From Rhizoclosmatium globosum (Eukaryota; Chytridiomycota; Chytridiomycetes; Chytridiales; Chytriomycetaceae): 64,000 nt of DNA. The notes under the pieces were generated by a model. It did not search any database. It saw only the letters and a program-made list of their open reading frames with translations, and had not been told where the DNA came from. The DNA is taken from assembly GCA_002104985.1 (NCBI GenBank), contig MCGO01000067.1, forward strand, positions 1-64,000. Reading direction: 5' to 3'. Shown here in pieces: positions 1-64,000 of the stretch (positions are counted from its first letter, which is position 1; the number at the start of each line of letters is the position of its first letter). The translations under genes and the position numbers were made by a program.

Positions 1-2570
1 AATGGCTATTGACTGGCTGGAATCGCGTACAACTGGTAAAGTTCTACATATTTGCATGGACCCATCTGGTGAAGCAGAAAGTAATATGATGCGGGACACC
101 TGTCTGGAACTCAAAAAGACACGACAAATCACAATGACAGGTTCTCATAACCAAGACGGCCACCTCAATGGAGGACTCAAAGTAATGATGGAACGCATAA
201 GAGCTAATTGTATTGAAACTGGTGCACCTTTCAACCACTGGAGCATAGGTGCCCACAACCACTCATTCATCAACAACCGCTCACACCACGGATCTGCTAC
301 AAAAACCCCCCATTGAACTACTGACTGGTAAAATGCCACAAATCAAACACTGGAGATCACCCGGTCAAGTTGCCTGGACTCGTAACCTCCCGAAACATGT
401 CAAAATCACTGAATTGAACTGCGAATTGCCTGGTGTCTACTGGAAATGTGGTCCACGATCAACAAGATGCTGGTTTATTGGATACGGGAACTATGATGGA
501 CAGCTACTCCAACGAATGGGTCATATGTTCATCAAAGATCGACTGGACCCCTCCACCATCTATTACTCTCATGATTCCTACCTACATGAAAAAGCTGTAC
601 ACCCAAGTCAACTAGAAGGAATTCCCTTTGACCCTGTTCAGGCTATGTGATGGGCTGACCAGCATGATGACATTGCAGACATGGACTTTATCCCACTCCC
701 ACTTGAATGCACTGTCGCCCAGCTCGAAGAAGCAGCAAGTGACACAACACCATTTGACCCCATTCCTGTACCAATCAAACGAGCATTTACCCCTGTCCCC
801 GAATCTCCTCCGTCTCCCTCTTCAACTGACAAATACTACACACCACAATCTACAACCTCAAAACAAATCTCCCCATCCCCCACTACACCTACACACAAGA
901 CATCTACACATGACGATGATGAATACATTCCCACCACTCCAACACCCATCCCACAACAACCCACCTCCCGTCCAGCACAAAATGCTCCTCGTCAATTCCT
1001 TGACCCGTCTACTGGAAAGAACTTCTTTCTCTCCAGACCAGCAAATATATCTGTTAAGGACGCACTGACAGACCCTACCTGGACACCTGCATTTGACAAA
1101 CATCACAAGAAACTTGCAGACGCCAATGCCTACGAGTTCAAACCAATTTCAGAAGCTACAACTCCAGGACTTACTCAAAAGGAGCTGGAAGAATCTGGAG
1201 AATGGGAGAATTATGTTTGTGCCATTGCAAACGGAAAGGGACAGAAACTGGAAGATGTTGTACAAGTCTACATCTCAACCCCAGATGTTGAGTCAAACAA
1301 GCTTTTTTCAATCCATGTGACTCAACGTGGTATGGAATCGCGGAAATTCGATGCGATTGGAGCTTTCCTCCAGACACCAAACAACTCAGAACGCCCAGTC
1401 TTCACCACCATCCCAGAAGGCTTCCCATGTCCTCCAGGAATCTCAAAATTCACCCACTGTATCCACTGGCTGAAGGTTATCAATGGCCAACGTGACGGCT
1501 CTTTTCTCTTTGCCAGCTTCCGAGACGCAATCTTCCAGGAATATGGATTCACACAGTGTCCTTCCAGCCCAGGCATGTGGATACTTCAACTCACCAACGT
1601 TGAACATGAGAAAATCTTATACATGCAGTGGTATGCAGATGACGGAGAAATTGCTGGATGCCGCCAAGAAGCTGACAAGTTTCACGAACGCATGCCTATC
1701 ACTATTGAGAACGAAGTTGGAACTATCATCGGATGCAAGAAAACCTACTACCTTGGAGGCTTCGACATGGACCAAGAACACTACATCTTGGAGAAATGCC
1801 TTGATTACCAAACTGACAAGCGCATCACTCATGACACTCCATGGTACAATCAATTTGATATGAAAGCCTTTGACGACAACACACCCTCCACCATCAAAGA
1901 ACAACGTGCCACAGAATCATTCCAGTATGCTGAAGCTTTTGGAACCCTCCTCACCCTCCACAAAACGCGCCCAGACATTCTTTTCACTATGGGAAAACTG
2001 GGCCAACACTCCAAGGATCCAAAACCAATCCACCTCAAGGCCATGCAACACCTCCTTGGATACCTCAACAAAACCAGCTCAAAGGTACAACGCTTCAAGA
2101 AAGCTGAAGATGGAATTGTTGAGCTCATTGGATACACAGACGCAGACCTAGCTGCTGACAATAACACAAGAAAGTCTCGTTCTGGTATTGTTGCAGAAGT
2201 TGCCTCTGGAACCATCTCTGCCTCCTCAAAACTTCAAAAGACTGTTGCCGACTCTACTGTTGCTGCAGAAACAACTGCCGCCGTATCTGGATCAAACTTA
2301 TTCATCTACATCAACAACATTCTAAAATGGCTTGGATACGACAACCACAAACCTGTCGAACACTTCTGCGATAACCTGCAATCTGTCACAAATGTCATTG
2401 AAGGTTCTGGACGTCACAGTACACGTCACCTTGACTTACAATACATGGTACTGAAAGACCGACACAAGAATCGCCTCATCAACTTCCAATGGTGTGGTAC
2501 TAAATCCAACAAAGCTGATGTCATGACAAAACCTCTACGACGCGTCAAACATGACAGAGCTTGCCTGTAA
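1..2570 (+). mobile_element. Ty1/copia retrotransposon, 3' part (integrase end, RT, RNase H)
   Basis: The window opens inside a copia-type polyprotein. The integrase end is split between two frames (roughly 2-316 and 290-650), so it is already frameshifted. It is followed by a long open frame (681-2570) with reverse transcriptase and RNase H. Gag, protease and the 5' LTR lie outside the window or are lost. The order integrase, RT, RNase H is diagnostic of copia rather than gypsy. A low-complexity Pro/Thr linker lies between integrase and RT, as is common in the family. The element is probably not autonomous because of the broken integrase, although sequence error cannot be excluded. Confidence 0.9.
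681..2570 (+). CDS. copia reverse transcriptase / RNase H polyprotein segment
   Basis: This open frame is about 629 codons and is the copia RT-RNase H segment. The family motif DxxxAFLQ is present in the form DAIGAFLQ near residue 225. The polymerase active site reads QWYADDGEIAG near residue 317, with both catalytic aspartates. The RNase H half has YTDADLAAD (around residue 485) and the copia signature STVAAETTA. It ends with ADVMTKPL, the usual end of copia pol. The frame has no internal stop, so this part may have been active recently. The first ATG is only the first in the open frame; in a working element this region is translated as part of Gag-Pol. Confidence 0.88.
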   Translation: MDFIPLPLECTVAQLEEAASDTTPFDPIPVPIKRAFTPVPESPPSPSSTDKYYTPQSTTSKQISPSPTTPTHKTSTHDDDEYIPTTPTPIPQQPTSRPAQNAPRQFLDPSTGKNFFLSRPANISVKDALTDPTWTPAFDKHHKKLADANAYEFKPISEATTPGLTQKELEESGEWENYVCAIANGKGQKLEDVVQVYISTPDVESNKLFSIHVTQRGMESRKFDAIGAFLQTPNNSERPVFTTIPEGFPCPPGISKFTHCIHWLKVINGQRDGSFLFASFRDAIFQEYGFTQCPSSPGMWILQLTNVEHEKILYMQWYADDGEIAGCRQEADKFHERMPITIENEVGTIIGCKKTYYLGGFDMDQEHYILEKCLDYQTDKRITHDTPWYNQFDMKAFDDNTPSTIKEQRATESFQYAEAFGTLLTLHKTRPDILFTMGKLGQHSKDPKPIHLKAMQHLLGYLNKTSSKVQRFKKAEDGIVELIGYTDADLAADNNTRKSRSGIVAEVASGTISASSKLQKTVADSTVAAETTAAVSGSNLFIYINNILKWLGYDNHKPVEHFCDNLQSVTNVIEGSGRHSTRHLDLQYMVLKDRHKNRLINFQWCGTKSNKADVMTKPLRRVKHDRACL

Positions 2571-2624
2571 CTCGGACTAGTTGATCGACACTCCAACAGA
2601 CCAACTACAATGAATGTGTGAGAT

Positions 2625-2945
2625 TGGTATATGTCAAAGGTCAATACATGGCCAGCTAGTACAAATGCAGAGTAGACAGCTATGTCCAATATGCTAATTA
2701 GATGACACATCTAAACTTGGAAAATTGTGTGGATCATAGGTTTGTGTATCTTTGTATAATGTTAAAGAAATATATTTGCCACCCTTGAAGTGAATTTTTA
2801 TGTATTTTCTTTTTGTTTGCAGAAGAAAAGAAAATGTGACACCCTTGAATTGAATATTTAGAAATTGGGAGTCTGTCCAACCTTTTTTTGTAAATAATGA
2901 TTTAACATCTCTTCTCAACACAGCAAGGATCAATATCAAAAATCT
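2625..2945. repeat. diverged direct repeat, copy 1 (possible LTR remnant)
   Basis: This block starts just after the copia pol end and resembles 4080-4365 over about 300 bp. Shared landmarks in the same order are a CCAATATG(G/C)(T/C)AATTAGATG stretch, CTTGGAAAATTGT.TGGATCAT, TTTTCTTTT.GTTTG, ATGTGACACCCTTGAAT and AAGGATCAATATCAAAAATCTT. Its first 40 bases (GTCAAAGGTCAATACATGGC core) recur at 4900-4925. Placement directly downstream of RNase H fits a 3' LTR, but I could not define clean TG...CA ends. Confidence 0.6.
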
Positions 2946-4079
2946 TTAAACAAAATGTTTCATGAAATGCTTATTCGAAATTAAGGACCAGAGCTGGATT
3001 CCGCAAATTAGTTGTCAAGCTTAGATGTGGTGTGACAGTGGTCGTGAGGTTGCTTGGAGTGTGGGGGAAAGTCTTTCAATTGGCACCAAAGGAGCTGGAG
3101 ATTTTGTTGGGTCGTGCGCTTACAAGAGCAGAAAGGGAGCTGTGAACAAAGAGACTTGTGTCAAACGACTGGGTTTTTCAGTACAAGCTCCACACCTCTC
3201 GTCAGTTTCCCGACGTACTAAAAAGACAATCTTACGTAGTTGACACAAATTTATATCAGTTACTTCTTGACGGGGATGGATGAGGTACAAAGTGATTGAA
3301 ACAATTTGTGTGGGCATTGAATTAGTGCTGGACAAAATTGCTATTTGGTTTTCTTGAATTCCTATCTTCTATTTCTTAGCTTAAGAGTGTTTTTGTAGCA
3401 ATAAAAAAGTCATTTTTGCATTGTGAGTCTCACACAAAATCCAACAAAAGTGCAAATTCTTTCCTCTCTTTGCGTAATAAAAGTTTCAGGTTTTGTTGTC
3501 AATTGTATCATAAACAGACTCAACAGAGAAGACTTGATTTCGGTAAAAGTACAAAATAAAGTCTGATTTCAAAATCACCAGTGGCTGCCTTGCATTTGGT
3601 CCAGATCAGATGCCTGTTGTGTTTCAGAGGGAAGGAACTCCTTTCTATTGGAGGTGGTCACTTGGGCGATGGACGGATGCAGAGGAACAGGCGAGTGGAG
3701 AAATGGAATCCAGTGGTGAGGAACCAAACGTGGATTTGGGAAAGAGAAGAATATGTGTTTATTACTTTCAACACTTCTCTGATAGGTTTCAAGTTCCAGC
3801 TCACTTGTGCCCGAAATGCTGATCGCAACACTTTCAAGGTCCAAATGTCATGTTTATGTCAAACCCAATTATTGCTTCAACTCCTGCAAAATGCAAGTTA
3901 CCAAACAGTTTCTTGTGTTGTAGGACTGTGTCTCAATCACCTTGAAGTAAAAGTCATTTGGGCACCAACCAAAGCCAATGGTGCGCAAAAACCTTGATTC
4001 TGCATCTCAAAAGTCATCCACTTGAGGACAAAGGAGAGAAAGCTGTGTGTCAAGTGTGAAAACCAGGCCAGGTCAATGG
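2946..4079. other. non-coding spacer between direct repeats
   Basis: AT-rich sequence between the two direct repeats. The short open frames here (for example 3025-3243 and 3581-3997) have no recognisable domain, no conserved composition and no convincing splice structure. I see no supported gene. Confidence 0.5.
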
Positions 4080-4365
4080 AAACCAGAGTGGGCAACTATA
4101 TCCAATATGGCAATTAGATGGCGTATCTGGACTTGGAAAATTGTATGGATCATCATTTTTGGCATCTGTGTACAATTTTAAGGGATATACCCTTGAATTG
4201 AGTTTTTACTTATTTTCTTTTGTTTGTAGAACAAAAGAAATGTGACACCCTTGAATCAAATACTTAGAGATTGGGAAGTCTGCCTAACATTTTTGGCAAA
4301 TAGTGCTGATTCAACATCTCTTTTCAATGGAACAAGGATCAATATCAAAAATCTTAGGTCATTTG
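4080..4365. repeat. diverged direct repeat, copy 2
   Basis: Second copy of the block at 2625-2945, in the same orientation about 1.44 kb downstream, with substitutions and small indels throughout. It ends in the shared AAGGATCAATATCAAAAATC segment. The divergence shows an old duplication or two independent insertions of one family. Confidence 0.6.
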
Positions 4366-4559
4366 TGTCATCAAATTTGGGGCTCTCTTTGTGGAAACAA
4401 AACTTTGGTGCAGCATTTGGTTTCATGTTGCTCAAAGTATAGGGTGAAGTTTCCTTAATGTTGCTTTAAGAAATAAGCATTCTTCAATCTGCAGCATTAC
4501 AGACTCTTTGCTACCCATTGATGCTAGGGTTACTCGCCATTCTGGAGGGAATCTATTCT

Positions 4560-4815
4560 TCTTATTGGATTGTCCGTTTTCAGGAGTTACTTCATCCAAT
4601 GCAAGATGACAAGGAGAATGAATCAGCAGAGGAAAGGGAAGCAGAAGATGGCGAGGAGAAAGACAAGGGAGACAAGGAGAATTAAGTCATTTGGACAAGG
4701 AAGAAACAGATGAGGAATGACACAAACGAGGACCACTCAGATGCCGAAGAAGATGTGTAAGAAGAAGAGAATGTGGAAGTGGAAGAGGGAGAGGAAGAGG
4801 ATGAGCAGATTTAGG
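4560..4815 (+). other. purine-rich acidic low-complexity stretch (decayed coding?)
   Basis: A GA-rich run reads in short open pieces as Glu/Asp/Lys-rich peptide (for example ATG at 4601, MQDDKENESAEEREAE...), stopped by several in-frame stops. It looks like the decayed acidic tail of a former gene or a GA-rich satellite. I do not call a gene. Confidence 0.3.
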
Positions 4816-4894
4816 GTTAAAAGGATTTGTGAAACTGAAGAATGAGAATTTACGTTGTTGTTAGTCTGTTTATTTTGAATGTTTGAATTTATTG

Positions 4895-4932
4895 GTATGT
4901 ATCAAAGGTCAATACATGGCCAGCTCAGTGCA
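4895..4932. repeat. third partial copy of the repeat start
   Basis: The sequence ATCAAAGGTCAATACATGGC followed by CAGCT matches the first 40 bases of the copy at 2625 almost exactly. It marks the right edge of the repeat-rich zone just before the 3' end of the STX16 gene. Confidence 0.55.
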
Positions 4933-5038
4933 AATCTTATAGTATTAAAGAGTTTTTGGGAGAAAGATAAAATGCCAGTTGAAAATGATCAATAATCTAT
5001 TGAAATGCTGAAATTTGTCTGTATATTTACTCTCTTCT

Positions 5039-6342
5039 CTATTTACCCTTGATAACTTTGTAAAAGATGATGACCAACAGAATAAACACAAGGAGACCCA
5101 AGAATATGATGCACAATTTCCCTTTTGTCTTTTCTTGATACGCTGAAGCCTATTAGCAACATATGATTTAGATTTTTGAAGGTGAAGAAGTTTGGAAGTT
5201 GGAGTTGAAAACAACAAATTGCTAGGAGAAGAGCCCACCTTTTCCAATTGAACATGTGCATCTTGCATATGTGATGCAGTCATTTCAATGTTGTAATCAA
5301 TACGATCTAGGACGGTCCCTTGATCAATCACCATAGTTTGCAATTCCTTGAATATCTCAGCAAGACCGTTGATAGATTTGACTATGTCGTTGATTTCCTT
5401 TTCTCGTTCTGAGATTGCGCGTTCATTGTTTTGGAGAAGGGCCATTTGTGCGTCTGTGAATACCTAAGGACATAGTTAGGTTGATGTGTTGCAGTTGATG
5501 GGCAAGGCGGGAATATGAGTGCACGCACCGCATCGAGCTCAGCATCTTCGTCTTCATCAGCGCCTTCAGCTGGAGTAGAAGGAAGATTTGATTTGAACAT
5601 GTCTTTGCTTCGTGTTTCTCGACCACGAAGTTCTGTGCGGCAACAGTAGTTTTAGTTGTCATCATGCCATCAGAGTCCAACTCTAAAACTCAACTATTCA
5701 AATAGGCAGATTGAGCTTTACGGAAGACTCCCGATACATCTTGTAGTTTCGCGGCAAGAGACATTTGAATATTCCGTCCAAACTTTGCTTGTTGTTCTGA
5801 GTTTGCGTTCTTGACATCGGCTTCAATCTTTTTGATTTTCCGTTGGGCGACGCGAAAGTGCTGTAGGCGTGGATTGTAGATTGTTGGTTGGGAGGGATCA
5901 ACATTCAGTAACGCAGCATGAACATCTTCAGCGGAAGTACAGCACACACACATTTGTAATCTGCTCCGCAAAGCGCTCAATGTTTTGCTCAGTGCCGAGA
6001 CGGTCGTCGCTGAAGCCGGGAAGCAGATGTTTCTTGTGCATCTGTTCAAGATCGTGTACTAGTGTGTACATATGAGAGTTAGAAGCGTCTGGCCCAAACA
6101 AGACCCTCACTCTTTGTCTTAATCTCAGCAATAACAGCGTGGACCTCGTCAACAACATCGACCCACTTTGGCGGCAGTTGCGACATTTCGACGACCACCT
6201 CGCCCGAGTTGATGAGCCCGGCCGCCTCGTCGGTGGCGTCCAAGTTGGGCATGTTGCGACCGCCGGCGCCAGATCCCGGCTTTGACCGTCCAAACGACGC
6301 GCGGAACTGAAGAAAAACGAGTGTTTTCGAGCGCGAGGCCAT
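5039..6342 (-). CDS. TLG2: syntaxin-16 / Tlg2-type t-SNARE
   Basis: Qa-SNARE of the endosome-to-Golgi route. Six exons give 314 residues: 6342-6111, 6058-5952, 5860-5695, 5632-5529, 5463-5239 and 5149-5039; all junctions are GT-AG and the lengths sum to whole codons. The N-terminal segment carries PPKWVDVVDEV, typical of syntaxin-16. The Habc bundle follows (LEQMHKKHLLPGF, then QSAYLNKLRGRE). The SNARE core contains the zero-layer glutamine region DQGTVLDRIDYN, almost identical to known syntaxin-16 proteins. The last exon restores the frame for a single C-terminal membrane helix (IIFLGLLVFILLVIIFYKV), so the protein is tail-anchored. The gene is head to head with the KDM4-like gene, with only about 35 bases between the two proposed starts. 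Confidence 0.9.
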
Positions 6343-6376
6343 TCGACTTTTTGGGTGGCCAATAAACTCACTTGGA
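6343..6376. promoter_or_regulatory. very short divergent intergenic region
   Basis: The proposed ATG of the syntaxin gene (- strand, 6342) and the nearest ATG of the demethylase (+ strand, 6377) are about 34 bases apart. Any promoter must be shared or lie inside the neighbouring 5' exons. No TATA box is visible. The distance depends on the demethylase start, which is uncertain. Confidence 0.4.
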
Positions 6377-8995
6377 ATGAACAACAACGACACAACGACA
6401 ACCACGACACAGCATCGTCTGAGATTCGGTTCGAGTACTTTGAATCGAGTGAGTCGAGTGATTCAAAGGGCGTTCCGGTGTTCCGTCCGACGGCCGCGCA
6501 GTTCGCCAACTTCAGCCATTTTGTTTCCGCGATTGAGCCCGTTGCCTCTGCCGCGGGCCTTGCGAAGATTGTGCCGCCGATCGAATGGACTCGCGCGCAC
6601 TCGCCGCACTTGGCCGGAAAGCGGAATCCGCATCTGGCCGCCGCCTCGGGAATGTCGCGATTAAGTCGCCAATCGAACAGAACTTTACCCACGGAACACT
6701 GCCCTCGGGTGCTTACAGACAGTTTAATATCGAGAAGGGACGCGTGCTGTCTGTGCAAGAGTGGTTCGACTTGTGCGGCGACAAGACCTATGCTGCCCCA
6801 TCTACTTCCACTGCTGCTTCTACTTCTACTTCTAGTCTTCAGCCAGCGACACAACAAGCTACACCCTTAAAGAAGAGAGTCAGAAAGTGTAAGGTTGCTC
6901 TCAATCCGCAGGAAGAACCTGTGCAGCCACAGATTGCACTTGCTGCGGATCAAGTTGTCTCTGAATCTGTGTCAAGCATTAACCACTCTGATGCTGATAC
7001 TCCTCCTCCTCCCACTTGTTCTGCTACCCCATATCTTCAACTGCCGCTCATTTGCTGCACTGCGCTTCGGAGCTGACTCGATGGATGACTCAGCTGACTC
7101 AATGGATCTAGCTCTGGGAATCTATGGAATCTGCAATTCAATGGCGAAGCTTCCACATCTGACTCAAGTAAACATTGAATCAACAAAGAATGTCATCGCC
7201 AAGAAAGGATCGGGGACTCTGGATGGAAATCAAGGTGAACTGATTGATTCCTTTCTTCGAGTCATACTGACTAGGCGTTTATAACCCAGCAAAGCGGCGA
7301 AGACCTTCCAAACAGCAGGAATCTACCGAAATATCGTTCGATCTCAGCAAATTGGGGACGGAATACACATTAGACCGGTGCGAGACTTGGAAAAAGTGTA
7401 CTGGAAGAACTTGACATACGGACAGCCAATGTGTATGTTTTACTCGATCCATGATTTCAATGGAAAAGAACTGACTCATTGTTCAGATGGCGCCGACATG
7501 CTGGGATCGTTGTTTGATGAAACAAAGGCTTCCAACAAATGGAACCCGAAAAACTTTGATAACCTTTTGAATCGTATCAATATGAAGTTGCCTGGTGTCA
7601 ACAAGTTGAGTTTTGTTGGGTTTCTATGTTGCGAGAATATCAGTGCTAACCATACTTCCTAAAGCCCTTATTTATATTTTGGAATGTGGAAAGTGAGTCG
7701 TATCATCTTGCTTTCTTTGTATTAAGTTTGAATGCGTGTGTCAGGCAACCTTTGCATGGCATTTGGAGGATATGGTATGTTTTTGTTCTTGAGGTACCAA
7801 CTACTTACTTATGTTTCAGGATCTGTTTTCAATCAAGTAACGTGCCTCATTAGCATTTTACTTGGAATAAGGTCGCTAATTACTTTTTTGATCGATCTTG
7901 TCTACAGTTACATTCACTTTGGGGTAACTATTCAGGAACTCTTGAAAGCACTTTTAACATCCAACCTTCAGGCGCCAAAGCAATGGTATGTCATACCACC
8001 CGCGTATCGCCAAAAGTTTGAAGTCTACGCATCTGGAATCTTTGCCAACGAGGCGAAAACCTGTCCGCAATACCTCCGCCATAAATCATGTGTGATAAGT
8101 CCAACAGCTTTGCAAGCACAAGGAATCAAAGTCGAGAAAGTCGTCCAGTTTGAGGGCGAATTCATGATCACGTTCCCATATGGTATTTACTTTCAAACAA
8201 TTTGATGCAATCCGAGTATTTATCCGAAACAACACGTAGCATACCACTCCGGATACAACCTTGGCTTCAACTGTGCCGAATCTGTAAATTTCGCCATCGA
8301 CAGCTGGATTGAAGTTGGAAAACGCGCCAGTTTCTGCACGTGTGTTGGGGATAGTGTAAAACTAGATGTTCCCTTTCTCTTTGAAGGAAAGCTCCGAGTG
8401 TATATCTTCAGCCTGTGACTGGCCCTGTAGCTCGAAAAATGGCGACTGGAACTTCAGCGGCTGTTGCGAAGCTTGATCTGCGACAGGTTTGTTTTCAATC
8501 TTCTAAACCTCTATATTAACACCCAAACTTAGTGCGCGTTGTGTCCAGGGACCAGTAAAGAGGGATTAATTGGAACGGACATTCCAGGGAAATGGGCACA
8601 TAAACGATGTGGACAATATGTTCCTGAAACGAGTATCGGAGTATTACCTGATGCGAACGGCGAAGATGTTGAGATTGTTGTTGGAATACAAAATATCCCG
8701 AAAGATCGATGGTCTTTGGTTTGTTGACTTTATTGCTCTCTGAACCACGTAGTTTCTTATTTTGTTGCCTTAGAAATGCCAGTTCTGCAAGGTCAACGTG
8801 GGCAGTTCGAAAAGCAAAAAGAGCGCTTATACTGCTGTGGGAGCGAGTATACAATGTTACAAAGGGAAATGCCCGAGAACGTATCATGTTTCTTGTGCAG
8901 ACTTGCATGGAATCTTCATGACAGATGACTTTATGTGTTACTGCCCACAACATGCAAAACCGTATATGAAATTGGACAATTTGGAGGAAGTTTGA
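6377..8995 (+). CDS. KDM4/JMJD2-like histone lysine demethylase (JmjN-JmjC-ePHD)
   Basis: Fe(II)/2-oxoglutarate demethylase of histone lysines, nuclear. JmjN begins near 6475 (GVPVFRPTAAQFANFSHFV, then IVPPIEW). JmjC runs from about 7380: YWKNLTYGQPM, YGADMLGSLFDE, YLYFGMWKATF. The iron ligands are the H and E of WHLEDMD and the H of AYHSGYNLGFNCAES; the 2OG lysine is in FGAPKQWY. The zinc-site Cys/His of CPQYLRHK and SFCTC are present. An extended PHD finger (QCALCPGTS to CYCPQHAKP) ends the protein. Supported exons include 7487-7619, 7665-7692, 7745-7774, 7820-7836, 7908-7923, 7972-8182, 8533-8718 and 8774-8995; a 44-base intron at 8368-8411 is likely. The 5' part is uncertain: one frame change near 6600-6670 and a missing A in the homopolymer near 7391 are needed. 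The start is the first ATG, in a different frame from JmjN. Confidence 0.85.
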
Positions 8996-9236
8996 AACTG
9001 GATTTTGGTTAACGTTTATATTATCTGTGCTCTGTCTATACTGAAGAGATATTTATTTGTTGTGCATACGTTTATTTGCTTATTAGAAACTTAAGAGAGA
9101 GAAAGGATTATACATTAAAAATTAACTGCAGAGGAGTCTTCATGGATATTTGGCGGAATTTGCTATGCTTCCAATCAGTCAAGAGTATCTGATTATGTGT
9201 TCTGCATTGCTCAATCTTCAAGTTTTGACAGTTTCC

Positions 9237-9622
9237 TCAACAAGTTAATGGCATACGATTTTCTACTATTACGTGAGATCGCTTGGTAGACTTCTCCGAA
9301 CAACCGGTACCCAACAATTTCCAAATGACAAGAAGAGATTGAAGTCGATCCGGCACAATGATTTGATTCCTTCGAGCCTTTAAGAATACTTCATCAACAT
9401 CGTTTGCAGGATTCTTCGATAGATCTTTCGACGAAGTGTTGGCTAATGCTTCAGAGACCACTCTTTCAAGAATCTTAAGCTGATTGTGTGCTCTGTGTTG
9501 CTCAGTCTTGAACTTTTCACAGTTTCTTCCAGCGCGACCAGATACTTCCCGGTCTTGGCTACATTACTTGCCCTTGATTGAATAGTTTTCAGAGCGATTG
9601 ACAAGCTAGACGAAGCATTGAC
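9237..9622 (-). pseudogene. unrecognised coding fragment with a frameshift
   Basis: On the minus strand two adjoining frames read as a plausible helical protein: SLSIALKTIQSRASNVAKTGKYLVALEETVK and then, after a one-base shift in an AAAA run near 9520, FKTEQHRAHNQLKILERVVSEALANTSSK to a stop at 9237. A CAG acceptor precedes it at about 9623. A diverged copy of the central part (GAGGAAACTGTCAAAACTT... to CACATAATCAG) lies just downstream on the same strand at 9190-9240, so the fragment contains a short internal duplication. I do not recognise a family. It may be a broken gene or the end of a gene whose 5' part is lost. Confidence 0.4.
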
Positions 9623-9909
9623 CTGTATGACATTTATTCGTCAAGTATTTGACAATGAGTTGGTGCTAATTTTGTTTTAAGGAAAAGTAACAGAAATTAG
9701 GTCATTTCCCTGTGGTCACTTGATGCATCGATCTGTCCGCCAATATGTAGAGTAAATGAGCACTTTTTGATTTTGATATACTGAGTTGAAGAACTTGTGT
9801 CATTACGTTCATCCTCTTTGACTTCTATACTTTTCAGGGATCCCCTTAAGGTATTCTTTGTTGTTTCGTCTTAAAGAGACCACGGAGACCTGAATCTCTA
9901 TCGACGGTA

Positions 9910-10035
9910 CTGCCCTCAACATACATGAAATTGGACACTTTGAGGGAAGTCTGAAACTGAATTTGGTGAACGTTTATATTATCTTTGCCCTGTAGCTATA
10001 GTGAAGAGATACATATGTTATGCATACATTTGTTT
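9910..10035 (+). repeat. degenerate duplicate of the 3' end of the KDM4-like gene
   Basis: Bases 9910-10035 resemble 8940-9080: the last codons (CTGCCC.CAACAT, ATGAAATTGGACA.TTTG..GGAAGT.TGAAACTG), the stop and the start of the 3' UTR (AACGTTTATATTATCT, GAAGAGATA, GCATAC.TTT.TTTGCT) follow in the same order. The copy is not coding. It shows an old tandem duplication of roughly 0.95 kb whose second copy now ends just before the TFB3 start. Confidence 0.7.
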
Positions 10036-10064
10036 GCTAAAAACTTAATCAAACTCGTCCAAAA

Positions 10065-11433
10065 ATGTCCTCCGCTGCCGCCCGCTCCAAGCTTGGCGTA
10101 ATCGATACCGGCGACGTATGTCCCGTCTGCAAGAGTGATCGATATATGAAGCCAGACCTCAAGCTACTCGTATCCCTATGCTACCACAAAATGTGAGGCT
10201 CAACTCACCTTTCTCACCCTCTCCTCCACTAACAATGATAACAACACAGGTGTGAGAGCTGTATCAATAGACTCTTCCTTGCTGGAGCCGCTCCCTGTCC
10301 CTTCTGCAAGACGTCGCTGCGAAAGTCTAACTTTGTCACACAGACGTTTGAGGACCTTCGCGTTGAGAAGGAAGTGCATTACCGAAAGAAGGTCGGGAAA
10401 TTGTGAGTATTTTGATTTGGCGTATCATGGGCGTGAGTTGAGGACTTGTAGCCGTTTTGGTTAGAAAGAGTGAGGAGAATATATGAGACCGAAGAGACTA
10501 GAACGACAAGCGATATCACAAGTGTATGGAAATATAACCCTTGGTTGTAATGATGGTGATTGGTGAATCACTCAGCCACACTAATTACACATCTACAGCT
10601 TCAACAAACGTTTGGAAGACTTCAACTACGATCAACGCAAATTCGACGACTATTTGGAGGAAGTCGAGGATATCATGTTCAACCTAATCAACGATGTCGA
10701 TGTGCAAGCAACAAATGAACGCGTCGAAAAGTTTCGACAAGAGAATAAGGATTTGATTGCAGCTAACTTGAATCGTCAAGTGAGTGTTTAAGTGACATTG
10801 ATGAATAGGCTGACGACTTTTGTAGGCAAATGAAGACCGAGCAATCTCAAACCGCTTGAAACGAGAGCGCGAAGAAAAGCGCATTCGTCGTGAAGCACTC
10901 GTCCTCCATGAAGTACAAGAGCTTCGTGCCAAAGAACTTGAGAAGCAAGCCATGATTGATGAATTGGTATTTCTGTCCCATATTCAATTCAACACCGTAT
11001 TAACAGCTCAATAAAGGCATCAAGTGACAAACCACCTGAAGAAATCATCCAAGCCTACAAAAAACGACACCTTCTCACATCCCAATCCTCCAAATCTGCA
11101 TCAACACTCGAAACAATCTTCCGTGAGGCAGAATACAACCTTGCCTGGGAAGACGACCCGGACCTCATTCTCGACGTCGCAGAAGCAGAAGAATTTGATG
11201 CTTTTGATCATGAATACGTGGATCCGTTGGAAGGATTTGCATTGGCGACAAGTGGATATATGGATCCATGGACGAGAGAAGTTGCTGCGGATCCTGCGGC
11301 GAGGGCGGCTGGGTTTTTGAAGGAGTGGAGCTTCTTGAGAGCGATTCAGAGCTCGTTTTATGGAGTTTTGGAAGGAGTTCAGGGGAATCAGGAAGATGGG
11401 GAAGGGAATGGAGGAGCTGTTCAGACAGTTTGA
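10065..11433 (+). CDS. TFB3: TFIIH/CAK assembly subunit MAT1 (Tfb3), RING finger
   Basis: Subunit that stabilises the CDK7-cyclin H kinase and anchors it to TFIIH for transcription and repair. Five exons give 339 residues: 10065-10192, 10250-10402, 10599-10779, 10826-10966 and 11017-11433; all introns are GT-AG and the total length is in frame. The C3HC4 RING spans residues about 19-65 ([34 protein letters not shown]). The typical MAT1 segment [13 protein letters not shown] and the central block [19 protein letters not shown] with FNLINDVDV follow. Then comes a charged coiled coil ([15 protein letters not shown]). The length is slightly above the usual 309-320. The 126-base duplicate of the KDM4 tail lies just upstream and may contain its promoter. 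Confidence 0.93.
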
Positions 11434-11635
11434 GAATAAACCATCTCAACCCGTCTTTAAAATCACAAATTCGTTATACAACTGGCAGGACAGTGATAGA
11501 AACTTGTTTGTGAAACCAAAACCGTTCGTATAACTAATGAAAATCATTGTATCAAATTCAAGACAATAAAAAACAAATATGAGGAGCTAAAGATCTGATA
11601 TTGAGGAGAATGGTCTTCGGGGCACCAGTAAACTG

Positions 11636-12265
11636 CTATTGCGAGCCAAGGTAGCTTGTGAAGTCTTCAGCGAAATAACTTCCGGAGATGTTGACGCATT
11701 TTCCAACACGGGACTTCCTTTTGAATGCTGAGGCAAAGAGAGCCAGGACGGCCACACAAATAAGGAGGAAAGAAAAGGAAAGGCTGATGCTAAGTTATTT
11801 TGGTAAGTGGAAACCGTAGGAGGAAAAATATGACCCCTCACCATCAACTGCAAATAGTGGATGGTTACGATCATTTACTGCGTATCCAGTTTGTAGAGGG
11901 ACCTCTGTGAGGAGTAATCCGGAGTTAAGAGCGTCGCCATGTTTGCTTGTGTATATGTGAAGGCAAGCTGCTGTTACAGAATCTAGAAGCGGAGACAGTT
12001 CAGCTTTCAACATCTTCTTAAGATCATAAATGTCTCCGCAGCCATTGGTAGGAACTCTTGCGGGTTGGTAATGCTCAAACTTTACCCAGAGGAAGGTGGG
12101 TGGAGAGGTATTCGTCATTTCCAAAACAAAAGAAGGGGATAATGTTGAAACATATCTTGTTCCGATGCGCCGTAATCGATGACATTGAGTCTTTATAGTA
12201 TAGAGGCTCATTGTTACTATCATTAGATCACAAAGGTAGAAGATCAAAGCTATGACCTTTGTCAC
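11636..12265 (-). CDS. small putative membrane protein, family not recognised
   Basis: Minus-strand gene with a hydrophobic N-terminus (MTKVIALIFYLCDLMIVTM), a compact soluble part and, after one intron (about 11833-11790), a clear membrane helix (SFSFLLICVAVLALFASAF) followed by basic KRKSR and a short tail ending at 11636. The soluble part (FLWVKFEHYQPAR, DIYDLKKMLKAELSPLL, LLLTEVPLQTGY) has the spacing of a ubiquitin-like beta-grasp module as found in the header of Crinkler-type proteins, but similarity is weak and this is inference only. The donor (GTCATA) is non-typical; a second possible donor gives a different, less hydrophobic C-terminus. Start choice is tentative. Confidence 0.4.
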
Positions 12266-12380
12266 GTCATGCTAACATTCACCAAATATTCCAAACAAGG
12301 TGGATTAGGCTACGAATCACGCATCAACAGTAACAGCTTTATTTAGCAAACATAAATACCAAATTTGAACAAAACCCCTT

Positions 12381-15312
<2,932 letters not shown>

Positions 15313-15423
15313 AGTAAAGATAGTTGTATTTCACCCAAACAAACAAATAATGTAACTAATGTATACCACTCGGAATGGTCCGCACGTTTCTTCCCAATGC
15401 TGACGCCGAAAATAGTGTGCGCA

Positions 15424-18400
15424 TCATTCCCGGAGTTCGTTGCACAGGTCCACGCCCAACAGCTCCTCCATTGATCCCATTGCACGGACTGCACTCTGAA
15501 TTGATTCAGCCTTTTCCTCAATGGCGAGAACAGCTCAAAACCACTTTCTTGTTCAAGTTGCTAATGGTCGAAATTAACTCTAACCTGAATGAACAAAGCA
15601 CATACCTCTCCTGTGTGCAACAGGCTGCTGACTGCAGGCATAAACACTTGGTTGTAAAATTTGGAGATATCGGCTAGTTCAGCGTTATCATCACTGAGTC
15701 GGATCAACAACATCGTCTTGTTTCTCATTCAGTTTCAGATTTATGCCGATAAAAAAAACGCACCTCTTTCTCAGCCTGCGGCTGTAAGTCGTAATATTGC
15801 ACCAACTGCCTCAATTTGATTGGAATCTTGGCCAACCTCAAACCCGCAAACACACATGAGATCATGACCACATCAGCATTTCTTTTTCGGAGAAGCTTCT
15901 CTTGATTTTCTTTGTTCAAAACCGACTCAATGAGTTTGGTTACCTAGTTCGAGGTTTAAATTTAGTAAAGTTCATCACCAAAATAACACTCACCCGATGC
16001 TGTATAATATCGCTGACGTTTCCAATTCTGTTGCAAAGATCAATCGCTCGATCCGTCAATAGTTTGGTCAATGAACTCAGCATACTCTATATGAAATGAA
16101 ATCAGCGAATTACAATATCGCCTGGCTATATCAGTCCTAACCTGGATTCCTTTGATTGGATCTGTGTTGGAGTCTGACCCCGTAATCGATTGAAATTTGT
16201 TTGTGGGGTCCAACAAAACAGTATATAGTTTGAATAGCTCTGTCATATGATTGTCTGGCATTGGTTGTCTGGACACCGCGTAGTTGAAGATATGATAGAT
16301 GCGGTCGCTCTGCCAGATGTATGATTCTAAAATACGCTCGCGTAACTCAACGAAACGTTTTACAAGAATGATTGAGAACTGTGGGGCTGTTTAACTTCAC
16401 TTCACCTCACATGCTCGAACTTACCCAAAGTTGATTCCTTTGTAGAAGATCCACGACCATGTATAGTTCAATAAACTGGATGCTGTTGATTTGAATCGCC
16501 ATATCCCATGTGTCTAAATTCATCTGCAAAACTCTGTTCAGAAACTCATTGGCGTCAATCATCAAACTTACCTCATGTGTAAACGGATCACTTCATAAGC
16601 ACAAAACAAAAGACAATAATGAAACTGTGCGTCCCGCATCAAAGCTTGCCTCTTTTCAAAGATATTAGATAAAGCTGTGAGGGAGAAGGGCACTCACACT
16701 TTCACGCCTCACATCAGCCTTCGGTGGAATAAACGTCTCCAGGAACTGAACATACAGAGGGAAAATCAAATCCCACGCTTTCGACGCAGCGGACATATCG
16801 ACTTCAATTGACGCACAAACTCCTTAGCCCGATTCGATGCGTTCGCGCATTTGTTCCAGCAATTGAAGATTTGAGTCAAGAGCAATGCTGAGTACACTCT
16901 TAATTTTCATGTCACATTGGTCCGTAGAAGTTGAGGAGAAGGCTTGTTCAAGCTTCGCACGGAATTCGGATTGACTCAGGTGGGCATGTTCGTGAGCTCC
17001 ATTTGCATGTTCTGACGGCGGATCTTGCGGTGATGGGAGTTGTGAGCATTTGACGCTGAACGTAGGTTAGTTATGAAATCCTGAGCAGGAAGTATACTCA
17101 CGGGACATGAACTTGTGATAACAAAGACAGTTTTCATAAGATTTCTTGTAGGTGGGGCTGGCGCGGATAGATCGCTTTGTTCAACGGGACGATGTCGTTT
17201 TCTTGGGGTAGCTGAAGTTCGATTAGCAACAAGTAATGACATGAAAAGGGCTCACCAAAAACGCGTAGGGCAGGAAGCAAAAGTCTGTAATCAAACTCGA
17301 GTTTTCCGTCTTGATGAAGTGTTTCATAGTGCTCATCTGTTTTTGACAACAACGCATCGAGGTCTCCCTTCTCCCCGGTGCTCAACACTGGTCCGTAACA
17401 AGTAAATTTAAATGCGGCCAATTTCGTTGTTTCCCCGCTCTTTTTGAAGAACGGAGAGGTTGCGAGGCTCTCGAACAAGTTGTCGGCAAAAAATGTCTCG
17501 TCAAGGTTGAAGGACGGGTTTAGATGGAGTAAATATCCACTGAGAATATGGAGAACATTTCCAGATTCATCAAGAACCCAATCTATATCTTGAAATTGGC
17601 CAGACGATCCACAAAACGCAGCCACTACGTAGATGACAATAAATTTAGCGTTAAGTTTGATTGGCTTTGATTATACAACTTACTGCATTTTATAGTCCTG
17701 CGATGGTAAGAAGCGATATGAAAGCTCCCGAAATACACAATTGCACAAGCAGTCGCCGTTATGTCTTGAATATCGCTTCCAGAAAGAGAATCTAAAATGA
17801 ATTAATAATCAGTAAACCCTCAAAAGCATTTCTTCATCACTAACATAAGAGAATGAACAACAACCAGCAATATCTTGTAAAGGCTCTTTTGAAACCTTCC
17901 TCAGACGGGTTCACCAACACGTCAATAAACTTTTCCATGCTTTCGTACACTCCCACGAGAATCATTCGTTTCTCGCACACATTTTTGGCGGATTGTACAG
18001 TCTGTTGTAATTTTTCCTGTAGAGTCGAGTCCGAAACTTCCACGATCAGCGCTGACCGCTGCACAAACTCAACTAATTGGCTGTACACGAGTTTGATAAG
18101 TGCAATATTGTCCTTTGAATTCTGGCCACTGATGTAACACAGTGATTCAAATCGCATTCGGAATCTGGCGTCCTCCACCGTTTTCGGGTCCGACATGTAT
18201 TGCAGAAACCAAAGGAGGTAAGTGGCCGCAGATCGAAAATCAAGAGCATCGAGTTCTTGTGTGGGGAACTTTTGTAGAATCAAGGCTCCGTTTGATTTGT
18301 GTTCGGCAACGATATTCTCAGGTAGCTGCAGCTGAGACAAAAAGTTGACGAATTCATTGTTGATGTAGTCGAGTGCAGTTTGCGGTCCGCAGGAACACTT

Positions 18401-18632
18401 GGCGGGCAGCTGTATTCGCCACGTTTTGAGAAGGGTTCTGAATGACAGGATTACTTTTGCAGACTGTCGTAAAGGCTGAGGATTCGCTTGGAATGGGAGG
18501 TTGACATGGGGCAGTTGTGGGGTTTGGTGCATGACGTTTGTTTGGTTGACAGCTATCCAACATCGAGTTGTTAGGTGAAATATCCTCCATGTCATCCTCG
18601 GATCTTGCTCTCTTCTTGCTTGTCTTCTCCAT
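15424..18632 (-). CDS. retinoblastoma-family pocket protein (RB-like)
   Basis: Nuclear repressor that binds E2F/DP to hold back G1/S genes. The start (18632) follows with a basic KKRARSEDD segment. The N-terminal RB domain is seen in FKRAFTRYCWLLFI and downstream helices. Pocket A matches RB in pattern: LYVQFLETFIPP, AQFHYCLLFCAYEVIRLHM, INSIQFIELYMVVDLL, LRERILESYIW. Pocket B follows: IARRYCNSLISF, IESVLNKENQEKLLRKRNAD, VVMISCVFAGLRLAKIPIK, LADISKFYNQVFMPAV, ending LGVDLCNELRE at 15424. A Pro/basic linker (TPRKRHRPVEQSD) lies between N-domain and pocket A, near possible CDK sites. A stop at 16824 and two nearby frame changes (16790-16840) split the gene into two open pieces; continuity of domain order argues for one gene with small errors. 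It lies directly upstream of MCM5, itself a classic E2F target. Confidence 0.78.
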
Positions 18633-18831
18633 TTCCCAGTCGGTGATTCTGAAGCGAATACAGTGGCTGAAGTTGGATGATGGTTTTGGGGCTTCTTTGG
18701 ATTGATTCTGACAAACTGAATTCACTTTTCGCGTTCCAAACTGCCAAATTAATACTCTTTATTGGACTATTGCTGGAACATTTCGTAATACAGCCTTACT
18801 GTGAGATTTTGCTTCTTTCTTGCAAATCAGA

Positions 18832-20690
18832 ATGGACGTCGTTGCTCGAACAGGAAAGGGTGAGCCGCCTAACCCCCTTTGAGGAGCTAAACTAACTCAA
18901 GCCACAATAAGGTGTCATCGTGTATGGACGATCTGGAGTTGGAAAGACAAGACTGCTCTCGATCCTACGTGTGTACTTGGCAATTCAACTGACTGGATGT
19001 TAACTCGATCCAAAAGGAAACACGACCCAAGATTTAGTGACTGTGATTGACTGCGAGAGAGTTTCAACCCGCGAATTAGACGGTGGGTCGCAGTTGGATT
19101 GCTTCTAATGCTGATGAAGAGACTTGAAAGACTTGGCGTCTTGGACCATCGACACTGCTCCGTCAGCTTCTAAGCGTCTATTATTGCTTGATAATGCGGA
19201 CGTTCTACTGTCCAAAGGCTCAAAACTCTCCTCGTTGAAAGGTGCGGCGAAACTTTCAAACAACTCTGATTCAATCCACAGAGATTCTTATTGCAATACT
19301 CGACTCTTCTGATGGATCTTCTTCGAATCCGTCTGTTTTCATGGTTTTGGGTTTGTCATCCATTATACCTGTACGTTTCCTGAAGTCCTTCAACAGCTTG
19401 CTCTCTGAGCCCAAAACATATTGACTCAGACTTCATACGAAGCGGACGCATAAATAATTTTCTTTCTTTGGAAACGAAGAATGGGTCCGAGAGACTGTCG
19501 ATTCTGGAAGCTATTCTGGGAGGTATGTGAAAACAGTTGGAGCAGCACATCAGCTGAATGACATGCATCAGAAATGAACATTCCATTAAGCAACTATGAT
19601 TTTCTCGAGAAATTCTGCGATACTGCGCATGGAATGGTTGGGGCAGATATGAAGCATATTGTGGATTCACTGCTTGTCACGAAAGAAAAGGTGCAGGTCG
19701 TCCATTTTACTACACTCATTATAAACACTTGTACAGCCAGAAGACTGGACATTGGAAGATTTTGAAGCCGAAAAGAAGGATTCCACTGTTCGAATGAAGC
19801 CTGTGAGTATTACCCTCTTTCACGAAAAATCTCAACCTGAATATTCTCGTAGATTAAACCTCCCCGAGCATTTGATGACTTCTATGGTATGGATGAAATC
19901 CAGAAACGCGTAAAAGTAAGAGGCCGTTTGAATTGTAATCAACTTATAACCCCGATTAGACCATCATTCTAGATCCTTGGAAACAGACTCTTTCCAGCAA
20001 AACTCAAATATCTATAGCGCCGAAAGGTGTTCTTATATATGGGCCTTCAGGAGTGGGAAAAACGCAGTTTGGAATGGCGATTGCCCAAGAAATTGGATTT
20101 AACCAAGTTATCGTAAATGTATGGTGGCATAGTATTCAGTTCGACTGTTGAATATGGTTTAACCCCTAGGGCTCCGAAATACGGTCTAAGATAATCGGCG
20201 AATCTGAAGCCAACATTCGACGAATCTTTGAAGAAGCTCGGCAAAAGTCTCCCTGTGTCCTTTTCATAGATCAATTAGATGCCGTTGTTCCTATTCGTGG
20301 AGCCGAGAACACATCGGAGAATTCGGGCAATCGTGTTGTAACATCGTTTCTGACAGGTGAGTCTACATTTGATTTTAAAACATATTAAACATAACTCTGT
20401 AGAAATGGACGGTATTCTTGCATCAACACAGGCTGCTTCCCATCTTATCATTATCGCGGTGACGAATCGTAAAGAATCTATCGATCCTGCGATTCTAAGA
20501 CCTGGACGTATCAACGAGTTTTTGTACATTCCAGCACCGGCAGAAAAGGTGAGAAACTATTATGATTATTTTATTTGGCTTATTCTTTTACAAAGGAACG
20601 CTCAGAGATCTTTCGTGGTATTTTGTATGGGATGCCCAAGTGGGTTTCGGCGCCAGCGCGTAAGTCAACGCCTGGCCTTGTGGTTACCTC
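18832..20690 (+). CDS. two-domain AAA+ ATPase with degenerate Walker B, truncated C-terminus
   Basis: Type II AAA+ protein assembled from about ten exons. D1 has Walker A GRSGVGKT (near 18935) and LLLLDNADVLL in the Walker B place, lacking the glutamate; a later LSSIIP...RSGRINNFLSLET resembles the second region of homology. D2 starts PPRAFDDFYGMDEIQKRVK and has Walker A GPSGVGKT, GSEIRSKIIGESEANIR, Walker B LFIDQLDAVV (Gln in place of Glu) and an intact arginine-finger string TNRKESIDPAILRPGR. Domain order and spacing recall PEX1 or AFG2/SPATA5 proteins. The small C-terminal lid after ERSEIFRGILYGMPKW is missing: the frame reaches a stop near 20695 and the DNA beyond is repeat-bearing. The N-terminal substrate domain is also absent, or lies in 5' exons I could not find. 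It is divergent from the RB-like gene (200 bases). Confidence 0.7.
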
Positions 20691-21149
20691 ACCAGCATGA
20701 AACATCAGTAGACTTGTACACTTGAGACCTTGCGTAGCCTTTGGAACCATCTAGAGAGTTGCCTTGAACACCCCATTGGAAGGGGTTGGTGACCAGAGGT
20801 TGTTGGATCCCGGGTAATACCATGACCATAAGATGCGTTGGTCCAGTCCGATTGGTAAAAAAGTGCTTGAACTGGTTGGGTTGGCCGCAATGTTGAGCCG
20901 AAGGGGTTTTTTGGATGTTTTTGGTGTGTTCCTTCATTGAACAACGAGCTGAATTTATATTCATGTCCAAACAAGGGATTTTCAGGACTTTTTGCAAAAA
21001 ACAGAGGTGGGAAGGTCGTTTGCCCCCTGAAAATGACGCGAATTGTCAGAATTTTTATCGTGACTCATGTTTGACCCAAACCTGTCAGAACCCTTTGTTT
21101 ATTTTGTTTGTTATGACAAGAGATTTCCATTCCGGCACCGGCGTGCACT
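20691..21149. other. non-coding block after the AAA gene
   Basis: No gene is supported here. Open frames on both strands (for example 20689-20997 -, 20915-21307 +) overlap and have no family features. The block replaces the expected 3' end of the AAA gene and leads directly into repeat R1, so it may be part of an insertion. Confidence 0.4.
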
Positions 21150-21505
21150 GGGAAAAAAGACCCATGTGCAAGAAAATAGATATAAAAGAAACGCGTCCCC
21201 ACACCAACGTCAAGCCAAAAATCTCTCCTCAAAACATTCAAACCTTCCCCTTCCCCCCCCCCCCCCCAGGCAACATCAAAGTCGAGCGATGGAGCGAGTC
21301 TACATAGTGCGCTGAGCGATCGAGCGAGTTCTACGGTACGGTCGTGGGCCGAGTTTAACTCGGTGGGACGAATGGGTCTACGTTGCCTGTCCCAGTGATT
21401 CCCACGATTGATAAGACGTTTTTTGAGCTCCCCTGACCCTCGAGAGTTTTTAATGCCTCATAAAGCTTTTCTCTCAATAAAAAAGAATATAAAAGATCTA
21501 CTTGT
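21150..21505 (+). repeat. promoter/poly(A) module repeat R1
   Basis: Contains the TATA block TATAAAAGAAACGCGTCCCC (21180), then CCAAAAATCTCTCCTC, a C tract, a middle unrelated to the other copies (21280-21430), and the 3' block GAGAGTTTTTAATGCC with GCTTTTCTCTCAATAAAAAA, which carries an AATAAA poly(A) signal. The first possible ATG downstream of the TATA box gives only a few codons. It looks like a complete short Pol II transcription unit without a protein. Confidence 0.65.
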
Positions 21506-21856
21506 TTTCTCTTTGTTTGTTATCTTCGTCGTCTCCTTAATGTTCTCACTTAGTCAGTACAAGTTTTTCCAGTTCCCTTCTTCATCTTCAGTTTCGCCAT
21601 TTTTGTACCCAACAGCTTTCCTCAAAAAGGATAAAGGAGTGTTCCAACTTCAAAACAAAAATACCGAAGTGTCTTGCTCTCAAACCTCGAAACATTTGAT
21701 GTGGAGCCTGCTCTGACATTCACTTATCATTCTCACATGAGACTGTGTAATTATGCTCAAAGACAAGCTTGGCCGCTGGACGAAATGATTTGGGAATGAC
21801 CAACAAAGAAAATTCAGTATATTTGCAGATGTAGCTCAAACCCCGTACCTTCATCA

Positions 21857-24800
21857 TCAATTCCCAACCCCACTTTTAACCAAACGGTCCAACATATCCA
21901 CAACATCATCAACCCCAGCTAAATGCCACCTCGCGCTACTACTCTTACTTCCAACCGTGACACTAAACACCTTCCGTCCAGAAACATTCTGATACGCGTC
22001 CTGCAACGACTGTACAACAGACCGTATATTCAGCGCTCCAGCTGCGTCTGGTCCATCATTGACGGGAGACGGTGGAGTATCCAGTAAATGAACGTATTCA
22101 AACATGAATTCATCAGCGCGATCGTCCCCAATACACATGATGAAGTCAAACGTTACAGGTGTAGTCGAAAGTGAGAGTTTTCGAGCTGCGGAGGGAGGTG
22201 TTGGGATAGAGTCAGGACCCATGGATGGTTCTGGTGTTGAACTCCTGCTACTGCTGCTGCTACTACTGTTCACCATATCGGCTGTAACGGAGCTATTAAA
22301 TAGCGATCCTCCTTTCACTGGAATTACTGCTTGTCTCGTAGGCGGTGGTGGGTGAGGGAAAGAGCTTCGTTTGCTCAACTTTCCTTGATAATGGTGCTCA
22401 AGAATGCGGCGACAGATACGCCCTTTGTTCACGTTTCGGGGGCAAATTTCGATTTTCTTCTTTTTGGCGAGGATTGTGATTGGGTATTGGGAGCCAAGGG
22501 CGTTTTGGATGTGGTTCTGACATTCAAGAGCTTGCCAGGACCCAAAGCCACTGTCTGCACGGCCAAAATGCCAGATAATACTTATTTCATTTTGCTGGAT
22601 TGACGAGCCAGGTGTGCGACTGGGTGACATGTTAGAAAAGCAACATCTAAAACATTGAGACCATTACTTACTCAGTATAATACTCAAAGATGTCCACAAC
22701 TTGCTTCCTCCACGAAAGATCTTGATCCGTCAACATCGTATGCCATTTGTTTTGGTTTGCATATAGTACAAAGCACCCATTTTCAGCGCACAGTCCAACA
22801 TTCGGAATTCCAACAAACTGAATCAACTCTTTCCGCCCTCTTCCACTCATAACATAAACAAGATTCTGAGGGTCCGACGCCAATGCGCGTACTAATGCAA
22901 CGACTGACGCGTCCGTCTCAACAAATTCGTCCACTTGGTGGTCAGGAACATGATGTGAAATAGTTCCATCGTGATCCAGAAACTATGCACAAAAAACGTC
23001 AGACTAACCAAACAATAAAATAAACACTCACAAAAATCCTCTTTGTCGAAGCCTGATACGCCTTCACCACAACTCCAGTCTCCAACAACGGAATATGCGA
23101 TGTGTCCATCCTCTCCAACTCTTCATGAACTTTCGGAATCTCACTCACAAAGTGTTGAACCCAGCTCTGTGCCGTATGTGTAGAGACATAAGAATACATT
23201 TCTCGCCACCGATTTCCCTTTTCCTCATCACTCATCGTCAAGGCTTCGTATATCGCATCAGAGACTTCTTGCGTATCCCATGGGTTGACTCGCAACGCTG
23301 CACCTAAACTTGAGTATGTTCCGGCAAATTCACTGATGATGAGAGGGCTTTCTTTTCTTGTTGGCAAACGACGTATTCGTGAGATGTGAGATTCATTCCA
23401 TCACGAAGAGACGTAATTAGGCAGGCATCGGCAATCTACCAGATATTTAATTTTAAACTGTAATCAAGAACTTAACTTACAGATAATAAGGCAAGGTAGT
23501 GGCTGAAGGAAATATTCTGTTGGAGATACACAACAGGGAGATACTCGATTGTTCCAAATTTGGAATTAATACGCGACACAATCTCATTCACTTGGCTCTC
23601 GTTCTCGTTTTCTTCTGTTGTGGATAATGCGACTTGAATCAGCACCACCTTATTTAAACTTTAAGTTCAAGTATTCCAATTGTGAAACAGTACAATACCT
23701 TGCTTTGAAACTCTTTCCTCTCGCTCAAGAACAACTCAAATGCAAGCATCTTCTGTCTCACTCCCTTCACCAAATCATTTTTATCCCGACCAATCAACAC
23801 CTTCATCCCTTGATACTTTTCCCTCAACGCCACAATCATTTCATTCACTTCCAATCGATTTCTCTTGATATTCAATGCGTCCACGTTGATACCAATGGGG
23901 AAAATCCCGACTTTGACAGCCTTGTTTTCCAGTTGGATTCCACGGGGAGTTGAGTCGAGGGACAAGAGACGCGTGCAGGTCATGAGAAAATGTCGCAAAA
24001 ACGAATAAGTTTGGAAACCCACGAGATCAGCACCAAGAATGCCTTCAAGGATTTGTTTTCGGACTGAAAAGGTGTGGGGTTCAGAGATGACATAAAAGAC
24101 TTGATGACAAGCTCACCGTGAAGGCAGCGAAAGATTTCACTGGAAGGGAAAGGAATGTGAAGAAAGAATCCGATTGTAGCGTTCGGGATGGCTTGACGGA
24201 CCATTTGCGGAACAAGCATGAGATGATAGTCATTGACCCAGACTGCAAACGTATAACGTCAGTTTATCAGAAGAGATTAAACGATTGGTTAAGTTACCAA
24301 TGTCATTTGGTTGATGATTTGCGATAATAACTTCAGCAAACTTTCGATTGACGGCAACGTATTGCTTCCATGAACGCTCTTCAAACGCCTGGCCTTTCGG
24401 ATAATCTGGAAGCTGATAGTGGAATGGTCTCCAAAGTACCTGTTTAAGTCGTTGGTTATTGGATATTCTCATCCAAGATAACAACCAGTCCACGAAATTA
24501 GCTCGTTCCTCGCACAATACTCCGCAATATTGTCCATGTTTTCCCATTCCCTGCGCACGTGGATTTAATTTCAGCCAATGCCTCCTGAATCCATGATCCA
24601 ACTCCATTCACATCTCCGTCCCCTCCACTACACTAAGAAGATACAAGGCACCTGCTTGCAAAACTGGTTGTAGTGACCATCAATTTCATCGGCCGTTAAA
24701 AAGACGGGAAGGCAACAACGACCAGATTCCCAGATTGCACGAGAGACATGAACCTTTGTTGAGTTCGGCCAATGGTCCGTGGGATCGAGTGAGAGCGAGC

Positions 24801-25287
24801 CAATGTAGACACGGGAAGCAAGAAAGTGGGAGGGGGGGGTTGTGTGACAGACGGTGGGGGAAGGTTGGGATCGTTATTGGCGGCAAGAGACGCAGCAAGA
24901 GACTCCAAGCGAACGGATTCGACAGCATTTTGTAGCCTTAAAGAAAGAAAGAAAGAGAATGAGTACAGAAAGGTGTCGCATGTAAACAAACAACACACCC
25001 AATGTTCCCGAGCCCGACTGTTCAATAACCAGTGTTGCCGGTGTCGGACTCGTCTGTTCGAATGCGCTTGAGCCCGAAAGGCGCCGTGGTCGAAGCGAGT
25101 TTGCCAGGACCGGAAAGGTGCGCACCGTTTCGTTGTTTGCCGTGGCCGAGATTGCCGAGACTGCCGAGATTGCAGACGACGTGTCCGGCGACGATGCGGC
25201 CGGCGAGAGCAGCGGTGGTGGTGCGCCACTTGTCGATGCTGTCAGAGGAAGGAAGAGCGATACGACTAGGACGCGGGGTGCTTCCAT
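21857..25287 (-). CDS. trehalose-6-phosphate synthase with C-terminal phosphatase domain
   Basis: Makes trehalose-6-phosphate from UDP-glucose and glucose-6-phosphate; the C-terminal domain is the phosphatase type. The GT20 domain shows [36 protein letters not shown] and, near its end, [20 protein letters not shown]. The HAD-type phosphatase domain has [15 protein letters not shown] (catalytic aspartates kept), [10 protein letters not shown] and [13 protein letters not shown]. Both active-site sets look intact, so the protein may be bifunctional, though the TPP part has a long Ser/Pro-rich insert (about 22190-22360). The N-terminal extension is long and Ala/Ser/Pro-rich. About ten short introns interrupt the gene. 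The start at 25287 lies just 30 bases from the 3' end of repeat R2, which reads in the same direction. Stop is at 21857-21859. Confidence 0.88.
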
Positions 25288-25316
25288 GCGGTTTTGTGGA
25301 ACTCAGATGTAGATAA

Positions 25317-25964
25317 ACAAACAAACAAGTACATCTTTCTTATTCTTTTTATTTTGAGAGAAAAGCTTTGAGCACCCAAGGTGCCGCGGCATTAAAAACT
25401 CTCGACGTATATAATTCACAAAGAAAGTAAAGAAAATAGACATGAAGGAGGAAGAGGAAGTTTGTGTTTTGACACGATTTGACTCTCTTTGGCAAAGCTG
25501 CTCCGGCCGAAGCCTTTCACCGCTAGGCCCACAGATCGTTGATGGTCTAAATGGATCAAGAGTCTTTATATTCTATCACTGCAGACTCGCCGCGACGGCC
25601 GAAGATCGGGGATTGCTCCCGTCACAAACCTTGAGACGCGTGGGTATACGCTCAGACGGAAGTGCACTGCTGCAGTAGAATCCCTCAGTACGCGAGTGTG
25701 TCGTACACAGATATAGCCATCATGCGTGGCTTAATAGGAGGGAGGGAGGGGAAGGGAGGGGGCAGGTTTGAATGTTTGGAGGAGAGATTTTTGGCTTTGT
25801 TTGGTGTGGGGACGCGTTTCTTTTATACCTCGAGCCCTTTTTTTCCCTGGCCGCTGATTGGCTTAGAATCGTCTTTGACTGCGCACTGCGCAATTTGGGA
25901 AAAGTGGATAGACGATAGACTGGGAATATTCCGAAATAAAACAAATACATCTACTTCATTAGTG
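25317..25964 (-). repeat. promoter/poly(A) module repeat R2 (inverted partner of R3)
   Basis: Nearly identical to R3 (36262-36907) in opposite orientation over about 645 bp. Read on the minus strand it has a CCAATCAGC box, GGTATAAAAGAAACGCGTCC at about 25825, CCAAAAATCTCTCCTCC, a pyrimidine tract, a middle of about 330 bases and the AATAAA-bearing 3' block. The first ATG after the TATA box opens only an 11-12 codon frame ending DTLAY. A 78-codon open frame on the opposite strand is conserved only because the DNA is. It ends about 30 bases before the TPS start. Confidence 0.75.
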
Positions 25965-26316
25965 AACAAGCTACTCAAATTAATTATTCATGAACATATT
26001 TAATGATACAGTCAAGTGATGACAGGGAGGGATTCTAGAGTTGTAGATTTGTTGGAATTGCAAACAAATGATACATACATGCAAGAATCCTCATATTCAT
26101 TTAATCCTGATGAAAAGGACGAAAAGCAAACATAGATCCTTTTTCTGAAGATCTTGCTGTTATTATTCCATTTTGTGATGGAGGAGAAAGATAGGATGAA
26201 GTTGCGACGAATGTCGCTTACTGTCTTGGGCAGAGGACATAGAAGCAGGGTTGAAGATGTGAAGTGTGTTACTTTTTTCGTTGTTCACATTTATTTGATT
26301 TCCTGTCGTTGAAGAA
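25965..26316. other. intergenic region upstream of symplekin
   Basis: AT-rich spacer without a recognisable gene. It separates the R2 promoter block (firing leftward) from the symplekin start (rightward), so it probably contains the symplekin promoter. No TATA box stands out. Confidence 0.4.
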
Positions 26317-29300
26317 ATGGCATCTGAGGACTGGTCGGCACAGACGCTAGCAGCGCTCAAGGGCGGATCGTTTGCAATGCTGTCAGCGTCCGTTGGCCAG
26401 ATTGTGCAGCACGCGTTGGGCGTTGGGACCGATGCGGCGAAGGAGCAACTTGCGGAGTTGCTCGTGAGTGGATGTTGTCTTGATGCGTCGATGCCTCAGG
26501 GCGTTCTTGTTGCGGGTGCGTTTCTTGTTTAAGACTGCTTCAGTTGACTAAGGCGATGCACAGTTCTTCCCCCGTGATTGACACTCTCGTCTTTTTGTTG
26601 AGCGATGCCTCGTCGCTGTCCTCAAACGCGCACTTCAACAATCCACAGCATTCTTCAAACTTGCATTTAAAACAATGTTTGTACTTTGCTCTTGTCGTGG
26701 CTACAAGAAGAAAGCTAACTGGTTATCTGGTCACAGCGCAACAATCCCTCTTGTCGACGTCACAACCTGGGTCAAACTATCTCAGCTAAAAGCCACTTGT
26801 AAAGCTTTTAGTACCCATCAAAACTTGGGTGTGCGTTCATATGCCATCAAGTTTTTGCAAACTGTCGTTCTCGCTCAGTCATACGCTGGTCCAACTCCTG
26901 AGTTAGGGGTGCGTCCCTGGTCCATGTTATCCGCCTATTCGAATTAAGTGCATTCAAATTAGGACGTTTCATTGGACCTTGTTCCTCCCAATCATCCCTA
27001 CCTTTTTCCTCAAGACCTTCAACGTGAGTCTCTAGACACGTTCAACGCACTACTGCTCCTCCTCAACGATAACTGGTACTGTTTAAAATACTCTGCTATA
27101 TGCAACTAACATGCAACAGTCCTAGTGCCATCATGACAGCTTCCATCAACTCCCTCTTTCCCATCATCAAAACGCGTCCTTCTTACAGTGCCATTGCAGT
27201 TCAAACTCTTATTCAATGGATTCGTACTCCTCCACCCATCTCTCTTCTCTTCAACTCAAGAACGTCCAGCGATCTATTCGAAACGAATTTCTTGCCATTC
27301 TCGGAACAAAGCTTCCTGAAGTGGCTCAATTTATTCCTGTCATGACTGAATTTTGGTTGGAATGGGTGTGAAGGGATATGAAATTGCTGTAAGAGTGAAA
27401 GCGAGAGATCAGGGTGCAAAAAGAATGATAATTGATGATGGACCGTTGCCGCCAGCACCTACTTCTGCGCCTGAATACTCGTCAGCGTCAGGATACCCAT
27501 CGGGCTCAGGAATTCATCAATCTGAATTTGATGTACAGAGTGTACCTTTGAATCTGGCCGTTGACTTGGTTGTTCAAGTGATGGCTATGACACCTCAAAA
27601 TGTGTGGATAGAACGACTCACACAATTCGGTCAAACTCTCCTTCAAAATGAACAACAGCAACAAGGTTTTAGCGCCTCCGCATCAGATCCTCGCCGACGA
27701 GACCCTCGAATGAAGGAAGATGCTACAGAACCTTCCGCCTCAGCCATGGATATTGTATCCCAACTCTCGGCTCTCCAAAACCAATCTCAAATCAAACCAG
27801 AATCTCTTCTAGACCCCTCCGCTACCTCCTCCCTCTTCTCACAACCTTACACCGCCCCTCAACAACACCAACCTCAAGTTTCTCAACAAGAACCAGAATT
27901 TGACCCCCTCTCGGTCCCCCTCCCACCTCTCTCCACCGACGACGCCCAAACAACCTGGAAACAAGCCATAACCCGAATCCTTGACCTAGAGCCTTACTTT
28001 GACATCCACCAACACGACGCCCTCGCCACATCCACACAACCCCCGGCGGCATATCTCTCCACCCCGAAGAAAGCGTAACAGCAGCGCGAAACGGATGGAT
28101 GCTCCTCCTCGTGCGTCTCCTCGCCTCCTCAGAAGACATGGAATGGGGCGCAGGCGTTCAAGAACTGCGAAACGAGCTCTTATCCTTTATTCTATCGAGT
28201 TTCCGAACGCGGTATGAGTTAGCGGTGCTTTGGTTGCACGAGGAGTATCATTTAGCTGTTGTCAAGAACCGAAAGCTTCGGAAAACTAATGTGGAAGCAT
28301 CAGCTGAGGACGCGTTTTCAGGGTATGATGCGCTGTTTCATCAGATGTTGTTTGCATTGAAGGAGGGGCAGGGAGGGCTTGACGCGAAGGATCGCACTTT
28401 CACAAAGTTTTTGATTGATGTGCCGTTGGTTACAAGTATTGCTTTGGATCAAGTGTTGAAAAGTTATTGCGAAGATTCCGAGAGGTATTGAATTTTAAAT
28501 GTTGTTTTTGGGAAGAATCTGAATTGTTTTGTAGGATGTTGCTTGGGTTCTCCTCGTTACGTGATTTGATTCTTTTACGTCCAGCTGTTCGGGATCGATG
28601 TGTTGATACTGTACTGGCTTATTGTGTCCATCCAGATAAAATCATTCGTTCCAACGCGATTCTTCTGGCGAGGAGGTGGATTTCTCCAGATCACGCTGTA
28701 TTGGGTCCTATCGTTGAAAAATACGCAACAGAAACATTGTTGAAGCTCTGTGGGCCGCCTCCAAGTGCGGATGATGAGGAAGGCGAAGATGGTGGTGGGG
28801 CAGCTTGGGAAGAGATTGACTCCATCCGGCATTTTGAACTATATTTCGCCTTGTCTAGCAAGAAGCATTCCTTGCTCTCAACGTAAGAGCTTTCACACTT
28901 TTGAAGTTATGATGTAGACTGAATGTTCTCTTTAGACTGTTCACAAAGTTCTCCACGTTCCTACCAGAAGTAACCAGCACGATTTTACATCAAATCGACC
29001 CTCTTATTCGATCAATGGCCAACTCTGTCACTGCATTATGCACCATCTTGCGTACATTCCCAAAAGGTGCTGAATCTCTGGTTCGAAAAGTAGTCGATAT
29101 TTTGACGGAACGAGAACCCTGAACCCAGAAGTCGTTTCCACAGTGATTGATCTCGTTGTAACTCATGATCTTGATGGAACCTGGATATTGAAGGTTCTTT
29201 CTGGTTTGGATAAGAACCAGATCCTTCAATTTTTGCCGAAATTAATTGCCTTATTGGATGGATCTGAAGAGCGCGAAAGGCTTGTTGAAGCTGGGTTGGT

Positions 29301-29972
29301 TAAAATCTTTGCATCTGATCAGGACCCGACTACTGTACTCCTTCCCGTATTGGCTTTGAACAAACTGGCGGAACTGGACAAGAAGGTCTCCCCTGTTGAA
29401 GTTTTGATGGCGATACATAATATGGAAGGGCCAGTGGACCTCAAATGCTGTCTGGAGGGAACGAAACTGTGTATCAAACATCCGGAAATCTTCAAGCAGG
29501 AAGTATTGGCGATTGTGATTCAACAACTTGTGGATCAACAAAAGATTCCAACCTTATTGTAAGTAGCAGTCCATTTATTTCCCACTTGTATACTCACTCC
29601 AATTGTTAGTATGAGGACAGTCCTAGAAACAATCAAACTTTCCCAAACCTCGCCAACTTCATCAACAGTATCCTCACACGTCTCATTACAAAACGTGTAT
29701 GGGTGAATCCAAATCTTTGGAAAGGATTCATCATCTGTTGCAAACTGATTGCACCTACCTCGTTCTCGGTTATCATCACATTGCCGAAACCCCAAATGGA
29801 AGATATTCTGAACAAAGAACCTGGACTGAAACCGCAGCTGTATGAGTACGTGTTGGGACTGCCTTCAGCCATGACATCGCGTGTGAGAAGTTTGTTGCCG
29901 CTGTTGGAAGATCCACATCAAATGATGCAAGGACAGCAACGGCAGCAGTGGGATCAATCTTATTCTGGTTAA
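26317..29972 (+). CDS. symplekin / Pta1, pre-mRNA 3'-end processing scaffold
   Basis: HEAT-repeat scaffold of the cleavage and polyadenylation factor, nuclear. N-terminal repeats contain NLGVRSYAIKFLQTVVLAQ and the symplekin-type segment VPPNHPYLFPQDLQ; then AIMTASINSLFPIIKTRPS. A Gln/Pro/Ser-rich linker follows (about 27600-27950). The conserved C-terminal domain begins SIALDQVLKSYCED and runs through RPAVRDRCVDTVLAYCVHPD, WILKVLSGLDKNQILQFLPK, SPVEVLMAIHNMEG, VLAIVIQQLVDQQKIPTLL and KRVWVNPNLWKGFIICCK to the stop at 29972; these match animal symplekin closely in order and spacing. At least six introns are needed, and one small frame change near 29125. The start ATG (26317) has no in-frame ATG upstream after the nearest stop. 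Confidence 0.9.
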
Positions 29973-30038
29973 TAATTTTTGTGGGGTATATATACGGTAT
30001 ATAAAAAAGTTCAAATAAAATTCGAGACCCTTCTCATA

Positions 30039-32883
30039 TGTTGGTAACGAAACAACTTGATCTTCTCATACAGTTTGGAGAATTCCTGAATATCGAAGTA
30101 TATCGTCGAGGGTTGGTACTTTCCTCTTCGTTTGGTTGGTCTGAAAGTCATTGGGATTAGGTTCTATCAACTTCAGTGCAGGGTGTACTTTGGATCTGAT
30201 GAGACTAAGCTGCGATGGGACGCGTCGCCAGTGAGAATAGTTGACAAAGGTAGGTTCTATCCGTTTGTTTCGGTACTTTAGCCCGTTGGTGTAGGTGGAA
30301 GTACGTTTGAAGGAGAGATCTGTACACTAGAAACTGTCAACGCGGCCACACCTGCACATGGCGATGTAGCTCTCAAGTAAGTCTATCTCGTCGCGGAATG
30401 GGTAACTTATATGAGACCCCTATAGCAACGCGTTTATCGAACCAAAATGTTCAAGATTGAAGTCAAAAACGAAGTTGTTCAGATCAACTCATCGTGCGTA
30501 TTTTCCATTGAACTACCTGCAATCGTCAAAGAATCCAGTAAAAACACTCTGTTTCTCGAAGTGGACCTGTACTTTGCGGATCTGGAGAAGAGGTAAGTTG
30601 TGCTTCCGGCGTAATGTGGGAGAACTCAACAACATAACAACTTTCCTTACAGCATGTCACCAACTCAAGACGACCTCAAATTTCAACAATCTCGTCGCTT
30701 CAAACTGTCGGATATTTTTGATAAAGATCAGAACCTGAGTTTTCCTGTGATATATTCTCACACAATGATTCAATTCGACGGAATCTTTTGGTCTGCGTGT
30801 GACATGCTTGTATCTGTTTCTTCCACTGGATGCGTATTCAAAAGTAACAATGAGTTGCAAGAGGCTCAGGCAAAGGCGTATCGAATTGGTTCAGCGAGTA
30901 TGTTAGATTGGGTTTCTGGAGGTGTTGGATTGCTATTTGCAGAGCCAGCGGAGGTCTGTTTACCATATAATTTCATCATAGAATTTATGCAGTTTCAGGC
31001 TACAGCTACACCGTTGCTACTGAAGCCCGTGCTTCTATCTTGTATACATACTCTCCACCAACTTCAGCTCTCTGTCGAAAAAGCTCGCTCCTCCATCACA
31101 ATAACTCCACTGTACCTTGAAAATCCGTTATCGCCAAACACACTGCAAAAGAGTATCGAAACCATGAAAATCCAAGACTTATCAAAGTATAAAATCCTCT
31201 CCGATTCAAAGATTATCTCGACAGTTAGTAGTTGTCTCACAGCAGCAAGTCCGAAAGTTGACGGTCCTAAGGAGGCCGAGGAATCAGAAGTAGTTGATTT
31301 GATGGCGGAGTCCGATGCCATTATAAACGATTTCTTGTTAGCGAGTTCAGAATTAGAAGTTGTTGCGGGATTGGTTCGTGTTATTGAGCTCTTGTCGAGT
31401 AAAATTCAATGCGTTTGGATGCTGTTTAGTACAGATGGTGGTATCGTTCCAGTGGAACATGTGCAAAAGTTGCGATTGGACTCGATGAAACAGAGGCTCA
31501 GTATTGGTGCTTTTCATACCGGAATGTTGACAACTTTAGAGAAAGACTTTGTTCCGACTTTGCAGAGGTGAGTTCGGGCTCTCTGAATCCAGGTCTCCTA
31601 ATTAGAGTGTAAGAATTGGGAAAAGGCAACGTGAAGAAAGCTTGATTTCATTCTGCCAACAAGATGACGACTTTTATCGACCTGTCATAATCTCCGAATA
31701 TAAGCCAATTAAAAAGACCGAAGTATTAGAAACTTCAGGGACGGCAGGAACTATGGATGCCACTGCTACTTTGGCACCTTTGTTTCAAAAAGCTGACTCG
31801 AATTCAAATGGAACTCGTCTTTCAGAAACTTCAGAGCATTCCTTCACATCTCTACTTGCATTACAATATACCTTCAATCGACCAAAACACCTGATAGTAT
31901 TTGTTCACGGTTTATTAGGCTCTTCATTCGACTTCCGAATATATCGAAACCAGATTATGCATACTTGGCGAATGCTTGGATTTGAAAGCACAGATCAAGA
32001 ATATTTGATGTCGGAAGCAAATGAGGAGCACACTTTGAATGATATTGAGGTTCTCGCGGACAGACTAGCTTCAGAGATTGTCTGTCATATCAGGGACAGG
32101 AAAATTGCTGTTGTGAGTTCATTTATATCAATTCAGAGTTTCCAAAAACTTAAAAATGGCTGGCATTAGGAGCGACTTAGCTTTGTATGCCATAGTCTGG
32201 GAGGTCTAATCGCTCGATGTACGATTCAAAACAATGCTTTGGATCCCTATCGAAACAAGTTTGACACGTTCATCAGTCTCGCTTCCCCTCACTTGTCTCT
32301 ATACTTTCATAACAACTCGTTAGTTGGCTCAGGTGAAGTTCTCTATCGTTAAGAGCTTATTTCGCTGATCTTTTGCGTAGCTCTCAAGTTATATCAATAT
32401 GTGGGAAAATCAAAGTGTATAGACCAAATGAACTTAAAAGACAAAACCAATCCTCGTGCATCTTTGATTTATAAGCTTGCGATGGGGGAAGAAAATGGAC
32501 TGGCCAAATTTAAGGATGTCAAGTTTTTCGGGTCCCCACAAGGTATTCGATTTACGTTTTGAAGTCTTTGCCAAGTATTAATAAGTACTTTAGATGGATA
32601 CGTTCCGCTAATGTCTTCTCTAGCTGATATATCCGACCTTGAAGGCAAAAAAGTAGCGTTGGAAGGACAAGTGTCTGAAAACGCAACCATGATAGACGTT
32701 TTCATAGAAATGGCGGAAAAACTTAACTCCATTCCGTCCTTGAAGAAGTTTTCGGTTTTATTCGGAAGCTTGCTTTCAGGAGGTATAAATTTGGATGTGC
32801 TTGGTCGAAAAGCACATATTGCGATGTTAACTGAGCCAGCGTTGATGGAGTTACTGGTAGTTCTTAATAATGCACATCTTTAG
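30039..32883 (+). CDS. FAM135-type protein with DUF676 lipase-fold domain
   Basis: Starts MLVTKQLDLLIQFGEFLNIE and, after an intron, RGFYQLQCRVYF, the start seen in the FAM135 family. The middle has FKIEVKNEVVQINSSCVFSI and a helical region. The C-terminal DUF676 alpha/beta-hydrolase has LIVFVHGLLGSSFDFR (oxyanion strand), the nucleophile elbow CHSLGGLIARC, a likely acid in SPQDGYVPLMS and the histidine in GRKAHIAML. The catalytic Ser-Asp-His set is thus complete, and a serine hydrolase role on lipids is plausible but unproven. About nine GT-AG introns are present; one junction near 30380-30440 does not keep phase and may hide a one-base error. Stop at 32881-32883. Downstream is the convergent SHOC1-like gene. 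Confidence 0.82.
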
Positions 32884-33035
32884 AAAGCAATAAAACAGTT
32901 TATTAACGTCAGTTGAATAATTGTGATCAGCACCAATCGGAATTGATAAGTGAACAGAAACAGCGCAATGCATTTGGATGAATCCATAGGCCAAAGTGGC
33001 GAACCATTTCTTCCAGTGATAAGCTCATAAACTCG

Positions 33036-36000
33036 TTAAGTTTCATCTTGGGGAGAAGTCAGTGAGGAAGATCGTGGTTGAGGTTTGAACCAAACCTGAG
33101 ACAACACAATTTGAGCGGTAAACGAATTGAAACATGGAAACGAACACAGGAATCGTTCTTGCTATTTGTCTCCTTTTCAGTTCCATAATCTCTCCCAATA
33201 GTAGACAGACACTCACAGCACTCTCCTCCGCGTTCAACCAGGCACGCGACTCCCACGCTTCTTTCGAAACCCATGGTTTAGCAACATCAATGTCTTTGTG
33301 CGATTTGGAGTTTGCTTGAACCTGTACTCCCACAGCAATATCATCACCAATTTCTCTATATATACTGGTTACTATTCGACAGCACCATCGGACAATTTAC
33401 CTCACAAGCCTCACAGTTTCCGACATGTCTAGCGAGAGTTAGAAAACAAATGGTGCAATTCAAAGTACTCAACTTTGCGACCAAAGAATACGAACATCTA
33501 CTCCAACTCTTTGCAACATCGACTGAGTTACCAAATACCATTCAGTAATCGACTGAACCATTTGAGGAGAGAGATTTTGAACAATGTGGTTTGAAGATTG
33601 CGATGAAAGGTCAACAATCAAGTGTATGTTAGAAAACTTGAGACTCAATTTCAACAGCGTAGCGTAAAGACCTCCGTAATCGAATACTCCGTCAATGCAT
33701 CGGCTTATTTTCTGAAATAGAAAAATGGCGGAGCAGTAGCTTGGATGACACGAAAACGAGGGGTTAGAAATACTTGAGTAGAATGAAGCACTCACATCAC
33801 ACAAGTTTTCTCGTCAATAATAAAGTCAAAATCCTGAGGTAGTCCCACAACTTCATTTGCCGTATCCCCATAGTCGCGCTCGATAACATCAATGTTTAAA
33901 GCTTCAAGCAATTCAAGGAGTTTCGGGTTCTGAATGACTCGTGCCCCAACGATGTAAGTATGCTTTGACAAAGAATGGAGCTGTGGAAGATTGTCCAGAG
34001 AATAGGCGGAGGAAAACTTTTCGTAAACTGGCGGCAATTCCTTGGTAGGCTGAGGCTGAGACACTTTGGAGAAGAATGCACTTTGGCGGCCTGTATTCCG
34101 TTAGTATAAAAAAATAAGACGGGGAGAAATACCTTGTGCTTGACGTAAATTCATGAATGCGTCAACGCCACGTTTCGCTGAGAAATCAGGCTCTGCAACC
34201 ATAACTGGACTCATATCGTGTTTAGAATCCTTTGAAGTGTCGCCTTGATTGATTTCACTGATACTTGAAGCAGAAAATGAAGCACTTCTCTCTTCTGGAT
34301 GGTGTTCTTCTGCAGTTGAGAGTTCTGGAGACTGCCACTCAAATGCAATTTCTTTGTCGTCGTTTGAGAACTTTGCAATGCCATGGCAAGCAATTTCGGT
34401 TAACTCATAGTCTGGTTCATTTTGCTGGTATGAATAGTTTCGCACCTAGTGAAGGAAGCAACTCAATCAAAGTAATCAACTTGGTTGTTCAGTAAGCTTA
34501 CAGGGGAAGGACTCGGAAAATACGGCAAATACAGTACAGGTGCAATTAAATCTTCCATTTCTTCGACATCATCCATATAGTCATCTGAGAGAGAAAGTAA
34601 GTATAAGAATAAGCGAGAGAAAATCTAACCGAAATCACAGACATTCAACCCTTCCGCAATTTTCATCTCGCAGCCGTCAAAACAGACTTCACCAATGTCC
34701 TCCCATGGCATTAAATTATTTCCATCATTCTCTTTCTGTTCTCGCAACATTTTGAGCGTCTCACTCAATAGAGGATAAGGATTCCAAATGAGATTGTTCG
34801 ATGCTTGCGCAATGTCGGTCAGAGCTGGAGTTTCAATTTGAAGACACAATTTCCGCAACGCCGACACTTGAGAAGGAATGTGAACAAAGAACAGAGGAGG
34901 CATGGGCAGCAAAACGACTGATACACGTTTGCTTGCGAACGTGTCCATTGGGGCGTGTATAATTGAAGTCTCGACGTTCGCTTTGAATGTAATCAGAAAA
35001 AGGAAGATGAATAATTGAAAGACTGACGCAGAATGGAACGCAGAATCCGGATCAGGTCGATTATATCAGTTCTGCAGGAGACAGAATCAAGTGAAGCAAT
35101 AGCGTGGCAATCAAGTCCCAAAGGAATGTTGATGAGGATACTTCTTTCGATTTCACGAAGAAAGGTGGAGTGATGAACGAAGGGCTCTTGTACACAATAC
35201 GGAAACTCCCCGAGTTCTTAAAATGTGTAAGTATACGAAATATCCCGAAAATCTCACCAAATGTTGTCATTGAAGACATTGTTTGATTCAAGACCACTTG
35301 CACTCCATCTGTAACAAAATGATGCGACGCAATGCAGTGGTGTTTTTGCAGATTTCATCGTCCCATGCTGATATAAACTCAAGAGCCGATTCATTTCCTA
35401 CCGTATCAGGAATGAAATCAACTTCGGCACCATTTCTCTGAAGGATCTCATGAATATAAGAGGCTCCAGGACCAGTTGTCGCTTCGAACGTATGAACATC
35501 TCTAGAGAATATCTCTTCTTCGTGGTACAAGTTTGGCGAAGCCTCAATTAGTCAGAACAGGTTAGAACAGGTAGCGTACAAAAGAAGATAACGTACTCGA
35601 GTATACACAAATTCTTTCGCAAACCTTGCAAGAATAAAGTCTGAATTCAGCTGGAGTACAGCCAAACCCTTCTGCAATGCGTTGTTTGATATTTCTGGCG
35701 GGGAGGATCTGAAGGAGAGTAAGCCACCAAGACTCAAGGGGAACGCAGTGCTGTGTACATCAGAACATGGTCTGGCAGGGCAGGAATCGGCATCAAACGG
35801 TCGAGTACTTCTTGCGCGTGCATCTTCTCGCCGAGTCGTTCAACGAGCAGCAAAACCGGAGGCCATTTTGACACAACGCGCGGCATCAGTCGTTCTTCAA
35901 AGTGAAAGTGGCGTTGATGTCGGCGAACAAGAGACACGTCAAACGCGGCTTTCGAGGGCTCAACTTCAATTCGATTCAATTCGATTCGATCAAAGAAACA

Positions 36001-36036
36001 AACCAATCTCGGCTTTCTCATCCGCCGCTGCTTCAA
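33036..36036 (-). CDS. SHOC1/ZIP2-like meiotic crossover protein (XPF fold)
   Basis: Long minus-strand gene with many introns. The C-terminal third has the look of an inactive XPF nuclease fold: HTYIVGARVIQNPKLLELLE, INVIERDY-like strand (LNIDVIERDYGD), DFDFIIDEKTCVM, then YGGLYATLLKLSLKFSNIHL. It ends with WLNAEES and, after an intron, QERFLCSFPCFNSFTAQIVL, close to the end of SHOC1/ZIP2-type proteins. The usual XPF catalytic ERKxxxD is not seen; VIERDYGD lacks the lysine. The N-terminal part (LLPMPPLFFVHIPSQV, DVHTFEATTGPGASYI) agrees with the family in order but is weakly conserved. Such proteins act with SPO16 in ZMM-dependent crossovers. The start is uncertain; an ATG at 36036 is the longest, and internal ATGs at about 35886 and 35826 are possible. 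Confidence 0.55.
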
Positions 36037-36261
36037 CTATCCCACACATCGATTCAGAGATGCCTATCTCATCAGACAAGGTGTCGTCAGTGAAGGAGAA
36101 CTGCCCAAGTTGTAGTGCTTGGCTGGCTGCAAACATTCGAACAAGAACAAGAGAACAAGATGAAATGGATCAAGAACTTTAATACGCGTTCGAGAATACA
36201 CTCTTTTTATTGGATGCTTTGTTATTTGTATAATGGTGCGTACGTTGGAGTTGGCATTGTC

Positions 36262-36907
36262 CACTAATGAAGTAGTGTATTTGTTTTATTTCGGAATATT
36301 CCCAGTCTATTGTCTATCCACTCTTCCCAAATTGCGCAGTGCGCAGTCAAAGACGATTCTAAGCCAATCAGCAGCCAGGGAAAAAAAAGGCTCGAGGTAT
36401 AAAAGAAACGCGTCCCCACACCAAACAAAGCCAAAAATCTCTCCTCCAAACATTCAAACCTGCCCCTCCCTTCCCCTCCCTCCCTCCTATTAAGCCACGC
36501 ATGATGGCTATATCTGTGTACGACACACTCGCGTACTGAGGGATTCTACTGCAGCAGTGCACTTCCGTCTGAGCGTATACCCACGCGTCTCAAGGTTTGT
36601 GACGGGAGCAATCCCCGATCTTCGGCCGTCGCGGCGAGTCTGCAGTGATAGAATATAAAGACTCTTGATCCATTTAGACCATCAACGATCTGTGGGCCTA
36701 GCGGTGAAAGGCTTCGGCCGGAGCAGCTTTGCCAAAGAGAGTCAAATCGTGTCAAAACACAAACTTCCTCTTCCTCCTTCATGTCTATTTTCTTTACTTC
36801 CTTTGTGAATTATACAAGTCGAGAGTTTTTAATGCCGCGGCACCTTGTGTGCTCAAAGCTTTTCTCTCAAAATAAAAAGAATAAGAAAGATGTACTTGTT
36901 TGTTTGT
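36262..36907 (+). repeat. promoter/poly(A) module repeat R3 (inverted partner of R2)
   Basis: Plus-strand copy nearly identical to R2. It has CCAATCAGCAGCC at 36363, GGTATAAAAGAAACGCGTCC at about 36398, the CCAAAAATCTCTCCTCCAAA block, a CT-rich tract, the same 330-base middle as R2 and the 3' block with AATAAA (about 36880). It ends about 290 bases before the COX20 start and reads in the same direction. R2 and R3 bound a 10.3 kb segment as inverted repeats. Confidence 0.75.
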
Positions 36908-37195
36908 ATGTTCCCTTACCTCCAAAGTGATATTGGTTCTCGTATTCGTATCCTCAGTTTCGCCCACCTTAAGACGATGGTGCATCATTCGTGACTTCAT
37001 ACTTCCAACTTGAGTATTTGCAGAGGGAAGAATACTGAATCAGTTGTTTAAAAAACAAAGTGCTCATCCATTCGAACCATCCACGATCTGTATCATTAGC
37101 TTGCATATTATGTGCATCGGGCTCTTAGATCTTAGCCTTTTGTTATTCAATACGATTCCAGTATTCATTTTACTTTTATTTATCGTTTTTTTGGT

Positions 37196-37881
37196 ATGGC
37201 ACCGCCTCAGTCAACCACCTTAACAAACGCCGTCCCATTCGATCCATCAAAGGACCAACCAACAGTGACAGACGTTGTCAAAGTATATTCCTCCTATGGC
37301 CTGTGGCTCACACTCACCTTGTTCAAACAACAGAACTTGGAACTCAGGGAACTTTGGCTCGGAAACATCGCCAAACTGCCGTGTGCAAAGAACGCACTGC
37401 TTTATGGAATCTCAGGAGGACTGACAGTTTCGCTCGCCCGGTTTCTGGCTCGAAGTACGTTGTGTGAAGGCATCACCAGAACTGACACACACTATTTAAC
37501 CTATCCAGAAAACTTACGCTCCGCGGGAAACTGGGGAATTCTGGCGTTTAGTGCGATTGCAGTAGCTTCATGGTGATTGTCCGCTCTTTGGTCATTCGGG
37601 GCCTTTGCACTCGATGTCCGTTGCCTTTGGATCGCGTTGAACTGAAGTACCTACGGACTCACGTAGCATCGTGTTGTAGATACTAGAATCTAGGAGTGTT
37701 CTTTAGACGAGATGGGCGTTCCGATTATCCTCCAAACCCATTCAGCTTTCTCTCAACCTGAGTATAACTAAGACAAACTTACAGGGAGACATGCCGGCTT
37801 CAGCGTCGTTTAGTTCAAGAGCAGCTCTCACAACTCGCGGTTGAACAGCAACGGCAACAGTTGGAGCAGCCTCAAAAATAA
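37196..37881 (+). CDS. COX20: COX20-like cytochrome c oxidase assembly factor
   Basis: Inner mitochondrial membrane chaperone for Cox2. Three exons (37196-37454, 37509-37572, 37785-37881) give 139 residues, in frame with GT-AG introns. The family core is PCAKNALLYGISGGLTVSLA (first membrane helix) with FLARS, then RSAGNWGILAFSAIAVASW (second helix) followed by ETCRLQRRL and a Gln-rich tail. The cysteine pair spacing and two helices with a short basic loop fit COX20. An unrelated 90 bases of Pro/Thr/Asp-rich sequence form the N-terminus. Confidence 0.85.
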
Positions 37882-38114
37882 AGGAACCAAATCCAGACGA
37901 TCTTCAATAAACTTCAGTAATATCATTTGGCTGTCTGTTTCTGCATTGTTCACTACAAACAATGGCTTGTCCTCGCATTTCCGCTTCTGTGGAGTCATGC
38001 ATTGTTCTTAACCCGTCATTGTAATTGAAACTCATTGTTGTAAACCCTGTTCGCATCCTGTCCAAATCTCTCTTGAAAAAAGGAACTGTTCCCAGAACTC
38101 TCATCTAGACTAGC

Positions 38115-40956
38115 ATGATAGCTCTTCGCTCACAAAATATGCAACATTTGGTCATTTCATTGATAGCGGCTCTTGTAATTCCAGTGATGGGGGTATCTAT
38201 TCCCAAGATGGCAAATATGAAAGGTGGAGGAGCAACATTTCCTTTACAGCCCTATTCTTCGGCGATGCTTGACTTCGGCCAAATGTATAGTGAGTATACT
38301 AATACACCATGTGGAATTACTAATATTAGGAATTTAAGTGGGTTTCCAGGTCACGCCATACATTGAATCCAATTCTGTGGCTGGTCAGCAGGGCGTGGCG
38401 GCAGGACAACTCAACTGGGCTGGAAGCGACGTCGGAATACGATCTGATTTGGTGAGCAAGGGGCTCGCAGTTCTTCCGTCCATCGCTGGTGGCTTGCTTA
38501 TCACGTACAATATTCCTGGAATCGCCGCACCTCTGAAGCTTAGTCGAAAAGTACTACCTCGAATCTTCGATGGCAAAATCAACACTTGGAAAGACCCTCG
38601 GATTCTGAAAGACAATCCGTTTCTCGCGAACTACTCCAGTCAAGCCAGAATTCGAGTCATTCGCCAAAGTCCTACGTCTGGGGCGACAATTAATCTGCAC
38701 TCCTACTTGACTCAACTCGATATTGAAAACGGAGTTGTTCCTTCACCCTACCTGAACTCATCATACTTACAGTCCCTTAATACTTCTCTCCTTGCTAAAA
38801 ATCCAGCGGCAGCAGTCATAATGATTGGTGCTATTCCAAACACAATCACCTATTTGAATCAATTTAATGCCAAGGAAGCTATAGACGCGCCAGATTCAAC
38901 TGTAGATTCAGCGTGGCTCCAACACATCGATGGATCGTTCATCAATTGGTCGGTCAAGTCTGTAAAGGCCGCTGTGGATGGAATTCCTGAGGCCATAATT
39001 CAGAACAGATCTCTTCAAACCGGAATCGACGCGCTTAATCTCCAGCTACAGGTGCTTATCCACTTTCGTTAATTTCAAACTTTGTCATCAATCCAAAGAA
39101 CGTGTCAGCCAGTTCAGTGGAAACAATTGCGACCCTAAAGTTCCTTTGGCTATTTCTTACAACTCCTAGTGTAAGATTTTACCTCAATTTTGACGTTCCT
39201 TTCTAACCACAAACTCATCAGTTTGCGACAAAGTTCAACTTTGTTTCGTTGTATAACACCTCTGCTGGTCTGCAATCACTCAACTACCTCAAAACAATCA
39301 CGTATTCGGATGGTCTCACACCAGTTTATGGTCAGTCTATTTGCGACGTTGATGTGGATGGAAGTTACAAGAACCCTTGTATTCATGGAACCTGTGGAGA
39401 TCCTTACCCTTTCCAGGAAGCAACCGAAGTATGTATCTGCGAATTCGGATATCAAAATGTCCACAAAACGACTGTTCTGAACCTACTCCGATATTTGTTC
39501 CTGGTTTCATAAGCAAGATTCAAATCGCCCTATTTGTGATTGGCCTCATCATTGTTCTTGGTATTGGATATTTCATAGTCGTGAAGAGAAACGAGCCAGA
39601 TATAAAAGCAATGTCTCCGTACTGTTGTCTCTACATCTTGGGAGGATGCTTACTAGGTACAATTGGAGTCCTCACTCAAGGTCTTTCAACATCAGATGCA
39701 GTGTGTCACGCAAATGCCGTGCTTCCCGCCATTGCGTTTGGTATGATCTTCAGTATGATTCTTGCAAAAGCGATTCGAATCTTTTTGATCTTTGGATATG
39801 CCAAGATTGCTCGTTCCCGACTTCTGAAGGATGATTTCTTGATTGCCTGTTGTTCGATCATCATTATTGTGGAAGGAGTGTTTGCGGACAGGTTCCTCGA
39901 TGTTTCTGAGATTGAACCTGCATTGCTATCATTTGAAGGAACGACAGATACAGTTTGGGATTGTGCAGCCTCACCTGAAAATGCGGATACCGCGAATAGA
40001 TTATTCGGTGGACTGATTGGCTTCAATGCTATTATTCTTGCACTTTGTATCGTTATGGGACTATTGACAAGAAAGGCGAGCGAAAAATTCGACGAAAGTA
40101 AGAAAGTAAGTGTAGTGGTTGCCATTAGCACTCTGTTTGTGGTACTTGACCTGGTATGTTGATAACGAAACCAGAACAAATATAAAACTAAGACAATTTG
40201 CTTCAGGGAATCAACTTTGGAATACCGCAAAACACACAAACTATGTACAGTGTTCGTGGATTATTTGATTCGATCACAATTTTCATCATATCCACTTCGA
40301 CTCCCGTGATTCTGTTTTCCAAAGCATTTGGCTGGGATAACAAGAAACAGCAAGGAAACATGTCTCACAACACTAGCGACATACATTCATCACATACGGA
40401 CCAACACGATGGCCTTGTCAGAACTTTTATGGTACGGACACACTTGTTTCCAAACTTAAATAATCTGATTCAACTTTCATTAGTTCCACACAGGTCTTAA
40501 ACTCAATCGACCCACTTCGCTGTGGAAATCAGCAGTATTTATGGTGATGCCCGACCTTGATATGCTCATCATTCTCAGCGAAGGAAACAATGGAACCTAC
40601 ACATTCTCGCAATCAAATATCAAGATTCAAGAAAAAACTACAAAGGCTGCTAAATCTAGGACTGAAGAATGTATTGAGTTTTTGCTTGGATCCGCTAAAA
40701 CAAGCTACTTGGTTGAGTTCCCGCATAAGGAGAAGATGGACGAATTTCGCTCTCTGAGATCGCAGGCGGGTATGAAAAAAGCTGAGCATCCAGCAAGTTC
40801 TGGACCGGTAGTATGAATCGATTAGATCGAGGTTCACAATCTGGGTTGAATGCGAACAGCCTGGGCCGTACATCAAACAAAGAAAACGATGAAACCAAAT
40901 CAAGCACAAATCTTGCTTCATTTGCTGTGTCGCGTTTGAAGAAGGGAGAGATTTAA
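38115..40956 (+). CDS. PstS-EGF-7TM receptor, paralog 1 (frameshifted)
   Basis: First of three related receptors. Exons: 38115-38289, 38339-39170, 39222-40153, 40207-40431, 40494-40956. A signal peptide (LVISLIAALVIPVMG) precedes a PstS-type domain: GGGATFPLQPYSSAM, NWAGSDVGI, LPSIAGGLLITYNIPG, LKLSRKVLPRIFDGKI, VIRQSPTSGAT. Next a cysteine-rich EGF-like module (CDVDVDGSYKNPCIHGTC), then a 7TM class-C-like domain (FVIGLIIVLGIGYFIVVKRN, RIFLIFGYAKIARSR). The cytosolic part has LNRPTSLWKSAVFMVMPDLD and VEFPHKEKMDEFR. One-base losses near 39045 (CC), 39472 (AAAA) and 40800 break the frame; the first two sit in homopolymers and paralog 3 shows the unbroken version, so they may be errors. The C-terminal tail beyond the third break resembles that of paralog 2. 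Confidence 0.85.
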
Positions 40957-41109
40957 TCTCTCACTTTATGGGTTGTTTTTATCCAAATAAATCAAGTTAA
41001 GAATCGCATATATATCACATATTAATTAGTAATTGGGGTCTTTGCGAAGCTTTGGCTCGAAACAATGGATCCAATCGCTGATTGTTCAAAACGCGTGTTG
41101 TAAACGTCT

Positions 41110-43802
41110 ATGAAACAAATGAAGAGCATATTTACGTTGAGCATCCTGGGTTTTTTGGCTTTGGTCAATGGTCAAACCGATAGCGACGTCATAAGTTCAG
41201 GAGGAGCATCTTTTCCAGAGGAAGCATATTCTGCAGCAATGACCGACTTTGGAGCCACATATTCTTCCGAATATCGATTGAAACTGTACGACACGACTGA
41301 TTCCACAACAGGCCAGCGAAATGTTGTAAACGGACAGTACAATTGGGGTGGAAGTGACTTTGGTGTTAATTCCGCCCTTACTACACCCAATGCTCCTATT
41401 GTGGCTTTGCCGGCCATTGCTGGTGGTCTTGTTATCACATGCAATCTACCTGGAATCAAGGATCAAGTAAAACTGTCGCGTACGGTGCTTCCAAGAATCT
41501 TTGACGGAACAATCACACTTTGGAATGACCCTCTACTTATCCGCGACAATCCGTTCTTGGCGTTCTCAACTCAACTCAAGCCAAAATTAAAGTGATTCAA
41601 AGAAGTGCTACCTCCGGCTCCTCAAAGGCTTTGATTTCAATTCTGAAACTTATGGATGCGTCGACTGGTTTCAATCCGTCGCCATACAGTTCTCCAACAT
41701 TCCAGTTGAACGTTGCAAATTCGGCGACTGCTAAAACTACGATAGCTGCTGGAATTATGGTGCGGGGTTTCCTTTTACAATCACGTACTTGAATCAGATT
41801 GAAGCTCAAGATGCGGTAAACACTGTTGCATCCACAACTCAAATGGCTCTCGTTCAGCATATTGATGGATCCTTTATCGCGTGGTCACCAGCATCTGTCA
41901 GAGCTGCAATTTCCAACATTGATGCCAACAAAATCCAGAGCTTGAATATGTCTACTGGGAGTGTTGAGGCATTTGATATTCCAACAGCTGGGGCTTATCC
42001 CATCACCATGGTTTCAAACTTTATCATCAATCCTCAGCACATCTCATCAGAACCACACGTTACAATTGGAACTTTAAAATTTCTATGGATGTTTCTTCAA
42101 AACCCAAAGGTAACATTCAAAAGAAGTTCAGTGATTTTGTCTAAAACTATTGTAAAGTACGCCCAGCTTTATAATTTCTCATCATTGTACAACACAACTC
42201 TCGCAGCGAAAAAATTGAGCTACCTCCAAACCATCTCACTGGACGGAACTACCCCAATTTACGGCCAATCAGTCTGCGACGTCCAAATCGATGGAACCTA
42301 CAAAATACCCTGCGTCCACGGAACTTGCAAAGACCTTCTCCCATTCCAAAACGCGGCTGTCCAATGTCAATGCGATACGGATACCAAAACATCCATCAAA
42401 GCGATTGCAGCGAAAAACCCCGATATTCATGCCTGGTCCGCGACAGCAGCCCGGTTCGTGTTATTCGGATTCGGGATTTGGTTTTGATGTGGGTTGGGTA
42501 CCGAGTCTTTCGAAACGCGACGAGCCAGATATAAAAGCCATTTCGCCGCCATGTTGTTTGTGGATTCTGGTTGGTTGTATACTTGGAGTCATATCCATCA
42601 TTATTCAGTCTCTTTCGACGACGGAGTCTGTGTGTCAAGCAAGCGCCGTGATACCCACTTTGCATTCGGAATGGTGTTCAGCATGATCTTCTTCAAAGGG
42701 TTCCGTATTTACTTGATCTTTGGGTACTCCAAGATTGCGCGGTCTCGTTTCCTGAAGGATGACGTTTTGATTGCTTGTTCTACTATTGTAGGAATTATAG
42801 ACGCGAGTATTGCTTCGTGGTCTGTCAGTTCAAACCAAATTCAACCCATATTGAAGACGTTTACTTCGTATTCTGATACGTTTTGGGATTGTGCGTCAGG
42901 TTCTCAAGATCCATCACAGCCGCCGAGGCTTATGCTGTTTTGTTTGGATTCAACGGACTCTTGTTGCTGCTGTGCATCATTATCTCAATACTTACAAAGA
43001 AAGCAAGCGGCAAATTCAACGAAACCAAGAACGTCGGGGCTGTTATATCACTGAGCACCATGTTGATTGGTCTGAATTTGGCAGTGACGTTTGGGCTTTC
43101 TCAAAGCAGTCCATCGATGTATCACGTAAAGGGTCTAGTTCTTTCTGCTACCATGTTTATCATTTCCATCGTGTCGCCACTTACGTTGTTTGCAAAGGCT
43201 TTGAAAGGAGCTGTTGGAGAAAACATGTCATTTGAGAGCAGTGGTGGCTTGACTTCAGGTGATCTGAATGACGGACTCGTAAAAGCCTACTTGGTGAGTA
43301 ACTTGTTTGGTTTTCATTCACCAAACTGATGATGTTCACTCCACAGTTTCACACTGGCTTAAAATTGAACCGCCCAGCAGCCTTTTGGAAATCTGCGGTT
43401 CTCATTATCATGCCAGATCTTGATATGATCATAATTCTCAGTGACGGAAACAACGGAACTCACAGATTCTCAAAGACATTCCTTCAAGTCCAACACAAAA
43501 CAGCTGCCTCTGCAAAGAAACAAGAAGAAGAGTACCTTGAAATTACCGTTGGTTCTGCCAAAACGTGCTACGTTCTTGAGTTTCCTCATAAGGAGAAAAT
43601 GGATGAGTTCCGGGCCTTGAGAACGTCGATGGGAATGAAAAAGCTGGGTAGCAACAGTAGAGGGATGGCATCACAAATGCTTGCTGGGAGTAGAGCAGAC
43701 TTAGCGGGCGCCAGCTTGAAGGGGGACGTCTCTCAAAGAATCGGAACACGAAGTTTGGGTAATCTTGCAGCATCGTACGCCAAAAATCATGATCTTTCAT
43801 AA
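41110..43802 (+). pseudogene. PstS-EGF-7TM receptor, paralog 2 (many frame changes)
   Basis: Same architecture as its neighbours: signal peptide (FTLSILGFLALVNG), PstS-like domain (SSGGASFPEEAYSAA, NWGGSDFGV, LPAIAGGLVITCNLPG, VKLSRTVLPRIFDGTI, VIQRSATSG), EGF-like module (CDVQIDGTYKIPCVHGTC), 7TM (SMIFFKGFRIYLIFGYSK, FGFNGLLLLLCIIISIL) and the cytosolic domain (AAFWKSAVLIIMPDLD, LEFPHKEKMDEFR). At least six single-base frame changes are needed (near 41585, 41757, 42373, 42410-42470, 42652, 42925); TM1 is hard to read in any frame. It lacks two introns present in the other copies. It is either a decaying copy or the most error-rich part of the assembly. It follows paralog 1 by 150 bases in tandem. 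Confidence 0.7.
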
Positions 43803-43930
43803 CTTATTTTCCTATTTATTTAATAATTATTCAATCAATACTAATCAATTTCATTTAATAAAGATCATTGGAATTTTTGATTGAAAATAGTTTATTTTGA
43901 ACCAGGTTCTGCTCGACAAAGTAAAAATGC

Positions 43931-45485
43931 TTAATGGAAACGCGTGATGTCTCTGCCAAAAATCCAAGTTAAAAACCAATACATTGGAATCATAATCTTG
44001 TTTTTGGTCGAGACACTCATTGTAAAGTAAGCGGATCTCCAGAATAACCATGCACTGATTCCAGACTTTGGAACAAGTTCCTTCAAAGTATCAATCACGT
44101 CGCTTGACTCAGTGGTTTTTGAGGTAGACTTGGGAGAAGACATGTCGACCACGGCTCTCCATTTCCCAATGTACGCCAAACTACCCATATGATTGTATTC
44201 GAATGGTTTTACACCGACTGATTCGAAAGTAGAGAGACCGTCCGGGCTTGCCTTGATTGACTTGTTGAGAGCTAAATTGATTGTTTATGGTCAGTGTCAC
44301 ATTAGTACCTTCAAAAAAAACAAAGACGGACAGACGTACCTTTCAATAGCCATGCACCTTTTTGGTTTGCAACTTGAGCAGTACAAGGCAATTGACGATC
44401 TTGGATTGTAGCACAGTCTCCCAACGCATAGACACGATCAATAGGTTTCAGATTTGCGTCCAAGACTCTACAATGATTGTCGGTGATAATTCGCCCCATA
44501 GTTTTGTCGCGTGCCAATGCACTTGAAGTAAGATCCTTGACCAAATCAACCGGTCCAACACCAGTAGACCACACCAACATGCCGTAATCCACCTTTGTCC
44601 CACTTTGAAGCACGAAATGGGACTTATGAACTTCTTTGACACCTTCACCTAAACGGAGGGTGATTCCCTTTCTGGTGAAACGGTCACGCGCATAGGTACT
44701 CAGTTTTTCGTCGAAAGCCCAAGAATCTTTTTGCCAACGTCATAGATTGTCATTGAACATGGGGCTTCAAGTTTGGATACAGTTTGAGAATGTCTTCAGT
44801 GATAAAGTCGTGGAGTTCCTGTTGGATGTTGATGTGTTTTAGAGAGGTGTGTTTTTTGGCTGACGAGTGACAAGTGAAAACCGTCCATACCGCCATAAAT
44901 TCAACACCAGTGGGCCGCCTCCGACGACGGCAAAGTGAGTAGCTTTGAGCGATCGGACTCTGAAATGTTTGGTTGAGAGGCATGTTCAAAGCACTCCATG
45001 ATCTTTGAACGAATCTTTCTCGCGTCAGTCACGTCCTTCCTAGATTAAATAAAGAGGTTAGTTACTGTTCAAAAATGGCGCACAGGACTCACAGGAAGAG
45101 AGCGTGTTCCTTGACACCTGGAATGTTGAAAGTATTCGAGACAGCGCCAGTAGCAATCACAAGCGAGTCGTAGTTCACGGCAAACGAGTCGCCCTTGAAA
45201 GCCTCCAGGGCCGAGGCGCATTCAATCGATCTGTTGAGCAAGTCGATTCTTGTGCACGTTGCCTCGAAGAAAGCGAGGTTCGGCACGCGCTTGACTGGCT
45301 CGGTGACGCATCTGAATTCGAGAGTTCCGACGGCGGACGACGCGAGCAACGGCGTGAATGTGAAGTGGTTCTTCGGCGACACGACAGTCACTTCGAACAA
45401 AGACGTGTCAAGGCCCTGGATCAGTCGGAAGCCCGCCCAGCCTGACCCGAGAACGACGAGTCGGTGCGCCGCGTGGCTAGAGCGC
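43931..45485 (-). CDS. alternative NADH:ubiquinone oxidoreductase (NDH-2)
   Basis: Single-subunit, non-proton-pumping NADH dehydrogenase of the inner mitochondrial membrane. The N-terminal FAD-binding Rossmann motif is LVVLGSGWAGFRLIQGLDTS (GxGxxG), then SPKNHFTFTPLLASSAVGTL, typical of NDH-2. YDSLVIATGAVSNTFNIPGV follows. The second nucleotide fold and DRVYALGDCATIQDRQLPCT with AQVANQKGAWLL are the conserved FAD-contact region. The C-terminal membrane-association segment ends GRDITRFH at 43931. At least five short introns interrupt it. The first exon is not clear: an acceptor CACTTTCAG at about 45490 precedes the fold, and a targeting-peptide exon upstream was not identified. Its 3' end converges on receptor paralog 2 (about 130 bases apart). 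Confidence 0.87.
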
Positions 45486-45842
45486 CGCTGAAAGTGACAT
45501 TGTTGCGCTTTTTGGTGAAGAGGTTCAATGATTCACCTTGCTCTTTTCCACCGACCTCACTCCCCGATGACAAATTTCAGCCCCCAGTAATTCGAATCAC
45601 ATCTGACGTAACACTCTTTACTCTATCAAGAACGACAATGCGACAAATGAGTACAGCACTCCTACAGAGCAATACACTGACACAAGCATCAACGGCAAAA
45701 ACTCTAACCTGCTCCCAAATACAAACGGATGAACCAACTCCGCATAAATATAGAGAGGTCCCATTCCGTACACATACAATCTTTCAAGAATATTTAACTG
45801 AAGTCCTCGTTCCGACTTGTTTGCGGCCGTTCTATTGAAACT

Positions 45843-47615
45843 TTAGCTATAAATCCCACACACACCAAGACTTACTCTTTCGTTAGGAATGCCAAAAAGT
45901 GTGATGAGGTCATGGCGTACAATAAAAACACGATCACTTTGGTTGGGGTTTCTGGGGACAGAGGGAAATTTGAGTGCTGCTGTTAAAACAAGTAACAGCA
46001 TACCAGTCGCTTTGAAAATCAATGGAAACAATGACAAATATCCTGCACAACTCAGAATATAAAAGATTTGTGCGTGGCGCCTTGTTCTTGTTGCAACGAG
46101 ACTAATTTCAAAATATTAACTTGTGTCACAACACAAACCATGTCACTATCTTACCTCAAAGGAATAAGAACAAGCAAAATCGCTTTCTCGTGGACATGCC
46201 AACCAAATAAGAATGAACTGAAACCACAGAGAACCAAAGAATCAACAAAGGCATCTTTTGTAGGCCGCTTCCACAAACTGTACAAGCTGGGCTATTTCCA
46301 TACAAAATAAGTAAGAACATTCCTGACCATTATATTGTTGCGCAACAAACCAGCTGGAAAACCACAGTCAGAATCAAAGTATGAATAGGCTCAATGTTTG
46401 GCAAGACTGCAAACACCGAGTTGCCAACCAGGCCTCGCGTCAATGACGGCACCTCTCCAAGTTCAGCACCTTTTCCAGCGAGTTTGAGGCCTATGTTCAT
46501 TGTTAATTAAACTGTCAATGTCATATCCCTTTCATACCCTGAATGGCAACACGATCCGCAAAGGAATACAGTGCCCAAAAGTTGGGTGCCCAATACGCGT
46601 GACACAATCCTCGTTTGAACGGAAACAGACGCGACAACACTTGTGGGATGTGTTGAATGAACGGACCAAATGATACCAAGAATACGGAAATAACAGAGAT
46701 TCCAATCTTGACGAATCGCAGGAACGAGAAAGAGACTGAATTTGGTTTGAATTTCGTTGCTGGTGAATTCAAAGTGCAGAGAGCAATGTCGGACAGAACT
46801 TACACGATCCATTCGTTTCGATGAAGCAATATCGACTTAACAAGTACACGAAATAGGCTGGCGCTTGGTACAAGTAAATGTGCTTGAAGTTCATGGTGAC
46901 GGCAAACAGGACTCCCCCAAGAAGGTACCGTTCCTGCACATCGATCAGCGTCCATAAGATACATACTACAGTAATCCAACCTTCCACAATGCATGAATGG
47001 AAAGCAACTGGATCCCATACAAGAACCCATTATATTGAAAATGGATATTGTCCACAAACAACAACCCAGGACTCAGAAACACCAATGCCGTCAGTATGAT
47101 CCTCTTTCTCGCATCTGCAACATCCGCAAAGATGCTAACTCATCCAGTCAGTTCACTTCCCATCATCCAACCCAAAACCACAAACACAAACCTCACAACA
47201 GCGTAAAACAAAACCGCCTCCGTGACCACAACACTCGCCCGCTGAAACAAGATCGTAGCATCACTCGCATACCCCAAGTTCTCAACCACAACCATCGCGG
47301 GATCAACCCACTTCGCAATATGTGACATTGTCCATTCGAACCAGGCAAAGAAGGGCGGGTAGTCCAGCGTCCATTCAGATGTCTCTTCGTAGTACCATTT
47401 GGAGAGCGGGAGGGAGTTTGTGAGGGCGAGCCAGTTGCGGTGGACTTCAAAGTCGGTTGAATGGCTGGTTTCGATAGACGTTGTTCAGAGATTGGAGAGA
47501 CGAGTGGGGGATGCAGTCGCTTACTAGGAGTAGAAGAGGAGAGTTTTGAGGATCGCGGATGTCAGGAAGAGGACGGCGTTGGGACCTGTAGGAACGTGGA
47601 TATGATAGTGCTCAT
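45843..47615 (-). CDS. ALG8: ALG8-type dolichyl-P-glucose glucosyltransferase
   Basis: Adds the second glucose to the lipid-linked oligosaccharide in the ER lumen (GT57). From the proposed ATG at 47615, a first helix ([17 protein letters not shown]) leads to [40 protein letters not shown] and [17 protein letters not shown]; these are the strongest ALG6/ALG8 signatures. [19 protein letters not shown] and [20 protein letters not shown] follow, then [20 protein letters not shown], which fits ALG8 rather than ALG6. The C-terminus shows [16 protein letters not shown] hydrophobic sequence and stops at 45843. One base seems missing right after the initial codons (near 47580). About eight introns are present. 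Confidence 0.87.
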
Positions 47616-47639
47616 TTCAACAAAAAACAAAGATTAAAC

Positions 47640-48499
47640 GGAGTTAGAGCTTTGAACTCATTTTATAATCCCTTCTCGCTGCTTTTCGTACCTATTTAAT
47701 TTGAACAAGAATAAGCCAAATTTCTGAGTTGCTAATTGACTCAGAACCAGCATCATAACAATTATAGAATGCTGTTTATTTATTGTAAATACTTGTCTGC
47801 GAGGAAGTAAACCCCTGAATGTTGAAAGTTACAGGAAAGAGTTTCTTCAGTGTTTGCTAATTCATGGAATACATTGGACAGCAAAATCAAAAGTATAACT
47901 TCCAGGAGAACTCACACTCCAGGGACTCTGGAGATACCCACTCCATGGATGGCAACGGATCTCATTCCTTCCTCCCGTATAGCAGAGGGTATATGGCGTT
48001 TTAAGCAAGTCATAGGATTTTTTGCCCAAGTCGTTGAGGATGGAGGAATGTTTTCTCCAAGCTCTGAGATAGCCACAGTGTGGGCGACTTTTTTCAGGAA
48101 TTATCTACAGATGTCTTTTTCATTGATGGTTTTGGGGAACTCGGGCATTTTGCGGTTCATCAACAATGCTCAGATAGAACCCTTTGTAAATTGCAAGTTC
48201 ATTGTAAATTATCAGACTCAAGCGTTTTTCATGCGATCAACGCAAAAGAGGGGCAGTAATAAAGATGGAAGGCAGGGATAAAGCGCGTGAGGCACAATAA
48301 ATAACCTGCTGTGTTTGATTAAATAATATTTATTGTCAGTTCTTCTGAGGGTGTCAGCGCTATAAGTAGAAAATGATACTTCATTAATCCAATTCTCACC
48401 AAAGACTCAAAAGCTCTATTATGACATATGTAAAGCATCGGCAAGTGTTGCTTTGTTATGACTGGGAGTGAAAAAAAATCTTGTCACAGCCATCTCCAC
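47640..48499. other. intergenic region with one unsupported open frame
   Basis: Contains an open frame of 143 codons at 47850-48281 (+) without recognisable domain or splice signals and with unremarkable composition. I see no convincing gene. The right part leads into repeat R4. Confidence 0.35.
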
Positions 48500-48885
48500 G
48501 CGCACTTTGATTGGCTGTGAATTTTGCACCCCATGTGCAAACCAAAACCGCGTATAAAAGAAACGCGTGGCCAGGCGAGGAAAGATCCAAAAATCTCACC
48601 TTCAGACTTCAAACTTGATCCCCATCACAGCAGAGATGCCCCCCCTCGTTTGGACATAGTCGTAAGCCGAGCAGATTGAAATAGACTATTCGGTGGACTG
48701 GTTAGTGTGCAGGTCCCACACCTTGTCGAACGAGTATTCCTATGCTGTGATTGCCCCAACTCCCCGCCCACTCACACTTTTAAACTTTATAACACTCGAG
48801 AGTTTTTAATGCCGCGGCTTTTGATTTGCTCAACGCTTTTCTCTCAATAAAAAAAGAATAAGAATGATCTTTTCAATACTGGTTT
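48500..48885 (+). repeat. promoter/poly(A) module repeat R4
   Basis: Has GATTGGC (inverted CCAAT) at 48509, CCCCATGTGCAA shared with R1 upstream of its TATA box, GTATAAAAGAAACGCGT at 48552, CCAAAAATCTCACCTTC, a middle unrelated to R1-R3 and the 3' block GAGAGTTTTTAATGCCGCGG with CGCTTTTCTCTCAATAAAAA (about 48835-48855). It lies about 410 bases upstream of CSN4 in the same orientation. The first ATG gives an 8-codon frame only. Confidence 0.65.
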
Positions 48886-49294
48886 GTTTTTTGGTGTGAA
48901 TAGTGGTATCGCTTCCGAGTCCACACTCCTGACAGGCCCTGACGTCAAGTTAACGAAGAATCTTTCCTAGTTTCTTACCTCGTGAAAGCCTTCGACTCAG
49001 GGCGTCTGGATCTCTGACCTCAGGGCGAAACATTAAACCCTGTGACTCGCAACTTGAAGACTATATAACTCGATTAAACTGACTTCTCGATTCATTTTAG
49101 ATCGTTGTTGATCAGCTTCAGTTGGAGGTGTCGCCCTGAGATCTCAAATCGAAACCAACTCCCTCCCTCCCCTTCCTCCTCATAAATATAATCAGAAGCT
49201 AGGAGTCTCAATCTTTGAGCCATCAGTGTTCATAACTTTTCTGTTTTAATTAAGAAGAATGATAATTGTTATATATCTAGTTTTTCCCATCAAA

Positions 49295-50651
49295 ATGGAC
49301 CGCGAAGCTCTTGCAGCATCACTCTCGACTTCCCTTGCATCGCCCACCGTTTCCGGCCTCCAAAAACACGTAACGCTTGTACTCGATGAAGGACTCGGAC
49401 TTGTTCTTTCGCGAGCTGCGCTTGGCGACTTTGTGTCATCGTTTACATCGAGTTACTCGTCGTTGTTGAGTGGCGATTCGATGGCAGACGAGGCGGCGGA
49501 GAAGACGCTTTCTGACGCGGTTGAAGTTTGGCGATTTGTTCTTGAACGAACGAGTGGAAGACAAGTTGCCTTTGAGGAGCAGGTACTTATTATCACTGGT
49601 TTAAAACAACTTCAACTAAGAACGAGAACTGCAACAACAGATCTCACTCGCCCGATTCAGTCTCGCGGCAATCCTCGAATTCAACGAAGAATGGTCTGAG
49701 GCCGCCAAGGTCCTGATGCAGATCCCACTTGACTCGGGCCACAGACACGTTGACGACCTCCAAAAGGCTGCTGTCTATGTGCGCATCGTACGCCTCCTTC
49801 TCGAAGACGAGGACTCGGTCTCGGCGGAATCCTACTTGAACAGAGCATCGCTGGTTGTCAACAAACCGGAATTCGAGGCAAACAAGTCAGACGAGGCTCT
49901 GGTCCTCACCCTGCAATTCAAGGCCGCCCAGGCCGTCTCCTCGACTTTAAGCGCATGTTCCAACTGGCTGCCACAAAGTACCACCAGCTGTCGTACTTGG
50001 TGCAGATGGCTGAGTCGAACGTATACGTGTCTCGTTCAAGCCGTTGTCTGTGCCATCCTGGCTCCTGCCGGTCCTGGCCGTTCTCGTTTGCTCGCCACTC
50101 TATGTAAGTTGAAGTTCGAGACATCATTGCATGGACTTAAACCCCAAAATAATTATTCAGACAAGGACGAACGGACTCGTGAATCTCCTGAATGCTCCAC
50201 ACTCTACTACCCAATCCTCTCCAAAATGTACCTAGACCGTATCCTCCGTGTCTCGGAAATTGCTGAATTCCGTGAAACATTGCGTCCACATCAACTTGCG
50301 CGTCTCAGTGACGGTATGACAGTCCTTGACCGTGCCGTCATTGAACACAATGTCGTGGCGGCCTCCAAAATTTATACAAGTATCAAGTTTTCGCAGTTGA
50401 GTGGTCTTTTAGGAGTACCCACTGCTGAAGCCGCTGAAAGTGTCGTTGCAAGAATGGTTGGGGAAGGGAGAGTGGATGGAACTATTGATCAGATGGAAGG
50501 CATGGTGTATTTTGAGGAGAGCACGTCCAGTAGTGCTGATGCCATGTCCCTTGGTATTCGTGGAGTCTGTGAGCAAGTCGATGGAGTGGTGGAGGAAGTA
50601 ATGAACCGCAATCCTGAATGGGTTCAGCGGATTCTGAGTGCTAGTGCATGA
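49295..50651 (+). CDS. CSN4: COP9 signalosome subunit 4 (PCI domain)
   Basis: Subunit of the CSN complex that removes NEDD8 from cullins. Three exons: 49295-49582, 49641-50103, 50161-50651; the middle intron (50104-50160) happens to be open in frame but its GT-AG removal restores LATLYKDER, the family sequence. Conserved strings are ISLARFSLAAILEF, ILAPAGPGRSRLLATL, PILSKMYLDRILR, FRETLRPHQLARLSDGMTVLDRAVIEHN and the PCI winged-helix FSQLSGLLGVPTAEAAESVV. Between about 49935 and 50030 the best homology (LLDFKRMFQLAATKYHQLSY) is in another frame, bounded by two compensating one-base changes. The start at 49295 is chosen over an upstream ATG (49259) because it begins the conserved N-terminus. 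Confidence 0.9.
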
Positions 50652-50918
50652 AATTAGTGTGCTTGAAATATATGAAAATAGCGATGTATCTATGCATTTT
50701 GAAAATATTAGATACAACGAATTACATTAATGTGATACTAAAAAATAGTTCCTTTGCAAATCCCTTTCAGTATCGATGAGAGATATACATTGGCGAGCAA
50801 GTGTTTAAGGGTCCAATGGATTATCTCTGGGATTTTCATGGGATTATCTTTGGAAAATCCTTTCGGTTGATTCCGATGCTTTGTCGGGGATCTACACAAT
50901 TCAAAAAAAAAAGACCTA

Positions 50919-53631
50919 ATGAGCGTAGTGACCTTCGCTCTCTGCATTTTGGTGGTGATCGTCAGCGCAGACCCAAAAGATGCCATCGTTAAAGGAGGAG
51001 GCTCCTCATTTCCGCTCCAGCCATATTCTGCTGCCTTGACCGACTTTAATCAGATTTATCGTGAGTATCATCGAAGCAAATGTTAGTTAACCCAATATGG
51101 TCAAACAGAGGGCGTTCAAGCAGCTCCCTACTTATCTGGGACTTCGATTTCTGCTCAACAAAGTGTAACTTTAGGTACATTAAACTGGGCCGGAAGCGAC
51201 GTTGCAATACAGCCTGGAAATCCAGGAATCATAGCCCTTCCAGCAATCGCTGGAGGAATGGTTGTAGTATACAACCTACCAGGAATCTCCACACGAGTCA
51301 AACTGAACCGCAAGATACTTCCCCGTATTTTTGACGGAACTATCGTTGAATGGAATGACGCTCGTATACTTCAAGACAACCCTTTTTTAGCCAACATAAC
51401 GTCCAGAATCCGAATTGTTCGACAAGGACCAACGTCTGGAGGAACGATTAACGTTTCCAAGTTTCTTGCTCAGATTGACATACAACATGGAATCAACCCA
51501 TCTCCATTTTCAAATTCCAAGGTCCTGCAATCGGTTGCAAACTCTCTCCTTGGAAAGAATGCTCCTGCTGTTAGTATTATGGTTGGGGCAATTCCATACA
51601 CAATTGGATACCTGAATCAGCTTGATGGTCAAGATGCTATAACCACCGCCGGTTCCACTGTTCAATCTGCGTTGATTCAGCACCAAGACGGTTCCTTTGT
51701 TGGCTGGTCCATGGAAGCCGTAAATATCGCTGTTCGAAGCATCTCAACAGATACAGCTCAAACCTCATCAGTTCAAGATAGCAACCTTATCGCATATGAC
51801 TCTCCAGCGCCTGGCGCATATCCTCTAGCTGTTATTTCAAACTTTGTCATAAAGCCGACGAACATTTCAATGAATGTTATGGAAACCATTGCAACTCTCA
51901 AATTTCTGTGGATATTCATTCAAAACCCTCTGGTAACCATTTTTTTTCTTCATGAATCTAAGCAATTACCTTAAAACTCTAAACTCATGATATTTTTTAG
52001 TATGCAACCAACTATACGTATGGTTCCATCGCAAACACGGCTGCAGGCTTGAAGACTTTGAACTATCTCAAGACCATCACATACCCAGATGGAGTCACTC
52101 CAATCTATGGCCAATCAATCTGCGACATTGATGTCGACGGAACCTACAAGAACCCCTGCGTGCACGGACACTGTATTGATCCGTACCCATTTCAGCAACC
52201 GTTCCAGGTCTGCATCTGCGACTACGGCTACCAAAACGTATACAAAAACGACTGCTCAGAACCAACACCCTTAATCATTCCTGGCTTTGTGAGCAAAATC
52301 CAAATCACTCTTTTTCTCCTCGCATTAGTGATTGTTCTCGGATTTTCATACCTCATTGTCACGAGGCGAAATGAGCCAGATGTAAAGACCTTTTTGGTTG
52401 GATGCTTGGTGGGATGTGTCGCAGTGTTAACACAAGGCCTTTCTACATCGGACGTTGTGTGTCGCGCGAATATTGTACTTCCTGCCGTCGCATTTGGAAT
52501 GATATTTAGTATGATTCTCGCAAAAGCGGTTCGAATATTCCTCATCTTTGGGTATTCCAAAGTTGCACGGTCTCATTTTTTGAAGGACGCCTTTCTCATT
52601 GCTTGTTGCACAGTGGTTGCGATCGTTGAAGGAGTTTTGGCGTGGCATATGTTTACTGCAGCCAATATACAGCCAGCCTTGGCAACCTTTGATCAGTCGT
52701 CAGACACAATTTGGGATTGTGCGGCTCCAGCCTCTGATACTGATACTGCAAATCAAGAATTTGGTGGACTCATAGGATTTAATGCGATAATATTGGCACT
52801 GTGTATTGCGATGGGGCTTCTTACCAGAAAGGCGTCGCAAAAGTTTGATGAAAGCAAGAAAGTTGGCATTGTAATTTCGATCAGTACGTTGTTTGTAGTG
52901 CTTGATTTGGTGAGGCGTTAGACATGAGAATCATTTAATACCAACTATTTGATATAGGGAGTGAACTTTGGTATTCCTCATACCACGCAGAGCATGTTCT
53001 ACATTCGTCGATTGTTTGACTCCATTACTATATTTTTGATTACAACAGCTACCCCTGTTATTCTATTTTCTGCCGTTTTGGGATGGGGTAATGGACACCA
53101 TGGAAGTAACTTGTCCCACACAAAGAGTGAAGTCGACTCCGCCCACCTAGATCAAAATGATGGCCTTGTAAGAACATTTATGGTAAGGCATCACTAACAG
53201 TCTTTTTTTTTGTTATTAATTGTAAATACTGCTAGTTCCACGTTGGCATGAAACTGAATCGTCCGGCATCTCTTTGGAAATCCACAGTCTTCCTTATCAT
53301 GCCAGACCTAGATATGCTCATCACTCTCGGAGAAGGCAACAATGGAACATACACTTTCTCGCAATCTAACATCAAGATTCAAGAAAAGACCACAAAAGCC
53401 GCGAAAGCTAAAACCGAAGAATGCATCGAACTCTTGCTCGGCACTGCAAAGATAGCCTATTTGGTGGAGTTTCCACACAAGGAAAAAATGGACGAGTTCA
53501 GAACATTACGTTCTCAATCTGGAATCAAGAAATCATCGCTTGGAAACTCATTGACTCTGACAACAGCGACAGCGACATCTCGTTCTGAAGGGAAGTCATC
53601 CCAAGCCGGTCTCTCTGTTCCGAATAGATAA
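50919..53631 (+). CDS. PstS-EGF-7TM receptor, paralog 3 (intact, 831 aa)
   Basis: Intact member of the family. Exons 50919-51060, 51109-51932, 52001-52909, 52958-53182 and 53236-53631 are all in phase. Residues 1-17: signal peptide (VTFALCILVVIVSA). About 22-345: PstS-type domain with GGGSSFPLQPYSAAL, NWAGSDV, LPAIAGGMVVVYNLPG, VKLNRKILPRIFDGTI, VRQGPTSGGT and MVGAIPYTIGYLNQ; residues matching the phosphate contacts of bacterial PstS (S/T-F, D, R, S-G) are kept. About 360-410: EGF-like module with six cysteines (CDIDVDGTYKNPCVHGHC to NDCSEP). About 420-690: seven helices, class-C-like (NEPDVK at the TM1 exit, RIFLIFGYSKVARSH). About 700-790: conserved cytosolic domain (SLWKSTVFLIMPDLDML, VEFPHKEKMDEFR), then a Ser/Thr-rich tail. 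It lacks about 8 residues at the TM2 start compared with paralogs 1 and 2. Confidence 0.92.
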
Positions 53632-53760
53632 GTATTTGATCATCAGTTATTCCATTCTCTTTCGTTTTCGTTTCTTGCAGTGGTTGAATAAACAGTGATT
53701 TTGTGATAAGCTTGAATTGTTTTCTTTTGTGGGATTCCCTGCTTTGTCTGTCTGGCTGGG

Positions 53761-55699
53761 ATGGAGGTCCGAACGACAAGCTTTGTGATACTGTCTGTGG
53801 CTCTGGGTCTCTTTGCCTTCCTGCATCCGTATGCGCACATGTTCAGTCGCTGGAGCCCAGGACTTGACAGTTGCGGCGATCCTCTGAACATTTCGGGGAT
53901 AGTTCCGTTCGCCGATCGCTTCAGCTGTGTGTTTTTCAGTGCGGCGGACGAGGTTTCGAGTGGTCTTGTTCCGTCTTTGTCGTTTGAAAGCGGCAGTTGG
54001 ACGACGAGTGCGCTGGTTTGGGACTGGTCGCTGTTCTCGTCGCTCGGACTTCCGGTTGCTGTGTTTGCTGCCGTTGAAGGAACGCGGAGCAGGTGGCTGG
54101 GCAGTACGGTGTCGTTCTTTGTGCTGGTGACACTGGCTCAGTTGGTGGTGAGTTCGGTGTTTGTTGGTGTCGTTGATAACTGAGCACTGACGCTATCACA
54201 AAGACTCTGTCTGTTGCGATTCCCCTGCTCTGGCTTCCATTCATCTTTGCCCTTTCAGCTGCTTCCTCAAATCTCACTCGAAAACTTGTTCTGCCGCCCG
54301 TTGAGCGAATCAACAGAATTGGGCTGGCAGCAGTGATTCTTGTTCTCATCTCTGCTTTCCTCGACTGGACACCATCATCAGAATACTATTACACAAAAAC
54401 TATACTCGCCGAATACGTTCCGTCATTTCTGCCACTCTTGTGGACCTCATATTCCTTCTTTTGGAAGCCTGAACGTCATTCAAATACTCTCATCAGTGCT
54501 CAAGCCTCATTCGCTCGAACAGCAAAACTATACAATTTGATGGCAGTGGCGAGTTTTCTAGAGTTTTCAATGAAGTCGCTGATTCCATACGCAATCAAAT
54601 CAAGTCCAACCGACTCAATTCCTCCTCTATTGAGCCTCATGAAATCAGTGCCCACGAAAAACAATCTAGTGCTTTGGTTCTTACTCTGGGAAGGAGCGTG
54701 TTTGACAACTGCAATGAGTTTGTTTGTGATTCATGAGGCTTGGATTCTTGGTGAGGATCTGTATTTTCATTGAGATGGCATTATTAACAAATCGCTTTAT
54801 TAGATTACAATCCGCTGTCATCCGTCCTTTCATTCTTGGCACGCAGTGCTGTGATCGGGCCTGGTGCTTCCTTAATGGTCTTTGCTGTGTGGCGAGAAGA
54901 GCGAATCCTGAATCGACTGATTCGAATCGTAGAAAAGGCGTCAATTGAATTGGAAGAACGTGCTTTGTTAGATTCTTTCCACTCTGCCGCGGAATTCTCT
55001 ACCAGCCCATCGTCACCACTACAAGCAGCTCGCGTTGAAATATCTGCACAAAAGCAGTCGAGCTCGTTGAGGAAAAGAAAATCTAAGGCTAAAGCTGTTT
55101 CCTTCCAACAACAATCAGACCCAAAGTCTCAGTCTCGGTACCAAACGCCCAACCCTGCCACAGATGTACTCGTCACCACAAACACAGCCACATCACTTAA
55201 TCCTACTAGCACTGTTTCTACCACTGAAATTGAAATTCTCTTTGCCAGACCGTCATACATTGAAAGGTTACGAAGGATTACAGTGTACTTGATTTTGACA
55301 GCATTCCTGCTCTCCCTATCAATGTGGTATCTAGAAGTTGGATATAATATTCAATACTGCGATGCATCATCTACAATGAATTCGCACTTGTTTCCAACAT
55401 GCGTCCCTTGTCCAAATCAAGCCATTTGTAATCAGGATCAAGTGATTGGATGTAAAATCGATGGCTATTCAGTATTTGGAGATGAAGGATTTGGGCCATT
55501 GGGCTCATACATTAGCCTTGGGCCAGTTTGTTTACCAGACTCAGATGAGATGGTTCAGCCCCATTTGAATCCTAGAATCAAAGGTCGCACTTTGTCTCTT
55601 CGCAGAAGATTTGAAGTTGTAGTCATGGATGGGTGGTTGAATTATGTATGGTTTTGGATTGTACGAACGAGCGTTGAAGTATATCACCTGGTTCTCTGA
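53761..55699 (+). CDS. polytopic membrane protein continuous with a MAN1/Src1-type C-terminal domain
   Basis: Starts with a signal-anchor (FVILSVALGLFAFLHPYAHM) and continues as a multi-helix protein (VILVLISAFLDW, LYNLMAVASFLEF, LVLWFLLWEGACLTTAMS). A frame change or intron is needed near 54150-54190. A good intron (about 54752-54805) joins HEAWIL to DYNPLSSVLSFLARSAVIGP. The frame then runs without a stop through a Ser/Lys-rich linker into PSYIERLRRITVYLILTAF and a cysteine-rich segment (TCVPCPNQAICNQDQVIGC, then LGPVCLPDSDE), which resembles the MSC domain of inner nuclear membrane MAN1/Heh/Src1 proteins. Either this is a fusion, or two adjacent genes are run together through an unseen exon boundary in the linker (about 54960-55230). 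Neither half has a sure function. Confidence 0.55.
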
Positions 55700-55818
55700 C
55701 AGTCATAACGTTGTACCATTCGTGGTTACATTACACAAATTCTTTATTCATAAAATGACAATGGAACCTCATAAAACATACTGATTTGTTTGGTAACTAA
55801 ACTGTTTTTTGGGAAGAA

Positions 55819-57524
55819 TCAGTAGTCATCTGGTTGGAATCCAAAGTTGGCAACCAAGAACGCCCTCATGTCAAGAGATTCGCTCGGAATATTAGTCAGC
55901 TGCAGAGTTCCAAACTGGCTGTTTCTTCCAAACACGAGCAGGTTCCCAAGAGATTTGGACCACTCAAACAAAGACTTTGTGTGTGCTGTGGGTTCGCAAT
56001 ACCCATTCCCGAAAACAAAGGCTTCCATTTCCTCAAACGTGAGAATATCTACTGTTGGAGTCACACCCGACAAATCCACAGAGACCGTCAAGTTCTTGTA
56101 CGTCATTCTTTTCTCCACCAACAACATTGAAATATCACTTCGCTTGTTTTTCACAGTCTCGAGCATGAGTTTGATGAGGGCCTGGTAACTTCCAGACGAC
56201 CGCGAGTCTCCCATTCCTTTGAGGTTTTCAGTCTTTGCACCACATACGTTCTTGTGACCGCCCGTCTTCCAATCTTGGACTTGACACTCTCTACCGCAAT
56301 ACACTGTTTTGCACGACGCACACTTTTTGAATTTTTCACCGGTTGCAGCGTCTTCTACTCTCATGCAACGGCCACAAAGTTTAAGTTGCTTTGTGCTAAT
56401 TGTGAGGAAATCAGTGTACATTGTTTTGATAAACGGCTGGGAAGGCGAAGACTTGTTCTTTTCAATGAATGTCTTGATAGACGCGAGAAGAGCCTCATTT
56501 GCTTCGAACTCCTTCAAAAACGAATTTTAGGTGGACACATTGGCCGAACCTTGCTATCATAACATTTGCTGATTCGATCACATTTGGTTCCGCTTTCGTG
56601 CCAAGGGCTTCAAAGAGTTTCAGTACCGATTCCCACAGACCGCATTGGATTGTTTGAATTGCTGAAAGTGCAGTTTCGGCCCTCAGGTTCAGCTCTGTCA
56701 AGAAACTGTTGGTGAGGGAGCCAAAGATAGATTCACAATAATGACCGGAACACTTTTTTGCGGATAGTTGATCGTTTATCAAACGATTAACAACTGGAAT
56801 AAGGTTATGCTCATCTCGAATGGCAGCGAGAAAAGCATTGCAGACTTCATCATCATCTTGAGGGAATTGAATGGCAGCGACAAGATCAAGCAGGTGAGCG
56901 AAGTAATAGCTATTCTTTCCATTCGAGAAGGGCAGTTTGAGTTCTGAGAATATGACTTCAAGAAGTCGCAGTCCCACGTCTTTTGGGATTTCCGAGTATT
57001 GATAGAGAAGAGTGACAAATCCAGCCATAAACAATCTTCGTGATTGAGAAGATTGAGTGCCGAGTAGTGAGCTTTCCATCAAGACAGGCATCGTGGTTGT
57101 ACGTGCACCAAAGTAGTCCATAGCATCTACGAACGCAACAAGTGAGCTGTTTTCCACACGCGCATCGAATTCGTGGCTGGACAAGTTCATGACCAGACCG
57201 AGAAAGCACTCTCAGGCCTCGTGCGCACGCGGATTCGTCTCTTGTTTCGCAATGACCTGTTTGCAGATGTAATCCAACTTGGGCGCAATTCATCAGCGCG
57301 ACAAGAGAAAGATGCTGGAACTTGGTTGGAACAAGGACAAAGAGAACGTCGAGGCCGCCGTGAGTCACGAGCCGCTTCGTGAACGACGCGTCGCCGCACA
57401 GGTTCATCAGCGCATTCACAGACGACACGCTTGGACTGCGTTTGACTGTTGTCAGGAACTGCGGGAGGTTCGACCGTGCGAGCCGCGTCTGTCGCTGGAG
57501 CTCTTCAATGATTGCTGGATTCAT
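55819..57524 (-). CDS. MYND zinc-finger protein with helical repeats
   Basis: Begins MNPAIIEELQRQTRLARSNL and continues as an alpha-helical, armadillo-like protein (SVSSVNALMNLCGD, SLVAFVDAMDYFGA, PKDVGLRLLEVIFSELK). A MYND finger lies near 56390-56220: CGRCMRVEDAATGEKFKKCA, SCKTVYCGRECQ, W and HKNVC give the full C-C-C-C-C-C-H-C set. A conserved C-terminal part follows (VDILTFEEMEAFVFGNGYC) to the stop at 55819. One frame change near 57200 and an intron near 56520 join the three open pieces. MYND fingers usually bind proline-rich peptides; no SET domain is seen. The exact partner is unknown. Confidence 0.75.
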
Positions 57525-57599
57525 TCAAAGAAAAAACAAATTATTCATCTCTTTGAGTATTCTCATATAGATTATAGATAATGCTTACCGAGTTTTGCG

Positions 57600-58195
57600 T
57601 AAAATCGTATGTGGAGGTGTCAAAATGCCAAAGGTAGGTTCGTTCTGAAATGAGTCACAATGATTAGGTTGAAAATCTTGAACCTTTCCTTTGGTGTAAC
57701 TATTTGGCCAGAACGCTCTCCCAACCCAGTTTCGTGTTGTGTAATCTGAGACCACGTGGATTATTAGTCAAGTCTTATCTCATCTCCAACCTACTTATGT
57801 AAGGTGCAATGTGCACGTTTTGGCCTTTTCATTCAACGCAAAACTGAGTAAAAACAAAACAAAATTCGGATTGCTTTTGTATTTTTATTCTTTTCCTTTG
57901 ATATATTTGCTCTTGTTGATTTTTACATGTTGACAACCAATTTTGTTATTTCTGCACATCAGGGTTCAAATTTGTCTGTCGCGACATAATACATCTTGAA
58001 CTCGGTGAGTCAGGCATTGTCGCAATTGTGCAAAAAGTGAGCCATACACTGTCAGTGTGATATGAAACCTTCACTATTAAGGTAATTTTTGAGATTCTGT
58101 CAAAATGATTTTGGGATGGAACAGTCAGAGTGATATATTTTGTATCATGTCACCTAGTCATGATTCAAACAAATCATTGAATAAAATAGACAAAC
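57600..58195. other. intergenic AT-rich region
   Basis: No gene supported. It contains AT-rich spacer upstream of the MYND gene and leads into the tandem array at 58.2 kb. Confidence 0.4.
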
Positions 58196-58199
58196 AGGG

Positions 58200-58960
58200 A
58201 GGGATTTAGTGTAGCGAGCAGTGAAACCGACGACTTTCCGAGAGAAATCAACAAAATAGAAATGAATTAAATAGGTAGAGTTACTCGTGAACCAGGGGAA
58301 ATAGAAAAAGTTCAAGCGCAGCAAGCAATGAAACGGACGGAAGACGACTGAGCGCCTGAAAGGCGCGAAGGAATCTGGAGTTAATTCTGGAACAAGCAAA
58401 AAAGGAAGGGGAGCGAGCGCAGCAAGCAATGAAACAAACGAAGTCAGGGGAGAACATCAATTTAATTGAAATAAACTCAAAAACGAGTTGACTTGCCATA
58501 GGGACCTTTTGGAACTATGATTTTTGGGAATAGTGAACGGAGTGAGCAGTGAAACGGACGGAACTGTACCTTAATTGTGAACCAGGGCCATGGAGTCTGG
58601 AATTAATGTATGAATCAGGAGGAATAAAAGGCAGTGAAACCAACAAAGTCAATAGAGAATCAAGTAAATAAAAAAAATGAACCATGAAAGCTAGAGTTAC
58701 TCCTGAAATAGGTGAAAAAGGGAAGGCAAGCAGTGAAACGGACGGAAGACGACTGAGCGCCTGAAGGGCGCGAAGGAATCTGGAGTTACTTGGTGAAACA
58801 AGCACAAAGGAGGGGCAGCAAACGTAGAAACTAACAAAGTCAGGAAAAGAAAATGAGTTAAAGAGAAATGAACTCAAAAGCGAGCAGACTTGCCGTAGAG
58901 CATTGTGTTTTAGGGATGACGAACGAAGCGAGCAGTGACACGAACAGAAGAGAACTACAC
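58200..58960. repeat. tandem repeat array with a recurrent AGCARTGAAAC motif
   Basis: Two large units about 406 bases apart share GGAAGACGACTGAGCGCCTG followed by GGCGCGAAGGAATCTGGAGT (58338 and 58744). Inside both, AGCA(A/G)TGAAAC(G/C/A)(G/A)AC(G/A) recurs about seven times (near 58210, 58325, 58422, 58540, 58632, 58730, 58935), often followed by GAAG. GCGCCTGAAAGGCGC is a perfect 6-base stem with a GAA loop; in the second unit it becomes GCGCCTGAAGGGCGC, which still pairs over five bases. No long open frame is convincing. Confidence 0.7.
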
Positions 58961-59448
58961 GCCTTTACTTGGCATAGACGAGAATAGAATGGGTAGCGTC
59001 TGATAAAGAAGATCCATGATTTGTTCTTTTTAATCACCAGTATGTCCTTATTTGCATTATCAATTAATAAAGCGGTATTAACTCCTCCTGCTCCATTTCT
59101 TCGTGTAAGTATATTGATTATCTCTATCGCTCACAGTTTGTCTTTATTTCTTGCGGGGATATTAATGAACACAATCAGCATAGAAGCGGTAGCGGGCCTG
59201 TTCTATTATTGAGCGTCGGATCGAGAAACGGAAATGCTGCGCTTTGGGCACCCGTGGTGTGCCGCCTTGCCCGTCTCAATCTCATTTAGCAACAAAAATC
59301 CGGAACAATCCAATCTTATTTATACCTGGCAAGCTTCGCGTGCACCGAGGAGTTGTGATGAGAATAGAGATTTTCAGCTTGGAGTCCATCAGGAGGGAAA
59401 TGAGGCTGTGGCTGTGCTTTCCCATCCAGAAATTCAATCCAAAACACA

Positions 59449-60895
59449 ATGCTTGACGATGGTAACTCATCTGGCAGTAACGGTGCTGGAAGTTCAAGAG
59501 GTCGCAAGCCAAAGAATGTGTCACATGAGGAGCGATCTAGAAGAAACCTGGAGAACCAACGGTGAGGCCCAATATACAGCACAAAAGCGCTTTGTCATTG
59601 CCTGTTACTAATTCTCCACTAAGCGCTTTCCGCCAACGCAAAGAAGAGTACATTAAGTCTATACAGCAAGAGAACGAATCTTTGAAGGCACAGTTGGCAG
59701 GACAAGGGCAGATGGTTTCAGATCCCAGGATTTCAGTCCTTGAGAACCGAATCCTTGCTTTAGAAACTGAAAACACACTTCTCCGAGAATGTGGAGTCTC
59801 TGTTGACCTAAAGGCCTCGTTTGGTCCCAAAGCTGTTAATATCTGTTCAAGTTGTGCAAATGAGAAGGTCAAGACTTTAGTCATTGGCGGCCATCTCCAA
59901 CGTCTCCAAGAAGAGCTTAAGCAAATTAAAACGGAATGTAATCAGCTTCGTACTGCAAATAGTTTGCTTGGAAGCAGCGTGGCTCCTCATAGTACTTCAT
60001 ACTCAAACTTCACAAAGGCTTATTTCCCCCAAACTCAAAACAATCGTGAAAGTCCTGCCACTTCAAGATCTACATCATCTCTTCCGCGCACTTCTCAAAC
60101 ACCTCAAGGCTGTTCCCCTGCGGATCCTTTGTTAACTCACATGAACTGGTGGGAACAACTTGCACCAACAAGAAACAACCTCTTGCTATCGGCATCACAA
60201 CAACTGCAAGATGATTCTTCGTACCTAGCCTCCACCAGCATTTATGGTCCACCCGAGACCAGCCGTATTCGACGAGCATTGAAGAGCATTCCTTCAATTT
60301 CTCAATCACCACTTGTTGATAGTGTCATCACACTATTTGAAACAGTGTGTGCATCTTCCGATCCAAACGAAGTTCAGCGTCTCCATATTCAAACAACAGC
60401 CACTAGAGGCCGGCTATTTGATCAATGCACACTCCTCGACAGACGGAAGGCAATCGAAGAATGGACACTGCATCTAACGAGGAATTGGGACCACGTGAAA
60501 CACAAGTATTCTTGTTTTGAGTATACCATAAGGGAACCTGTGGTTCGAGAAAGGCCGCTCCCAGAACTTGGGCTCTTGATGCGGGAAAAGTTGTTGTCGA
60601 TTCCAGTTCTGAGAGATTGTATTGGACACGTGGACGACTTTTTGACCCTATTTTATGTGAGACCATTTACGTTTACTGATTCGTTTTATATCTATTTTTG
60701 CAGAACCCAAACGTGAAGGGGACAGGAGAACTTACACTGCTGAAAATGTTAGCAATTGCACATAAAATGGAGACTGTTCTCCGCGGTAATTTAGAAGACT
60801 ACATCAAGTATAGTTTGATTGTTGAAATGGGGAGGGAAAGTGGAAAAGGAAGAATGGATGAATTGCTTGAGGACATAACGTTCTTGCGTAGTTAA
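59449..60895 (+). CDS. Yap/AP-1-type fungal bZIP transcription factor
   Basis: Three exons (59449-59561, 59624-60656, 60704-60895) encode 445 residues in frame. The basic region crosses the first intron: RSRRNLENQRAFRQRKEEYI, with the N-x-x-x-Q-x-x-F-R pattern typical of the fungal Yap/Pap1 branch. The leucine zipper follows (IQQENESLKAQLAG, ISVLENRILALETENTLLRE). A CSSC pair and a second coiled coil (LQRLQEELKQIKTECNQLRT) come next, then a Ser/Thr/Pro-rich stretch and a conserved C-terminal helical region (WTLHLTRNWDHVKHKYSCFE). Yap factors bind TTAC/TAA half-sites in stress responses; the redox cysteine clusters of Yap1 are not evident here. Confidence 0.87.
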
Positions 60896-60899
60896 TATT

Positions 60900-61570
60900 A
60901 AAATAATTGAAAACACAAAAATTCCATCTAAAATGGCTGAGGAGCTGAGTCATACCTTACAGTCAATTTGCCAACATTTGTTGTGGCCCAGTTCTCTTGA
61001 CTGTTGTCCACTAGTTCACCTTTCTATTTCTTTTTAATTGTGTCTGCGATACTACTCGCCATCCAGTCTGCAGGTTGTGCGTCTTTTTGAAGTCCACGTT
61101 CACTTTGAGTTACAAACTCCCAAAACTGCTGTGGTCGTCTTCTGGTTCGTCCTCTTGACTGTTTTCGAAATATTTTTGTGTATCTTTTTCATCTTCTTGA
61201 TCTAGGCCTTGGTCTGCGTCTTTTTCGCCTCCTTCAAGTTCGTTGCCCTTTTCTTTGTCTCCAATCTCCTCCCAGTCATTGCCTTGCTCTAAGCTCTCGC
61301 TGCAATTGGTGTTTGGCCGTGACGGGCCCGACGGCAGCGAGAGCCATCCAGTTTCACGCGTTTATTCTTTGAATTCGATCGCCCTATTACCCTTGTATTA
61401 GGTCCTTAGCTTGTCAAGTTAATTTTTGAGTTGATATTTAGTTTCAAACAGTGTATGGGTGTGAATCACAAAATGAGCTGATCAAAATCAAGGGTGTTCC
61501 AGTTTAGGATTTGGCGAGTTTATGAGTAGGGTCTCTACCTGTATTCTTTTATGCACAAAAATTAAAAGAC
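60900..61570. other. intergenic region
   Basis: Spacer between the bZIP stop and the 3' end of the acidic protein gene. A CT-rich stretch (61130-61300) gives a short open frame without features. No gene supported. Confidence 0.4.
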
Positions 61571-62197
61571 TTAACGCTTGGCGCGTTTCGCGGTCCCGCC
61601 TGGCGAATCCGTAGAACGTTTGTTGTCAATAAACATCTTCAAATCTTCATCATTTCTTCCAATCATTAGCGATTCTTCCGAAATTCCAAATTCCGTCCCA
61701 TCCAAATCGTCAACCTCCCACCCTTGTGAATCCCTAATGTTCTTGTCCGCAATTTCTAAATCTTTGGCATTTTCTTTGGTTTCTACGTTGTCGTCATTGC
61801 CGTCGTTGCCAACGTAGCCGTCACCACTGTTATCGGTATCTGAGTCGTTTGTGTCCGAGTTGTTTTTAGCTTCGCCGTCTTCGTCGTCATCGTCGTCATC
61901 GTCATCATCGTCATCTTCTTCATCTTCATCATCTTCATCATCTTCGCCATTTTCGGATGCATTGGCTTGTTCGTCACTGCTCTCAACTTTTACAGCGTTT
62001 TCCTCAAGTTCGCCGTCCTCTAACTTCGGATCGTCGAAACAACCCAAAACTTCGTTCACAGCAAAACCCTCCATGAATTCATCATGAAGAAATTCTTCGA
62101 TACCTTCAGGCATCATCATGTTGGCCCTGTATTTAAGTCCGTTAAAACATGAATGATACACAACGTTAATTTACTCTTCTGCTGCCAACGCAGCCAT
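61571..62197 (-). CDS. highly acidic protein with poly-Asp tract
   Basis: The first exon (62197 to about 62178) encodes MAALAAEE and joins across a GTAAAT...ACAG intron to ANMMMPEGIEEFLHDEFMEG. The centre is a run of Asp and Glu encoded by GAT/GAC/GAG triplets (about 61880-61970), a likely site of length variation. It ends with a basic patch, GGTAKRAKR, at 61571. An in-frame basic stretch just upstream of the ATG (KKNARRVRSARR) suggests the real start may be further upstream in another exon. Acidic tracts with a basic tail are common in nuclear chaperone-like and nucleolar proteins; no family is recognised. Confidence 0.6.
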
Positions 62198-62199
62198 TC

Positions 62200-63556
62200 T
62201 GCGGGCCGATCGAACTCTTCTCGCGTTTTTCTTGTTTACCAGACGATGTGGCTCAGCCGCCAGAGTTGAGTTTCGCAAGTCAAGTGTCAGGGCTGGACGC
62301 AAGGATGCTCAGAACATTAGGGTTCGTGAAAAAAGCCTATTCTCACAAGTTTCTCCAGTTTCAAGCTTTTGCGGGAGGCTCCAAGGATGTGGCAACTGAT
62401 GACTCATCGCTGTGGGTCTCGTTATGTCAGTAAAACGTTTGTATGACCGAGACTCACGTGCAAAGTAGATTTCTTAGGTACTTTTTGAGCGGGATATCTC
62501 GGCAACGACGAAGGGAAAGCCGTTCGGACAAACGACCAGGGTACAGCAAGATCACATTGCAATCAATTTCTGCATAAGTCGCAGAATCTTTTGCATCGAA
62601 CTCGATGAGTGAATATTAAACTCATACATGTTGCGCTCGAACAATAAAGTCAAAATACAGGTCTTCATCTGAAGAATCAATTCTCACAACCAAAGAACCG
62701 AAGCATCTCTTTGAAATATTCAATTGAAAAGGTGCTAGAGATGAGAATAAACTCTGACGTCAGCTCACCCGAATTCATTTGCCCAAAAATCATATCCACT
62801 TTATCATAATAACAAGCTGCGGATACTAATATTGTTTTCGATCTCATCTACTGTGTCAGTCTTTGCTCCCACCACTCTTTGGCTTGTTTTTGCTGAGATA
62901 GCACCCCCTATTTCAGTGTAACATGGACTGCGCAAGATTTGCCGAAATTTTCTATAAAATGCACACCCCACATCTTCCCACTATTCCCAACCTCCAACAC
63001 CTCTTCCAATGAAAAAAACTTGTACCTAGCATATGTAGACGAGTGCTGTTTAGCGCACGGAATCGCAGAGACAATGCCTTAATTGGCCATCGACGTTGAC
63101 AGCTCAAGTCCCATCCACTCTGCTGTCAATTCTCGCGATGGGCAGGACACTTCGGTCCTGGGTCCTGGATCACTCGGCGTCTCTTCATAGAGTCGAGGTC
63201 AGGCGGAAGGGAAATGCTGTGTTTTGATCACGACTTGTTGTATCTCAATCAACATGTTCACAAGAGATTTGTGGTGACATCTTGTTCCTGTTGGAGCGTT
63301 GTCATTTCGTGATTAGTTACATCGGAAACTTTGTCACAGATTAGTTGGCTCCCACCTACCATCTTCCTCTTCCCTTTGAGAGACAGCTCAATACCATCTC
63401 TTGAAGGGGCAGGGACTCGACGCTGCCAGAAGTGTTAGGTCCCTGTTCCAATATTTTTAATATCAAATGATGAAACTTGCACGAGAACCTTTCTTTATAT
63501 TCATGACAATAAACGTAATTCTCTTACATAACACCTTATCACTTCACAAAACTGAT
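62200..63556. other. intergenic region without a supported gene
   Basis: Several short open frames (for example 62248-62433 +) lack domain or splice support. A TATAAAAT at about 62953 after a CT-rich context could be a promoter on the plus strand, but no coding sequence follows. A hairpin-like GGACACTTCGGTCC lies near 63148 (pairing GGAC/GTCC). Confidence 0.35.
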
Positions 63557-64000
63557 TCAAACCCGATATTCCAACGGCACATACTCTGGAATCAGCTTCC
63601 CATTCTCTCGACCCCCAAACTCATCCGCCGCCAGCTCATCCAAATCTTCTTGATGCAATTCAACCATCGCAGGGTACTTGAGATTCCACTTCTCCGCCAT
63701 TTCGAGAAGCTTGGGGTCGATTTCTCGCTGGATTACTGTCGGCACTGATTGCTGTTGTTGCTGCAGTGGCGCAACCGTAACAGGTTTGAGTTTCGATGCC
63801 TTCTTAGGTGCTGAAGGTGCAGCTGTAGGTATAGGTGCAGGAGCTGGCTCTGGCTTGGGCTGAGTGAATGAAAAACCGGTTGCTAGTGCCTGTGTAGCGT
63901 TTGGTGCAGGAGTCGCTGATGATGGAATAGGTTGAGCGGTTGATGAGTTGGATGATGCTGGTATAATGGGCCCCCCTGTTCCAAATGCAACATGATTTGT
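63557..64000 (-). CDS. 3' end of a Pro/Ala/Gln-rich protein (partial)
   Basis: The gene continues past the window edge. The visible part is low-complexity (GTGGPIIPASSNSS, ATGFSFTQPKPEPAPAPIP, poly-Gln) followed by a conserved-looking tail, PTVIQREIDPKLLEMAEKWN, LKYPAMVELHQEDLDELAAD and IPEYVPLEYRV, ending at 63557. A GFSF-type repeat hints at a nucleoporin, but a single repeat is not enough. The family cannot be assigned from the part seen. Confidence 0.5.
   Translation of the reverse strand, partial: TNHVAFGTGGPIIPASSNSSTAQPIPSSATPAPNATQALATGFSFTQPKPEPAPAPIPTAAPSAPKKASKLKPVTVAPLQQQQQSVPTVIQREIDPKLLEMAEKWNLKYPAMVELHQEDLDELAADEFGGRENGKLIPEYVPLEYRV

Follow-up and report, generated by a model that had tools for sequence, protein, structure and literature searches.

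The metabotropic glutamate (mGlu) and GABA-B receptors couple an extracellular flytrap of type I to the seven helices of class C, in mGlu by way of a cysteine-rich stalk, whereas the chytrid family described here has a flytrap and the class C seven helices in common with them but a flytrap of type II. We are aware of no class C receptor whose flytrap has been proven to be of type II and, to our knowledge, the mGlu and GABA-B receptors lack a PH-like tail. The papers cited in this text are represented by excerpts. According to one of them, the type I flytrap is typical of animal class C receptors and absent from the other class C receptors reported, and a nine-cysteine stalk found in class C is absent from GABA-B; in the same gut-fungal study (2016), type II domains are reported on class C receptors and an EGF domain on some receptors (PMC5168858). 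The gut-fungal proteins resemble the present family in their type II domain and zoosporic host, but that domain was likened to sugar-binding proteins and the EGF domain occurs there with pectin-lyase-fold receptors (PMC5168858). Closer is SPPG_06488 of Spizellomyces punctatus, listed with PBP_like_2 and 7tm_3 by Krishnan et al. 2012 (PMC3251606): like our family it is a chytrid glutamate-family receptor with an N-terminal PBP_like_2 domain, a likeness drawn from the domain listing, its entry in the excerpt being one line that mentions neither a test of the PstS fold nor the pocket, a stalk or a PH-like tail. In the protist Plasmodiophora brassicae (2016), PBP_like_2 or SBP_bac_1 is fused to 7tm_3, with single coding regions reported from the transcriptome, and four of the fusions were likened to phosphate binders, called transporters and said to be unique to that species (PMC4815078); matched by description only, they share the PBP_like_2-7tm_3 combination with the chytrid family, in a protist rather than a fungus. 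The Dictyostelium Grl receptors likewise combine class C with a bacterial-type domain, BMP (PMC10445921, whose excerpt has PBP_like_2 solely among its abbreviations), but BMP falls in a Pfam clan of type I domains, unlike the type II PstS (PMC3251606). Glutamate-class receptors have also been counted in chytrids, with PstS domains unnamed in the excerpt (PMC12842992), and the excerpt of PMC12716839 gave zero matches to periplasmic, PBP or chytrid. In the open-licence literature, outside which most subscription journals lie, we found no paper joining PstS, class C GPCRs and fungi; likewise, in that literature none joined class C GPCRs, the pleckstrin homology domain and fungi, and its titles and abstract starts yielded no Rhizoclosmatium globosum GPCR paper on class C. 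The statement of an earlier, sequence-only reading of this DNA that it knew of no described receptor with such a layout is not supported, given three of the papers above, as far as their excerpts go (PMC3251606, PMC4815078, PMC5168858). The layout is already described in general, and the position of PstS R135 carries a residue other than arginine in most of the copies studied here.

The window, a stretch of 64,000 nucleotides of R. globosum DNA, carries genes 1-3 of this family at 38115-53631, all on the + strand, with gene 4 outside the 64-kb window. Gene 3 (50919..53631), delimited by splicing, Pfam matches and relatives, has five exons (50919-51060, 51109-51932, 52001-52909, 52958-53182 and 53236-53631) separated by four GT-AG introns of 48-68 nt, and its spliced product is the stop-free, 831-residue receptor proposed earlier. 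The hydrophobic N-terminus (residues 1-17, 50919..50969) is a putative signal peptide, suggested by a hydropathy peak over residues 1-19. It is followed by the PstS-type binding domain (about residues 18-346, 50970..52072), the EGF-like stalk (52121..52255), the class C seven-helix domain (about residues 422-670, 52298..53092) and, in the last exon, the cytosolic PH-like domain (residues 701-800, 53236..53535). Pfam detects PBP_like_2 at residues 20-298 (E 2.3e-7; 31.3 bits, above the cut-off of 27) and the class C domain 7tm_3 at residues 422-662 (E 6.4e-19). An alignment profile of 14 family members, A1, matched solved PstS chains over profile positions 21-269 (best 3.6e-23), E. coli PstS 1ixh over 21-357 (5.1e-21) and, in the next stretch (350-676), metabotropic glutamate receptors (best 1.2e-15), with GABA-B2 also matched. 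A structure model of a relative, rather than of gene 3, confirmed both the PstS-type and the class C folds upon fold comparison, and the earlier assignment of the N-terminal part to PstS and of the helices to class C is upheld. By its fold the ligand domain is a type II binding protein like PstS, and it stands where a type I (ANF_receptor) flytrap would otherwise be. A conserved cysteine pair joins helix 3 and extracellular loop 2 in class C receptors, and the residues of this predicted bond are kept (C476 invariant, C562 at least 90% in A1). Chance similarity was ruled out for both domains by the Pfam and profile E-values. A single frame in exon 3 of gene 3 begins at the end of the PstS lobe and extends into helix 6, and contig C90 holds a stop-free frame of 727 codons from the middle of the PstS domain through the stalk, the seven helices and the cytosolic domain. 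PstS-type and class C folds occur in one polypeptide, in an order conserved across several genera and with a variable pocket.

The exons of gene 1 (38115..40816) and gene 2 (41110..43802) show the domain order of gene 3, namely a signal-like start, PstS-type domain, EGF-like stalk, class C seven helices and cytosolic PH-like domain; the PH-like exons (40484..40813 and 43347..43799) are, respectively, 82% and 59% identical to their gene 3 counterpart. Both genes have unmended frame breaks in this assembly, located away from introns. Contig C7 carries allelic copies of gene 1 (C7:4-7k, 99.0% identity) and gene 2 (C7:7-10k, 97.1% identity), the latter with a PstS exon that forms a single frame of 381 codons. 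Four single-base indels separate gene 1 from its C7 copy and twelve separate gene 2 from its own; the window is the copy with the missing base in 4/4 and 11/12 of these, respectively. Gene 3 lacks 24 nt that are present on C7, as two adjacent gaps of 8 + 16 at about 52387-52392, corresponding to eight residues of loop 1/helix 2. As the C7 copy and the closest protein, P0001 of Rhizoclosmatium sp. JEL0117, both have the segment, the 831-residue product may be without part of helix 2.

We counted 25 family copies, in 12 sequence groups, in the R. globosum genome. Two homology searches for the family, with about 8000 candidates scored in each, did not bring up SPPG_06488 or the Plasmodiophora fusions, which at that depth has no bearing on their kinship. 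Among the 16 family proteins returned, homology and alignment show the same domain order in Rhizoclosmatium and in three further genera, Siphonaria, Obelidium and Physocladia. The sequences fall into three groups, with the receptors set apart both from another PBP_like_2 family of chytrids and from nine sequences treated as bacterial; because these nine are few and were chosen by the searches, we name no donor of the PstS domain. To judge from the copies themselves, the family has probably expanded, partly in tandem, with divergence of the pocket among copies.

The six cysteines of the stalk (C363, C375, C380, C393, C395 and C407 in gene 3) are invariant or at least 90% conserved in A1, and their spacing, C-x11-C-x4-C-x12-C-x1-C-x11-C, agrees with the six-cysteine arrangement of EGF modules, which served as our yardstick. 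The Pfam EGF models gave no match in gene 3 and one below the cut-off in the relative P0006 (E 0.19), and it is on cysteine spacing that we call the stalk EGF-like. The cytosolic domain has seven strands and a closing C-terminal helix, the make-up of a PH fold; Foldseek returned zero matches under 0.001 for it, and in Pfam no family matched its exon even with an E-value limit of 10. In the model the tail folds like a PH domain, with a membrane-tethering role suggested by the fold alone. The PH-like exon was unmatched in two of the 25 copies, C82 and C247, of which C247 lies at the end of its contig. The three paralogues of the window share the stalk and the conserved cytosolic domain, much as the earlier reading had described them.

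Eight residues of PstS contact phosphate, T10, F11, S38, D56, R135, S139, G140 and T141, according to the excerpt of PMC10846223. The earlier view that the contacts are largely kept holds as far as the counts go, with residues that are identical or have S for T at 6/8, 8/8 and 6/8 places in genes 1, 2 and 3, but fails at R135, the only positively charged contact, which is Q in genes 1 and 3 and also in gene 4. The remaining change is T141 to A in gene 1 and to G in gene 3, where the anion-loop segment Q153-G159 (51423..51443) aligns to PstS R135-T141; gene 2 is the only one of the three with all eight. These counts rule out, for genes 1 and 3, that the contacts are kept as a whole. Besides being fused to a receptor, the chytrid domain differs from bacterial PstS in the loss of R135 in 20/25 genomic copies (R in 5, Q in 17 and N in 3 that are partial). 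S139 is kept in 11 of the 25 (K in 7, T in 2, A in 2, V in 3) and T141 in 2, against 24 for S/T10, all 25 for both F11 and S38, 20 for D56 and 18 for G140; in four C223/C53 copies D56, S139 and G140 are changed too. Seven of the glutamine copies have lysine at the S139 place, so the positive charge may have moved there. The partial copies C368:256k, C379:50k and C48, which read N/G/V/Q/C around the loop, are kept in these counts, as are C368_135, with a doubtful D at place 10, and C82, which reads V at D56 but whose frame begins downstream of that place. Across the 13 aligned proteins of the contact table (12 of the 16 returned, plus gene 3; omitted are P0001, which nearly duplicates gene 3, and P0007, P0013 and P0015, with no loop or PstS domain listed), R135 is absent in eight (6 Q, 1 K, 1 L). 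Arginine is kept in gene 2, C90/C160 and C82, in P0008 and P0010 of Siphonaria, in P0009 of Obelidium and in P0012 of Physocladia. As R135 is Q in most copies and S139 and T141 are often changed, phosphate is not favoured for gene 3. An argument against phosphate from the loss of D137 was dropped, this residue lying outside the eight contacts in the excerpt (PMC10846223); going by structure titles, D137 mutants of PstS have been solved with phosphate. The open-licence literature yielded no paper on PstS Arg135/Asp137.

We consider it likely that these proteins sense small anions and signal through G proteins, with paralogues that have diverged in ligand. Unlikely, though to be taken seriously, is that they are receptors for no phosphate-like anion at all, the PstS-type domain serving as a scaffold, a dimer part or a binder of organic molecules or wall fragments. 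This would accord with the loss of R135, S139 and T141 in 20, 14 and 23 of the 25 copies, with the further changes at D56 and G140 in the C223/C53 copies and with the likening of gut-fungal type II domains to sugar-binding ones (excerpt of PMC5168858). However, the retention of S/T10, F11, S38, D56 and G140 in 18 to 25 of the copies is difficult to account for unless the PstS site takes a small ligand, and arginine persists in gene 2, P0008-P0010 and P0012. A much less probable view has the PstS-type domain hand phosphate to the seven helices, which would carry it across the membrane. In bacteria, the ABC permease and the ATPase with which PstS works are separate from it; gene 3 has no ABC part by Pfam, and Pfam, the profile and the fold all identify the seven helices as those of a class C receptor, while the PH-like tail and the large set of G-alpha genes in the R. 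globosum genome fit signalling, if weakly. What speaks for transport is that the Plasmodiophora authors, by binding-domain homology, named four such fusions phosphate transporters (excerpt of PMC4815078).

The integrity of the genes bears on two further alternatives. The frame breaks of genes 1 and 2 and the 24-nt gap of gene 3 would suit decaying pseudogenes in the window, with the family active elsewhere in the genome, but we judge this improbable: the C7 copies are 97-99% identical, the gene 2 PstS exon is open there over 381 codons, the JEL0117 relative of gene 3 has the missing segment, and the indels, nearly all being single bases missing in the window, look like assembly error. That adjacent genes were wrongly joined has next to no probability; nothing favours it beyond the bacterial relatives of one domain and the eukaryotic relatives of the other, and separate genes are ruled out by the single open frame of 727 codons over the junction on C90 and by the order repeated in proteins of Rhizoclosmatium, Siphonaria, Obelidium and Physocladia.

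For the small-anion sensors that we favour, we propose that the anion would be held between the two extracellular lobes, whose closure would reach the seven helices and a G protein by way of the EGF-like stalk, a stand-in for the cysteine-rich domain, with the PH-like tail probably tethering to membrane lipids or Gbeta-gamma. Judging by the aligned pocket residues, phosphate is the likeliest ligand for the arginine-bearing copies and a putative one in all; gene 2, C90/C160, C82, P0008, P0009, P0010 and P0012 would be the likeliest sensors of phosphate or a phosphate-like anion. For the glutamine copies, genes 1, 3 and 4 among them, a different ligand or weak binding of phosphate is probable. 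The ligand, the direction of signalling, the lipid tether and a zoospore or nutrient role are what we infer for the family. A more specific version can be offered tentatively, as a possibility: a captured PstS gave rise to phosphate or oxyanion receptors, the tandem paralogues were retuned for different anions at the arginine (in some also by the lysine two turns on, at the S139 place), and the PH-like tail sits on membrane phosphoinositides.

If this holds, the family would be a PstS-based counterpart to the calcium- or glutamate-sensing receptors of animals. The family shows that class C receptors have acquired binding-protein domains of a second type, and its PH-like tail widens the range of GPCR parts. 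Extracellular phosphate sensing in eukaryotes is poorly settled, and the family renders the question testable, as paralogues with arginine and with glutamine stand in one array and their ligands can be compared directly.

The genome of Rhizoclosmatium globosum, a saprotrophic chytrid that makes zoospores, is represented by 56.9 Mb in 420 contigs, of which C385 is the source of the window. From the N- to the C-terminus, the product of gene 3 (50919-53631) displays a hydrophobic signal-like stretch, a PstS-type domain, a six-cysteine stalk with EGF-type spacing, seven helices, a cytosolic domain encoded by the last exon and a low-confidence tail. The same order is repeated by genes 1 (38115-40816) and 2 (41110-43802), bearing out the three similarly organized paralogues recognized by the sequence-only reading, and a fourth copy lies outside the window on the minus strand (68.7-71.2 kb of C385). 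Gene 3 and its relatives recovered in homology searches (P0002, P0006, P0011, P0005, P0008 and P0010) carry both the Pfam domains PBP_like_2 and 7tm_3. Furthermore, among the best 60 of 103 sequences matched by a profile built from 14 family members, PstS chains align with its N-terminal part (best 3.6e-23, profile 21-269; E. coli PstS 1ixh, 5.1e-21, 21-357) and mGlu or GABA-B chains with positions 350-676 (best 1.2e-15). Exon 3 of gene 3 spans the junction in a single frame, beginning where the PstS lobe ends and reaching into the sixth helix. On contig C90, whose annotated protein is P0011, a stop-free frame of 727 codons extends from the middle of the PstS domain through the whole cytosolic domain. 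Both domains occur in 10 of the 13 proteins from one homology search. The genera represented are Rhizoclosmatium, Siphonaria (its records carry NCBI's UNVERIFIED_CONTAM flag), Obelidium and Physocladia, and the order of the parts is the same in all four. We regard this receptor anatomy, with a PstS-type domain and class C seven helices in one protein, as nearly certain.

The accessible portions of earlier reports indicate that this kind of receptor is already known, contradicting the initial impression that no such layout had been described. For Spizellomyces, Krishnan et al. 2012 record a glutamate-family receptor, SPPG_06488, that carries PBP_like_2, and for Allomyces they list further type II domains (PMC3251606). 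A 2016 gut-fungus paper reports type II domains, likened to sugar-binding proteins, in almost half of the class C receptors (PMC5168858), and a Plasmodiophora paper of the same year describes transcriptome-supported fusions of PBP_like_2 or SBP_bac_1 to 7tm3, a class considered unique to that species, with four named phosphate transporters (PMC4815078). No functional test was found in the accessible parts of this literature. The present analysis adds evidence on the folds, the combination of an EGF-like stalk with a PH-like tail, the tandem arrangement of the family and the differences among copies in the pocket; searches of an open-licence library found none of these described before.

The 831-residue product proposed for gene 3 is indeed obtained from its five exons, but relative to the allelic contig C7 its helix 2 lacks 24 nt; this segment is also present in the Rhizoclosmatium sp. 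JEL0117 protein, and the product is therefore unsuitable for expression unaltered. Its PstS domain shows zero exonic indels against C7. Genes 1 and 2 differ from C7 by 4 and 12 single-base indels respectively, 15 of these 16 being bases absent from the window.

We collected 25 family copies in the genome. Grouped at a nucleotide identity of roughly 95% or above, they reduce to 12, since both alleles seem to be present through much of the assembly (apparent pairs include C385/C7, C223/C53 and C90/C160, with regions 96-99% identical); gene counts from it are thus inflated. A search with the PH-like exon gave 25 exon-level matches, all inside family loci and covering 23 of the 25 copies; in this genome and at that sensitivity, the tail therefore accompanies the PstS-type receptors. 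With at least 139 exon-level 7tm_3 matches overall, these receptors are a minority of the class C genes.

A second PBP_like_2 family (L042-L051 and L053, on C46, C8, C380, C246, C157, C168, C7, C385 at about 129 kb, C388 and C56) forms a clade separate from the receptors, with relatives in Entophlyctis and Siphonaria. Its members, such as the 857-codon frame of L042, combine an N-terminal helix, a PstS-type domain (7.3e-12 to PstS, phmmer) and a many-helix membrane part with zero Pfam matches. In six aligned rows the place of R135 holds arginine in three, L in two and S in one, and the bacterial R-x-D-x-S-G pattern occurs in L045 and, by eye, L047; some members may be stronger candidates for phosphate than gene 3. 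Within the window, the neighbouring genes are ordinary: one (49620-50651) encodes a PCI-domain protein whose N-terminal part matches PSMD12/CSN4, and the other (54788-55699) a protein matching the Man1-Src1p C-terminal domain. A minus-strand frame (55819-56526) has a cysteine-rich stretch resembling, by eye, a MYND-type zinc finger.

A class C domain is most naturally read as acting through a G protein, a mechanism weakly supported by the large Gα set: these genes are greatly expanded and clustered (141 exon-level PF00503 matches, alleles included; clusters on C366, C370, C310, C65, C16 and C394). On C372, fourteen consecutive RGS matches, several sharing frames, occupy 9.3 kb (7272-16518, minus strand); they represent either one protein with many RGS domains or a closely packed cluster.

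According to the accessible part of PMC10846223, eight E. coli PstS residues hold phosphate (T10, F11, S38, D56, R135, S139, G140 and T141), and serine at place 10 is known from Synechococcus PstS proteins. Read by alignment, these places are, in order, S F S D Q S G G in gene 3, T F S D Q S G A in gene 1 and S F S D R S G S in gene 2. Across the 25 genomic copies, place 10 is S or T in 24, F11 and S38 are kept in all and D56 in 20, whereas place 135 is R in 5, Q in 17 and N in 3, place 139 is S in 11, K in 7, T in 2, A in 2 and V in 3, place 140 is G in 18, S in 4 and Q in 3, and T141 is kept in 2. Thus, the earlier claim that the phosphate contacts are largely retained holds well for the N-terminal half of the site, whereas the arginine-bearing loop varies by paralogue. 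Place 135 is R in all nine rows taken as bacterial and, across 13 family proteins, R in 5, Q in 6, K in 1 and L in 1; in the tree, which needs two changes, a single clade with support 96/95 unites six of the seven family arginine rows, and gene 2 falls outside it. In seven copies K139 accompanies Q135, so a positive charge may have shifted by four residues. Some copies may have lost anion binding. Based on these aligned residues, we read the pocket variation as probable divergence in ligand among the paralogues.
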